NCBI GenBank assembly: GCA_030549335.1
Contig: CM060188.1
Span: forward strand, 69,470,696-69,534,695
Source of the DNA: Pontederia crassipes
Taxonomy: Eukaryota > Streptophyta > Magnoliopsida > Commelinales > Pontederiaceae
Length of the DNA: 64,000 bases
Direction: 5' to 3'
This document shows positions 1-64,000 of this stretch, one piece after another. The number at the start of each line of letters is the position of its first letter. Position 1 is the first letter of the stretch. A program made the translations under genes and the position numbers. The notes under the pieces were generated by a model. It was not told the origin of the DNA, searched no databases, and worked only from the letters and a program-made list of their open reading frames with translations.

Positions 1-611
1 TGTTAATCCTTGACTAATTTAAATAAAAAAAGAATGTTAAAGAATTTTAAGGTAAAATTTTTAAAAATATATTTTACTTGTTTTTATAGGTTAGAATAGT
101 AAATTTTTTTTTGTAATATTTGTTCTAAAAAAATTATATTATTATTGTAATCGAAAAGAGAAAAAATAAGTGGAAATGTGCAATTAATTATTGTTTTTAA
201 GGAAAGCTCTTCTTTACTTTTTTTTAGTCAACTTCGATTTTTCTGCACGATTCAAGTCTTAGAGATCGGTCACCATTGAACTCAACTAATTCGAATCCGT
301 CACTTATGAGACTCCCAATAAAAAATTTCTATTATTATCATTTCTTATAACTATTGTTTGTCACTTATTATTATTATTATTATTATAGTAAGTCATTAAA
401 GAATAATGTAAAATAAAAAGAGGTTCCAAATGTGTTTAAATAATAATTAATAAATACACCACCCCCAAAATGTAGAGTATCATATGCACTAGTTTGTTGC
501 AGCGTCTATTCTCCTTTCACAACATCTATCCACTGACACAAAACTCGCACCTTTGAGAAGCCACAACAAAGAGGGGTAAGGATCAGCGATAACGCCAACA
601 CCAGCACAAAA
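1..611. other. AT-rich 5' flank of the bL35 gene
   Basis: No reading frame or element is recognisable in most of this stretch. It is strongly AT-rich with short ATT runs near 367-386. The last 150 bases probably hold the promoter and 5' leader of the downstream plastid ribosomal protein gene; an A/T-rich TATA-like stretch lies near 445-455, but no start site can be fixed from sequence alone. Confidence 0.4.
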
Positions 612-1958
612 ATGGCCTCAACTCTGTGCTTCGCAAGGCTCTCCCCCTTCTCCTCGCCATCGCTCCGCAATTCGAATGGCCTCCACCTCGCATCCCCCTC
701 TCCCGTGGCGGTCTCCTTGAAGAACAAGCTCGGTTCCTGTTCAGCCATCAATGCGTCTCCCCTTCTGCTCCGAAGGAGCTTCTCCCCCGTTTCGACCTCC
801 TCTTCGTCTCCTCAGAGGTTTTCGACGGTCACCGTCTACGCGGCCAAAGGATACAAGATGAAGACCCACAAGGTGCCGGCTTTTGAGCTTGGGCGCCATC
901 TGCCATCGAATTCTGGAATTTAAAGTTTGTTTTTTCTTTTTCTTTGTTTTGTATTTTTTGGTAGGCTTCAGCGAAGAGGTTTCGGGTCACCGGCAGAGGC
1001 AAGATTGTGAGGCGGCGCGCCGGGAAGCAGCATTTGCTGGCGAAGAAGAACACCAAGAGGAAACTCCGTCTGTCCAAACTGGTAGGTTTTTCTTTTCGTG
1101 TCTTTTTATATTCCAAGTTTGGAAATTTAGAACTGAAATTTTGTCGAACACTTTGGTTTCATGGAGAGTAGTTAGCTTATTTAGACTAGTCACTGGAACT
1201 GAGTAATTAGATCATCAGAAATTGTACCTTTAAGATCAATGGGGGAGTATTTATAAATAATGCACAGCTACTCTTTAAAAAGATGCAGTAGGCTTGTAGT
1301 GGATAATAATTATGTGAGGCCTAATCAATATAATTAGTTAATCACAGTTCATATTCAACATTTAATGTGCTTCTTATGAATTGTTTCATTTACTATAAGC
1401 TCCATTGTCTAATTCTGATTCATTAATAAAAAAAATATGAATTTTACCTTTAAAATCATATGATGGTTCATTGAGCAATGAGCACAGATTGTAATTATCA
1501 CATTTCAACTGTTCACTTTGACATGCATAATTGGATTTTGTAGTAAGAACTTCTTACTTTCTTGTTATGATGACATTGAACATATCTACTTGCAAAATCT
1601 TCCTGTAGTTCATTGGTCAACTTTGTCCTTGAGTTCAGAGGTTATATATCTAGTAAAAAAAACAGTTAACGAGAAAATGAGATTTTCTCACTCTTCTCTG
1701 TGTGCAACGTATACCTTATGTTCCTTTATTTTATCAGTCCCTAATGTGTTTTTTAGTTAGTGTATTAGGATTTCTTTTAAAGAGAAAAGCAGTAGATTGT
1801 CGGCTGAAGTCTGCAGTAGTGGTTAAAGACCATTTTTTTTTCTGTGGATATTTTGAAATGTGCAAAAATTTTGTTTACAGCACCCGGTCAACAAGAGTGA
1901 CTACGACAATGTCATTGGTGCACTACCTTACCTCAAAGTGAACCGCAAAGCGACCTGA
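612..1958 (+). CDS. RPL35: Plastid 50S ribosomal protein bL35 (nuclear-encoded)
   Basis: Structural protein of the chloroplast large ribosomal subunit, made in the cytosol and imported. Three exons join in phase: 612-872, 965-1081 and 1881-1958, giving 151 codons before TGA; both introns have GT-AG borders (the second, 1082-1880, is AT-rich and empty). Residues 1 to about 66 are Ser/Leu/Arg-rich without acidic residues, as in a stroma-targeting transit peptide, with a likely cleavage region near VTVYAA. The mature part starts [19 protein letters not shown] and continues with the basic [16 protein letters not shown] and [12 protein letters not shown] segments characteristic of bL35, ending [19 protein letters not shown]. 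Length and three-part layout fit plant bL35c. The start is the first ATG of the open frame and the only one giving a transit peptide. Identification is from family recognition by eye. Confidence 0.93.
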
Positions 1959-2238
1959 GATTTCATTTATGATGAAGGATCACTGATAAATGCTCAGTTT
2001 TCCATTTCAATTTTTTTTTTCGGTGGAGAGTTTCCTGGTTATAATGGGTAACATGTATTAAATAGTTATACAATATATGGATTCAATTAAATTTTTGCTT
2101 CTTGTTGAGTTGATTCAATTTTTCGTTTCTTCTCCATGCTTGAGTTTTGTGGTGTGAATGCTGCAGCCTTGAAATTGTGCCACATTTATCCATTATAATA
2201 GCAACAATCCATAACCTGCTGACATTAAAATTTTCAAC

Positions 2239-2338
2239 TTTCATGATAAACATCTTTACTACAAATGCCCACCTAATGGGATAAGGCTTTGTTGTTGTTG
2301 TTGTTGTTGTTTCATGATAAACATCTTTACTACAAATG
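2239..2338 (+). mobile_element. 42-bp 5'-truncated Au-type SINE tail with 29-bp target duplication
   Basis: A 29-bp sequence at 2239-2267 is repeated exactly at 2310-2338. Between the copies lie only 42 bases: the diagnostic end of Au-type SINEs (CCACCTAATGGGATAAGGC) and a (TTG)n tail. The same end occurs in the longer copies near 14.1 kb and 51.0 kb. The simplest reading is a SINE insertion truncated to its last 42 bases. Confidence 0.75.
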
Positions 2339-2963
2339 GGAAAAATATTCATTGCAAGGAAACTTATTCCCTTTGTCATATTTTTGTACTTTTTGCACTA
2401 AGATATACTTTTCAAAGTCATTTCTTGACCTTGGCCTTCAGCCTTTCAAGAATCATACTCTTACCAACTATCTTAGATCTTTAGCTATTGATGATTAACG
2501 CAGGATAATCCTGGTACTTGAGCTTTTGTTGCTCACTCTTATGTGAAAGAAGTTATGTTTTATTCAAGGGTTGGAAATGCATAGACTATATGATCTTGAA
2601 AACTCTACTTTTTTTTTTAGGAGAAAAATGATGAGCACCAAGTTAGGGTGTCATCCGTATATATATATATATCACTATGATGGAAAAGCACACGTGTAAG
2701 CCCTCAAGATGAGAGCAGCAAAAGGATAACAGGTACAAACACTAGCCAAAGCCCCACTCCTGAAGAAGAAAGGAGCAATGATGTATAATCGCCTCTAGCT
2801 GGCAAGTCTCACTACAAAAGATAATCCGATTGCGCTGAAGCCAAATCGCCCAGGCACCGGCCAAAAAGGTTGCCAACAAAATCGCCTGAAGTCGTCCACT
2901 GAGGGCTCGGAGAGAAAGGCATAACTCCTCCAGAGAAGTAGGGGGATCCCGAAATAAGCTCAG

Positions 2964-5900
2964 TCACACCCATACCTCTTGGGCTATAGTGCAGTCAAAG
3001 AATAGATGTGCAATGTCCTCCTCCGCGTCACCACATAAAACGCAATGTGTGTCAGCCTGGGATGCCCACCTCGCCCTATATCGCCTCGTGAATATCCGTC
3101 CATGCTGCAAAAGCCAAGCAAAAACTTTGACTTTAAGCGGCACCCTGAGTTGCCAAAAGAATTTGAAGTCTGCCTGTAAGGTGTCTGGGAACTGGCAGGT
3201 CGGAAGGAAACGGAAATAAAGGCTGCGAGCAGAAAAAGTGTCAGAAACCCATAGCCATCCGTCAGACCTGGAAGTGTCCGGACGGAAAGGAGCGATCCGC
3301 TGATGTAGGGCCATAAGCTCAGAAATGCGAGTGTCGGGGAGGGCTGTCCTGAAGGTGGAGGTCCATGTGCCGGTGCCAGGGCCGCCGGACTGAGACCAAG
3401 CCTCCACAACTATAGAGTCTGGACGAGCCAAGAGGCAAGGGAAGGATGTCGCCAAAGAGCCCCCCGGAAGCCAATCATGATGCCAGAATGAAAAGGACTC
3501 ACCAGAGCCAAGGGAAGGAACTAAATATGGCCGAATCAATGGAATAAGGGCTGCAACACTCCTCCAGAAAGCAGATGCACCACGTGGGAGAACAGTCCGA
3601 GAGTCCCAAGAGAGGTCCTGTCCATAACAAGTGAAGAATACCGAGCGCTAGAGATAGTCTTGGGGTCCCATAATTCGTCCGATCCATCGGGCCAGTAAAG
3701 CCCAGTTGGTATATCGGAGATCCTGGACACCGAGCCCTCCCTATGAGGTAGGACGGCAACAGACCTGCCAAGAAACAAGATGAATGGCCCGGTGATCTGA
3801 GGCACTCCCCTGCCAAAAGAATCTACTCCGTATAGAATCCAGTCTCCTCTGAACCTGCCCAGGCATCCGAAGAACAGACATATAATAAATTGGCAAGGAA
3901 GATAAGACGGAGCAGAGCAGAATAAGTCGGCCCCCTCGTGATAACAATCTGGAACTCCAGCCCTGCAACCTGTGCTCCATCCGCTCAATGACCAATGTCC
4001 ACATACGAGAGCCGATGTGATGGTCAGATAAAGGAAGACCCAAGTAAGTGATCGGCAAGGAGCATGTCGGAGTGCGAAGCTCGGATGCGCATGCGTCCTC
4101 CTCCGGGACCATGCCAAAAGAGATGAAGGAAGATTTGGCGTGGTTGATCCGAAGGCCGGATGCAGCTCCAAAAAGATCCACCAAGACGGCTAGACGTCTA
4201 GCCTCCTGCGTAGAGCCCTCAATGAAGAATAATGTGTCATCTGCATACTGAAGAAGCGGAACAAGACTGCCAGCGAAACCCCTGAAAAGACCGGCGGTGC
4301 AAGAAGCCTGGGTGCATCTAGCTAGCGAATCGGCCGCTAGGACAAATAGCATAGGTGCAAGGGGGCAGCCCTAACGTACCCCTCTCTGTGGCTGAATCCA
4401 AGAGCTAGTGGATGAGCCATTGACCAGGATTGAGAAGGAAGCGGTGGTGACACATCACTTCATCCACTCAATCCAAGTCGGGGGGAAACCTCGGACCTGT
4501 AGGGAGTGCCACAAAAAAAATCATGAGACAGAGTCATAAGCTTTAGAAAAGTCGACCTTCCAAAGAAAGGCACAACTACAGGTTCGTCGCCAATGCGCAA
4601 TGATCTCTGCAGCCATGCCATAGCTGTCGGTGATGGAGCGGTCCTGGACGAAGGCTGACTGTCCAGGATGAATGAGATCCGGAAGCACCTCCCGAAGACG
4701 ATTAGTCAATACCCGAGCCACCAGGAGATATATGGCATTAGATATGACAATCGGTCTGAAATCCTCCAAACGCTCAGCTGGATTACGCTTCGGCAGCATG
4801 AATAACAAGAACCGGTTGAGGCGCTCGAAACTCCGGTTCCCACTGGTGAAATCATGGATGACCGCCATGACGTTCTCTCGCACAACCAGTCAGAACTCCC
4901 GATAAAAGAACACTGGGAAGCCATCCGGGCCAGGAGAAGCGTCACTGTTGAGGTCGCGAAGTGCTTCAATAACCTCATCCTCAGAGAAAGCTTGCACAAG
5001 AAGAGAAATATGCTAGTTAGTGAGGTTGGGGATTTCCCCAGGCGACCAACTCCAAGGGGTTGGGGGTCGTCGCCTAGAGGTCTCCCAATAATATGCTGAG
5101 ATGGCATCCATGATGTGCTGCTGGCCAGAAATCTGTTGCCCTTGAACCATCAATCGGTCAATCCGATTCTGTCGGCGGCGGGAGCTCGCATAAAGGTGGA
5201 AGAACCGAGTGTTGGCATCACTCTCCCGGAGCTAGGTCTGGTAAGAGCGCTGCCTCCACTCAGTCTCCACCTTGAGATCCTCAGAGCAAATGGTCAACTG
5301 AGCCTGTCTACGCTCGGAAAGCTCCGTCTTAGTGAGATGGCGAGAGTCCTCCACCCTGTCCAGCCTAGAGATAGTCACGAGAGCCGCAGTCCTTCGGCTC
5401 TGTCGATCTTCCCGAATCTGCCTCCAGTGACCCTGAAGGAAGGCTCGAAGCCTAGCAAGACGGGAAGCGAGGGTCCTGGCCGCGGAGTCGGATGGAGATG
5501 AGCGCTGCCACTGATCAGCCACCAACTGGCGAAAGCCGTCCTCCAAAAGCCATGACCGCTCGAAGCGGAAGCGAGATCGGCGAGCTGTGGTCTCCCCAGA
5601 CTGCCACATGAGAGGGGTGTGGTCCGAGAAAGGCCTGTCCATAGCCAGTATATGCGCGAAGTGATGGGTCTCCGCAAGCTCGAGCGATCCGAGAAAACGG
5701 TCGATCCTCGACCGGGCCGATGAGGCCGTCGTGCTTCGCCAAGTGAATCTGCACCCCGATGCGGGGAAGTCCAATAAGGACTGAGAATCCATAAAATCCC
5801 TGAACTCCTCAGCCCCATAATCTCTTCTAGTACGGGGGTGAGGGCGATCTCTATGTCAAGAGTGACATTGAAATCACCCACAATGAGCCATCGAGAATTG

Positions 5901-6297
5901 GGAAGCCGGGACCGAACCACTCGGAGCTCCTCCCATAGTGTAGCCCGAAGGGAGCCTGAGCAAGGGCCATAGACACAAGATATGAGGTATGAGCTATCAT
6001 CTGCTCGAAGTCTGAAGTGTGCCGATAAAGAAAACCTATCCACCCAGGAGTCAGTCAACTCAAATAAGTCTCCACGCCATCCAATAATGCAACCCCCAGA
6101 TCGCCCAATTGAGGCCAAGGAAATGTGGTTTGAGATGCGAGAATCTCCAATCTGAGACCAAACAGAAGAGCCATAGTCTTGAAGCTTAGTTTCTTGAAGT
6201 AAAACCATATCAACATCCCATGACTGTAAATATCTGCTAAGGGTACACCGCCTACGACATCCCCAAGACCTCGCACATTCCAGGTCAGCACCTTCAT
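2964..6297 (-). pseudogene. LINE ORF2, endonuclease and reverse transcriptase (decayed)
   Basis: Second ORF of the LINE, now split over several frames. The endonuclease begins at about 6297 with MKVLTWNVRGLGD, followed by LLQETKLQ, IVGDFNVTLD and SDHTPL, the usual exonuclease-endonuclease-phosphatase signatures. Reverse transcriptase follows at about 4.9-4.2 kb with DFRPIVISNAIY, HPGQSAFVQDRSI, KVDFSKAYDSV and the catalytic YADD near 4247. The C-terminal zf-RVT region is at about 3.5-2.96 kb (FFWQLRVPLKVKVFAWLL then CVLCGDAEEDIAHLFFDC). Frameshifts occur inside the endonuclease (about 6.2 kb and 5.8 kb), between endonuclease and RT, and within the RT to connection region, so the protein cannot be made as it stands. 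Confidence 0.9.
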
Positions 6298-6911
6298 ATG
6301 GAAACAGTCATCCCTGCCCCTCCGGTGAGGCAAGAGAGCCCGGCCCTCCTCCTCCTGATATGGCTCCTTGAGATTGTCATTAGGCAATGAAGAGGTCGGT
6401 GCACAGACAGCCGCATAGCTGAGTCCAGGCGGGATCTGCAACGCGACGCATGTCTCGAAACCCTGCCCCGGCAGCCACCTCCCTAATCACTTCTTCTGAT
6501 CTGCCTGCTAGCGGTCCAGGATCACTGGCCGCTTGATCCTGGGCCTCTGAGAAAGTCGAGGACTCCTGGGAGAGCTGCTCCTGAGGTGTAACTGTTGAGG
6601 CCTGAGGTTGGACTATTTGGGATTGTGCAGCCAAGGGAGGTTGGTCGTGGGCGGCGGTGTGGAGGCCGGACCAGCAGTGTGCGAGGAAGTGGCGGTCAGG
6701 CTGGCGGCGCGGCGGTGGTAGATATGGGCGAAGGATGTCACAGTGGCGGAAGGGGGGTTGCCATCAAAGGGAGGGGGCGTTTGGTGGTGAATTGCGGGTC
6801 GCCGGTGCCTCGCACTACCGTGGATCGAAGGGGGAATCTGTTGTAAGGGGTCGAGCGAAGGAGTAAGGAGCGGCGGTGGGTGTTGAGGGGGTTTGCTGGA
6901 GGGATTTATGG

Positions 6912-8234
6912 CTATCGAAGATGATGGCAGATAGAGGGAGGGGGCGGAGAGGTGGGTGGCAGACTCGCCGGATGGAAAAGGATCGCCGGCGGTGGGCTCT
7001 GAGGTTGGAAGGGGGGCAGCGTCGGTGTAGGGCCAGAGGAGGAAGCAGAGGAGGGGGTGGAGTGCAGTTGGGATGGTTTGGCTCGACCATGGGACTTGGG
7101 TTCGGACCGGGCCTGCGTGCGACTTGTGGCGACCAGGTTTGGGTTAGGTGGATCAGTGACGGTGAGGTTTAGGCGTGGTGAGTCGAGCTGCAGTTGGACA
7201 GGTGGATGTGGGCACGACAGCTGGGGGTTTTGAAATAAAGCGATTTGGCCTGACACAGTAGCTGGCTGTCGTACTCCCTGGGTGCGCACGGTAGTACTGT
7301 GGGTGTGTCCCCTGAACCCCGCTAGAGACGGAGAAGCTGGCCCGCCGGCGATGACGTCCGCCCATGTTAGACCCGAGCTCGAGTACCTTAATAGCAGGAG
7401 AAAATTGTTGACGTCATCGCGGAGGACAATCGAGGGGGGAAGGGTTGCTGTCAGTTGTAGCTCAATCTCGACCAAAGCAGAGGAAACATCCGGCGATCCC
7501 AAGGTTGGGAGGGCAACAGACAGGGGGTTGCCGAAAAGACGAGCCACCGACAAGGCAATTTTCGGGCGAAGAAGGTGGAGAGGAATCCCCTGGATGTCAA
7601 TTGTTCTGCGAATCATCGGAGGTGCCGCCAGTGCCCCTGTGTCCTCCGACCATATCCTCCACTGGACACGACCGTGAGAAGGAAGAACGGAGGGGCATGC
7701 CAGGAGGCGCTCCCGCTGTTGCGGCGACCCTGGAATGATTAACCAGGAGGTGGCGTTGATGATGCTTAGGTGAAACGGTGGCACTGCTCCGATAGACGCA
7801 GTGATGGATGAACAGAGAACAGCAGGATCAGGGGAAGCACCATCAGTCTCGCCAACGAGGCATTCCCGTAGGAACGCCATCGCCTGGTGCACTTCAGGTG
7901 ACCGTTGAATATCAATGGAGGGCGTCGACGGCGTCAGGTTCGCCTGAACCTCCCATGCTGGGCTTGGCGGCCCTTCCGTGGGAGGACGTCGGGGGCATTG
8001 TGTGCGCCGGTGCCCCACTCCTCTGCAATAGAGACAGCGAATAGGGCCTGAGCAGTGACGAGCGAAGTGGCCACTGCCAAGGCACCTGAAGCATTGCTCC
8101 GGCGGACGATGGTGAGGAGCTGGCCGGGAGATTGTTGTCCAGCCGTCAGGTTGGAGATTTCCCCTGCGACGCATGGCGGCAGGAAACGCCGCCGGCGGAG
8201 GGCCGCCGGAGGAGATGGGGTGTGGCGCCGTCAC
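6912..8234 (-). CDS. LINE ORF1, nucleic-acid-binding gag-like protein
   Basis: An uninterrupted 440-residue frame, the first ORF of the LINE. Near residues 48-80 it carries two zinc knuckles, CFRCLGSGHFARHC and CLYCRGVGHRRTQC, as in the zf-CCHC region of plant L1 ORF1 proteins that bind element RNA. The middle part (around residues 160-290) resembles the DUF4283-type domain of these proteins, with the phrase RRTIDIQGIPLHLLRPKIA. The tail is very Pro/Ser-rich and low in complexity. Usual plant ORF1 proteins place DUF4283 before the knuckle, so the order here may be atypical or my domain reading may be loose. The start is the first ATG about 70 bases from the inferred 5' end of the element. Confidence 0.75.
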   Translation of the reverse strand: MTAPHPISSGGPPPAAFPAAMRRRGNLQPDGWTTISRPAPHHRPPEQCFRCLGSGHFARHCSGPIRCLYCRGVGHRRTQCPRRPPTEGPPSPAWEVQANLTPSTPSIDIQRSPEVHQAMAFLRECLVGETDGASPDPAVLCSSITASIGAVPPFHLSIINATSWLIIPGSPQQRERLLACPSVLPSHGRVQWRIWSEDTGALAAPPMIRRTIDIQGIPLHLLRPKIALSVARLFGNPLSVALPTLGSPDVSSALVEIELQLTATLPPSIVLRDDVNNFLLLLRYSSSGLTWADVIAGGPASPSLAGFRGHTHSTTVRTQGVRQPATVSGQIALFQNPQLSCPHPPVQLQLDSPRLNLTVTDPPNPNLVATSRTQARSEPKSHGRAKPSQLHSTPSSASSSGPTPTLPPFQPQSPPPAILFHPASLPPTSPPPPSICHHLR

Positions 8235-8316
8235 CAGGGGATGCTGAAGACGGGGGTGGCGCCGCCAGCAGGGGATGCTCTATTTTAATTATTGGGTGTG
8301 TAGGTACTCTACTTTT

Positions 8317-10030
8317 GAATCAGCATTCAAGTTCACCTTTTGATAATGAATTATTTGGTTCAGTTTATCGTTCAAATAAACCTCATTTTTTTATCCCAAA
8401 AAAAGGTTAATATGTATTTGTCCTATAGTTTATTTACTGATAATGCCTTTAAGGTGGATTAATTGTTTGGTGGAGTTGAGAGGTCCAGGGAATAGTGAGT
8501 TGAAAAAAACTTAGCTTTTACACAAGTTTGCTGCAACGGTTGTGAAGCTTAATTAATTTTCTAAATTATAGTATGAACAAGTCCCGGGCCTGTGAGAAGT
8601 TACTCAAGATTTTCTAGATCAGGTTTGCTTGGACCCAATGCATGAATCTTTTATCTTGTAATCTCTTCAGCTTGACTGGATTAATGTGCTTTTATCTTGT
8701 AATCTCTTCAGCTTGACTGGATTAATGTGCTTTTATCTTGTAATCTCTTCAGCTTGACTGGATTAATGTGCACCTTGTAGGAGCCTTAAGCCTTCTGAAA
8801 CTGAAACATGAGTTGGATTATATTTTTGACAGTTGGTGGATAGTGGAGTGGAGGAATCCTGCAATGACTTGAATTAATTTAATCCTCCTAGGGGTCTCTA
8901 AACCCTGAGAACTTTTGCTTGAGTGTAGTTCCTAATTTGACCTGTCATATTGTGTGAGCATATTTACTACTTCATGAGCACATGCCTTAACCATTTGCGT
9001 CGCTTTGAAGGAAAGGAAAGGCCCTCCCCTATTTGGGGCTCTTCATATATCACTTTCTACCTGTCTTTTTAAATAGGGAATTGGTATCAGCAGCCTTGCC
9101 CATCATAAGTTTCATAAGTTTTTGCTGCAATCAGATATTTGTTTCTCCAACTGGATGCCCGTGCCCGGTTCTTAATTTGTCTAATTCAAGAAAATCGTGA
9201 CATCATTTTTTTCCCTCAGAAACATGATGTCATTAAGTTTTTTTTTCTTTTTGTTAGTGTTGTTGTCTATAATGATTTACGATTTAGCCTCGTCAAGTCT
9301 TTGTTTAGTTGGATGCTGACTCTAATGACATGTGATAATGACAAATAAATGATGCCACGAGCTAGATTTTCTTCGGTGGAATGACGTGGTGGACGTACAT
9401 TTGGTGGCGTGATATTATTCCAAGAATAAGAATAATTATTCTATAAAAAATGTTTTATATAAAAGATTGTTCTTATTCATAGATGAAAAAAAAATCTTTA
9501 CGCTACTTTTTAATAAAATTTTCATCATTTTTTTTTCTATTGCTACCGTAATATTCGAAGTGATTGAATAAAGATCGAACTAATGTATGTTGCTTCGACA
9601 CTTCCAACGAAAATATTATCTCGAGAGCAAGCTGTCAAAATAATTATATTGCCCTATTTTAGCACCTTTTTCAACTAATAAATTATTATAATTTACGATA
9701 ATTTGCCAAAATAATTATTAAGTCGGTGTTCGCGGACCTCCACCTTCCCTTCAAGAACTCCATCCAAAGCCGTCGCGACTTTTTGCCACCATTCCTCCTC
9801 CGATTCCTCCACCAACCACTATCGTGTCCAATCTGCATCGCAGAATCCCCAAGAACGTCTTCCCAATCCATTTACAAGAACTGGAAGGATCGACAAGCTC
9901 CTTTGTTTTCTATTTCTTACTCGCTCGTAGCAGTAGAAATCGGACAATTCTTGTTACCCCACTGTTTCTTCAGCCTCGAAAGTTACCATCTTTAGCTCGA
10001 AATTCTGCATCAGTTTCTGATTCGTCGTCA
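8317..10030. other. Spacer upstream of the ubiquitin protease gene
   Basis: No gene is seen. It contains a perfect 41-bp triplicate (8649-8771, listed separately) and AT-rich sequence. The final 300 bases become less AT-rich and are open upstream of the chosen start at 10031. An in-frame ATG at 9824 would add 69 residues without recognisable features, so this part is more likely 5' leader. Confidence 0.5.
8649..8771. repeat. 41-bp tandem repeat, 3 identical copies
   Basis: The unit starts TTTTATCTTGTAATCTCTTC and ends GATTAATGTGC. Copies run 8649-8689, 8690-8730 and 8731-8771 with no difference between them, so the triplication is recent. Confidence 0.95.
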
Positions 10031-12841
10031 ATGAATCCAACCTTCTGCAATCCGAAGCCCTGCAGGCACCTCAAGAACTACAAGCAACGCCAGGGACTCA
10101 ATGGCTACAGCTCTCTGCAGGCACTGCTCGTAGTCAGCCCCAACGGCCGCGCCGCCGTCGGAAAGCTCCAGTCTTTGGTCCCAATATGTGGCCTTTGCAC
10201 CGCACGCGGCTGCCTACGTCGCTCTAGCCGCCGCCGCCACCGCCGCGGCCGCTTGTACCTCTGCCTAATCTGTCGCGCCATGTTGTGCTCGGACCACGCC
10301 CCTGGGCATCCCCGATCGCACCCCGGCCACGAGATCGCCGTCGACGTCGAAAGGGCCGAGCTCTTCTGCTGGGTCTGCCGGGACCAGGTGTACGATCCCG
10401 ACTTCGACAACGCCGTCACGGCGAAGCAGTTCTTGGGGCTGCCGAGTAGTTCGAAGAACGGCTGCGGGCGGAATAGGAAGCCGGCAGATGCACAAGATGT
10501 CAAGGGGCCAGGGGACTTGGTCGTTGGAAACGACGGGAACGCCAAGAACCGATCTTGGGACCGGTTGGGGTTGAGGGGGTTGAACAACTTGGGGAACACC
10601 TGTTTCATGAATTCGGTTCTGCAGGCGTTGTTTCACGCGCCGCCATTGAAGAGCTACTTCCAAAGTGATTGGCACGATCAGGATAGTTGCCAGAGGCAAA
10701 GGAGTCAGAGGCAGGAGACGGCAGCCGGAGAAGGACTATCATGTTTGTCTTGTGCCGTAGATAGAACATTTGCAGAGATGTTTTCAGGGATACAGACACC
10801 TTATAGCCCAGCACATTTTCTTTATAGGTGAGGCGTTCGGATCTGCTTGGATGATGCTGCCACTAGGAAGTTGTAATCTTTATAAGATCAGTAAATTCAA
10901 TTGTTTTACACAACTCGCATCTTCAGTTTCTTGCTGTTGCTTTGCAGAAGGTTTCTGATATAATTCATTCATCATTCTGTTGTTGATCATGATGCAAATT
11001 GTGTAACATAAGATCAAAGAAATGCAAAATGAGGCAACTGAGGTTTACCGCTTGTAAATTTATCATTCTCTCATAGAATAATGAAACTTGCTTAAAAGAG
11101 AAATCAAATATGATACATGACCTCAAATCTGAAGTTTGATAGTGGTAATGATTTAGTTAAGTTTTCCAAAGTATAATTGGAACTTTCAAATTATCTCCGC
11201 TGTATCAGAAACTTGTCATCAATCTTTATCTTGTTTGTGATTCAATTTTCCTAGTAGTACTAGAGACAGAAAGGTTGTGTTGAAAGGGTACATTAGTCAA
11301 GATTTCATAGGAAAAGTGGCCAATTCAGTACTACTATATGAGTAGTTCACTTGATGAATTGATACTCCTGTCCATTCCAAGTTGCCATTGTCATCTTTTG
11401 TTGGTGCCATCTGCAAATCGACTAGATGACAGATCATTTTTTATGTCAGGACACTGTTTTCTAGTGCACTGCTTCTCTTCATCTTGCTGTTTACGGCTTG
11501 CAGAATTTAATGTGATTCAACTGATGCATAATGCATAAAGACCACAAAAGTATTTGAGCATTGAGGAAACAGGGAAGACGGAATGTTTTCTTGAGAGTTC
11601 AATGCATTGTCTCTGGGCTTCTATTTGTTTGACTTCATAACTAAACATGCTAAAAATCACCAGGTATATCTTTTAGATCAACACGGTTATATGACAAATA
11701 GTGGGAGTCGTTATTTGTATCTTCTTAGACCATTTCGTCTGTTATTAACTTGTTGCAATCTATTTTTATATCTGATGTTATTTTTTTTGTCTAAAAGGAA
11801 GCAATTATGAATTTATCTCAACATTTATGTATGCAACAGTCATATCATAGATCACAAATTGCAGGTGTCTGCGTCTGTTCTTATAGGCAGATTCAACTTA
11901 TTTAAGATTTTCAGCACCTAAAATAATATGGTTGTCTTGCAGCTGGTGGCAGCACTCATCCGATTTTGCCTGTTATCAGCAACATGATGCCCATGATTTT
12001 TTCATATCAATTCTCAATACGATTCATGAAAAACGGGTTGATACGCAAAACAAAGGTTAGTGAACCATTGCAATGCTCATCTGTTTTCTAATAACATCTA
12101 TTATGTTGAATGTCTAAATATGTAAAGCTCCTGTCTTGATTTTTTTTTCCTACAGCAACTGGTGATTGCCATTGCATTGCACACACAGTGTTTTCTGGAC
12201 TATTGCGATCGGATGTAACCTGTACAATTTGTGGATTCACTTCTACCACTTATGATCCTTGCCTGGATATTTCTCTCGAGTTGGAGCCATTGGACACCAT
12301 AAAATCTGAAAATGACTCCAAATCATCTACTTTGTTGAGGTGTTTGAATCTTTTCACACGATCAGAAAATCTAGGCTCTGATCAGAAACTCTACTGCAAG
12401 CATTGTGAGATGCCGCAAGACACCGTGAAGCAGATGTCAATCAGAAGGCTTCCGCTGGTCCTCTGCTTCCATATAAAAAGATTTGAGCATTCCGTTACAA
12501 GTAGAACATCGAAAAAGATAGATCAATTCTTGCCTTTTCCCTTCTGCCTGGACATGACACCGTACCTATCCTATTCCGTAATCAGAAACAGGTTCGGCAA
12601 TAGGATTTTTGCTTTCGAAAGCGATGAACCCAACGCCGGAAGCGATTCATCTTCAGAGTTTGAGGTTTTTGCGGTGATCAGTCACAGTGGCAGTCTTGAA
12701 GCCGGCCATTACGTGACATATCTTCGCCTAGAGGACCAATGGTACAAGTGTGATGACGCATGGATAAACCAAGTAAGCGAAGGGGTCGTGCGGGCTTCGC
12801 AAGGTTACATGATGTACTATGTGCAGAAGCAAAGGAAATGA
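10031..12841 (+). CDS. UBP22: Ubiquitin carboxyl-terminal hydrolase 22-like (SAGA deubiquitinase)
   Basis: Cysteine protease that removes ubiquitin, by family expectation from histone H2B within the nuclear SAGA deubiquitination module. Exons 10031-10827, 11943-12055 and 12156-12841 join in phase to 531 codons. Residues 1-130 form a zf-UBP domain with many Cys/His (CRHLKNYK at 11, ICGLC, LCLICRAMLCSDH, HPGHEIAVD, LFCWVC). The USP core begins at about 180 with GLNNLGNTCFMNSVLQ, catalytic Cys191. A second zinc site (CTICG, CKHC) and the box FEVFAVISHSGSLEAGHYV with His488 and WYKCDDAWI (Asp503/504) complete the triad. The phrases YQQHDAHDFF and TGDCHCIAHTVFSGLLRSDVTC-like sequence single out the USP22 group. 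An Arg-rich stretch in the zf-UBP (about 60-74) looks unusual. Length is close to the roughly 550 aa of relatives. The 5' exon is strongly GC-rich, later exons not. Confidence 0.93.
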
Positions 12842-13832
12842 ACTCTTCTACCATGAGAGAAAGATCTCTTCCAGCTTCATGGTGTAGGTGTTGTGATATT
12901 ACACAGGCCAAGTTTTTCTTATGGTTGCTGTTGGGCAACTAACACTAGAAAGTGGCTAACATGATAGTTTGGATGTCAGCTGATAATTCTTTGATTTCTT
13001 TTGTACAATGTAATACTAATAGTTCTCTAGGAAGAAACGTATTATCCACAAAGAAGTTATCAACGATAATTCGAAATACTATCAACGTTTGTTCCTGCTG
13101 CTTACATATGCTTCTTTCGTCCAAAGTCTTGTATAATTTAATTTGATGATAGAAATATTTAGGTTCTCAGTTTTCAAACATTTATCAATAAACTCATTTG
13201 ATAAGTGGCACCACTTATTTAATTTGATTTTTTTAAAGTGTCACCATTAATAAGGTGGATTATATGTGGATCACAGATGTGGTTTCCCGAATTTATGAAA
13301 ATAACGTAAACTAATATTTTTTTTATTTATTTTCTGCTGACATTTAAGTTAAAATGGAGATAAAATAAGATGTCAAAGAGGAAAAAAATATGAAATATAT
13401 AAAATAGCGTCTGCGAGGCTTTAGGTTCAAATTTAAATTCAAAAAGAAATCAGAAATTATGTTTCAAAAAATTTTAACCAAAACAATTATGAGTTTTAAT
13501 TGACAATTAATTACCCAACTATCGAAATTGTCTCTATAAATAGAGATCCATTCATTAAGTCCTCATCACATAGACATAAACATTACATCATTTTTTTAAT
13601 CTTTGAAAACTTTGTCGTGCTTCGTGTAAATTCTCAAGTCTAACTAAAAGTTGACCTTCCACCAAAAGTTGACCTTTTTCCTTTAAGGATAATGAGAATA
13701 GCCTCGTGTACATTGTATCAAAAGGAATGTGGTTAGACTCCAATTCCCATATATTTCTTTGAAGTTGTCTAAATGGCTCAAAGGACGTTTAAAACTAGCT
13801 CCCCCAACTACTTTTTTTTTTTTTTTGCACCA
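12842..13832. other. 3' flank of UBP22 and AT-rich spacer
   Basis: The first 200 bases should contain the 3' untranslated region. Near 13.5-13.7 kb a TATA-like CTCTATAAATAGAGATCC is followed by a leader-like stretch, similar in style to a plant LTR or promoter, but no second copy is visible. A poly(T) run lies at 13812-13826. No coding potential is supported. Confidence 0.35.
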
Positions 13833-13997
13833 TTGTGATAATTGCAAGTTTGAGGCCGAACTTTTCAGTCTTGCCTTAAAAGAAGTAAGTCTGATTTTTA
13901 TATATATGTATCTCATTCTTGTCAATTGCATATTTTCTTCTTATTCTGTTTCAGAAGGACGATCTTTTTCTAAAAGTTTATAAATGGTTATTGCAAC

Positions 13998-14163
13998 TCC
14001 GTCTATGTTTTATAGCCGGTCCCAAGCCCGGATAAAGGAGGATGATTGTGTTAGACCCCGACAGCCAACGTAAAACCCTGTCGAATCTCATGAACATGGA
14101 TCAACGAGTCATATGATGTAGCCGACCCCACCTAGTGGGATAAGGCTTTGTTGTTGTTGTTGT
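13998..14163 (+). mobile_element. Au-type SINE
   Basis: The sequence contains AGCCGGTCCCAAGCCCGGAT near its start and CCGACCCCACCTAGTGGGAT with a (TTG)n tail at its end, matching by eye the minus-strand copy at 51.0 kb over its whole length. A direct repeat (TTGTGATAATTGCAAGTT) flanks a larger block: 13833-13850 and 14164-14181, so about 147 extra bases lie between the left repeat and the SINE start. Confidence 0.8.
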
Positions 14164-14181
14164 TTGTGATAATTGCAAGTT

Positions 14182-17100
14182 CAAACTAAAATGTGACGTT
14201 GACAATCTCAAGTCCTCTTAAGAGAAGTTGTTATGTTAGGAGAATGCACATAAGTATCTTTCTAACATGTAGGCCCTTGAGCTTCTAAAGTTGTTTGAGT
14301 TGCATCAACCTTTCCTTCAAGAGCTAAATTTTGAGATGGTATACCAATATTTTCAAGGTTGAAACTAATAATGATGACCTTATTATGAGGGCATGATCTT
14401 ACATTTTTCACTTGGGCTCCTCTTTTGTAATACGGAAAGAAAATTAATAGACAAGACAACATCATTTGACTCATTTATGAAACATTATAAATTCAAATAT
14501 TTTGAGAATTTATCAGGAGGTATCACAAAAAATGTATAAAAATAAAAATTTAAGTCCAAAAGAGCTATCAAAATAAGGTTTGAAACATTTTGTGCAACAA
14601 GAAAAATGTATATATACAAATGCACATCATAATCATAGTTGAAATATCGTAGATAGAAAATGCATCAGCAAAAACCGCCACATGTTCGCAATGCTTCGCC
14701 CAGAGTCCCTACAACTTGGCTAGGGTTGCAAGTAAACCCAACCCAAGTACTGAAGAATCAATTAGGGGGGTGACTAATGTTTTGAGCTTCTGAAGAACTC
14801 GATCCAAGTTATAACAAGTGCAACCCGATTCCAACTATCGTAGTGTTAGGCAATGAAAAATAATGTATGCCCTAAACCCAATCAAATGATTTCTATTGAA
14901 TGATGATCAATCGAATCATAAAATTGAACGTTTGGATCTTACGATAATGATCAATTAAATATGTTATTGGTATTCAAATTATTATAGTATTAATAAATTT
15001 ATGGAGGACCATAGTTGTATTGTCTTCTCATTACAACCCATTATTTTTCATCATGAATAAGGAGTGAATGAGGGGAAATAAGAATAAGATGTTACAATAT
15101 TCTTTTTGTAATAATACGAGGTACGAAGAATATTAGTTGATTGTTGTCTTCTCTCATATTTCTCTTTATATCTCATTATCTTCTTCCACAATAGTGGTGT
15201 TGTAAGAACATTGCAAGTGGGCAAGTCTTCTTGGTATCTTAGAGGAACTACGGATGTGGTTTTTTTCGGCAAGTTGCTCTCCATTGATAGTAGTCATGAG
15301 GTAACAAATTGAACCATACTTATATTATGGTTATCTTGATTTATATGTTATCTTCACGTAGATTTAATTGTGGAAAAATCAAGCATGGTTCAAGTTTCTT
15401 AGAATGCGGGTTAGGTTCTCATATCTTTGTTTGAATTTTTTTTTAGTTATCACTTGTTATGGTTGTTATTCAGATTATCTTTTTACTTTGTTATTCTAAT
15501 AATAACTTTATTGCAATGTGATTGTGATTAATTGTTACACTAAACTAAAAGGAAAAATATAAACATTATAAGACAAGTAATATAAAAGTAAAAATTTGTG
15601 TGAGTGCACCACAAGGCATTGATGCATAAAGTGCAAATGATGTTTCCCTTAAAAATCATAGAGAACTCTTCTCAATTGACAGATTAGAGGTTAAGAACAA
15701 CAATTTATTATGTAAAGGAATTATACATATTTAAACTATATTAAACATGCATTTGACTCTAATTTATATTTTTCTTGTATGATTTTGCACTTAATTTGAA
15801 AATTACATGTTTTATGAATTCCTCTTATATTTTTTAGTAACTCCAAAAAATTTATAATATTTAATGACAATGACAACATTTTTAGTGTATTTTGTACATT
15901 TGCAAGAGTTTCGGATGCTATTAAGATCCAACGGGTGGTGGCATTTTGATGTCGAGTAAGAAAGAATGGGAGTTGCTGGAAGGACACTACATGAAGGCAG
16001 AGTAGTTGTCCTTGCTTAAGGAGGTCTCGAATTTAAATTTTGTTATATGCAGAATATATTTTGTTATATGCAGAATATTCTAACTGTGAGCTTCACTTAC
16101 CATAGACAAACATGTGATTTGGATGACACATATTACTTCTAACCACTCCGAGTAATATGATGACAACCGAAAAAATGAAGGCAAAACAATGGATGATTTC
16201 ATTTTTTTTTCTCTTCCGAAAGAAATCGACACTACAAGATAAAAAAACATATCCTAGTTGCATATTCCCTTTTTTCTCTTCCGAAAGAAATCGACACTAC
16301 AAGAAATCGACACTACAAGATAAAAAAGAACAATGGATGATTGCATATTCCCTTTTCACAGTTGCAATAAGGTTCCTTAGGGGACATAAAAAGTAGAAGA
16401 AGATGAAATGTTCAAGGAAAAAGTGAAAACAAACTCTACAAGGATAAATAAAAAAAGGTGTTTGATAAATAAAAAAGGTTCCTTAGGGAACTTCTCTTCC
16501 TTTCTTCTACCTTCACCCTTTTGATGGATTCAATCTTTTTGCACATAAGAAAGTTGAGAAGCAAACCTGAGGCTAAGCTGCATTTTTTTGTTTAGTTATC
16601 TCATTTTTTATTTCTTTTATTTTTTAATAAGATGGTGAAGCAGTGTATATTAGATATGATGCTGGATTATAATGCATTCGTCCAAATCATAGTGGTGTAT
16701 CTTTAAACAACCAGCTAGGATATAGAACTATGAAACAATGTTTCCTTCTTAAGATTTTATGCACTAATTTCTAAAAGTTTTGATGTTTACTCTCATTTGA
16801 TTGAGTTATATTCTTGTGCATGCTTTCGATGTGATGATATTGTGATTTGGGACTGAATGTGCTATAACTTTTTTATTGGTGTGTTTGAAAGGGATAAGTT
16901 TACTTCATCAAAAGTTCTTTGAAGGCTAAGAGGTCACGTGGATCCCAATGTATGTTAATTAAATGTTGACATTTACCATCAAGTAAAGCCGAGAGAATAA
17001 ATTTGTGTGTTTATTTTTATGCATTTGTTGCCACAACTCTATGTTTGAGATGGATAGATATGATTATTTCACTAGAGATTCCTTGGAGGCCAAGAGGTCA

Positions 17101-17366
17101 CATGGTTGTAGGCATATGATAAAGGATTCTACCGAGTGAAGCTGAAGGATAGGCTATTTTAAGTAATGTCGAGAGGTGGATTCATATGAGTAAATGTCAT
17201 CCGAAAATATTGTGGACATGAAAATGGTGGAACTAGCCTTTATGAGGATAATCTTGTTTAGGATTTTCATACACATGAGTGATGGAAGCTCTAGAAGGTG
17301 ATTAACATGAGAATGGCATTATTCATGTTTTGAGATTTTTCAAGTTACATTTTCTCTAATTGTTAC
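14182..17366. other. AT-rich intergenic DNA
   Basis: No gene is supported. Two related segments, around 16912-16950 and 17080-17115, share an AGAGGTCAC(A/G)TGG phrase and may be an old internal duplication. A short direct duplication is present around 16.2-16.35 kb and is listed separately. The remainder shows nothing recognisable. Confidence 0.4.
16207..16350. repeat. Short imperfect tandem duplication
   Basis: The phrase CTCTTCCGAAAGAAATCGAC with the following ACTACAAGATAAAAAA occurs twice, about 65 bases apart, and the sub-phrase AATCGACACTACAAGA is additionally repeated within the second copy. It has no coding meaning that I can see. Confidence 0.8.
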
Positions 17367-18013
17367 GTATTAAATAGCGGTGTTTATTAGATTGGACAAT
17401 TCGATCCGTCCATTGGCCGACACGATTTGGTAACGGGTAAGCCCGTCCATGTCCGGTCCAAATATGTCCAATAAGTTACAGGGCTCGGATGGATAAGAGG
17501 CCAAACATTATATTTTAGTCGTTTGCCCGATATTCGACAATTAACTAACAAACCTTAACCCGTTAATAAATATTATATAATAAACTTATATATTAATATT
17601 TATCTAATAATAGAATATAAGTTGTTTATCCATTATTAATTTGATTTGTTCTATTATTAATGAAAAATAAAATAAACAAATGAGTAAAAAGACAAAAAAA
17701 TAAAGAAAATTATGAGAAAACTCGAAAAAAATTAATGATACCTTATTTATTATATTATATTATTAATGTATCAAGAAAAAATATAATAAAATATAGAAAA
17801 AAAGAAATGTCAATTCTATAATTAAATTAGCTTTTTTAGAAAAATTAATGGGCTCCCCCAATTCGTTTGCTAGTCAATCTGTCCGTTAAGACCTATTAGA
17901 CATTAACGGGCCGGACGAGTTTGAAAGTCAATTAAGTGGTCCATAATAACGAACGGGCTTGTCCAACCCTTATTAGGAGTCCGTCCAATCCGTTAAACAC
18001 CATTAGTATTAAA
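17367..18013. mobile_element. Non-autonomous hAT element (MITE-like), 631 bp, with 8-bp target duplication
   Basis: The 8-bp direct repeat GTATTAAA at 17367-17374 and 18006-18013 flanks a 631-bp element. Its ends are imperfect inverted repeats: TAGCGGTGTTTATTAGATTG on the left, and on the right the complement reads TAATGGTGTTTAACGGATTG. Both subterminal regions are crowded with GTCC and GGAC motifs, like hAT transposase binding regions; the centre is AT-rich and codes for nothing. The 8-bp duplication and GGTGT-type ends place it in hAT. Confidence 0.85.
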
Positions 18014-18586
18014 GTATCAAACATTTAAATATATTCTTAATGCCCTAATGTTTATCCTTTTTTTTGACAACTTGATCTTCTTTTTCCTTTCTTATTCAGA
18101 ATTTTCTTTTTCCATTGTACTAAAAACCTTAAAATTCAGATTAAGTAGCCACAAATCAAATTTTACACTCTTCACGCTTAGTTTTCTTTTTAAAATTAAG
18201 CTTAGTGTGAACAAGAACATCTTTTCTTATGAATCTGACTCTTAAGTTCTTACTAAAACTTATCCATTATTAATTACTTATGTTATATTGATAGATGCAT
18301 GAGTATATAAAATAAGTGATTATGGTGGTGTGGGTGTATGTCTCATGATTATTTTATGTTAGTTTATTTCATAATTGAAGATTCAATTTCATCAGTAAAG
18401 TTATGAACACATGAATAATGTTATTTTAATTTAAAGTTGTGATATTTTGTTTTAGTCTTTTACTTATATATTTAAAATACTAATTGGTCTACATCATAAA
18501 GAATAAAAATTGAATAATAAAATTCAAATTTGAATAATAAATACTAACTGGAGTTTTAATAAATAACTCTTTTATCACTCATATCG

Positions 18587-18719
18587 ACCATTCATGAATA
18601 ATTTTTTGTCAAAACAAAAAAAAATTTAAAACTCAGGAATGAAATCATCACACCATTCATGGATAATTTTTTGTCAAAACAAAAAAAATAATCTTAAAAC
18701 TCAGGAATGAAATCATCAC
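18587..18719. repeat. About 66-bp tandem duplication
   Basis: Two adjacent copies of a unit starting ACCATTCATG and ending GAATGAAATCATCAC, differing at a few positions and in an A run. The surrounding 18014-18999 is AT-rich spacer without recognised content. Confidence 0.85.
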
Positions 18720-18999
18720 CTATTTATTGTGTTATCTTATCATATTTTTTTTATTTTGTTGTGGTAATAATTTCCCCAATCTTTCATTTATACTAATTGT
18801 TTTTCACTTCTAAAGACAAAGTTAAACAAGGTGCATAAAAAATAGGGAGAAATTTTTTCTTTAGTGGTAAAGGAATTCAAGAAAAATCAATTCATTTTCT
18901 CTAATTTATTACCTAGGAAGAAATAAGTTTAATATATATTATAAATTTAATTATATCATACCTATATATCACCTGAGGTCGAAAAAGTTTCATTTTATC

Positions 19000-19317
19000 T
19001 CTAAATTTTAACTAAAGTATTTCCCCCAAAAGTTAATACAATCCTTTTGGCTAATTGAAAAAAATGTTTTAACAAGAAATCTAATTATTTAACACATGAA
19101 AAATAGGAAAAAGTATTTTTTTTTCTCCTAAAACATAATAAATGCATTTTTTCCCACGTAGTTTTGTGCAATGGTTGGGTTCCTCTTCCTGCCATCTCCC
19201 TTTTCCCGCCTCTTTCTTTATAAGAAAATCCATCTCATCTTGCCAATCGAATTCCTCTCCCGCTTTCGTTCCAGGAACCCTAAAAAAATTTTCCAAAACG
19301 ACATAGGGAAGCCAAAA
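19000..19317 (+). promoter_or_regulatory. Displaced copy of the RAD21 promoter and 5' leader
   Basis: These 318 bases match 29342-29658, immediately upstream of the RAD21 gene, with 7 substitutions and 3 single-base homopolymer length changes. The copy includes a TATA-like TTTATAAG (19217-19224; 29558-29565 in the original) and leader sequence, but stops about 57 bases short of the RAD21 start codon. Identity ends sharply on both sides. It is followed here by unrelated GC-rich DNA. Confidence 0.85.
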
Positions 19318-20079
19318 TATTTTTTAGTTCTTTGTCTCTTGCTCTCTCTCTCTCGTTCTCTCCGGCGTCCCCGCTCCGGCGACCACAAGGCTCCAGAGAG
19401 GAAGCGGATCCACTGTCCGGCCTCGTCTGGTGACGGCGAGGTCGCCCTCATCCAACGACGACAAGCTCGGCCTCACCCGGCGACGAGGTACCTTGCTCAC
19501 CCCCTCTTCTCTGACGTCGTTGATTTGTTTCTCTTCTTCAGGGTGGCGGCGCGGCCGCTGCCGGACTTGCGGTCGGAGATCGAGCCAGATGCGGCTTGAT
19601 CCGGCCGCTTGCCGCCGTATCGAGCCGGATGCAGTCAAACTAACGCACCAGGAAAAATATTTTGGCACCCAACACTAGAAGACGAGTCTCATTTGTTAAT
19701 TCTATAATTCCCTGGTTCCAACTTGCAATTAGGTCGAGTCCAATTGGTTCGGACGGAATAAATTCGTCAGGCAACGCCTGTTTCCCCTCTGTCTCCGTCG
19801 TCTTCTCATCCTGTGGCTCGTCTCGGGGTCGACGGACGGGGGCGGCCCGGGCGCGTGCGTGGCCAGGACCGCGGCTGAGTCAACGGCGGTGGAGGCATAG
19901 AATCATCTAGGGTTTGGCGATCGCCGGGCGCAGAGCTGCCCGAGGTGATCGGGATTCGAAGAACGCGGCTGCTGGTGGGTGGAAGTTGGAAAGGAAGGTT
20001 TGAGTGGAGGCATTGGCGGCTGCACCGTGTAGGGCGGACGGCTTCGTTCAGAGGGTGTTGAGGCTTTTGCCGGTCGGGG
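19318..20079. other. GC-rich leader-like DNA downstream of the displaced promoter
   Basis: CT-rich sequence and then GC-rich sequence with many CGGCG and CGACG motifs. Possible splice donors (GAGGTACC near 19485; GAGGTGATC near 19941) can be picked out. No open frame resembles a known protein on either strand. It may be an untranslated leader joined to the RAD21 promoter copy, or the remains of a captured sequence. Confidence 0.35.
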
Positions 20080-20555
20080 TTGTGCGCAGAGAAAGAGAGA
20101 GAGGGAGGGAGGGAGAGAGAGAGAGAGAGAGAGGGGTGGGTGATCCTTAAACAAGGCAGGGGGTGGCGAGACGGTGGGATCAGAAAAGGAGACGTACCCT
20201 TGGTTTTGAGGTACGTCTGCCAAATTCCTGATCTCAAATATTTAGTGTATAATCTCTCGACGAGGTTATTTGTTATTTATGTTTCATGATATTTGTTATT
20301 GAACATTATCATGATCCGGACATTATTGCTTTGGTGGCTCAAGCATGTGGTATGAGGCGAAAACCCATCCACAACCCCCGTGACCCAACTGCTCAGAAGG
20401 TCTGCAACCCCCGCAACCCAATTCCTCGAAGGATGTGCGCGTCCAACTTCAGGGGGCGGCCTCTGGGCTTGTGATCTCAGAAGGATGATTTATGCCCTCC
20501 TTAGAAAATTGGGGTCTCATAGAGGGAGGGAGGGAGGGAGAGAGGGAGGGAGAGA

Positions 20556-20601
<46 letters not shown>

Positions 20602-21016
20602 TGATCCTTAAACAAGGCAGGGGGTGGCGAGACGGTGGGATCAGAAAAGGAGACGTACCCTTGGTTTTGAGGTACGTCTGCCAAATTCCTGATCTCGAAT
20701 ATTTAGTGTATAATCTCTCGACGAGGTTATTTGTTATTCATGTTTCATGATATTTGTTATTGAACATTATCATGATCCGGACATTATTGCTTTGGTGGCT
20801 CAAGCATGTGGTATGAGGCGAAAACCCATCCGCAACCCCCGTGACCCAACTGCTCAGAAGGTCCGCAACCCCCGCAACCCAATTCCTCGAAGGATGTGCG
20901 CGTCCAACTTCAGGGGGCGGCCTCTGGGCTTGTGATCTCAGAAGGATGATTTATGCCCTCCTTAGAAAATTGGGGTCTCATAGAGGGAGGGAGGGAGGGA
21001 GAGAGGGAGGGAGAGA

Positions 21017-21060
<44 letters not shown>

Positions 21061-21873
21061 TGATCCTTAAACAAGGCAGGGGGTGGCGAGACGGTGGGAT
21101 CAGAAAAGGAGACGTAGCTTGGTTTTGAGGTACGTCTGCCAAATTCCTGATCTCGAATATTTAGTGTATAATCTCTCGACGAGGTTATTTGTTATTCATG
21201 TTTCATGATATTTGTTATTGAACATTATCATGATCCGGACATTATTGCTTTGGTGGCTCAAGCATGTGGTATGAGGCGAAAACCCATCCGCAACCCCCGT
21301 GACCCAACTGCTCAGAAGGTCCGCAACCCCCGCAACCCAATTCCTCGAAGGATGTGCGCGTCCAACTTCAGGGGGCGGCCTCTGGGCTTGTGATCTCAGA
21401 AGGATGATTTATGCCCTCCTTAGAAAATTGGGGTCTCATAGAGGGAGGGAGGGAGGGAGAGAGGGAGGGAGAGAGATGGAGAGAGAGAGAGAGAGAGGTG
21501 GGTGATCCTTAAACAAGGCAGGGGGTGGCGAGACGGTGGGATCAGAAAAGGAGACGTACCCTTGGTTTTGAGGTACGTCTGCCAAATTCCTGATCTCGAA
21601 TATTTAGTGTATAATCTCTCGACGAGGTTATTTGTTATTCATGTTTCATGATATTTGTTATTGAACATTATCATGATCCGGACATTATTGCTTTGGTGGC
21701 TCAAGCATGTGGTATGAGGCGAAAACCCATCTGCAACCCCCGTGACCCAACTGCTCAGAAGGTCCGCAACCCAATTCCTCAAAGAGTGTGCGCCGTCCAA
21801 CTTCAGGGGGCGGCCTCTGGGCTTGTGATCTCAGAAGGATGATTTATGCCCTCCTTAAAAAATTGGGGTCTCA
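20080..21873. repeat. About 455-bp tandem repeat array, nearly 4 copies, with GA microsatellites
   Basis: Units can be aligned on GGTGGGTGATCCTTAAACAA at about 20135, 20596, 21055 and 21497, giving periods of 461, 459 and 442 bases. Each unit holds a stem-forming GACGTACC / GGTACGTC pair 11 bases apart, about 240 bases of unique sequence, and a GGGA/GA purine run of variable length. Unit-to-unit identity is very high; the third has lost part of the left stem arm. The open frames in each unit (for example 20286-20474) resemble no protein I know and I do not call them genes. Confidence 0.93.
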
Positions 21874-22194
21874 TATTATGGGATGACCTGTGCAGGCACT
21901 TCTCAATTGTTTTGAATGCTTGGGATGACCGGTGTGGGCTCTTGTGATATGTTTTGAATGCCTATTTTTGTCTAGTGTGGGTTGCAAGTGCATTGTCGTT
22001 CTACACTGCATGGAATCAGGGGCCATCTTTGATATATTGTGGCGTCTTAGAGTGGTGTTTTTGCTATCTTTTTGTTCATGGCCTGGAAGTTTATTGGCCT
22101 TTCTATCAAATATTTTGTAATCTCTACTATTATTAATGGAACTCTTGGATGACTACCTTCTTGCTAGTCATCCTTTCTCGTTTCAAAAAAAAAC
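21874..22194 (+). mobile_element. Probable LINE 3' end remnant
   Basis: This segment ends GGATGACTACC, TAGTCATCCTTTCTCGTTTC and a poly(A) run at 22185-22193. The LINE fragment ending at about 23.94 kb has a very similar end (GGATGATAACC, GTCATCCTTCCTTTTCTC, poly(A)). No coding part is preserved. It is unclear how much of the upstream array belongs to it. Confidence 0.45.
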
Positions 22195-22568
22195 TAAGAA
22201 ATCAGGCTTAGTCCAGTAGTTGGTGTCAGGACGAGAGAAGTTCCCATGATGAGATAGATGGAACTTCCTAGTTTACCCACTACTTGTTTTTGGTTCTGTT
22301 GTACGGCACCTGCATATACCAACTTCTACAGCACTTTTTGTTTGAGAGGTTCTATTGTGCTTCACTAGTTTAGTGGTTTCAGTGGATTTGATTTCAAGGT
22401 GCACCAAGGATGGGTTAACTACACTGTTAAAAAAACTAATTATTATGTTGTCACAATGGGATAACTTCTGAAAATTCACCGAGGCTTTTCAAGATCTATC
22501 ATATCACATGTTGAACATATCCTGTACAAAATGATGCAAATCCCCTAATTTAGCAAATACTTCTTCAC
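22195..22568. other. Spacer, possibly old intron or exon DNA of the disrupted minus-strand locus
   Basis: This is the sequence on the far side of the LINE insertion from the exons of the minus-strand UBA-like locus, so before insertion it was continuous with them. On the minus strand a short protein-like stretch can be read near 22.50-22.56 kb (EEVFAKLGDLHHFVQDMF), but its exon status is uncertain. Confidence 0.3.
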
Positions 22569-23960
22569 AACAAGTTTCACTTCATGGGTGGAGTTCAAGA
22601 CTGCTATCACGGGGCAGCCGGCTTATTCTTCTCCGATCTATTCTCTCGATTCTTCCCATTTGCTACATGTCGATTCTTCGGATGCCTAACCAGATTTATA
22701 GACGGATTGATTTGCTCCTCAACAAATTCTTTTGTCAAAGATGCAGTTCCCAACGGGGTGTCACCTGGTGGCATGGCACAGTGTTTGTCGTCCCACCTCA
22801 CAAGGCGGCCTAAGTATATGCAGACTCCGTACTCGGCTCTCCTAGTTCAGTGGGTGGAACGAATCATGGGGTCAGTCGACAGTTTGTGAAGGGCGGTCTT
22901 CATGACTTGCTATGGGCGCAACCTGTCATGGGACTCCAGGATCTCTCTACCTCGTGGAGCCTCTTCTTTTTGGCGGGATGTGGCGGCTATTCTCCCACGG
23001 GTGCGTCTGTTCATGGTGCCTTCTCTTGACTCCGGGGAGGCCCTATTTTTTTGGCCACAGGAGTGGCTGCCTGGGGATCCTTATCGGTGGCTTTCGCCCA
23101 GCTATAGGCCCTAGCTATGCACTCTAGCGCAACTGTGACAGAGACGTGGTCGGAGGCTGGAGAGTAGTGACCGAGGTACTAGCTCTTGGACCCTCCTTGT
23201 CAGCTCTTTGTTTTCATCTCAGCATTTTTTAGAGCTTCAGAGAGTGGCCACATTTCATCCAAACCCCTCCAGGACTGATGGGTGAGTATGGATCTCGGAG
23301 TCCTTTTCAGCTCGAAGTCTCTACCTCCGATTTCTTCCCCCCCCCCCCCCCCCCTCTCATCCTCGGACACATTCGGTGCAGGAGGCTCATTTGACGCTCC
23401 TGATGCTGCTAAAAGTCATGATCTTTGCTTGGCTCATACGGCGTGTTATCCTCACTAAAGTTTATAAATTGTGATGGGCGCCCCACACGGTTACTTCTTG
23501 CCCTTGTGGGGCGAGGTAGAGGAGGACATCGACCATCTTTTTTTCATTGAGCAGTTTCCCGAGAGTTTTTTTTAGGGAAAGTTTTACAAGAGTTTCGGTT
23601 GCAAATGGGCACATGGGCCTCATTGCACGCTCCTCCTTTGGAGGCGGAGCCATTTTAGTGCTCACTCCGTGCTTGTGCTAGGCAGCTTTGGCCACTACTT
23701 GGTCCATTTGGCTCCAACATAATCGGATCATTTTCTGGGGAGGAAGGTTCGTTTGATCCACGCTTCCTTTCTTCTTTGAGAATGGGGTTTTGTTTAGTTG
23801 GTGTACATCCCTCCCCCTTTTTTGGCACTCTCTTCTTGAGAGCTTACACTTGTACATGACATTTGCTATTATACTTATATACATACCTGGATGATAACCG
23901 CAAGTTCTGGTTGTCATCCTTCCTTTTCTCAAACAAAAAAGAAAAACAAGTTCCACTTCA
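22569..23960 (+). mobile_element. 5'-truncated LINE with 16-bp target duplication
   Basis: A decayed LINE 3' part on the plus strand. The first bases encode, over shifted frames, the region after the RT core (compare LLSRGGRLILLCSVLSSLPI in the full LINE at 2.6-8.3 kb), then a zf-RVT remnant with FSARSLYLRFL-like and IDHLFF sequence, a 3' UTR and poly(A) at about 23934-23944. The direct repeat AACAAGTTTCACTTCA at 22569-22584 recurs with one change at 23945-23960. A poly(C) run of about 17 lies near 23339. Truncation at the 5' end is typical of LINE insertion. Confidence 0.88.
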
Positions 23961-25161
23961 AGTTTTCATCAGGTTCGTTTTTATTCCAAAGACAATCCAG
24001 ATTTCTATAAAAAAAAAGCCATCTTCGCTTAATCTGCTTTCACTTGGATCACTTGTTCCTTCCACTTGCAAATAAGATATTGGTAAAACAATGAATCAAG
24101 AGGTATAACTGATACTTTATTTTATCAAGAATATATTCTTTTTGAGGGAATTAAGATTATATATTGTTTGATTTTCTATAAATAAAATTAGCACAACATT
24201 CAACAAACAGCATATGTAAGGCTAATAATACCAGATAAATCTAAGTTTCAAGGTATCGCTCCCCTAGAAACCCAAAGGATTATGAATCTCCTTTACATAT
24301 TTAGTTAAAAAAAGCTATACACGAAGAAAAGACTTTTCTTTTTTCCAAACGACAAGCAGAAAAACTCTGCATGGAACAGTCACTTACCGACTGTGCAATA
24401 AGAACCTCCAATAGAATGTCTGCATCACCTTCACCTGAATAAGCATATTTTCAAGCTTTGACAAAGTATTAATAATTATTTTTACTATTTACATGTATAT
24501 TCGATACTTTTTATTTAGTTGCAAAAGAACGCACCATTCTCGTCGAGAACTTTGTCAACAAGGTCTGGTGAGAATCCCATCCCAACAAAATAAGACTTCA
24601 AATGGCTAGAAGATGAGCTCGGACAATCTTCCTGTATTTGATGAGGTTAATCAGCAATCTTGATTAATAAAATAATATAGTACACTAGTTAAACGTACAA
24701 GATAAATTTGTAACAAGTTTTGTATTTCTGATAGACAAGATCAACATATAGATAATATAACACTCCACAGTCATCCTTTTCTTTCTCAAAAGAAAGTTCC
24801 ATGCAATAACAAAAACAAAAAGAAAGCAAATTCCCAACTGACAGGAACTTAACACACATAGATCTCCTTGAACCAATGAGAACAGACATTGGTAATAAAA
24901 AATCAAATATTTTTTTAAAGATAAAAATCAAATGTTAATTTGTGTTTATTCACATCTAGCAAAGAATAACATGAGGATCCTAAGCTAGTGCAAACGCATT
25001 TTATTGACTTTTGGATCTTAAATGTAAGCTAGCAGATAGAAACACTAATAATAAATGTATGCAATGAAAATACGGCATCTAGTGCTTGTGCCTTTAGGAA
25101 CAAGATGGAAAAGAAATTGAAAAAATAAGCTCTTGCAGCCTACATTTTATGTTAAAACATA

Positions 25162-26325
25162 CCCGGCATCAGTGTTGTCAAACACGTAAAACGGGCTCGA
25201 CACGGAGGGTCGGCAAAACACGTAAATCGTGAACACGTAACACGACACGGCCGATTCTACCAGATTTTTATTTAATATATATTATATATATACATGTAAA
25301 TATATATATGTATATATAAGTAATTAGTGGTGAGATGCAAATTCTTTTGAACTTATAAGTACCAAATGCAATATTACATAAGCAAAATTCTAATTTTAAG
25401 ATCAATTCATGACATTAACAATTATTTTCTTATATATTAAAATATTAGTTCATGAAAAATTAACACCTCAAAAAATTATAATAAGAACAGACTAATGGCA
25501 ATTGATAAATCAATAAATAATGTTAACAGTTAATTCATGAAAAACTAATACATCATTAAAATTATAATAATAACAAAAATTAGCACATCAATTCATAAAA
25601 AAAATTCGTGATCAATTCATAAAAAAATAAGACAACAATAAATTTAGAATAATAACAGAGAAGCCGCTCACGTGCGCGGAGAGAGAAAGGGAAAAAATGC
25701 TAGGGTGTGCGAAGGGAGAGGGAGAAAAGGGCAAGGGAGAGAGGAGAGGGAGAGAAGGCCTGCTCGGGTGAGTGAAGAGAGAAAGGGAGAGGGAGAGAAG
25801 AGAAAGGGAGAGGGCGTACCTGGTCGGCGACAGCATCAGGACAGCAGCAGAGAGCGGCGGCGGCGGCGAAGTAAAGACATCAGTGACAGCAGAAGATGAG
25901 TGATGGCAGCATCAGCAGACGAGCATCGGCGGGACAGCGGCGACGGTGGCAGCAGGTCAGCGGCGGTGATGGCAGCAGGTCAGCGGCGGCGGCAGCAGGA
26001 CAGCGGCGACGGTGGCAGCAGGTCAGCGACGGTGATGGCAGAGCAACATCGGCGGACAGGAAACAAAAGGAGGAAAAGATTGATGAGTGCCCGTCACAAG
26101 TTATAAAAGGTACACCATACGTGGATGAACGAGCAGGTAAAAAAAGGGATCGGCCGACACGGAGTCAACACGCGATTCCACCGATTCTACGCACTGACAC
26201 GCGATTCCACCGCGTGTTGACGAAACGCGATTCTGGATAGAATCGAACACGTTTGGCCGGGGTAGACTCGTAGAATCGTACGATTCTACGAGTCGACTCG
26301 CGTTTTTGACAACCTTGCCCGGCAT
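25162..26325. mobile_element. Non-autonomous hAT element, 1,148 bp, with 8-bp target duplication
   Basis: CCCGGCAT at 25162-25169 and 26318-26325 flanks the element. Ends: CAGTGTTGTCAAA on the left, and on the right the complement reads CAAGGTTGTCAAAAA. Both ends are followed by repeated ACACG and CGATTCTACG motifs. The left interior is AT-rich; 25.65-26.10 kb is GA- and then GC-rich with internal short repeats of GGTGGCAGCAGGTCAGCG type. No transposase can be read. It lies in the long intron of the UBA-like locus. Confidence 0.88.
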
Positions 26326-26405
26326 GCTATATCTTTAGCCCCATTAAGAATTTGCTGAGATGAGCAAGGTAAGAAGACTTTAAAATTTCTAATGTTTAAT
26401 TCTGA

Positions 26406-26600
26406 TTTTTTTTTTTTTTTTGAGAGGGAAAAGGATGACTACCAATTAGGTTGCCATCCACATATATATCACTGTAAAGGAAAAGTCATGTACAAGAGAC
26501 ACTCTCCAGAAGAAAAAGAGACAGCCAGTGTAATACATTTCATAAAGATATCTAGGATATGTCCTTGCAAAGAGACAGTCACAGGATCATAGATACAGAC
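26406..26600 (-). mobile_element. LINE 3' end fragment
   Basis: A T16 run at 26406-26421 followed by GAGAGGGAAAAGGATGACTA and CCATCCACATATATATCACT is, on the minus strand, the same kind of LINE 3' end with poly(A) as at 2.6 kb. No coding part is evident and the upstream limit is a guess. Confidence 0.55.
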
Positions 26601-28015
26601 ATATACAGAACACCAGTGTCATGTTCCCAAAACCGATTTCTGTAGGAACAAACTTATGAACATACAGCTGAATTTAAATTAGATTGAACAGTTTCAAAAC
26701 TCAATATTGTTTTCACGGCTTGATCCATCATAGCATGCTTTCGTAGTTATCGTATTTTATCTTGCCTCGTGCACAATAAGATAATGGGCCCTTGTTTGAT
26801 TTAACTCCTAAATCCTAACACCTGTATTTATGCCAATAAGATAAGGTTGCATCAATTATTTTCCAACTTTCCAACAAGCGGCTGAATACTAACTCTTGGG
26901 TTCGATCTTTGAACTTTATACACAACTAGAGCGATACTTTTCATCATGCCAAAGCCTTATCGGTTACCTTAAGATCCTATTTCTAACATGATCCAGTTAT
27001 ATTCTGCCTTAGAAAAATAGAAATATGGGAGAATACCTCTTTTTTCAAGCTCAAGCCAGGGGAAACAACAGCTAATTTGGGCTTATCTAAAACTTCAACA
27101 TCTGAAGAATCCTCACTGTCGGTGCAATATTCTTTCTTCACCTTGTAATATTAAGGAAATAGAAGGGCAAATAAGAGTATTGAAATAGCATTTTCCTTTA
27201 GGTTTAGTCAAGATCAATACCATTTTAAATACTTCTATTACATATGTAAACTACAGAAACCTTCAGCAACACCTGCAAAAAATTAAAATCTATTATCATA
27301 TAAACACAGTAAAGTCAGAAGAATTTACCAGAACTTTCAATTTTGTTTGAGATACTAAAATCGGAAAAACCCACCAAAAACCCTAAAAACTGGAAAGTTG
27401 AGCATAAAAATGAAGCCACTTAGGTGCGTTGTTTCACTGACTATAAGACAAATATCAATACATTTAACAGCCAAAAAGCACACGAAAATGGCAGATAAAG
27501 CAAAAAAGAGAACAAAGTAAAACCTTGTTTCGGGATTCTAGGAAATGCAGAAAACCTACATTGCATCAAGTTTGGAAACTTCTGTCCAATCAAACCCTAA
27601 CTCCGAAATCATAGAAAACAAATAGGAGATTCTGGCGAAGAAGAACTTTCCACTGGTGAGAGAATTCCTTAGAAATAAAATCTGACAATTTGGGAGAAAA
27701 ATAAATCCAACACGTCGAGGTTAGAATCACAACGGAGTCCGAATCGCGAACAGGTAAAATGTTAGAGGAAAAAATGCCAACAAAACTTGACTTCAATGGA
27801 TTCTAGAAAAATATCCAAAAAAGAATATATCGAGAAAAAGAGTAATCGATTAGAGTAAGAACGAAACGAGGAGGAGAAAGATGAACGAGGAAAAAGAGTG
27901 AACTTTGACGTGAACGACAGAAACAGAAAAAAGAAAAAATTAGCTCTTTGTGCTCACCTTCTGCTTCCGCTCCAGTCGAGAGAATGAAAAAAAGAGGGGG
28001 GCGTTTACTGACACT

Positions 28016-29341
28016 GCATCACCAAAAAAAAATTAGTGTCACGTAATTTTTTTAATCTCTTCTCCTTTCACCGTTATTATTTAAATTATTATCTTTATCC
28101 CACTAATTTATTACGCATACGTGACATTCGACACTTTCTTTATTAATTTATATTATTGAAAATCTAACGTCGTTTATAAATAGCAAACTTTATTACATTG
28201 ACATTTTTTTTTAAAATGCAACAAAACAAAAAATTACGAATTTTTTATAACTTAAGTGATTAATTTAAAAGTACAAAATTACATTAAACTTGTACATACA
28301 TCAAAATAACAGTAATGTTTTCTTCATTTCATAAAAATCACAAGTCCACTTTTTTCTCACAAGTTCCAAGCCTTTTAATATGTAATCATTATTAAACTTG
28401 CTAAAATTTGAATGAGCATTATTTTTTTTTTCTCTTGATGCTATAATCATTGTCCAACTTTACTTAACACAACTTATTAATAAGGTCGAGTTTCATGTGA
28501 TTCGATGGATACTAATAGTCTCGGGAACAATGTCATTATTTTACTCGGGAGAATATTATTTGTTTTTTCACTTTAACTTCAAATTAATCAAATGTTAATA
28601 ATTTTAAGAATGGATAATTCTAGGGTATTAAAAAACTTAGAAATTAAATAAATGATACATAAGACTCCAAATTCTTTTTATCTTTTGAATATCCCGTATA
28701 AAAAAGATAGTATTTACCTATAATTTTAATTTATCAAATTAATATGAACTGTAGAATAAAGTTTGTTATTACTAATAACTTCCAATGGATGAGGGAAAAT
28801 ATATAATGGATCATTGATAACTTATCATGGTTGACCTCTAAATCCGATCAAAATGTATGTGAATTGCATATTTCATTAGGCCAATATATTTTGAGAAGGA
28901 TATTCTTTACACCTGATATATTGATTTTTTTTCTTAAATTAGTACAATAAGATGAACATGTAATCCATTAATAACTCCAATACAATCTTGAGAATTAATT
29001 ATTAGCAAAAAATTCATGAATGTTTTAAGATATTAATAATAATAGTAATCTAATAAAAATATTTAACAATGTCAACGTTAAATTGAGACTTATATATTGT
29101 GTCACAGCATATTTTATCATGTGCATCTTTAAATTCTTCGTTAATTGGTGTTTATTTTATATTAGTAGTCATGTGAAGATTTTTTTTTTCAAAAACTTAG
29201 CAAATAAGAACTTCCCTAACTTCTTCTCAGTAAAAATATTTTTCTAAACTCATTATAAAGAACTCTTTATTAATTGTAAACATGATAAAACATCACTTAC
29301 AATGATATTTCATCTCCTATTATAATCATGCTCTACTCATG
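28016..29341. other. AT-rich spacer between the UBA-like locus and RAD21
   Basis: It probably contains divergent promoters near its two ends. I see no repeats, frames or elements in 28.1-29.3 kb. Confidence 0.5.
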
Positions 29342-29714
29342 TCTAAATTTTAACTAAAGTATTTCCCCCAAAAGTTAATACAATCCTTTTGGCTAATTGA
29401 AAAAATGTTTTAACAAGAAATCTAATTATTTAACACACGAAAAATAGGAAAAAGTATTTTTTTTCTCCTAAAACATAATAAATGCATTTTTTTCCCACGT
29501 AGTTTTGTGCAATGGTTGGGTTCCTCTTCCCGCCATCTCCCTTTTCCCGCCTCTTTCTTTATAAGAAAATCCATCTCATCTTGCCAATCGAATTCCTCTC
29601 CTGTTTTCGTTCCAGGAACCCTAAAAAAATTTCCCAAAACTACAGAGGGAAGCCAAAACTTTGAGCGAGAACCGAGTAGAGGAGAAGAGCACCCACGGCG
29701 CGTAGGACTGGAAG
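29342..29714 (+). promoter_or_regulatory. RAD21 promoter and 5' leader (source of the 19-kb copy)
   Basis: The region has a TATA-like TTTATAAG at 29558-29565, then a pyrimidine-rich leader and AGGAACCCTAAAAAAAT, an AAACCCTAA/telo-box-like motif common upstream of plant cell-proliferation and ribosomal genes. The first 317 bases recur at 19000-19317. Confidence 0.6.
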
Positions 29715-32700
29715 ATGTTCTACTGTCACGCTATTCTCGCGAGGAAGGCGCCGCTCGGGACGGTTTGGATCGCCGCCCACCTCGAGCGCAAGATCAAGAA
29801 GCTTCAGATCAAGGATGTCGACATCGGCTCCTCTGCTGGTATGTGTTTATTTCGCCTGCTTTCTATCTCACTAGGGTTTTGTACTTATTTTTTCCTCCGG
29901 ACTTTCTACTCGTAGCAGAAAAGATTGTTCCTTTTTCTGCTTCAACAGACTTTCCCCAGTTTGGATTATTGAAACTAATTTTATTGCGTAACTTTTCTGC
30001 TCTGTTTATTGTTTTTTTCCCTTTATTTTTGGGTCTACTCTTGTAAATATGCGTTTTTATTTGAGGATGCATCGCCAAACGAGCGATTTTGAGGGAAAAA
30101 TGTGTCATTTTTCTTCTGAACAGATAACAAAAAGATATGTTCTTTTGACTTCTTACCTATTATATTGTGATTTGCTTGTAATTCCTGCCAGAGTACTTGT
30201 GCAGGTGAAAATTTACAAACAAAATGGAATCATGAAAGGAGTAAAAAAAGAGATTTATCTTCTAAAAAAAAGAGATTTTGAATTGGTTCACTTATTTGGG
30301 AGGTCATATATTTTAAGAACTGCCGATGCTTACAGAATTCTGTCCTCGCAACCTTGTTATTTAAAATTGAATGTTGATAACATTCCAATAGCAGCTAGAA
30401 ACTTGGCGAGTGAGTGGGCGAGATATGTTATAATAGATACAAGTTTTTATAATGAATAAAAAATGGTGGCTCACATCCTTTATCTTCTCAAAAAAAAAAT
30501 TGAATTCAATCACTCACGTTAGCAAAAGGACAATTCCTTTAGTTCCTTGGGATTTTCTTATGATAGATGAAAAAGGGATTTGTTTTTTGAACTTACACGT
30601 TTAAGAACTCATTGATTCTTTAATTTTTAGTGTTCATCACCCTGTTAGTTAATCTTTAGCTTCTATTGCATGAAATGCTGAGTGATTAAAGTTTTGTGAT
30701 TGATGATAGTAATTGTTATTCTTTTTTGCTTCAGAGTATATCATGTTCCCAGACACCCCTATTGCATTAAGAATGTCAGCGCACTTACTGTTGGGTCTCG
30801 TCAGAATATATTCATTCAAGGTGAACTACCTGTTCCGAGACTGTAATAGGATGTTGACTGACATAAGAACAGCTTTTGCTGCAACAAAAGTCAATTTACC
30901 AGAAGAAGCAGAACGTGCCCCCTTTGAGTCTGTCACATTGCCAGAGACTTTTGAGCTAGATGCCCTGGAGTTGGATGATTCCACTTATCAAATGGAGTAT
31001 GGATTGTATTAAATGATCTTAATGGTTCTGTGTTTATGTGATGAATTCTTGATTGTCATATTTTATAATTTTTTTGTAACAGTGGTCCTGACAATCATCA
31101 AAAGGCATATGATCAAATAACATTGACAGGTTTTTTTCTTCTTTGCATCTTTTCTCAATGTGAATATTATTTTAAGTTATACTCTTATAGTTTTCTTATA
31201 TGGTGAATTTCTAGCTCAGATGAAATTCCAGTTGGAGATCAGTATGTGGCTTTCTTGATTGACGAGGTTCCTTCCTATCCGATTTGTTATCATTATTGAT
31301 CATCTAACTCGTTTGAAGAGGTAATCATGCTATTATTTGTTTTCATACTGTAGGGGAACAGGACAGAATCAGTGACTCCATTAGAAGCATCAAATTCTCA
31401 TGATAGACCTATGGAGGAAGAGTATGCTATTTGTTTCAATGTGACTTGAAATTAGGTATCTTAGCTTCGCTCAGAGAAAAATTAAAGCTTATCATAATTG
31501 TTCTTGCAGCATATTGCCTCCTTTTGAAGGTGATCTGGAGGCCCTTGTTACTCCACACGTAGGAGATGTTGGCTCTTCTAAACATGATCAAAGCAACCAA
31601 GCAGATGGTTCAATTCGTATGTCTGATAACAGCTATTTTGCCGAAGTTCCTGAGATTGAGGTTCCACGTGAAGCTGAGCATGAGTCAGGCAATCTTCCAT
31701 GGGATGAACTCAGCAATGACACTGATGGAGCTGCTTCCACTTCAGTGACAAAAGGAAAACACAGCTTGTCACCAATAATAGAAGGTGTATTGGCTTCAGG
31801 AGAGGAATCTTTACCCTCAATATCACGTGCTAAAGCAACGGACAACGAACCTGCTGAGGACCATCATCTTTCTGATACCAGGATGTTATTAGGTTGACTC
31901 TTGCATCTGCCTAGAATCTAAAATGTTTTTTTTATCTAAAATGTTATCTACTTATTTCTAGGATTCGTTGTCTCTTTTATTGTCTAGATTGATATTCTAA
32001 GTTTTTTCCCAACTGAGTATAACAAATGGTGTTATGTCATCTTTTTGTTTCTTATAGGGAACCAACCATTGCCTGGACTAGAGCTTCAACCATCTCCAGT
32101 AGTGAAGCAAAAAAATGCAAAGAAAAGGAAGAAAAAACAATCATATGATTCTTCCATAGTGTTAAACAATGCGTAAGTATTCTATCACTTACTAACCAAG
32201 TTCTTTCATAAGCATACTTTCTTTATCTTAGTACATTTATCTATGATTTTTGAATTGGCTTCCAAGAGAAATGCACTTTATTGCTGAAGATGTTCTATGG
32301 CAGAGTCAGAAATTTTGAGTGGGTTCACAATTAAGGTAAAAATCAATAGTTGATTGATGAAGTGATTAGTAGATTGATACTGAAATTGCGGGGGTAATGG
32401 AGCCAGTAGTTTTGAATTCAAGCCCACCGTTGAGAGGGGACAACTTTCTAGAGTCATGAATAAATGTTGTACTGCTAACCTTTTTAATATAGGAGTAAAT
32501 GCATATATGCTTTGATTTTTTATTAATGAACAAAGGAAAATCTTGTTAAGGAGTGAAATGAGTGTCAATTAATAAAAAAATTTATGATAAAAACTAACTA
32601 CAAATGGTGAAAGAAGGTAATGCAAACTATCTGCTAAACTACCTAATGCGTTAAATTATAGAGGTGTATAGATTAGACAACAAAACAAATTATTATAACA

Positions 32701-35679
32701 AATATGACAATAAATATATGACATTCAATATTAAAGTATTTCAACTTTGATTTAACTGAGGTTTATTTTTGAAACGTAACAAAGTACAAATTATGCTTTG
32801 ATAAACAATTTTAAGATTAGACAAAATATGATTCGGAAATATGATAACTTGGTATGTTTTACTTACTTCGATATTGGAAAAGAGATGAGTTAAATCAATT
32901 AGACTCCATTTCAGATATTATGAGTTCAGTTTAAATGATTTTTGGTACCCCGTTTGTCAATGCGTTGACCATTAATACTTTTTTGAACTAAAGAAAGAGG
33001 AAAACAAAATGATAGTGCCAAATCATCAATATCCATGCTACATGAGGCAAGACATTTTAAAAATAAAAGTCCAACCAAAAGTACTAAGCACAAGGATGAT
33101 ACATAATTTTTTAATCCATATAACTATATCAGGAAAGAAAATTCCATGACGAAAATATTTTGTGCTCATTAGGATTTACATATGGTTCATATAGGTTCTT
33201 TACTGTATAACCCGTTTTATATAGTTATTATAGTAACTGAACAAAATATAAGAAAAAAAAGACAACTTCCAATCCTTTCTACACGTGTGAATCTGAAATC
33301 TTTCAAACTATGTACAATTTATAACATTCCAGTGACTGCATGCGTAGGCATTGGAAGGCACATGGCCCGGCCCAGAATAATGATGGTCTTCGCAATTTGC
33401 AAAAGCTTATTGTTAAAAATATATTCATGTACTGATGTACTAGAACATTATGAAACTGGTAGAATTAGGTGATTCTTGACCACTTTATCTTTTCTCCATT
33501 TTGTATGTCCAAACGGAGGCGCAAGTTGGTGTTTTTAAAATCTTGTTAGCGATCATTATCTAACATCACTAGTTTGAATTTACTCTTCAATGTTCATGCT
33601 GGGTATCTGCTAAAATAATAGAAAAATGGAGAAACCTTACCAGATTTTTCATTGCATAGTAAACTATCTTGAACAATCTCTTCGATTTAGTAGTTATTGA
33701 CTAGATAACTTGGACTACTCGTCAAAGTTATGTACAATTAAACTAGTTGCTAACCCCCGGCACACATGAAAGTTATTTCGATGCCTGAAGGTTTGGCATC
33801 TTATTGACATGTTTCAGTAAATATTATGACAATGCTCTGACAGTCTGACTCTTGTATTTCTGCATTTCAAGTCTCTTGTTATTTAAGAGTTATTTACCCT
33901 TAAATAAATGGGTTATTCTCATGATGAATGTGCGTGCCATTGTTTTAGTTGGCCTATTATAGCCTTGATAAGTTCAAGTCCTCACCAGATTCCACTTTTC
34001 TGTTGCATAGTGAGATGAAAAAACAGCTTGAGGACTGTAGTAAATTGGTCCGCAAGAGGAGGAAGCTTCCCTGCTCATCATTGGATGTTTGGAGACACCT
34101 CAGGAGAGGTCAAAATGAACAAATTCTTTATAAGCCCTTGTTATCTGGTGAGACAGCATCTGATACACTAGTATCCTATTTTTATGGTAAAAGAGTCTAA
34201 TCAATCACTCATACTTGTGTGCAGGAATTTGTAATGACCTTCAGGATGTTTTTGAGAGGCACCTTCCTTTTTTAACTGGTCCTTCTAGATCTGCAGAAGT
34301 TCCAGGGCTTGCAGGTGGCTCTTCTGATAGTGCAATCCCAGAAATGGATATGGAACCAGAGATTCCTCGATTTGGAAGCATTACTGAAGAACTAAGGATG
34401 GATGTAATGCAATCTCCTGCCGCTGCAGGGGACAGAACTCCCATGGACATAAATAATATGAGCTCGGTTCCGGGCTATGGGAAAACTATTGAAACAGAAT
34501 TAATGGAAACTCCAGGGAGTTTTCCCAGAAACGAAACATTGACTTTAGAACCAGAAGTTGAGTCATCTTTACCGGACACAGAATGCTTTCTATATGATTC
34601 AAATATGCCAGAATTTCCTAGCATGATGTCTCCAGATATAGAAGTAAGCCTCATTTCTGGATCTTCTAGTTGGATCTTCTTGCATAGTAAAACTGGGAAA
34701 TAAATTTTTAACCCAACTTAACTTTTTAGGATTTCAACTTTTTGGAAGCTAGCAATGAATCATCAGGTAAGCTCCATGCCCTGTCAAAATGAATCTTTTA
34801 CTTTCCCTACCTTAACAACAGTTCTCTTACTACAAATTTCTTCTTTGTGAAGGTTATAATGAAAATGACATTGGCAGTATGTCTGCTAGGACCAAGTATG
34901 GAATTTGTCACATTTTGAATTCAGCATGACGCTTTCAGTCTTCTGTGTACTCATGAAAACCTAATTGAATGCAGGGCTGTGGCTCAGTATTTTAAAGACC
35001 ACTCACCTTCAAGCATTGATCCCGAGAACCAGTCAGGAGCTATAAGCTTGAATAAGATCTTGGAAGGGAAAACAAGAAAACAATGCTCACGGATGTTTTA
35101 TGAAAGCTTGGTAATGATTGAAGTTGCATGCGCCTTTTTCTTCATTTTCTCCCACTGGGGGTACAATTTCTCTCATTCTGTGCATTGTGCATGATCTGTC
35201 TTTTAATAAATTACTATTGTGGCGTTCAGTGAATTTTCAGATGTTAGCTCATTCAGGATCTCTCTTAAATGCTATTATATACATTGCCAGTGATAAGATT
35301 TGTGGACTGAAGCCTAACAAATTCAGTCATTAATTATTATGTAGCTCAAAATTCTTTGTGAGATGCCACGACGGAAGAACAGGTGATGAATTGGATTGGC
35401 TAAACTAAATTGTCAGTTCCTGTCATAGAGAATAGCCAATATAATTGTGATGATGAATTTTCTTTGTTTATGCTACTGTATATTCATGATATGGAATACC
35501 AACTTTGTATGCGTGAATATTCATCATTTGAATCTTTTGATGCCTTGCATATTCATCTCCCTTCATTTTTTTCTTGGTAGGTCCTGAAGAGCTATGGGTA
35601 CATTCATGTTGATCAAGTTGAAGCTTATGGTGATATTGTAATTTCGCCAGCGCCTGAATTGGCAAATGCCAAACTCTGA
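29715..35679 (+). CDS. RAD21: Sister chromatid cohesion 1 (RAD21/SCC1) kleisin
   Basis: Kleisin subunit that closes the cohesin ring by bridging SMC1 and SMC3 in the nucleus. Thirteen exons join in phase to 638 residues: 29715-29838, 30735-30996, 31083-31129, 31220-31266, 31354-31421, 31510-31892, 32058-32172, 34011-34147, 34225-34643, 34730-34766, 34853-34895, 34975-35110, 35581-35679. The N-terminal Rad21_Rec8 domain (about 1-100) starts MFYCHAILARKAPLGTVWIA and has FPDTPIALRMSAHLLLGLVRI-like helices, then VNLPEEAERAPFESVTLPE. The middle is acidic and variable. MKKQLEDCSKLVRKRRKLP follows exon 7. The C-terminal winged helix has ISLNKILEGKTRKQCSRMFY and YGDIVISPAPEL. The VNLPE/ESVTLP phrases suggest the SYN3 (RAD21.2) branch rather than SYN2/SYN4, recalled from Arabidopsis. 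Length is slightly under that of relatives. Exon 8 is placed at 34011 rather than 33949 because only that keeps phase. Confidence 0.92.
30180..30500 (+). other. Unexplained open stretch in RAD21 intron 1
   Basis: From 30049 a 136-codon frame runs to 30459 inside intron 1, with protein-like text such as FELVHLFGRSYILRTADAYR. I cannot relate it to any family. Immediately after it comes CATCCTTTATCTTCTC and an A run (30490-30498), reminiscent of the LINE 3' ends in this window, so it may be part of a small retroposed insertion. There is no direct evidence that it is translated. Confidence 0.3.
32173..34010 (+). other. Long RAD21 intron 7 (1.84 kb)
   Basis: AT-rich intron sequence between phase-compatible splice sites. 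I see no coding exon or clear mobile element inside. An alternative acceptor at 33948 would keep an open frame for exon 8 but in the wrong phase relative to exon 7. Confidence 0.6.
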
Positions 35680-36335
35680 CCTTAAGTTTTGCAAATATTT
35701 TTTTTTGTTTTTTGGTGATAAGACTTGTCTTCATATGTAAATTCATGCAGGATTCTGCATCTAGGATTAAATTGTAGTAACCATCTAACTTATTCGTCAA
35801 GGAAGCAATTGTAAATGTAAACTTCATTCTGGTCTTATACTATATGATATATGGTCAATCAAGAAAGAATTTAGTATCTGGTACCAGTTTTGATTGTCAA
35901 TACTGAGCGGCATTTTGTATCTATAACCAGTTTAACAATGATTGTTAATGCTTATACCACTTATGAAAAAGTATGGATTGAATTGATTGCCCAGAATTTT
36001 GTACTAACGATTTCAGGAACCCAACCATGATCATACAAGCTTATTGGTGCCCGTCACCGGTTCACTTTTTAGTTGATGCATGCCAACAATCCAGATAGGA
36101 GCTAAGGAAACATTTACTGGAGTAACACCTCATTGTTGACAGTGTGACAAGCTTGCTCCGGGACTCGATGCATCTTGATAATAGTAAGTGTTACTGACAG
36201 TTGAAAGCATTGTAATCGGGAAAGTCTTATTCTTCAAAAACTCAGCTTTTTGTGATGGTATGTAAAACATCTCCTCCACATACTGACACTTAAGCAATAG
36301 ACAGCGTGGATCTATTTTTTTCTTTTTCATATATA
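35680..36335. other. Intergenic DNA between convergent RAD21 and aspartic protease genes
   Basis: This 656-bp gap must hold the 3' untranslated regions of both genes, which converge here. No other feature was found. Confidence 0.6.
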
Positions 36336-37963
36336 CTAATTACAAACCTCTTCGGCGAATCCAATCCTAGATGTCATGGTGTCATACACTATTCTCTGAT
36401 TCTTCTGCTGGTAGTTCCCAATGATCCCCTGTTGATCTTCATACTGGAGGCTGGCGACGGCCAGGCACGCCTGAGAAGCATCCTTCTTGACGAAGTAGAA
36501 GATCCCTGTGACGTCCACGGTGATCTCGGCGCCGCCCTCGAACGCCATCTTCAGGGTGGGCACCTTGACCTCTTGGTAGCTCGACAGATCGAAGCAGGTG
36601 TCCAGTATGGAGAAGCTCGGCGCCGGCGGGTACCCTTCGAACTGCTTCACGAACTCGGCCTTCAGGGCCTTGTACACCGACGGCACGAGCCTCGTTATGA
36701 CGGTCCCGGAATCGATCAGAATCCTGCCGCTCGAGAACCCCGCGGCCTGGAGGGCCACGCCGCCCACGCTCATGCCGGTGAGGTTGAGGAAATAGAACGG
36801 CGCTTGGTCGGGGACGGTGATCATTCTGGTGTACGCGAGAGGGCTGGTGATCTTGTAGAGACTGGGATCGTCTCCCAGGACCAAAGAACCCGACGAGTTG
36901 AGCGCGCGCGCCGGCAGGCAGTAGGAGAACACGCCGCTGAACTGGGCGGTGGTTTGAGACACCAGTGACAGCTGAGTCCTCCCAAGCCCCATGAGGCCGG
37001 ATGTCCCGCCGAAGAGGCCGTGGTTGCTCCGGCCGCAGCCGAAGACGAAGTTATCCACCACGACGCCGCCGAGATCGATGCTCTCTCGTGCTAGGACGCC
37101 GCGGGTGTAGGAGCCGTCGCCGTAGCTGAGGGCGTAGTTGCAGCTGGACTTGTCCAGGCCGCAAGTGCCAGTGTTGCCCGTGGCCGGCTGGAGGGAGCTG
37201 CATTCGGTGGAGGAGCAAGGGACGGCTTGGTACGAAGGCGAGGCCGACGGGTCGAACATGGGCTCCTGCTGGCTGTAGCAGAAGAAGCACGGCTTGCACT
37301 GGACCCACGTCAAGTCGCTGCCGGTGTCGACGATGACCGTCATGTTCTTGCCGCCGACGGCGATGGTCGTTATGTAGTTCAGCGTCTGGAGCTTGATCCC
37401 GGACGTGAGGGGCACTTGGGCCGCGGCCGAGTTCTTGGGGACCTTCTTGGACACCGCCGCGCGTTTGATCCTGGCGTGGATGGACGAGACTCGACCATCG
37501 TCGGAGGTCAGGACGTCCTTGGCCGTCCTGGACGGCCACGGCATGCGAGGGTGGTGCTTCAGTTCTAACATCACAGCACCATTTCCTCTCCCTGTTTGAT
37601 GCGATGACATCAACAACGTTAACTACGTAAGAGGTCAAGACTCTACCATTCTCCATTAACGTTGCAAATATACTCGCAGAAGGACACGGTACATAAATCC
37701 AAAACACAGCAGTACATGGCAGCGGCGATCTGAAGCTTACTTGACCTCTGAGCGGGAGCAATTAATCGACCGGTAGCACTCTTCTCGCCCCACTGCAACT
37801 TATCTGTGCTCAGGGCTAACGTCCTCTCTTCAAGGCAATTCACAGGACGGCCGAGCCCCGCGGCGACCACGATCAGCAGGGGAACAAGAAGCTGCAGATG
37901 GCCGGAGAAGAACACGGAGCAGCGCTTAGGAGTCGGAACGCATCTCGCCGGCGATCCCTCCAT
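36336..37963 (-). CDS. Secreted nepenthesin-type aspartic protease (family A1)
   Basis: Pepsin-like endopeptidase acting outside the cell or in the vacuole. Two exons, 37963-37741 and 37591-36336, join in phase (TCA A / GG) to 492 residues. Residues 20-40 (LQLLVPLLIVVAAGLG) are a signal-peptide core, followed by a prosegment to about 140 with the plant phrase LELKHHPRMPW. The catalytic aspartates are Asp163 in VIVDTGSDLTWVQC and Asp368 in ILIDSGTVITRL; the flap tyrosine is in ALSYGDGSYTRG. The Cys-rich nepenthesin insert follows the first motif (CKPCFFCY, VPCSSTEC, CGLDKSSC). The C-terminus IGNYQQKNQRIVYD and IGFAEEVC are typical of the CND41/CDR1-like plant group. Length fits. Both exons are very GC-rich. 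Substrate unknown. The start is the first ATG giving a signal peptide. Confidence 0.93.
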
Positions 37964-39259
37964 GGCACGGCGCCGGAGAGCTGATGAGGGAAAGAGCCAA
38001 GCGGCTGAGTCAGGAATGGGCTGCAAGGGAGAGCAAGGGAACAACGAGCTGGCCGCATATGGTGGCCAGGTCTCTCTAAAGTCTTGGGTTTTGTGGAGCT
38101 TCTGGGGAAAGAGAACAAAGGAGGGTGCGCTGGATCTTTGGAGGCACTCGCGGCACTGGAAAATTATTGGAGGGATCACGGGCGCACCTCAAACTTCGAT
38201 CTGCTGGCTGCTTCTTTTGTTTGGAGGGGGGGAGGAGGTGGAGGAGGAGGTCCTCCTCCTGCGTCGTTGTCTTGGTTCTATTTATGTCGTTGGTGCATGC
38301 GCTCGGCGCGCCCCGTGAGGTGCATGCATGCTGCGGCCGCGCACGCACGGGCATAGGAGCATCTGCTCGTCATGTATGCAAGCACAACATGAAGGATCCA
38401 AAGTATATAGCGAGCTCGTGTCCCAGTTTTCTGAGTCAACAATTTGATTGGAGTATATTATTTTAATCGTGCTCGTGTCGTTGACTAAAACGAAGATACT
38501 GCTCACAATGCCCCCTAGAGATTTCAGCTTCTTTTGTTTACGTGATTGGATTTAAAAAAAAAAAGCTCAAAGTTCAAATCTTATTGATCCAAGAATATTT
38601 GAACTTTGAGACCTTTTGAGTGTTATTTCTCCTGGCAAATTCTAATGAAACCTTGTATGAGTCTAGTTCATGAAAATATAATGAAATCAGGATATATCCT
38701 ATAGGTTTAATTTCACCATGAGAGAGGAGAGATAACATTGATTTTAAGTGTAATCCTCCTTCTCTAACAATCTTATGGGAGATTTGGCTCTTTTGGTGAA
38801 GAGATCATGGATGAAAAAAAAAAATCTAAAGCTGCGCCAAAAGTATACTAGTTTATTGTGCAATGCCACCACTTCAACTAAGTTAAACTAAGTTATTTTA
38901 GGGAAATAAATATATTCAAATGAATTTGTGATCACTGACCAATCCAATAATCAATCTTCTAACGATCAAATAATATAACAAGAAAAGTGAACCATCATCT
39001 TAATCGATGAATTAAGTTGAAGAATGATGTACGTATGGAATGTATTTAAGGATGAAAGCATATCCACCTTGTTCAAACTTCAATGTTATTCCATCACGTA
39101 CATCCTTTGAAATTTTCACTAGCCACAACACTCTAAAAACTATTATATCTATTTTTTTGAATTTTAGAATAACCATAAAAAATAAATAAATAAAACTTGG
39201 ATGGGAGGGAAGGCAAGCGCCGAAGAAAGTCCAGGATGGGATCAACTAACACTCTAAAA
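37964..39259. other. Upstream region of the aspartic protease and spacer
   Basis: The first 400 bases are GC-rich and should contain the promoter and leader of the minus-strand protease, with a GGA/GGT-rich purine run at 38225-38265. The rest is AT-rich with nothing recognised. Confidence 0.45.
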
Positions 39260-39480
39260 ACCATTACATTTATTCATGATGACAGTCGCCTTCTCGTGAA
39301 GATTGTTCGCCTCCGCCTTCTGCTTGATACGGAACTCTGCCACATAAGAGCTTTTTGGCAACGTCCCATGGTGGGACCGCGGTCGTCGATGCCGCCAAGG
39401 CTTCAGCTGTCTCAAAAATGACTTCTTGGCCGAAAGTTTTAATCGACCACAAAATCCCTGAGGCGTGGGTCACTCTTCGA
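39260..39480 (-). other. Coding-like segment downstream of the exon-like array
   Basis: On the minus strand an open stretch reads ILWSIKTFGQEVIFETAEAL and then VPPWDVAKKLLCGRVPYQ, with a balanced composition unlike the neighbouring repeats. No family is recognised. Its position and strand fit a 3' part of the same gene-like unit as the array, but no splice model is secure. Confidence 0.3.
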
Positions 39481-39587
39481 CAAAAGAAATAATGTAAATA
39501 AGGCATCAGCAAAAGAAAGAATGTAAAGAGGCATCGACAAAAAAATAAAAGAGAAGAGAAAAAATAAGGAAAGAAAGTCTTACGATT

Positions 39588-42500
39588 CTTCTTCATCTTC
39601 CTTCCCTGCGGTTACCTCCAACGCAACCCCGACTATGCCTCATGCTTGGATTTCTACCATTTTGGTTAAAGCTTCTGCCCGTCCAAGTGCACGACGCGCC
39701 CTGGAAAAGTTTGGAGTCGGATGAGGGCAAAAGAAAAAATGTAAAGAACCATCGAGGCAAGAAAAAAAAGAAAAAAGAAAGAAAAAGGAAGAAAATCTTA
39801 CATTCTTTTTCGTTTCCCTACGGTCAACTCCAATGCGACCCCGGCTATGCCCCATTCTTGGATTTCTACCATTTTGGTCAAAGTTTCTGCCCGTCCAAGT
39901 GCATGACGCGCACTGGAAAAGTTTGGAGGCGGATGAGGGCAAAAGAAAAAATGTAAAAAAGCATCGAGGCAAGAAAAAAAGAAAAAAAAAAGAAAATCTT
40001 ACATTCTTTTTCCTTCCCTACTGTCAGCTCCAACACGACCCCGGCTATGACCCATCCTTGGATTTCTACCATTTTGGTCAAAGCTTCTGCCGTCCAAGTG
40101 CACGAGGCACCCTGGAAAAGTTTGTAGGGGGATGAGGGCAAAAGAAAAAATGTAAAGAACCATCTGAGGCAAGAAAAAAAGACAAAAAAAGAAAAAAAAA
40201 GAAAATCTTACATTCTTTTTCCTTTCCTATGGTCAACTCCAACGTGGCCCTGGCTATGCCCCATTCTTGGCTTTCTACCATTTTGGTCAAAACTTCTGCC
40301 CATCCAAGTGCACGACGCACCTTGGAAAAGTTTGGAGGCGGATGAGGGCAAAAGAAAAATATGTAAAGAACCATCGAGGCAAGAAAAAAAAGAGAACAAG
40401 GAAAAAAAGAAAGAAAATCTTACATTCTTTTTCCTTCCCTACGGTCAACTCCAACGCGACCCCGGCCATTCTTGGATTTCTACCATTTTGGTCAAAGCTT
40501 CTGCCCGTCCAAGTGCACGACGCGCCTTGGAAAAGTTTGGAGGCGAATGAGGGCAAAAGAAAAAAATGTAAAGAACCACCGAGGCAAGAAAAAAAGGAGA
40601 AAAAATAAAGAAAAAAAGAAAGAAAATCTTACATTCTTTTTCCTTCCCTACGGTCAACTCCAACGCGACCCCGGCTATGCCCCATTCTTGGATTTCTACC
40701 ATTTTGGTCAAAGCTTCTGCCCGTCCAAGTGCACGTCGCCCTAGAAAAGTTTGGAGGCGGATGAGGGCAAAAGAAAAAATGTAAAGAACCATCGAGACAA
40801 GAAAAAAAAAAGAGAAAAAAGAAAAAAAAAATCTTACATTCTTTTTCCTTCTCTACGGTCAACTCCAACGCGACCCCGACTATGCCCCATTTTTGGATTT
40901 CTACCATTTTGGTCAAAGCTTCTGCCCATCCAAGTGCACGACGTGCCCTAAAAAAGTTTGGAGGCGGATGAGGACAAAAGAAAAAATGTAAAGAACCATC
41001 GAGACAAGAAAAAAAAAAGAGAAAAAAGAAAACAGAAAGAAAATCTTACATTCTTTTTTCTTCCCTATGGTTAACTCCAACGTGACCCCGGCTATGCCCC
41101 ATTTTTGAATTTCTACCATTTGGGTCAAAGCTTCTTCCCGTCCAAGTGCACGACACGCCCTGAAAAAGTTTGGAGGCGGATGAGGGCAAAAGAAAAAATG
41201 TAAATAACCATGGATGTAATGATATATAATTTTATCTTAAGAAATTAAACTAAAAATATTCATTAAGTTAATTGTTATCTTATTGTGAGATAAATGGTCT
41301 AGTGATTAAAATTATGACAAGGAGCCAATTATATCAGGCATAAATATGAAGTACTAACATAATCGAGGTTACTTGATGTAATTAATAGTTAAATAACCTA
41401 TTATTATGTTTATTGTAATTGAAAATATAATGCGTTATTTTTTCAGTGGGTACTAGCTAAAGAACAAAATCAAAATAGTTAAATAAATCAAGTTAAATAG
41501 AAATTAATAAATGGTTAATTTAATTATTTGTCAAGTCTGCTTCCCCCACTATATGCAAATAAATTATAATTGCATTTTTTTTAACCATGTACGCCTGATA
41601 CATGACACCTTGGATCTTGCCTCTCAAACCAACCCCAGCAGCCCTCCACCTCATCCTCTAATTTCTCCCCTTGATGACACCTCATGCTTTCTAAGTTCAG
41701 GCAAATCAAACAGCTAAGGTGCTTTAGTCACCCTTTTATCCATCTTTGGCGGTTGCAGATGGGGACGATGACAACAAAAAAAAAAAGAGAGAGGAAATAA
41801 ATCTTGCTGGCCGAGTGAGGAGAGAAAAGAAAAAAAAATGAAAGGAGCTCCTGTTGGTCTCTGATCGAGTTAGGGGAGATAGAAGAGAATGGGAGGAGAG
41901 GAGACTTAGAGGAAAAAGAAAAAAAAAAGAGAAGAAGTTAACGAATTAAAGGTACGTAAGAGTTGGATCTAATTAATATTTGTTGATAATATTCATAATG
42001 TAGACTTCTGCATGTTTAGAGTAAAATCCATCTTTATCAACGGATTGAATTGATAGGAGAAATTTTACTATTTGTTAGAAACATGAAACCTATTAAAGAA
42101 ACATACTACGTTTCAATTGTTTCAATTTAAAATGTAGAAGCCGAATGTTGAGTTGATTTACAAAATATTGTATTGTGATTCAAATTTTCTGAAAGTTGGA
42201 TCACATGATAACTTAGAAGTATATAAGAGAATAAAGGATAATCATCAAATCTTATGTATTTAAAAAGTAATATGTAATTTGATAAGCATAGATCTTGTTG
42301 CCTCACAGAATTAGTAGAGTGGATTCCGGCTCATGCTATAAATAATATGCCTAGAATTAAAATATAAAATTTACATAACTTATAGCCAGCTGAGCGAGAG
42401 TTCTAATGCAAGTGTTGAGTTATTCCAAAATAATTTGCTGAGGGAGATTTGAGATGAATAAGTGGTACATCTTGAGTTCTAGAAGTGTGAATAAACTAAT

Positions 42501-45430
42501 GTGATGTCTGTGAACACGAACATTTTTGTACATAAATTATGATGAGTACAACTTGGTAATTAATATATGTTGCACTTATGATGCCTAGTTTTGTCAAATT
42601 TTGAAATTAAGTTAATCAGATGTCTGTAGACAACAAAAATTGCTATCCAATTTTATAAATCAGATATTAAATCAAATATGACATGAAATTATTTGATGAT
42701 TTAGAAAGAGATAGATATTGATGTTAGGATTCAATTACAATTGAAATTAATTGAAAAATATATGTCTAATTAAAGTTATAAAGGATTAACCGAGTCCTCT
42801 GAATCTGTCATAAGAAAACTTAGAGCAGATTATGTTGACACTTGTGAAATTTGTTGTACTCTTTTCAGAAGGATATAAGAAAAAAAAAGAATTAAAAATT
42901 TTATAAGTTACACCTCTAAAAGTTACGTCTATGGAAATTGGAAATTATTAGAAAAAATGAGTTGTGTACTAATTGCTAAAAATAATAAAAGTACGGTTAC
43001 TCAATCTGTCAACATGAAACTTAGGGTGAACGATGATTTTCCTTAGAAACAAGTCTAATGGAATATGGAGTGAAGTAAATTGGAATCATTACGTTTTATT
43101 ATTTATATTCAAAGTTATGATATTTCTTAACTAGGTGGACAAATTGAATTGATTGAGCTAGATGGATTGTGTAAATCATATAAAATTTCTATGCTGGTAT
43201 GATTGTAAGAGTAATATGGGCTTATAATATTGTTATAGGGTTAGATGAATGATAACAAAAAAAAGAGGAAATACTAATCGCTTATGTCAGGTAAGTTGGT
43301 TTCTCCTACTCTATATTTTCACCTCTTTTGAATTTGGTGTGACATCGATTGTTATATGTATTAAATATATTTTGGATAGATTATGAATTGATTTCAAGAA
43401 ATGCAACTATGAAAAGTATATATGAATGATTGTATGATTGCACATTTGAAAAGCATATGTGATATGATATGAATGGATTATGAGAAGTGCAATCTTATTT
43501 CGTTTGAAATGATTGATCGAGTGATGATACAATTGAAAAGCATATGTGGCATGTTAAGGATTGGTTTAATAAAATACAATCCTATTCCGTTTGAATCGAT
43601 GTTCGACATTATTCATCTTCTGATATTTGAATTACAAAATATGGTTAATCTTTTGATCTTTGATATGAAGTTGTTATATGATGAATCATGCATCTGCATC
43701 TGCCTGTATCTGCATATGTGATAGTTGGAGCTAAGTGCTACATCGCTGATTATGATGGGAGCCACATCTAGAGTCCAATCCATTATTCTGTTCCCCAATA
43801 ATGAGATGAGATAGGCTGGAGCTAAGTGCCATGCGGAGCTAAGTGCCACATCGTGAGTAGTCGCGATGGGAGGCCACCTCTAGAATCCGTAGGGGCCACC
43901 TCTAGAGTCCACCTATCGCTATATGATTTGTTCCCCGAAAGGGATGAGGTATAATGGAACTAAGTGCTACATCGCTGATCATGATGGGAGCCACCTCTAG
44001 AGTTCACCTACCGACCACTGGCCAGTTGGTGATCCGTGCATTCATATGAGAGTGTTGCATTTGCATACATCTGTTTGATATGATTTGAATGATATTGATG
44101 CAATTTGAGTGTGATGATTTTGATTAGGATATTGTATATATTATTTTCAAATATATGAAAACATCCATTGCGTTACTATAATTATTTCATATCTTTGCAT
44201 GTCACTCCGAATTAATTAGATGGTAACACATAGTTTATGAGTTATCAACTTACTGAACTATTTTAGCTCACTCTGTTGTTTCTAACATTTTTTAGATCAT
44301 TATAGCTTCTTGGATCGTGCGAGGTCATAATCTTAGCATAGTTTAGCTCATCTGATGTAAAGGTATTGAGGGAAGTTGTTACTCTCGTGTCCTTTTGTTA
44401 GGACGTCAAGAGACTTTGATATGTGTATTATATATGTGTCATTCTGTAAGAATGTAAAGTAATTTTGTGAAATGTGAAACTTAGGGTAGATGATTTGCTC
44501 TGAAATGATCATCATAAATTCGTGTAATTTATTTAATGATATATTTTTATTTCTTTTGTTTTTAAAAAGAAAATATTTACGTCACATTTTCGCAATCTCT
44601 CTCAATTTTATTTGATCGTCCATAATGAGTCGCGAACTCCAGTTTAAATTATGGTTTAAATCGGGGTCGTGACAATCGAGGCAAGAAAAAGGAGAAAAAA
44701 GAAAAAAAGAAAGAAAATCTTACATTCTTTTTCCTTCCATAAGGTCAACTCCAACGCGACCCCAGCTATGCCCCACTTCTGCCCTTCCAAGTGCACGACA
44801 CACCTTAGAAAGTTTGGAGGCAGATGAGGGCGAAAGAAAAAAATGTAAAGAACCATCGAGGCAAGAAAAAAAAAATAAAATCTTACATTCTTTTTCCTTC
44901 CGGTTAACTCCAATGTGAAAATCTTACATTCTTTTTCCTTCCGGTTAACTCCAATGTGACCCCGGCTATGCCCCATTTTTGGATTTCTACCATTTTGGTC
45001 AAAGCTTCTGCCCGTCCAAGTGCACGACCCGCCTTGGAAAAGTTTGGAGGCGGATGAGGGGAAAAGAAAAAATTGTAAAGAACCGTCGAGGCAAGAAAAA
45101 AAAGAAAGAAAAAAAGTTCCCTACGGTCAACTCCAACGCGACCCCGGCTATGCCCCATTCTTGGATTTCTACCATTTTGGTCAAAGCTTCTGCCCGTCCA
45201 AGTGCACGACACGCCATGGAAAAGTTTGGAGGTGGATAAGGGCAAAAGAAAAAATGTAAAGAACCATGGAGGCAAGAGAAAAAAGAAAAAAAAGAAAATC
45301 TTACATATTTTTTCTTTCCCTACGGTCAACTCCAATGCGACCCCGGCTATGCCCCATTCTTGGATTTCTACCATTTTGGTCAAAGTTTTCCCGTCCAAGT
45401 GCACAACGCGCCCTGGAAAAGTTTGGAGGC
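39588..45430 (-). repeat. Tandem array of about 12 units of roughly 200 bp, each with an exon-like core
   Basis: Eight units lie at 39588-41214 and about four (some shortened) at 44675-45430; a 3.46-kb LTR insertion separates them. The best landmark is TTCTACCATTTTGGTCAAAG, near 39652, 39869, 40066, 40276, 40477, 40696, 40898, 41112, 44986, 45167 and 45365. Read on the minus strand, each unit has a pyrimidine tract ending CTTTTCCAG, then a core of about 110 bases encoding ALGRAEALTKMVEIQEWGI and VALELTVGKEKE, then a GTAAG donor and a poly-purine/pyrimidine stretch. About four cores remain fully open in the same frame; others are damaged. This looks like amplification of one exon plus intron of an unknown coiled-coil gene or element. 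Confidence 0.9.
41210..44679. mobile_element. Probable solo LTR of a Ty3-type retrotransposon inside the tandem array
   Basis: The insert 41215-44674 begins TGTAATGATA and ends GGGGTCGTGACA (TG...CA). It is flanked by ATGGA (41210-41214) and ATCGA (44675-44679), a 5-bp duplication with one change, and it interrupts a repeat unit between CCAT and CGAGG. At 43.7-44.0 kb it holds short internal repeats of GGAGCTAAGTGC and GCCACCTCTAGAG type. No gag, pol or second LTR is seen in 3.46 kb. Long LTRs with such internal repeats are known in the Tekay/Del lineage; that assignment is inference. It is a fossil left by LTR recombination, younger than the array. Confidence 0.65.
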
Positions 45431-45850
45431 GGATGAGTCGCCTTCAACCCTCGAATGGCTGCTTTAGCCCTGGCCGTGCAGCAAATGACTTCCAGGCAGT
45501 CCGCTTTCACGGCTTTGGCGGCACGATTGGTCGCCGCCTTCGCTCCCTCGGTCGCGGTAGGCATGGCGGCACGATTGGTCGCCGCCTTCGCTCCCTCGAT
45601 CGCTCTCTCGGTCGCGGTAGGCGTAGCCGGTGTGCCGTCGACGACCACGGGCACACTCTTTCGCCATCTTCTTGGCTTTGAAGGTGGCATCCATGTTCAT
45701 CAATTTGCTCTTTTGCTTCCACCGTGGCTCATTGCGCCGCCTGTGCTCTACCAAGGGCTTCATCGAGGGCTCGTCGCTCGTGGGCTAAAAGCCTTTCACG
45801 GGCCGAGAGTGGTTGAATTCTGGGCATTTTGGTTTCTATATTATTTTTAA
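45431..45850 (-). other. Ala/Arg-rich coiled-coil-like coding remnant upstream of the array
   Basis: On the minus strand this GC-rich stretch reads, in more than one frame, RERLLAHERRALDEALGRAQ and ERAIEGAKAATNRAA; the latter phrase is doubled by a local duplication of about 50 bases. It runs directly into the first array unit. Helix-forming Ala/Glu/Lys/Arg text of this kind is common in plant transposon-associated coiled-coil proteins. No specific family is recognised and it is not intact. Confidence 0.4.
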
Positions 45851-48800
45851 TTCGTGATTACTTTACTATTTACAAGGGCGGGCCATGCATTGTGGACTAA
45901 CAAAATTATATTTTTATAATTTCTTAATGATAGCTTTATCTGATCTTGGTCTTGTTATATGAAATCAAATGTGTTATCAATAATATAAAATTTTGAGTCA
46001 TAAAGACTTAACATAATTTTTTTATTTCCAAACTAACATAAAATCTCATTATTCGTACACATAAAATCTTATAAGTAAATTATAATTAAATTTATTATAT
46101 CTACAATATAAAAAAATTATAAATGGCATATATTAGTTTTTCCATATGTAGATATATTAAGGCACATGATCCATATTTGAAATCTTGGCCTAAAAAATAT
46201 GGATATTAAAATTATTAGAAAAATAAATAAAAGAACTAATGAAACAAATGCTTGCATCTTCTAGAATTAAAATAATATCTTAAATTATATTTCTAATAAA
46301 CTAACATAATGAAGAAAATGTAAATGTGCTAATTATTTTGGTTATTATTATTTATCATATCTATATCATTCTCCAATAAATATAGTGAAATTTTTAAATA
46401 ATAATAATAGTGTTAATTCAATATGTTATTTTTTTATATTTTCAACACAAACGTATCCACCAGCTTATGTGGTTTGAGAAATATTTTATATGGTAATTAA
46501 AATTATTTAGTAAATTAATTATTTAAAAATAATTGCAATAACTTAGAACTATGCTTTAATTTTGTAGTAGACTCCTTTTTTTTTCTTGATTGCTACTCTC
46601 TCTCTCTTTCTTGATTGCTTTGTTCTGTTTTTATCCATATAAACTCTCCTATTGTAACCCCTAATGTTGTGCGCTATAATTTGCTCAATCATCATTTTAG
46701 GAGGTTTCTTGCACGAGAAACTTAAAATTTTTTCTTCTTTTCAATCAATGTCAGACGAGAGAAACTTAAAAGAATTGAGTCAATAGTAAGTTGCAATCAA
46801 TGTCTTTTTTTCTTTCACTTTCTTTTTATTTCATCTGAAATTACTAAGTAACTTCTCAATTAGTGTTAAATTATGATTTTAATTAATTCATTTTAACCTT
46901 GAAATATAATTAGTTTACCTAACGTTTCCTTATTCTAATTTATCACAATAAAAAGATCTTAATTGAAGTTTTTAAGATTCTTATATTTAAATTTATAAAT
47001 AAATTCTGAAAATAATTACTTTTTAGTTTCATTAAAATTATTTATTTTACTTTTGTTATAATACTAAAATATAATTAGTTTCTATATTTGTTTTATGTAA
47101 TGTTTCCTTATTCTCAATGATTTTTTTATTAAATTTATAAAATATTAATTATAATTTTTGTTATCTAGTTTATAATCTTTTTTCATATTCGAGATTGATT
47201 AATATTATTTTCTTATTTATCAAAAAATTTCAAAAAAAAACTTTTTTGGCTATTTGAGTTTGATTAGAATTATTGCCTTTAATTTCTTATTGTAATAAGT
47301 CAATTATCTTAATGAACATGAAATTTTAATTTATTATCTTAATTTCTTATTTGAATTTTTTATTATGATTTTGGCATAGTTTGGGGGTTTTAACTTTGTA
47401 TTTATGATCTGATTTTTTTAGTATAATGAAGAAAATATCACATATCACGATATTCTAATATGATACAAAATATAATATATCTATATTAGATAGTTAGATT
47501 ATATAGTTATTTTTTCATGATTATTTTTTGCAATCACAATTTTTAATAATTTATTCATTTATAATTAATATTTGAAGGACACCTTTCATCAAATACTTAT
47601 GTTGCAAGACCACAAGACCACCTACTAGAGGAAACGTCAACTTCTCCTTTCACACTATCCTATTCGTGGGGTCAAACTAATTTTGTAACCAATTCTCATA
47701 ATTATTAATTAGTCAATAAATAAATTAATTACAATTAGTTTTACTCGTTTAGGATATTAGTTTAACTTGTGTCTTGAATGTGCTAAAGTGTCACTATCTT
47801 CTACACACTCCGCACATATGTGAATGCATATTATTCCGAATTTTATTTTTAAATAAATACATTTTTTTAAAAGAATAGTGTCAAGGAAATTATTAGAGCG
47901 TATAAAATTTTATTTAGTTCATGTTAAAATTTAAGTTTATAATTAACGAAGGAGTTTTATTTTGTTGTTTTTATCTCAAGCATTATTGACAACGTTTTTA
48001 CTCAATTCATTTATTGATTAAAAATATAGGTACTAGCAAGTCTTTTGGAAATTATTGTGTATCATGTGTCATTACCACCATCTCATAAATTTTTTTATTT
48101 TCAATTATAAATTTTAAAATGACAAAAAATTGTTCATGAAAGTCATAACTTTAAATATTATTAGAACATGATATGATAACGTGTAAAGCCCCCAAATCAA
48201 ACCCCGCCATGTGACAAAAATTCAACCCGGGGACGATACTGATTATGCAATGAAGTTGACCAATAACTTGACTTTGACTACTTTCTTGACTAAATAAAAT
48301 AAGTGCGAAAGACTTAAATAATAAAAGCAGAATGATCAAGGAGTAGTGGAATCCGACAGTAGGTCAAAATAAGAAGCATCAGGTGTGGATGATACATATA
48401 CGATGCTTGAGATCATAAAAAAAATAAAAGACAATGTGATACAATAAAAATAGCCAAGGACCACCCCATGTGCATATCATCATCATTAGCAAGAATTGTC
48501 GCTATGGCTCATCCTTCCATAACTTGTTTTCCTGCAGAATTTTTTTAGGAGAAACGATATCTCACGAGCTTTGTAGCCCAGTAAGAGAATAATAAACCAA
48601 TGGATTAATTAAATCAACGGCAGATAAGCTTGATCATAATATGAGAATGGCAATTTAACTTTGAATTCATCGATGAGAGGAGATAATAGTAACAAATCAT
48701 ATAATAATGGAAGAATCAATGGATCATTGTGGTACTCTGATTGTACATGAGAGAAGAAATCAATGGAATGCTCTTATCTATGTTTCACTTTCAATGCTTT

Positions 48801-50993
48801 GCCTCAATAAGATAACTATGCAATGTAGGAAGTTGCTTTCAACTTTTGAATAATTAATCTTTCTATTCAATGTCGTTCTTTAGCATTTTCGTTGTAATGA
48901 GGTGCCATGTACTTCATGAATGACTTATGGTTGTGTACACTATGGCAAAAAGTCATCCTCACAGTAACAGATCATATAATAATGGAAGAATCGATGGATC
49001 ATTGTGGTACTCTGATTGTACATGAGAGAAGAAATCAATGCAATGCTCTGATCTGCGTTTTAGATAACAATAACATATCATATAATAATGGAAGGATCAA
49101 TAGATCATTGTGGTACTCTGATTGTACATGAGAGAATAAATCAATGGAATGCTCTGATCTATGTTTCACTTTCAATGCTGTCTCAATAAGATAACTATTC
49201 AATGTAGGAAGTTGCTTTCAACTTTTGAATAATTAATCTTTCTATTCAATGTTGTTCTTTAGCATTTTCGTTGTAATGAAGTGCCATGTACTTCATAAAT
49301 GACCTATGGTTGTGCACACTATGACAAAAAGTCATCCTCACTATATGGGAGGGTATCATGTTTCATTACACGATGGGAGCAATCGTGCAACGAGGACATG
49401 TCTGAAGCTATGCCCTAACCATGCGATGAACAATCTATGCAAGGAACTCCCGTCAATCCGTATCATGGACACCCTAACTTTTATCTTTATTTATTTAAGT
49501 TTTTGTCTTTGCCTGATTGAGACTTTGGATCATAACTATGCAATGTGAATCAGTACCTTTCAGATCAATTTGATAAAGATAACTCAGCTGGGATTATAGT
49601 CTAAAAGGATTCAGTGATGGAAAAGTTTTCGATGTGTCAGCAGCTATCTCATAACGTGATGAACTTTAAGAGTAGAAGTGTATTTAAATCCAGATAGTCA
49701 TAACACGCATACAGAAAAGAAAATAGATAGCACACTAACTAAACTTTCGTAAAATAAAATCATAGCTTTACTTCCTTCCACGTGCTACCACTCTTATTTG
49801 ATAATACCACATACTTAATTGATATGGTAAAACCCATATGTCTAAACTAACACATTCATTCCTACTATTACTAGCAGCTTAGTCATGTGTTTAATTCTGG
49901 ATTTGTCTCAGAAATCAGATTGAGTGTGATCCATGCATATTAACTCTCAGTTGCACCAACTAATACATGTATCATACTCTGTACTTAATATTCAGAAAAA
50001 TACATAGTTTCCCCTAGTTTTATTTAGCCATCATATTTGTACAGACATGAACTTACTACATCAGAAGTGAAATCTGAGACACAAAACAACAGAACATGCT
50101 TCTACTTATTCAAGAATCATTTCATATGCACCATGTGTAAAGTACTAGTTGAGCCTTGGGGGCTGGAATGGTGGACAACAGTAAAATGACCATGAAGTCA
50201 GTAAGCACTGGAGCACTAATTTGATCATATGGACAATAAGGTTTCTGTACTGTAGAATCATAACACAACATGCTATCCAGTTCCAGCAGTGTATCATTTG
50301 TCCTTTCTAATCTATGGACAATAGGATGACTACTAATAAACCTCTTAGAGGTTTACCAATATGTGTACAACAGCAGCCTTTTATCTCTGTAGCTATAATA
50401 CATCTTACCACTATAAGATGGCTTGTTAGTACTAATGTACAACAAATTAAACTAATCCCCAAGTTATTTTGGGTAATTCATTATAGAGCATATCATGATA
50501 ATAATGTGAAAATAAGAAATAACCTATTATCAACAGCATTAACAGATTTCTACCAATCTTAAAAGGAATACCAATCAATCACACATATGACCAATAATAC
50601 ATTCCATAAGTCTTAGTATAAAGGATGTCAACAAATGATCCTATTCACACATAGAGTACGTGAACTTGGGTACACTGGTAAGTATATGATTTACTTGTCA
50701 TCAGAGTAGCCTTAACAACACTAACAAGGATCTTCAAAACTATGAAATAATAGTTCAACATAACATTTCAATATCCCTGAACCATAGACAACATGCTAAC
50801 AGCAGGGGGACTAAGTAGAATTCATTCGTATCACTGTCTCTATTGCACATTTGTTACCCAATGATTAATATAAACTTATGGATGATAAGTTTGATATAAG
50901 GTTAACAGGGTATGCTATCATTTAGTCCATAGAGTTCCTGAGGCATTTCAACAAACATTTGGGACTCAATCACAATGATAGCAGCATGAAAAC
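45851..50993. other. AT-rich gene-free spacer
   Basis: Very AT-rich from 45.9 to 48.1 kb with nothing recognised. 48.69-49.35 kb carries a local triplication (listed separately). 49.4-51.0 kb is moderately AT-rich without supported genes or elements. Confidence 0.5.
48690..49345. repeat. Local triplication around 48.7-49.3 kb
   Basis: The phrase TCATATAATAATGGAAGAAT followed by ATCATTGTGGTACTCTGATTG occurs at about 48696, 48971 and 49077. The first and third copies extend for about 270 bases (through TTGAATAATTAATCTTTC and CGTTGTAATGA to AAAGTCATCCTCAC); the middle copy is cut to about 105 bases. Confidence 0.9.
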
Positions 50994-51195
50994 AAAACTT
51001 CTATTGATCCAACAACAACAACAACAAAGCCTTATCCCATTAGGTGGGGTCGGCTACATGGTTCATGCAATGTCATTCCGCATTCATTGATCCATGTCAG
51101 TACGTTGGCTATCGGGGCCTAACACAACTCTCCTCCTTTATCCGGGCTTGGGACCGGCTTTTTATAGGCGGAGTTAAAACTTCTATTGATCCAAC
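50994..51195 (-). mobile_element. Au-type SINE with perfect 20-bp target duplication
   Basis: AAAACTTCTATTGATCCAAC at 50994-51013 is repeated exactly at 51176-51195. The 162-bp body between (51014-51175) is on the minus strand: (CAA)n at low coordinates is the TTG tail, then CCTTATCCCATTAGGTGGGG and the promoter-end GGGCTTGGGACCGGCT. It matches the copy at 14.0 kb by eye. The perfect duplication points to a fairly recent insertion. Confidence 0.93.
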
Positions 51196-51329
51196 TCTCT
51201 TTATTCATCTAAGCACAACCAACAATCATTTTACCATCATTTCAGTCACATGTATAGAGGAGTTAATCATGATCAGCAGTGACAACATGTGAGAACAGAT
51301 TAAAAGTAAGATCCATGTGTTGTCCACAG

Positions 51330-51770
51330 TTGGTTTAATCATCCAGAGGTCAATCCGAACAATTCTCCTACCTTATTGTGTTGTAGCTCTCCTTCCAGGC
51401 GCTGTCCTCTTCACGATCAAGTCCTCGTTCCTTCTCCTACAGCTCCAGATGGTCCAGCGGCATTTGGGTCACGCTGACCTCTACCAGCGATCCCTAAATG
51501 GAGAAGGAAAAAGAGATTTCCCTTGCTGAACAGGGAGAAGAAAGAAAGAAGAGGGGAAAAGACACGATAGGTTTCTTTTTGGGTCATCAAGGGATTCTTC
51601 TTCTCACCATGACTGCGCCTTCCTTCGCCGGAGTGTCCCAGTACTCGTCCTCGACCAGAGATTTCGTTCCCCTGCTCCAATGGCTCTACGATTTGAGTGC
51701 AAAAGCCAAAAAAAAAAAAAATGAAGAGCAGCCGTGTGGAAATGAGGGGAGGGGGAGGAGATAGTGGAAA
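51330..51770 (-). other. Exon-like GC-richer patch, possible decayed gene 5' end
   Basis: On the minus strand, an exon-like segment ends ...GCAGTCATG before GTGAGA (about 51609) and another lies between TTTAG and GTAGGAG (about 51497-51375). The second reads QMPLDHLEL then, after a stop, EKERGLDREEDSAWKESYNTIR-like text. The helical pattern faintly recalls the N-terminal helix of prefoldin subunit 5, but with a stop inside and no further exon found. I would not call a gene here. Confidence 0.2.
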
Positions 51771-51989
51771 GGGAGATGGAACATTACCAATCCCTAACAC
51801 ATTAGATTAGATTTTATTTATTTATTTATTTATTTTAATGTCCAAATCACTACCATCATTAGATGGTGATTAAAACCCAAATTGGATTAGTCTTGGAAGA
51901 TTATACGTTAACAAAGTGGATGTCTGTTTTGATTTTTTTTACTAGATGTTAAATAACGTTTTTATATAAAAATTTTAGTAGCATATAAA

Positions 51990-53074
51990 TTGTAGTGGAA
52001 ACATTTTTTTTTTGCCTGTAATTCAAATTTTGATTATATATGAGCATTCGATTTTATAATAAGTGATGGCTGGCCCGATGCACAGATGATGCAAAAAAGT
52101 AAATATTACTTTGATACTATAAAATTATTTAAATAAAGTAGATAAATAATTTATAAAAATTTGCAAAGAAAAGTTAACACTTTGGCATGAAGATGTGTTG
52201 ACAAGTGTTCTTAAAATATTACTTATAAAAAATTGTAGTAGTAAACACTTATGATTTTGAAATATGATAATTATATATGCAGTTATAATAACTATATGAC
52301 TTTTCTATGTACACGGTTATATAGTAACTATAATTTATAATAATATAATATAATATAAAATCTATCCATATGATAATCATTAAAAAAATATATAACAAAA
52401 CTTTTGCATGAACTTACATGTTGGAAAAATACAATTATTAAAAATATTTAATAAAATATTAATAAATATTTTACAAGTGTGAATCACATTAAAATTTTCT
52501 TTTCTTTTACAAGTGTCCTGAGGTATTATTACAAATTGAAAATGTTAAACATTTATTATTATAAAATTTGATAATTATATAATAACTATAATATTTTATA
52601 ATGGGAACTTATGATATATTATATGACATAAACTTTTTCATCATAATATAATATAATATAATATAATATAATGTCTACTTTAATCACAAATTCATAGATT
52701 TATAATATAATTACTCAATATAAATTTATGATATGTCAAAAAGTTATAGCATATAATATAATATATTTTCAAAATTAATTTTGATCCATGCACACATTCA
52801 CGTCTTTGCAACTTCATAGTATACCACCACATAGAGTATGAACAGTTATTGAAGTAGCGGATGATAATAATTTAATTAAAATTTATCATCCTTCTAAATA
52901 ATTAAAATTAAAATAATATAACTAATTAAAATGTCAATATATCATAATTTTTAATGGGCGATCAGTAATTGTAAAATATTGCATTATAAATATGTCCTCG
53001 CAAACTTTTAGACGAGTCATCCACCTGCCCCTATCTCTCTCCCATAATTTTCTCTACGCGACACACCCACCCAT

Positions 53075-53105
<31 letters not shown>

Positions 53106-55311
53106 ACACACACACACTCTCTCTCTCTCATTGTTGTTATAATTAGTTTATTTTTACTATTTTATGTTCAATGATATTTGGACTTATTGAAATAATGGTG
53201 TAGAATTACTCGCCGGATGTTTGCTATTTCAATTTTGTTTCTCCTTTAAATTAATTGTCATTATTATATTCCATCATACATACAAGTTCATTAATTTATA
53301 TATATATATATATATATCTGATATTTCTTAATTAAAAATAATATTTGTATGGACACTTGTCAATACTCTTTATGCCAAGTGTCATTACCTCCATGCAAAT
53401 TTTTTTGCTTTAATATAGTACTAGTATGGAGTCCACACGATGTGCGAATGTTATAAAAATAAATGTGCATCTTCTTTAATTATAATTTTATATATTCTTT
53501 ATTTATAAGTCTAGAAAATAATTGATTTTTAAATATATATGTCTATATTTCTTAATTTTAACTTCAATTGTCTCACTTTATAATGATTAATTCGTTAAAA
53601 TAGCACATAGAATAAAGTCTTGTACAATAAATAACTCAATACAAAAATAGAAGAAGTCCCTATATATATATATATATATATATAACTTATAAAATGATAA
53701 TCTTTATTCTCTCATGCCATTTTTTCACTCAAACCCCTCTTAGAATATTTGTCTTCAAGACAAGCTAATATATATAGGTGATGTCAACCATAAAACACAA
53801 TTTTAACACAATGACATAACCAAGTGCATAATATTAACTTTCAAAATAATTAACATACATATTTAAAGATTATTAACTTAATTTTAACATGCACATTAAT
53901 TAGGTTAAAAATATAAATAAGATCACAATGAAAACAATGGATTAAAAGTAAATTTCAAACATGTGTCATGTGCAATGCGCATATACAGAAATCTAATCTA
54001 ATCAAGTTTTATTTATTTTTTATGACAAAATATAGACTATGCTTTTGTATTTCTAGAAATACTCTAGAAAATAAACGTATAAAGAATATTCATTTTGTAA
54101 CAATTAAAGTAATTTATAACTTTAAATTTTTAAATAATAAAAAAATTCTAACATTTTAACATTAATCTATTAACATTTTAGAGTTAAATTAATCTTGTGC
54201 ATTCATATTAGAAACTTGTAGTGGAAACATTTTTTTTTGCCTGTAATTCAAATTTTGATTATATATGAGCATTCGATTTTATAATAAGTGATGGCTGGCC
54301 CGATGCACAGATGATGCAAAAAAGTAAATATTACTTTGATACTATAAAATTATTTAAATAAAGTAGATAAATAATTTATAAAAATTTGCAAAGAAAAGTT
54401 AACACTTTGGCATGAAGATGTGTTGACAAGTGTTCTTAAAATATTACTTATAAAAAATTGTAGTAGTAAACACTTATGATTTTGAAATATGATAATTATA
54501 TATGCAGTTATAATAACTATATGACTTTTCTATGTACACGGTTATATAGTAACTATAATTTATAATAATATAATATAATATAAAATCTATCCATATGATA
54601 ATCATTAAAAAAATATATAACAAAACTTTTGCATGAACTTACATGTTGGAAAAATACAATTATTAAAAATATTTAATAAAATATTAATAAATATTTTACA
54701 AGTGTGAATCACATTAAAATTTTCTTTTCTTTTACAAGTGTCCTGAGGTATTATTACAAATTGAAAATGTTAAACATTTATTATTATAAAATTTGATAAT
54801 TATATAATAACTATAATATTTTATAATGGGAACTTATGATATATTATATGACATAAACTTTTTCATCATAATATAATATAATATAATATAATATAATATA
54901 ATGTCTACTTTAATCACAAATTCATAGATTTATAATATAATTACTCAATATAAATTTATGATATGTCAAAAAGTTATAGCATATAATATAATATATTTTC
55001 AAAATTAATTTTGATCCATGCACACATTCACGTCTTTGCAACTTCATAGTATACCACCACATAGAGTATGAACAGTTATTGAAGTAGCGGATGATAATAA
55101 TTTAATTAAAATTTATCATCCTTCTAAATAATTAAAATTAAAATAATATAACTAATTAAAATGTCAATATATCATAATTTTTAATGGGCGATCAGTAATT
55201 GTAAAATATTGCATTATAAATATGTCCTCGCAAACTTTTAGACGAGTCATCCACCTGCCCCTATCTCTCTCCCACAATTTTCTCTACGCGACACACCCAC
55301 CCATCCCCCCC

Positions 55312-55342
<31 letters not shown>

Positions 55343-56445
55343 ACTCTCTCTCTCTCATTGTTGTTATAATTAGTTTATTTTTACTATTTTATGTTCAATG
55401 ATATTTGGACTTATTGAAATAATGGTGTAGAATTACTCGCCGGATGTTTGCTATTTCAATTTTGTTTCTCCTTTAAATTAATTGTCATTATTATATTCCA
55501 TCATACATACAAGTTCATTAATTTATATATATATATATATATATATATCTGATATTTCTTAATTAAAAATAATATTTGTATGGACACTTGTCAATACTCT
55601 TTATGCCAAGTGTCATTACCTCCATGCAAATTTTTTTGCTTTAATATAGTACTAGTATGGAGTCCACACGATGTGCGAATGTTATAAAAATAAATGTGCA
55701 TCTTCTTTAATTATAATTTTATATATTCTTTATTTATAAGTCTAGAAAATAATTGATTTTTAAATATATATGTCTATATTTCTTAATTTTAACTTCAATT
55801 GTCTCACTTTATAATGATTAATTCGTTAAAATAGCACATAGAATAAAGTCTTGTACAATAAATAACTCAATACAAAAATAGAAGAAGTCCCTATATATAT
55901 ATATATATATATAACTTATAAAATGATAATCTTTATTCTCTCATGCCATTTTTTCACTCAAACCCCTCTTAGAATATTTGTCTTCAAGACAAGCTAATAT
56001 ATATAGGTGATGTCAACCATAAAACACAATTTTAACACAATGACATAACCAAGTGCATAATATTAACTTTCAAAATAATTAACATACATATTTAAAGATT
56101 ATTAACTTAATTTTAACATGCACATTAATTAGGTTAAAAATATAAATAAGATCACAATGAAAACAATGGATTAAAAGTAAATTTCAAACATGTGTCATGT
56201 GCAATGCGCATATACAGAAATCTAATCTAATCAAGTTTTATTTATTTTTTATGACAAAATATAGACTATGCTTTTGTATTTCTAGAAATACTCTAGAAAA
56301 TAAACGTATAAAGAATATTCATTTTGTAACAATTAAAGTAATTTATAACTTTAAATTTTTAAATAATAAAAAAATTCTAACATTTTAACATTAATCTATT
56401 AACATTTTAGAGTTAAATTAATCTTGTGCATTCATATTAGAAACT
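51990..56445. repeat. 2.23-kb direct tandem duplication
   Basis: 51990-54215 and 54216-56445 are nearly identical head to tail. Differences I see are almost all in simple repeats: the poly(C) run (about 53078-53105 and 55305-55328), adjacent CA and TC runs, TA runs near 53.30, 53.66, 55.53 and 55.89 kb, and an ATAAT run near 52.65 and 54.87 kb. All three boundaries share TTG, that is, a 3-base microhomology. The unit is AT-rich and carries no supported gene; the small frames at 53968 and 56197 are the same non-conserved sequence. Confidence 0.95.
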
Positions 56446-56985
56446 TGGACTCCTCTTTCTAAATGTTATCCTTTGAGTAAATATCGGAGGTCTTGGACTT
56501 GGGTCACGTGGATTAATCTAAATATATAAACAACATATAAATTACTAAAAGGTTATTAGTTCTCTTTGCACATTGCCTTTTTTAAATTATTTACGGATCT
56601 TCTTTTTAGTTGCTACCAAGAAATCAAAAGTGGTTGGATACAATTCCGAAGCACTTTGGTTTCGAATAATTTGTCTCAATGATTATGGTGAGTGAGATCA
56701 TAGTTTTTTTTATCAAATATATAAATTTGAAATGTTTAAATACATTAAGCTCTAATTGAGTTATTTATAATATTCTATTTAATTGAGTTATAATTATAAT
56801 ATTAAAAATATTTAAAAATAGTATTTATAGAAAATTTAAATTATTGTAATTATTCACAACTATTATAAAAACCATCTCAACATGATCACCATATTACTAA
56901 ACATGTGATAATCTCATTGTAAGAATAATTCAAAGAAAGTTATAAAAGCATGACACACACACACATTTATATATATAAGGAATAT
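56446..56985. other. AT-rich spacer
   Basis: No feature is recognised. A short CA run and TATATATA lie just before the inverted-repeat element at 57.0 kb. Confidence 0.5.
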
Positions 56986-56996
56986 TAAGGCTTTTG

Positions 56997-58010
56997 TGGT
57001 AGCACCCTGCGCCCACACATTCATAGCCCTCCGATCTGAAATGGACGCATCGGATGCGTACACGCCGGTTCAGTTTCATTCGTCCAATTCGTGTCCCCTT
57101 GCTCAGGGTTCGGCGATCTGCTGGCCTCCTCCATGCGTGTCTCCTCCAGCACCTCTGCGTCTCTTCCTCTCTCTATGTGTCGACGATTGCAAAGGTGTGA
57201 TGATCTACGGTCTAGTCCCCCTCTTTGTGCATTTCCTTCCCTCCCTATCACGCCGACGATTGCAAAAAAGGGGGGCGTGACACCCCCCCCCCATTTTTGC
57301 AGTCGCCGCCGTAGATCCCTCCTTCGTCGACCTTATCTCTCTCGGCCCACATCAGAGAGGGCAGAGGTCTCTCGGCCGACATGGAAGGTGATCGCGCATG
57401 GAGTGTCATCTCTCTCGTGAATGGAGGGCGATCGTGCTTAGGGCGATCGGCGTTCACGCATGGAGGGAGATTGAGTGTCATCTCTCTCAGTTGACATCCA
57501 ATCGGCGTTCGCGCATGGACAGCTCCAACATGTCTCCTCCCCCTTTTCTCTCACATGTCTCCTCCCCCTTTCCCCTCTCACGCATCCCCCTCTGCAATTT
57601 CTCTCTGCACAATCTCTATCGGGTTCATCTCTCTCGGTTGCCCCCAATTTCTCTCACGCTAGGTCGCGGCGATTTGCGCGAGTGGACAACCCATTTCCCT
57701 TTTTCTCATAGGAATCCGACGATGTGATTGCCGCCGCAGCCCACCTCCTCAATGCCGGAAGCCACCGCCCTCCTTTCCCCGTCTCCTCGATGTCGGAAGC
57801 TGACCATCGTCGCCTGCATTTGCCGACCTCCCTCCTCCATGCGACTGAACCGCTGCTCCTCCAACCGACTAAACCGTTGCTCCTCCAACCAACTGAACCG
57901 TTCGAACTGGCATGAACTGCTTCAACTTCCCATCTGAACCGGCACACACACATCAGGGTCATCCAACTCAGATCGGACGACCTTGGATGTGTGGGCGCAG
58001 GGTGCTACCA
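56997..58010. mobile_element. GC-rich TIR element 1 (Mutator-like, non-autonomous), 1,014 bp
   Basis: The first 24 bases (56997-57020, starting TGGTAGCACCCTGCGCCC) recur perfectly inverted at 57987-58010, and weaker inverted similarity continues for about 75 bases (CCGATCTGA and GCCGGTTCAG on both sides). The interior is GC- and CT-rich, unlike its AT-rich surroundings. TAAGGCTT occurs at 56986-56993 and 58026-58033 and may mark a target duplication, though it is not flush with the repeats. Long TIRs around a GC-rich, non-transposase interior recall Pack-MULEs; the superfamily is not proven. No host gene fragment was identified inside. Confidence 0.75.
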
Positions 58011-59130
58011 TATAATATATAATCCTAAGGCTTCATGACATTATTATAATTATTCATCGCCTCTTCTCCTTCGTCCGTTTATATTTATTTATTTATTTTT
58101 GAATTTTTTTATTTAAAATTTTTTACTTTATATTCTCTCTCTCAATTTTCCCATGATTTCTCTAACTTCTTTTCATCTATAACCACACGAAATAAACAAA
58201 CCTCCTCCAATGAAATTATTAACAACTTTCTTTCCCATGGTTTATCTATTCTCCAAACAAACCTCACTTTTTATTATCAACTTTCGTAACCTCCTTCGTA
58301 ACCTCCTTCGTGAAGTGAAGCCATCCAAAAGCATTTTGACGAGAGTATGCAGCTAATGATGAGGAGCATGGAGTTACATTGAACACCGTCATGGCGACTA
58401 CACCAATCAGGAATCAAGCATATATTGTATTTCTTATAGAAAATGCTTTACTTACATATTTTCTCACTGATATAGCTTAATATTCTTATGGATACAGTCT
58501 TATTTATATAAGATTGGATATTACAAATTTTTTTTGCCCATTTGGCCTATGTATTTCTTGGTTGTAGCAAATTTTTTACTTAATATTTTTCCACTGATGT
58601 AGGTTATATAATATTCTTATGGATCCATTATTTAGTTGAAGCTCGATATTAAATTTTTGAAACGAAATTTAAAGCATCTCTTTGCCCTTTTCGCATCCAT
58701 TTAATTTATGTGAGCATTTTCATTGTCATATTAATTTGATATAGCATCATTTCTGAGATTTTTCTTTGGAATTAATTACATATGACTTCCTTCAATATAA
58801 ATAGAAAAAGATTGTAATTTAACTACTTCAGTTTTGATCTTATACGTATATTGATATATAATCGTATTTTTTCAGAAGTTTTAGTTTTATTGTATGGCTT
58901 AATTTCATAATTGCATTATATGGCCTAATTTCACGCTTTGATCTCATAATATAAATCATATATAATGTGCTCATTTTTTATTTTGTTTTATCTGATTCTT
59001 TTAGTTATGCCTATTTTTTATTATAAATTGATATATGAGCTTCTTATTATAATAAGACATGATGAGTGGCCTTATGTAATTTGGATATATCATTATTGTT
59101 CTAGCTATTTCATTTATAAATGTCAGCAGG

Positions 59131-59131
<1 letters not shown>
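58011..59131. other. AT-rich spacer
   Basis: No gene or element is recognised between the two GC-rich elements. Confidence 0.5.

Positions 59132-59203
<72 letters not shown>
59132..59203. repeat. (TA)36 microsatellite
   Basis: An uninterrupted TA run of about 72 bases directly left of TIR element 2. Confidence 0.98.
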
Positions 59204-59205
<2 letters not shown>

Positions 59206-59212
59206 AATATTA

Positions 59213-60163
59213 GGGTGCTACCAAATCTTTGTGGTAGCACCTTGCGCTCACACTTTGAACCGTCCGATTTGAGATGGACGGTTTGTTCAACTGCATGCGT
59301 GCCGATTCAGCTTGATTCATTCGGTTCAACATCGCCGGTTCGCGTCCCCTCAGTGCGTGATTCCTCCATTCGTCTCTTGAACAAACGAATGCGTGAACCG
59401 GTGACTGTACATGGTCTGGCGATTTGCGATGCGAGGTCTAGCGTCTGACGATCCACAGAGCTCTAGGGAGGGAAGATCAGCTCGACGAGGGGGTTGAATC
59501 CGCAGAGACACATCCAGAGAGGACGAAGGATGGAGGTTCGGCGGTTCTTTGCACAAGCAAAGAGAGCAAAGGTCGACAATCTCGTCGAAGGACGGCTTGC
59601 GCGGAGGGCGGATGGTGACGGCTGATGCAGGGTTCGCAAATCTCATATCTTAAGGGTGCGTCTTCTCCCCTATGTCGCCCAGCGTCATCGCCCGAACGCC
59701 ATAGTTGACTGGCGTCGCTATCGTCGTCGTCGCCCGGCGCCATCATCATCATCGCTCGGCGCCGCCGTCGTCATCGACACAGAGAGGGGAGAGCTTGGAG
59801 TTCTCGCGTAGAAAAGAGCTCTCATGAGAGGGGAGGAGATGCGCCGGTGCGTGCAGCGAAAAAGGGGGTCACCGTCCCCCTTTTCCTCGCAGATCCGTCG
59901 CTTCGCCGTCCTTTTTTGCCCACCTCCTCGACGCCGCCACCCTCCTTCGCCCGCCTACTCGCGCGGTCATGCCACCGCTAGAAGTCGAGCCGACTCGCCG
60001 CATCGCCACCCCTCCTATCTCCCCTCCCCCTCCACTCCTCCTCTTCCACCCCTAGCGCTGAACCACTCCGTCGAACCCATGCGTGCACACATAGGACCTT
60101 CCATATCAAATCGGACGACTTTGAAAACATGGGCGCAAGGTGCTATCACAAATATGTGATAGC

Positions 60164-60165
<2 letters not shown>
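59213..60165. mobile_element. GC-rich TIR element 2, same family as element 1
   Basis: The inner left end GTGGTAGCACCTTGCGC (59231 on) is matched by the complement of the right end, GTGATAGCACCTTGCGCCC (ending at about 60150), and both continue to CGTCCGATTTGA, as in element 1. Outside this, each end carries a foldback: GGTGCTACC / GGTAGCACC at 59214-59240 and GTGCTATCAC / GTGATAGCAC at 60140-60165. The interior is GC-rich, CG-triplet-rich and without a recognised protein. TA microsatellites abut both sides. Confidence 0.75.

Positions 60166-60166
<1 letters not shown>

Positions 60167-60215
<49 letters not shown>
60167..60215. repeat. (TA)n microsatellite
   Basis: A TA run of about 49 bases directly right of TIR element 2. 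The 200 bases that follow, to the LTR at 60416, hold nothing recognised. Confidence 0.97.
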
Positions 60216-60217
<2 letters not shown>

Positions 60218-60415
60218 GCTGAGGGGTCTTGGATGCCGTCCAAATCCCCATCTACCACATCTAATCACCTGAGGTTATTGCTAACGCCGTCAGTTCTAAC
60301 TTCTCTCTCTTCCCGCTTACTCCTTTGTAAATCTTTCCTCCTTTTTTAAACCGTGCCACATACCCCATTTTTTCTTAGATAGATGACATTTTCCCTTTGT
60401 TAATTCAATTTTTCT

Positions 60416-60726
60416 TGTTAATAATGCCTTGAATATGAACCTAGTTAGTGCCCCTACATAGTCAGGCGCTTCAGCAGAATTCTCCTACGGGCGCTTCAGC
60501 AGAATTCCCCTACGGGTGTCCTATTTTTAGAGGATTTATTTAGAGTCCCAATCCGTATGTAATTCCTAACATCTGTCAAAGGGAGTGTCTATATAAACTC
60601 CCTAGGGGTCTAAACAGAGACCCATCCTTGTAATTATCGTTATTCCATAACAAAGAGCCATTGTCGTTTTTCCTCTTCGCGTTCTTCTGTATTTCGTGCG
60701 ATCCCTCTCTTCCTCTTTTCGTAACA
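60416..60726 (+). repeat. 5' LTR of the Ty1-copia element
   Basis: The limits are set by the TGTTA and TAACA ends and by the primer-binding site four bases downstream. An alternative start at 60398 (also TGTTAA) is possible. An internal doublet GGGCGCTTCAGCAGAATTC-like occurs near 60466-60510. Confidence 0.65.
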
Positions 60727-63700
60727 AACTGGTATCAGAGCCTTAGGGTTTGTCAGCGATTCTCGATCAGCAGGGAGATGGCATCGCACAACGTGAGCGT
60801 GGAGAAGTTCAACGGCAGGAACAGTTTCGGGTTGTGGCAGATCAAGATGCGGGCGCTTTTGAAGCAACAAGGAGTCTGGACGCCGCTTTCAAACGTGTCG
60901 AAGAACAAGCCAAATGAGGAAGACTCGAATGACAAAGAAAAGGAGATCGACCTCGCAACTTTGGTGGCACAGGAGGAGAAGGTGCACTCGATGATTCTGT
61001 TGTGTCTGGTGGATGAGGTGATAATCGAGGTCGCAGATGAAGAAAATGCGGCCGGTATGTGGTTGAGACTCGAGAGTTTATATATGACGAAGTATCTCAC
61101 CAACAAGTTGTTGTTGAAGCAACGTCTGTTCTCTCTCCGCATGCAGGAAGGTACCCCTCTGAAGGAACATCTTGATCAATTAAATTCTTTGTTGATGGAA
61201 CTCAGAAATATCGATGTTAAGATCGATGATGAAGATGCTGCCCTAATTCTGTTAGTTTTGCTTCCTCCATCATATGAGAACTTCGTTCAGTCTATGATTA
61301 TCGGGAAGGAAACTATAAGTCTGGAAGAAGTAAGATCGAGTCTCCATACTCGTGAACTTCGGCATAGGGCATCTGGAAATTCTGCAGAGACTCAAGCCGC
61401 GGGTTTGATATCGACCGCAGAGAAGGGACAGTCCTCGAATTCGAAGAAATCCAAATCCAAGAAGAAGAAAATCACTGCGAAGGACATATGTAATTACTGC
61501 AAGGAACCAGATCATTGGAAGAAAGACTGTCCGAAGAAGAAGAAGGTCCCCGTCGCTGTGGTGGCACATGAAACAGAGAATTCTGAAGATGATTTGGTTC
61601 TGGCTGCTTCTGATCAAGAATGTCTGGAGGATAGTTGGGTTCTGGATTCGGGGTGTTCCTATCACATGACTCCGAATAAAGATTGGTTCTCATCTTATCA
61701 GAAGACTGACGGTGGAAATGTCCTCATGGGCAATAACGCGTCATGTCAGATAGTTGAAATCGGTTCTGTGCAGATCAGGACTCATGACAATCTTGTGAGG
61801 ACGTTGACAGATGTCTGTCATGTTCCGCAACTGAAAAAGAATTTGATATCACTTGGAGTCCTCGACTCTAAAGGGTGTCAGATCAATGCTGCTGGAGGCA
61901 TCCTCACGGTCATGAAGGGTGATGCTACGGTTCTGAAGGGAGTCAGACAGAAGTCCTTGTATGTATTACAAGGCAAGACATTCTCTGACGTTGCTGCAGT
62001 GGCTAGTTCATCCGAATCAGATAGGTCCAGGCTGTGGCACATGCGGCTTGGGCATATGAGTCAGAACGGGATGAATATCCTCAGCAAACGAGTTCTTCTA
62101 TGAGAGAAGAAGATATCTGAAATCAACTTCTGCAAGCACTGCGTATTCGGCAAACAGCGAAGGTCTCAGTTTGGCAAGGCAGTGCACAGGACGAAGGCGA
62201 CACTTGACTACATCCACGCCGATTGTTGGGGTCCCTCTCGTGTTCCAACATTAGGAGGTGCGAGGTACTTCCTATCTGTGATTGATGACTACTCGATGAT
62301 GACTTGGGTATTCATGATGAAACACAAGAGTGAGTCCTTCAAGGCTTTCAAGCAGTGGAAGGTTCTGGTGGAAAATCAGACGTCGAAGAAAGTGAAGCAT
62401 CTTCGTATTGACAATGGTTTGGAAATTCAGTTCTATTAACATAACTTGCTATTTGGTGAATCGAAGTCCGATGACTGCGATTGATCTCAAGACTCCAACT
62501 GAGGTATGGTCAGAAAATCCTGCTGATTATACTTGTCTGAAAGTTTTTTGTTGTCCAGCATACTATCACGTCAGTGAAGGGAAGTTGGAGCCAAGGGCCA
62601 AAGAAGGGGTGTTCATGGGATATGGTGCAGGAGTGAAGGACTACAGAATCTGGTCTCCTTCAGAACACAAAGTCATCCACAGTAGAAGCGTGACCTTTGA
62701 TGAAGCATCAATGCTTCAGTTGAAGGTGGAGGCTGAAGAGAGTGTCAGTAAACATATGGATGTTGAAATCACTCCAACTGAGGATGATGCTGAAGGATCA
62801 CTTCAAGAAGCAGAACCAGAAGGTGAAGAATCTGATGAGCAACCTGAAGAGGAATCAATTGCTGCTAGATGTCCTCGCAGAGAAGTGGGTCCTCCTAAGC
62901 GATATGGTTTCGAGGACATAGTTGCTTATGCACTACAGGTAGCTAAAGAGATGGAGTCCCTAGAGCCATCCTCTTATAGGGATGCCATCATATGTGTCGA
63001 ATCTGAACAGTGGATCGCTGCTATGGGTGAGGAGATGGAATCTCTTCACAAGAATCAAACGTGGGAGCTGGTCAAGTTGCCTAAAGGCAGGAAGGTTGTT
63101 GGCTGTAAATGGATCTTCAAGAAAAAAGCAGGAATTCCAGTAGTTGAAGGCACGAGATACAAAGCACGACTTGTTGCTAAAGGTTATAGTCAGAAAGAAG
63201 GTGTGGACTACAATGAGATATTCTCACATGTTGTCAGACATACTTCTATCAGGGTGCTACTTGCTCTTGTAGTACATCAGAATCTAGAGCTCGAGCAACT
63301 AGATGTGAAGATTGCTTTCCTTCATGAAGAACTTGAAGAAGATATTCTTATGAGCCAACGAGAGGAATTCTTCATTCCAGGAAAGGAGAATCAAGTTTGC
63401 AGTCTGAAAAATCTTTGTATGGCTTGAAACAGTCTCCCAGACAATGGTACAAGAGGTTCGACAGCTTCATGATCATTAAGGGATTCAGTCGAAGCCCCTA
63501 TGATTACTGTGTATATCACAAGAAGGTGAAGGACGGCTCCACCATCTATCTGCTCTTGTATGTTGATGATATGCTTATTGCTGCCAGAGATATGACAGAC
63601 ATTTAGAATCTGAAGAAGCTCCTCAGTGCAGAATTCGATATGAAGGATCTTGGTGCAGCACAGAAAATTCTGGGGATGGAAATTCTAAGGGATCGCACAC

Positions 63701-64000
63701 AGAGTAAACTCTTTTTATCTCAGAAAAATTATATTGAGAAGATTTTATCCAGGTTTGGAATGTCTGGAGTGAAGCTTTTGAATACTCCATCAGCTGCAAA
63801 TGTTCATCTTTCTGTTGCCTTCGCACCAAAGTCAGAAGCAGAAAAGGAGTACATGTCTCGGGTTCCATATGCTAGTGTAGTTGGAAGTTTGATGTATACC
63901 ATAGTTTGCACAAGATCGGACATTGCTCATGCAGTCAGTGTTGTCAGCAGATTCATGAGCGATCCAGGAAAGGAGCACTGACAAGCAGTGAAACGAATTT
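60416..64000 (+). mobile_element. Ty1-copia LTR retrotransposon, broken, continuing beyond the window
   Basis: A short 5' LTR of about 311 bases (60416-60726, TGTTA...TAACA, with TATATAAA near 60590) is followed by a primer-binding site TGGTATCAGAGCC at 60730-60742, complementary to initiator tRNA-Met. Parts in order: gag at about 60.8-61.6 kb with a CNYCKEPDHWKKDC knuckle, protease at about 61.6-61.8 kb (WVLDSGCSYHM), integrase from about 62.0 kb (LWHMRLGHMSQNGM, then the core), and reverse transcriptase from about 63.0 kb to the edge (ESLHKNQTWELV, LLLYVDDMLI). The order PR-INT-RT is that of copia, and the text resembles the Tork/TNT1 lineage. It is a fossil with roughly three or four breaks in the visible part. 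The 3' LTR is outside, so age cannot be estimated from LTR divergence. Confidence 0.93.

Follow-up and report, generated by a model that had tools for sequence, protein, structure and literature searches.

The repeat array and its genomic setting

The analysed window, a stretch of 64,000 nucleotides of the Pontederia crassipes contig CM060188.1 (positions 69,470,696 to 69,534,695), contains on its minus strand at 39.5-45.43 kb an array of 12 tandem units, mostly of about 210 bp, each made up of a core and a linker. Four units (u01-u04) lie at 44675..45430 and eight (u05-u12) at 39509..41209, with a dispersed TG...CA element of 3460 bp (41215..44674, minus strand) inserted between u04 and u05. 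As cut, the units range from 145 to 230 bp, with 8 of the 12 falling between 197 and 214 bp; u03 contains an internal 41-bp tandem duplication, and u04 is both cut by the insert and marked by a 29-bp deletion in its core. Tandem Repeats Finder reports a period of 212 (8.1 copies, score 2437) and a further array with a period of 182 (2.6 copies, score 698), confirming the tandem array of about 12 minus-strand units in the original prediction. The insert had gone unmentioned there; because of it more than half of the interval given for the array (39588..45430) is not array.

A search of the same 1.13-Gb genome, in which the number of matches is a lower bound, found arrays of this unit at two loci only: the window (array at about 69.510-69.517 Mb of contig C6) and a paralogous locus on contig C5 (about 2.444-2.451 Mb), which has 17 further units spaced at 181-219 bp within its blocks. 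A distant relative is present in this genome on contig C6 at 32.11 Mb.

Remnants of the parent gene

The window, the C5 locus and the C6 locus at 32.11 Mb together appear to reveal the gene from which the unit was drawn. Upstream of u01 and running into it is a parent-exon remnant (45391..45806, minus strand), the open frame of which crosses the acceptor-like TTTTCCAG of u01. The terminal unit u12 has an exon-derived part (39584..39717, minus strand) reading ...GKEDEEES(TC), then GTAAG. Next come a putative intron remnant of 109 bp (39475..39583, minus strand; GTAAGACTTTC ... TCGAAG), with homologous stretches at C5 and at the C6 locus, and the remnant of the next parent exon (39272..39474, minus strand), which reads VTHASGILWSIKTFGQEVIFETAEALAAS... 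and then, in another frame, ...SYVAEFRIKQKAEANNLHEKATVIMN. The C5 exon terminates as GAATC/GTAAGACTTTC (the slash marking the border), and 124 bp further on TTTCTTTTTCCAG/AGTGACC begins a frame of 85 codons, the exon join TC/A keeping the frame. The C6 copies have CATT/GTAAAAT at the donor place in 4 of the 5 places printed, and at the acceptor place AAG/AGTAAT in 4 of 5 and AAG/AATAAT in the fifth; their join, TT/A, is again in phase 2. Homology and phase together would make GTAAG an inherited 5' splice site, belonging to an intron of phase 2.

Within their GTAAG the terminal units have an in-frame TAA, and the exon might therefore once have ended there: GTAAG would then never have been a donor, TAA would be the stop codon of the parent, and the unit would join a coding 3' end to 3' untranslated DNA. 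The terminal units do read ...EEES-stop in frame, and the C6 copies ...GNEETL-stop and ...GNEKAL-stop, but a homologous frame reopens past a short T-rich gap at C5, in the window, in the inverted C5 copy and in the C6 copies, with AG preceding the reopened frame and phase 2 shared by two divergent loci. Moreover, dN/dS between parent copies is 0.51-0.77 in exon C over six comparisons, and we consider a stop codon at this place distinctly unlikely. For exon B the ratio is 0.50-0.98, plus one value of 2.61 that rests on 2 synonymous changes; ratios of this size thus point weakly to past coding. The parent was presumably an expressed gene.

Fragments of it are dispersed, some of them inverted, on contigs C5, C4 and C6. 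Such dispersal would suit a transposable-element ORF, the coding end and untranslated DNA of which turned into a small satellite in the manner of the Ogre 3'UTR repeats, and satellites from retroelement repeats are frequent in one plant, as outlined in a report on them (PMC7004042). Yet when parts of the gene served as queries in five genome searches, at least 5 to at least 28 matches were obtained, and seven peptides matched no Pfam family at its cut-off. Likewise, no direct repeats of at least 60 bp flank the array within the whole window (a limit that ends of lesser length or greater divergence would escape), and none of the 23 pairs of inverted repeats of at least 16 bp listed between 38300 and 47500, which are short and AT- or A/G-rich, is positioned as or convincing as element ends. 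Hence an element as the parent is unlikely in our judgement.

We attributed to chance the weak Pfam matches to DUF4034 (E 0.054), HlyE (E 0.14) and TraM (E 1.1). The core peptide had 0 matches up to E 10 among the PDB sequences of solved structures, the whole window had 0 matches in Rfam at gathering scores, and an intact copy of the parent gene was not found in the 1.13-Gb genome.

Splice-like signals of the repeat unit

Of the 12 window units, 11 have both the AG in acceptor-like position and the GTAAG, u02 having neither; the two signals stand on both sides of the core in 19 of the 29 units of the window and C5. These signals underlay the original prediction that exons with their introns were amplified in a coiled-coil gene or element; on this reading complete exons would once have coded, or would still code, for a repeat protein, and u12 would even yield a frame-preserving cassette of 117 nt. 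Against this, GTAAG is missing in 6 of the 29 units (the truncated A09 included), and 7 of the 19 measurable units have a potential AG-to-GT length divisible by 3, the commonest length being 110 (7/19), such that the frame-keeping length expected of tandem exons is not seen.

The position of the supposed acceptor bears further on this reading. The peptide across TTTTCCAG taken from the window only agrees with C5 at 75%, where a single TGA precedes the motif, and with three places at the C6 locus at 44-50%, free of stops (E 2.6e-6 to 0.0024). On these alignments the acceptor-like TTTTCCAG is exonic, lying inside the predicted parent exon at three loci. Accordingly, each unit would lack an acceptor of its own to go with its donor, and the core would not be a complete exon because its "acceptor" sits within one. 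If GTAAG is an inherited donor and TTTTCCAG exonic, then the unit would consist of the 3' end of an exon and the T-rich start of an intron. Thus, of the splice signals originally proposed, the donor-like one probably descends from a genuine donor, as its phase match at C5 and C6 suggests, while the other is likely to be an exonic look-alike; an exon and intron origin of the array would stand, and amplification of a complete exon in a selected frame would not.

Sequence change among the copies

Cores open throughout in the common frame number 4 of 12 in the window (u02, u05, u06 and u09), just as the "about four" earlier noted, and 16 of 29 at both loci, including the truncated A09. Every one of the 8 cores of C5 block B is open, as against 8 of the 21 cores outside it (Fisher p 0.003, for a contrast picked post hoc), and 15 of the 48 changes in this block are synonymous. 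Although these open cores would favor amplified coding exons, synonymous change is at the level of chance: the 176 changes counted across all 29 units of the window and C5 comprise 48 synonymous, 122 missense and 6 nonsense, where 51.4 synonymous and 6.6 nonsense are expected, and are distributed over the codon positions as 64/51/61. In the window units 18 of 65 changes are synonymous, against an expected 15.6-19.4, so that differences keep the amino acid no more often than chance would have it. The excess of synonymous change that the original prediction had named as its test is absent, and there is no sign of purifying selection on the copies.

Nor do the indels support a protein kept by the copies: of the nine cores listed with internal indels (A05, A06, u01, u03, u04, u07, u08, u10 and u11), eight carry an indel whose length is not divisible by 3; this list omits gaps at the core ends, so that neither the ends missing from A02, B02, B04 and u02 nor the additional bases in u12 and B08 are counted. 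What we observe is part of a recognisable gene, pieces of which are found at C5 and C6, copied head to tail and undergoing neutral decay with frameshifts and stops, in keeping with the partly decayed gene that had been proposed. We regard amplified complete exons, whether once or still coding, as highly improbable.

Comparison of core and linker gave a concordant picture once base composition was taken into account. Within base classes, the core and the alignable end of the linker change at approximately equal rates in 25 of the 29 units (u04, u12, A09 and B08 left out, as in the divergence means of these units): per base, 55/397 and 13/92 at CpG, 68/1032 and 24/348 at other C or G, and 17/1215 and 12/624 at A or T, respectively. 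An apparently lower divergence of the linker end in 9 of the 12 window units (0.091 for the core vs 0.056, with u02, u04 and u12 left out) proved to be an artefact of base composition, class matching restoring equality, and the values of 0.098 and 0.085 from the 25 units are confounded in the same manner. The 12 donor bases seemed the least divergent (mean pairwise 0.039 vs 0.098 for the core), but this conservation disappears upon class matching (2/189 vs 17/1215 at A or T; 4/64 vs 68/1032 at other C or G), a comparison to which 12 bases lend little power. The T/C tract of the linker has a mean pairwise divergence of 0.255; the free drift earlier ascribed to the linker, and with it a difference from the core, therefore holds for this tract and not for the alignable end. 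Since their pattern of change is that of ordinary non-coding DNA, the copies look like a repeat in decay rather than a working exon that was amplified; they would be without function at present.

Origin of the array and known systems

We therefore favor, with a probability of roughly 80%, a tandem expansion within a decaying gene, in which the end of an exon and the start of an intron were repeated and decayed, with no complete working exon. A segment extending from inside the exon (CTCATCCGCCTCCAAAC...) over its 3' end and 5' splice site to the pyrimidine-rich intron start (...CTTTTGC) would have been copied head to tail across a join that had little if any homology; unequal crossing over or slippage would probably have multiplied it later. 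The T-rich intron start would thereby have come to lie ahead of the exonic TTTTCCAG, which for this reason would resemble an acceptor by accident, the true acceptor remaining past the last unit. The spread monomer appears to be without 7 bp of both terminal units, and consequently the phase of its donor would differ from that of the parent; GAATCGTAAG is retained only in the two terminal units, u12 and B08.

In a tree of the units (u04 and A09 left out) the terminal units pair across the loci, u12 with B08 (support 0.998) and u01 with B01 (0.738), so the expansion is probably older than the regional duplication that gave rise to the C5 locus. The inner units show no clear pairing between the window and C5, and hence exchange between the loci could also explain the shared ends. 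Divergence is weakly related to the distance between units (Spearman 0.25, permutation p 0.038; p 0.17 for the inner units). The copies would subsequently have diverged free of coding constraint, most quickly at CpG.

Tandem repeats of gene fragments in pseudogenes are a known general kind, and the present array resembles them in its head-to-tail copies of part of a gene and its neutral change, fastest at CpG; it differs from them in that the monomer straddles a 5' splice site, lending it the accidental look of an exon. No array of such anatomy was found among the titles and abstract openings listed by the literature searches. In potato, tandem duplication of the 3' border of an intron was followed by detection of a new intron, as outlined by the authors (PMC4974935). 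As in that account, the duplication here crosses an exon-intron border with one splice signal, the GT, inherited and the other, the AG, exonic; unlike it, the array involves the 5' border, which is present in 12 and 17 copies within a decayed gene, and what we describe is DNA anatomy alone. The added copies would put an inherited 5' splice site and a pyrimidine tract before an exonic AG and thus create potential introns, such that the array could be conceived of as a natural series of newborn introns and cassette exons, a repeat region of variable length in which some copies (e.g. C5 block B) are still spliced. If so, introns born by duplication would be represented here in unusual richness, but we find this scarcely credible, and on present evidence the array is a decayed repeat whose history can be traced. 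Satellites are also outlined as arising from tandem repeats in the 3'UTR of the LTR-retrotransposon Ogre (PMC7004042), with which our favored reading shares short arrays that grew in tandem from a weakly constrained segment close to coding sequence; unlike in that outline, no retroelement structure was recognised around the array, and arrays of the unit occur at just two loci. More generally, a tandem array can mimic a series of exons wherever a 5' splice site and a T-rich intron start are repeated before any exonic AG, a trap for readers of sequence and gene finders alike.

The 3.46-kb insert is found between none of the units of the C5 locus, and it would have entered the window array as an LTR-like dispersed element. 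It is flanked by 5-bp copies with one mismatch, TCGAT (44675-44679) and TCCAT (41210-41214), and is probably a solo LTR. Its first 775 bp had 3429 first-look candidates genome-wide; the 40 that were scored, one of which is the query itself, match at 83-100% over the main piece.

Anatomy of the array

The original prediction described a tandemly amplified exon in which each unit carries an acceptor, a 36-codon core and a GTAAG donor. A tandem array is indeed present: twelve head-to-tail units on the minus strand occupy 39.5-45.43 kb of the window (tandem-repeat scores 2437 and 698), eight of them at 39.51-41.21 kb and the other four at 44.68-45.43 kb (both minus strand). The units are numbered from u01 to the terminal unit u12. 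The order in the alignment is constant, namely CCTCCAAACTTTTCCAG, the 108-nt core with the translation ARRALGRAEALTKMVEIQEWGIAGVALELTVGKEKE, TGTAAGATTTTC, a T/C tract whose length varies between units, and TTGCCTCGATGGTTCTTTACATTTTTTCTTTTGCCCTCATCCG; 11 of the 12 units have an AG at the acceptor-like place and 11 of 12 have GTAAG.

Between u04 and u05 lies a 3460-bp TG...CA sequence (41215-44674) flanked by the 5-bp copies TCGAT and TCCAT. Its first 775 bp gave 3429 first-look candidates genome-wide, and scoring of 40 of these gave matches at 83-100% over the main piece (the query is among the 40); 18 additional short pieces were listed. It is a dispersed element, and the ends together with the flanking copies make a solo LTR probable.

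Relatives elsewhere in the genome

Searches of the assembly (1.13 Gb, 43 contigs; the window is G000:C6:69470696-69534695), whose match counts are lower bounds, recovered a paralogous region on contig C5 with 17 units in two blocks, A (nine, the last truncated) and B (eight), separated by 2081 bp occupied by the upstream flank. Window positions 47457-44672 and 41184-39272 match it at 87%; because unit spacing within its blocks is 181-219 bp, the C5 array lacks the TG...CA insert. The core-peptide search gave at least 28 matches, all listed ones lying at the window or C5 locus. A more distant relative at C6:32.109-32.116 Mb is tandemly repeated in units of ~950-1000 bp that contain parts of both neighbouring exons, and the repeat (C6:32109000-32116200) is apparently a separate amplification within the same gene family. 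Pieces of exon C, the following exon of the putative ancestral gene (the parent), also occur on C5 in inverted orientation and on C4, where two facing fragments lie at G000:C4:8819067-8819398 with no core match there among those listed by the core-peptide search. These genome searches found no intact parent copy. Many parts of window 13.7-39.2 kb match C5:2.4512-2.4548 and 2.4686-2.4875 Mb at ~85-98% identity, some of them twice and in rearranged order, a pattern pointing to a segmental or whole-genome duplication that would have been rearranged later.

The unit probably spans an exon end and an intron start

In u01 the frame ...KADCLEVICCTARAKAAIRGLKATHPPPNFSRARCALGR continues uninterrupted through the acceptor-like motif TTTTCCAG. 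The unaltered window peptide spanning TTTTCCAG has a 75% match on C5, where one TGA lies upstream of the motif, and stop-free matches of 44-50% at three C6:32.11-Mb places. A composite query built from several copies matched one C6:32.11-Mb copy at 40% over 87 aa (E 3.7e-12); the way it was built inflates its identities to the window and to C5. From this frame and the matches of the relatives it follows that the core makes up the 3' end of an exon that reaches further upstream (exon B), and that the pyrimidine tract before TTTTCCAG is a displaced intron start.

The last C5 unit terminates GAATC/GTAAGACTTTC, and 124 bp further on TTTCTTTTTCCAG/AGTGACC opens an 85-codon frame VTHALGILRSIKTFGQEVIFEAAEALAAS...; TC/A preserves the frame, hence the intron would be phase 2. 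The C6:32.11-Mb copies read CATT/GTAAAAT at 4 of the 5 donor places printed, and AAG/AGTAAT at 4 of 5 acceptor places (AAG/AATAAT at the fifth), where the join TT/A is phase 2 too and a homologous exon comes next. The window retains the matching arrangement after u12, over 109 bp. Taken together, these arrangements suggest that the donor was inherited from a real intron, from which GTAAG, by homology and phase, looks to descend.

Constraint and decay

Across 29 units the core differs from the consensus by 176 changes, 48 synonymous, 122 missense and 6 nonsense, against chance expectations of 51.4 synonymous and 6.6 nonsense; by codon position they number 64/51/61. In the window units alone 18/65 changes are synonymous, where chance predicts 15.6-19.4, and there is 1 nonsense change against 2.3-3.2 by chance. 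With the acceptor-like motif being exonic, these counts speak against the amplification of a complete exon with its frame kept. Compared base by base in 25 of the 29 units and matched by base class, the core and the end of the linker have similar rates of change: at CpG 55/397 vs 13/92, at other C or G 68/1032 vs 24/348, and at A or T 17/1215 vs 12/624.

Before such matching the donor seemed most conserved (0.039 vs 0.098 for the core), which alone would have favoured a retained splice site; after it the donor, only 12 bases long, is unremarkable (other C or G 4/64, A or T 2/189). Two further readings have a low probability. That the TAA in GTAAG is the parent's stop codon and was never a donor we consider improbable, given the homology and phase of the relatives' putative introns. 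That the parent was a transposable-element frame, whose coding end and untranslated DNA became a satellite, is unlikely but slightly less so, because the search, which recognised no element ends around the array, could miss short or diverged ones. The nearest alternative is provided by satellites that derive from retroelement untranslated regions in plants (PMC7004042).

Nine cores have an internal indel, and eight of these have one whose length is not divisible by 3; 6 of 29 units lack GTAAG (one is truncated), and the AG-to-GT length, measurable in 19 of 29, is a multiple of 3 in 7. Within the window, 23/189 CpG positions show C-to-T or G-to-A changes, vs 21/497 other C/G positions (p 0.0004), an excess of a kind generally ascribed to cytosine methylation. 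Speaking against the decay pattern, the eight cores of block B on C5 (G000:C5:2448486-2450130) are all open in the common frame, vs 8/21 elsewhere (p 0.003, post hoc); its changes are near chance (15/48 synonymous). Two frames in this block, 221 and 235 codons long and free of stops, traverse intron-derived linkers. Between parent copies dN/dS is 0.51-0.77 for exon C and 0.50-0.98 plus one 2.61 for exon B (6 comparisons each), from which the parent would likely, if weakly shown, once have been coding.

Of the original prediction, the array itself, the mixture of exon with intron and the decay stand; a complete exon amplified with its frame kept is not supported. We put at roughly 80% the probability that the array is a decayed gene-derived tandem repeat spanning an exon end and intron start. 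Gene-derived tandem repeats are already known; the open-licence literature searched yielded no array of such anatomy. In its DNA anatomy only, the array is the mirror image of a case in a potato gene, where tandem duplication led to intron gain (PMC4974935).

History of the array

The unit u12 groups with the terminal unit on C5 (support 0.998), and the partner of u01 is the first block B unit there (0.738); inner units show no clear pairing between the loci. The end units could have been shared through exchange between the loci. GAATCGTAAG, 7 bp longer than the common form, is kept in only 2/29 units, the two terminal ones, and in the single inverted C5 copy. The monomer join CTTTTGC-C-CTCATCC equals the right flank CTTTTGC, one extra base and the left flank CTCATCC, which suggests joining without homology. 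Probably a monomer 7 bp shorter was duplicated and spread, followed by regional duplication, decay and insertion of the dispersed element into the window copy.

Other features of the window

A second tandem array (20094-21875; 461-bp unit, 3.9 copies, 96% matches) has AG-rich runs. Direct repeats at 18997-19317 and 29339-29658, 10.34 kb apart and 96-99% identical, are possibly the ends of an LTR element. Open frames at 2964-8234 (minus), 60661-63427 (plus) and 36336-37616 (minus) have translations that resemble a LINE-type element, a copia-type polyprotein and an aspartyl protease, respectively. At 52005-56191 a ~2.2 kb block is duplicated in tandem, the compared pieces being 99-100% identical and one short C-rich piece 95%.
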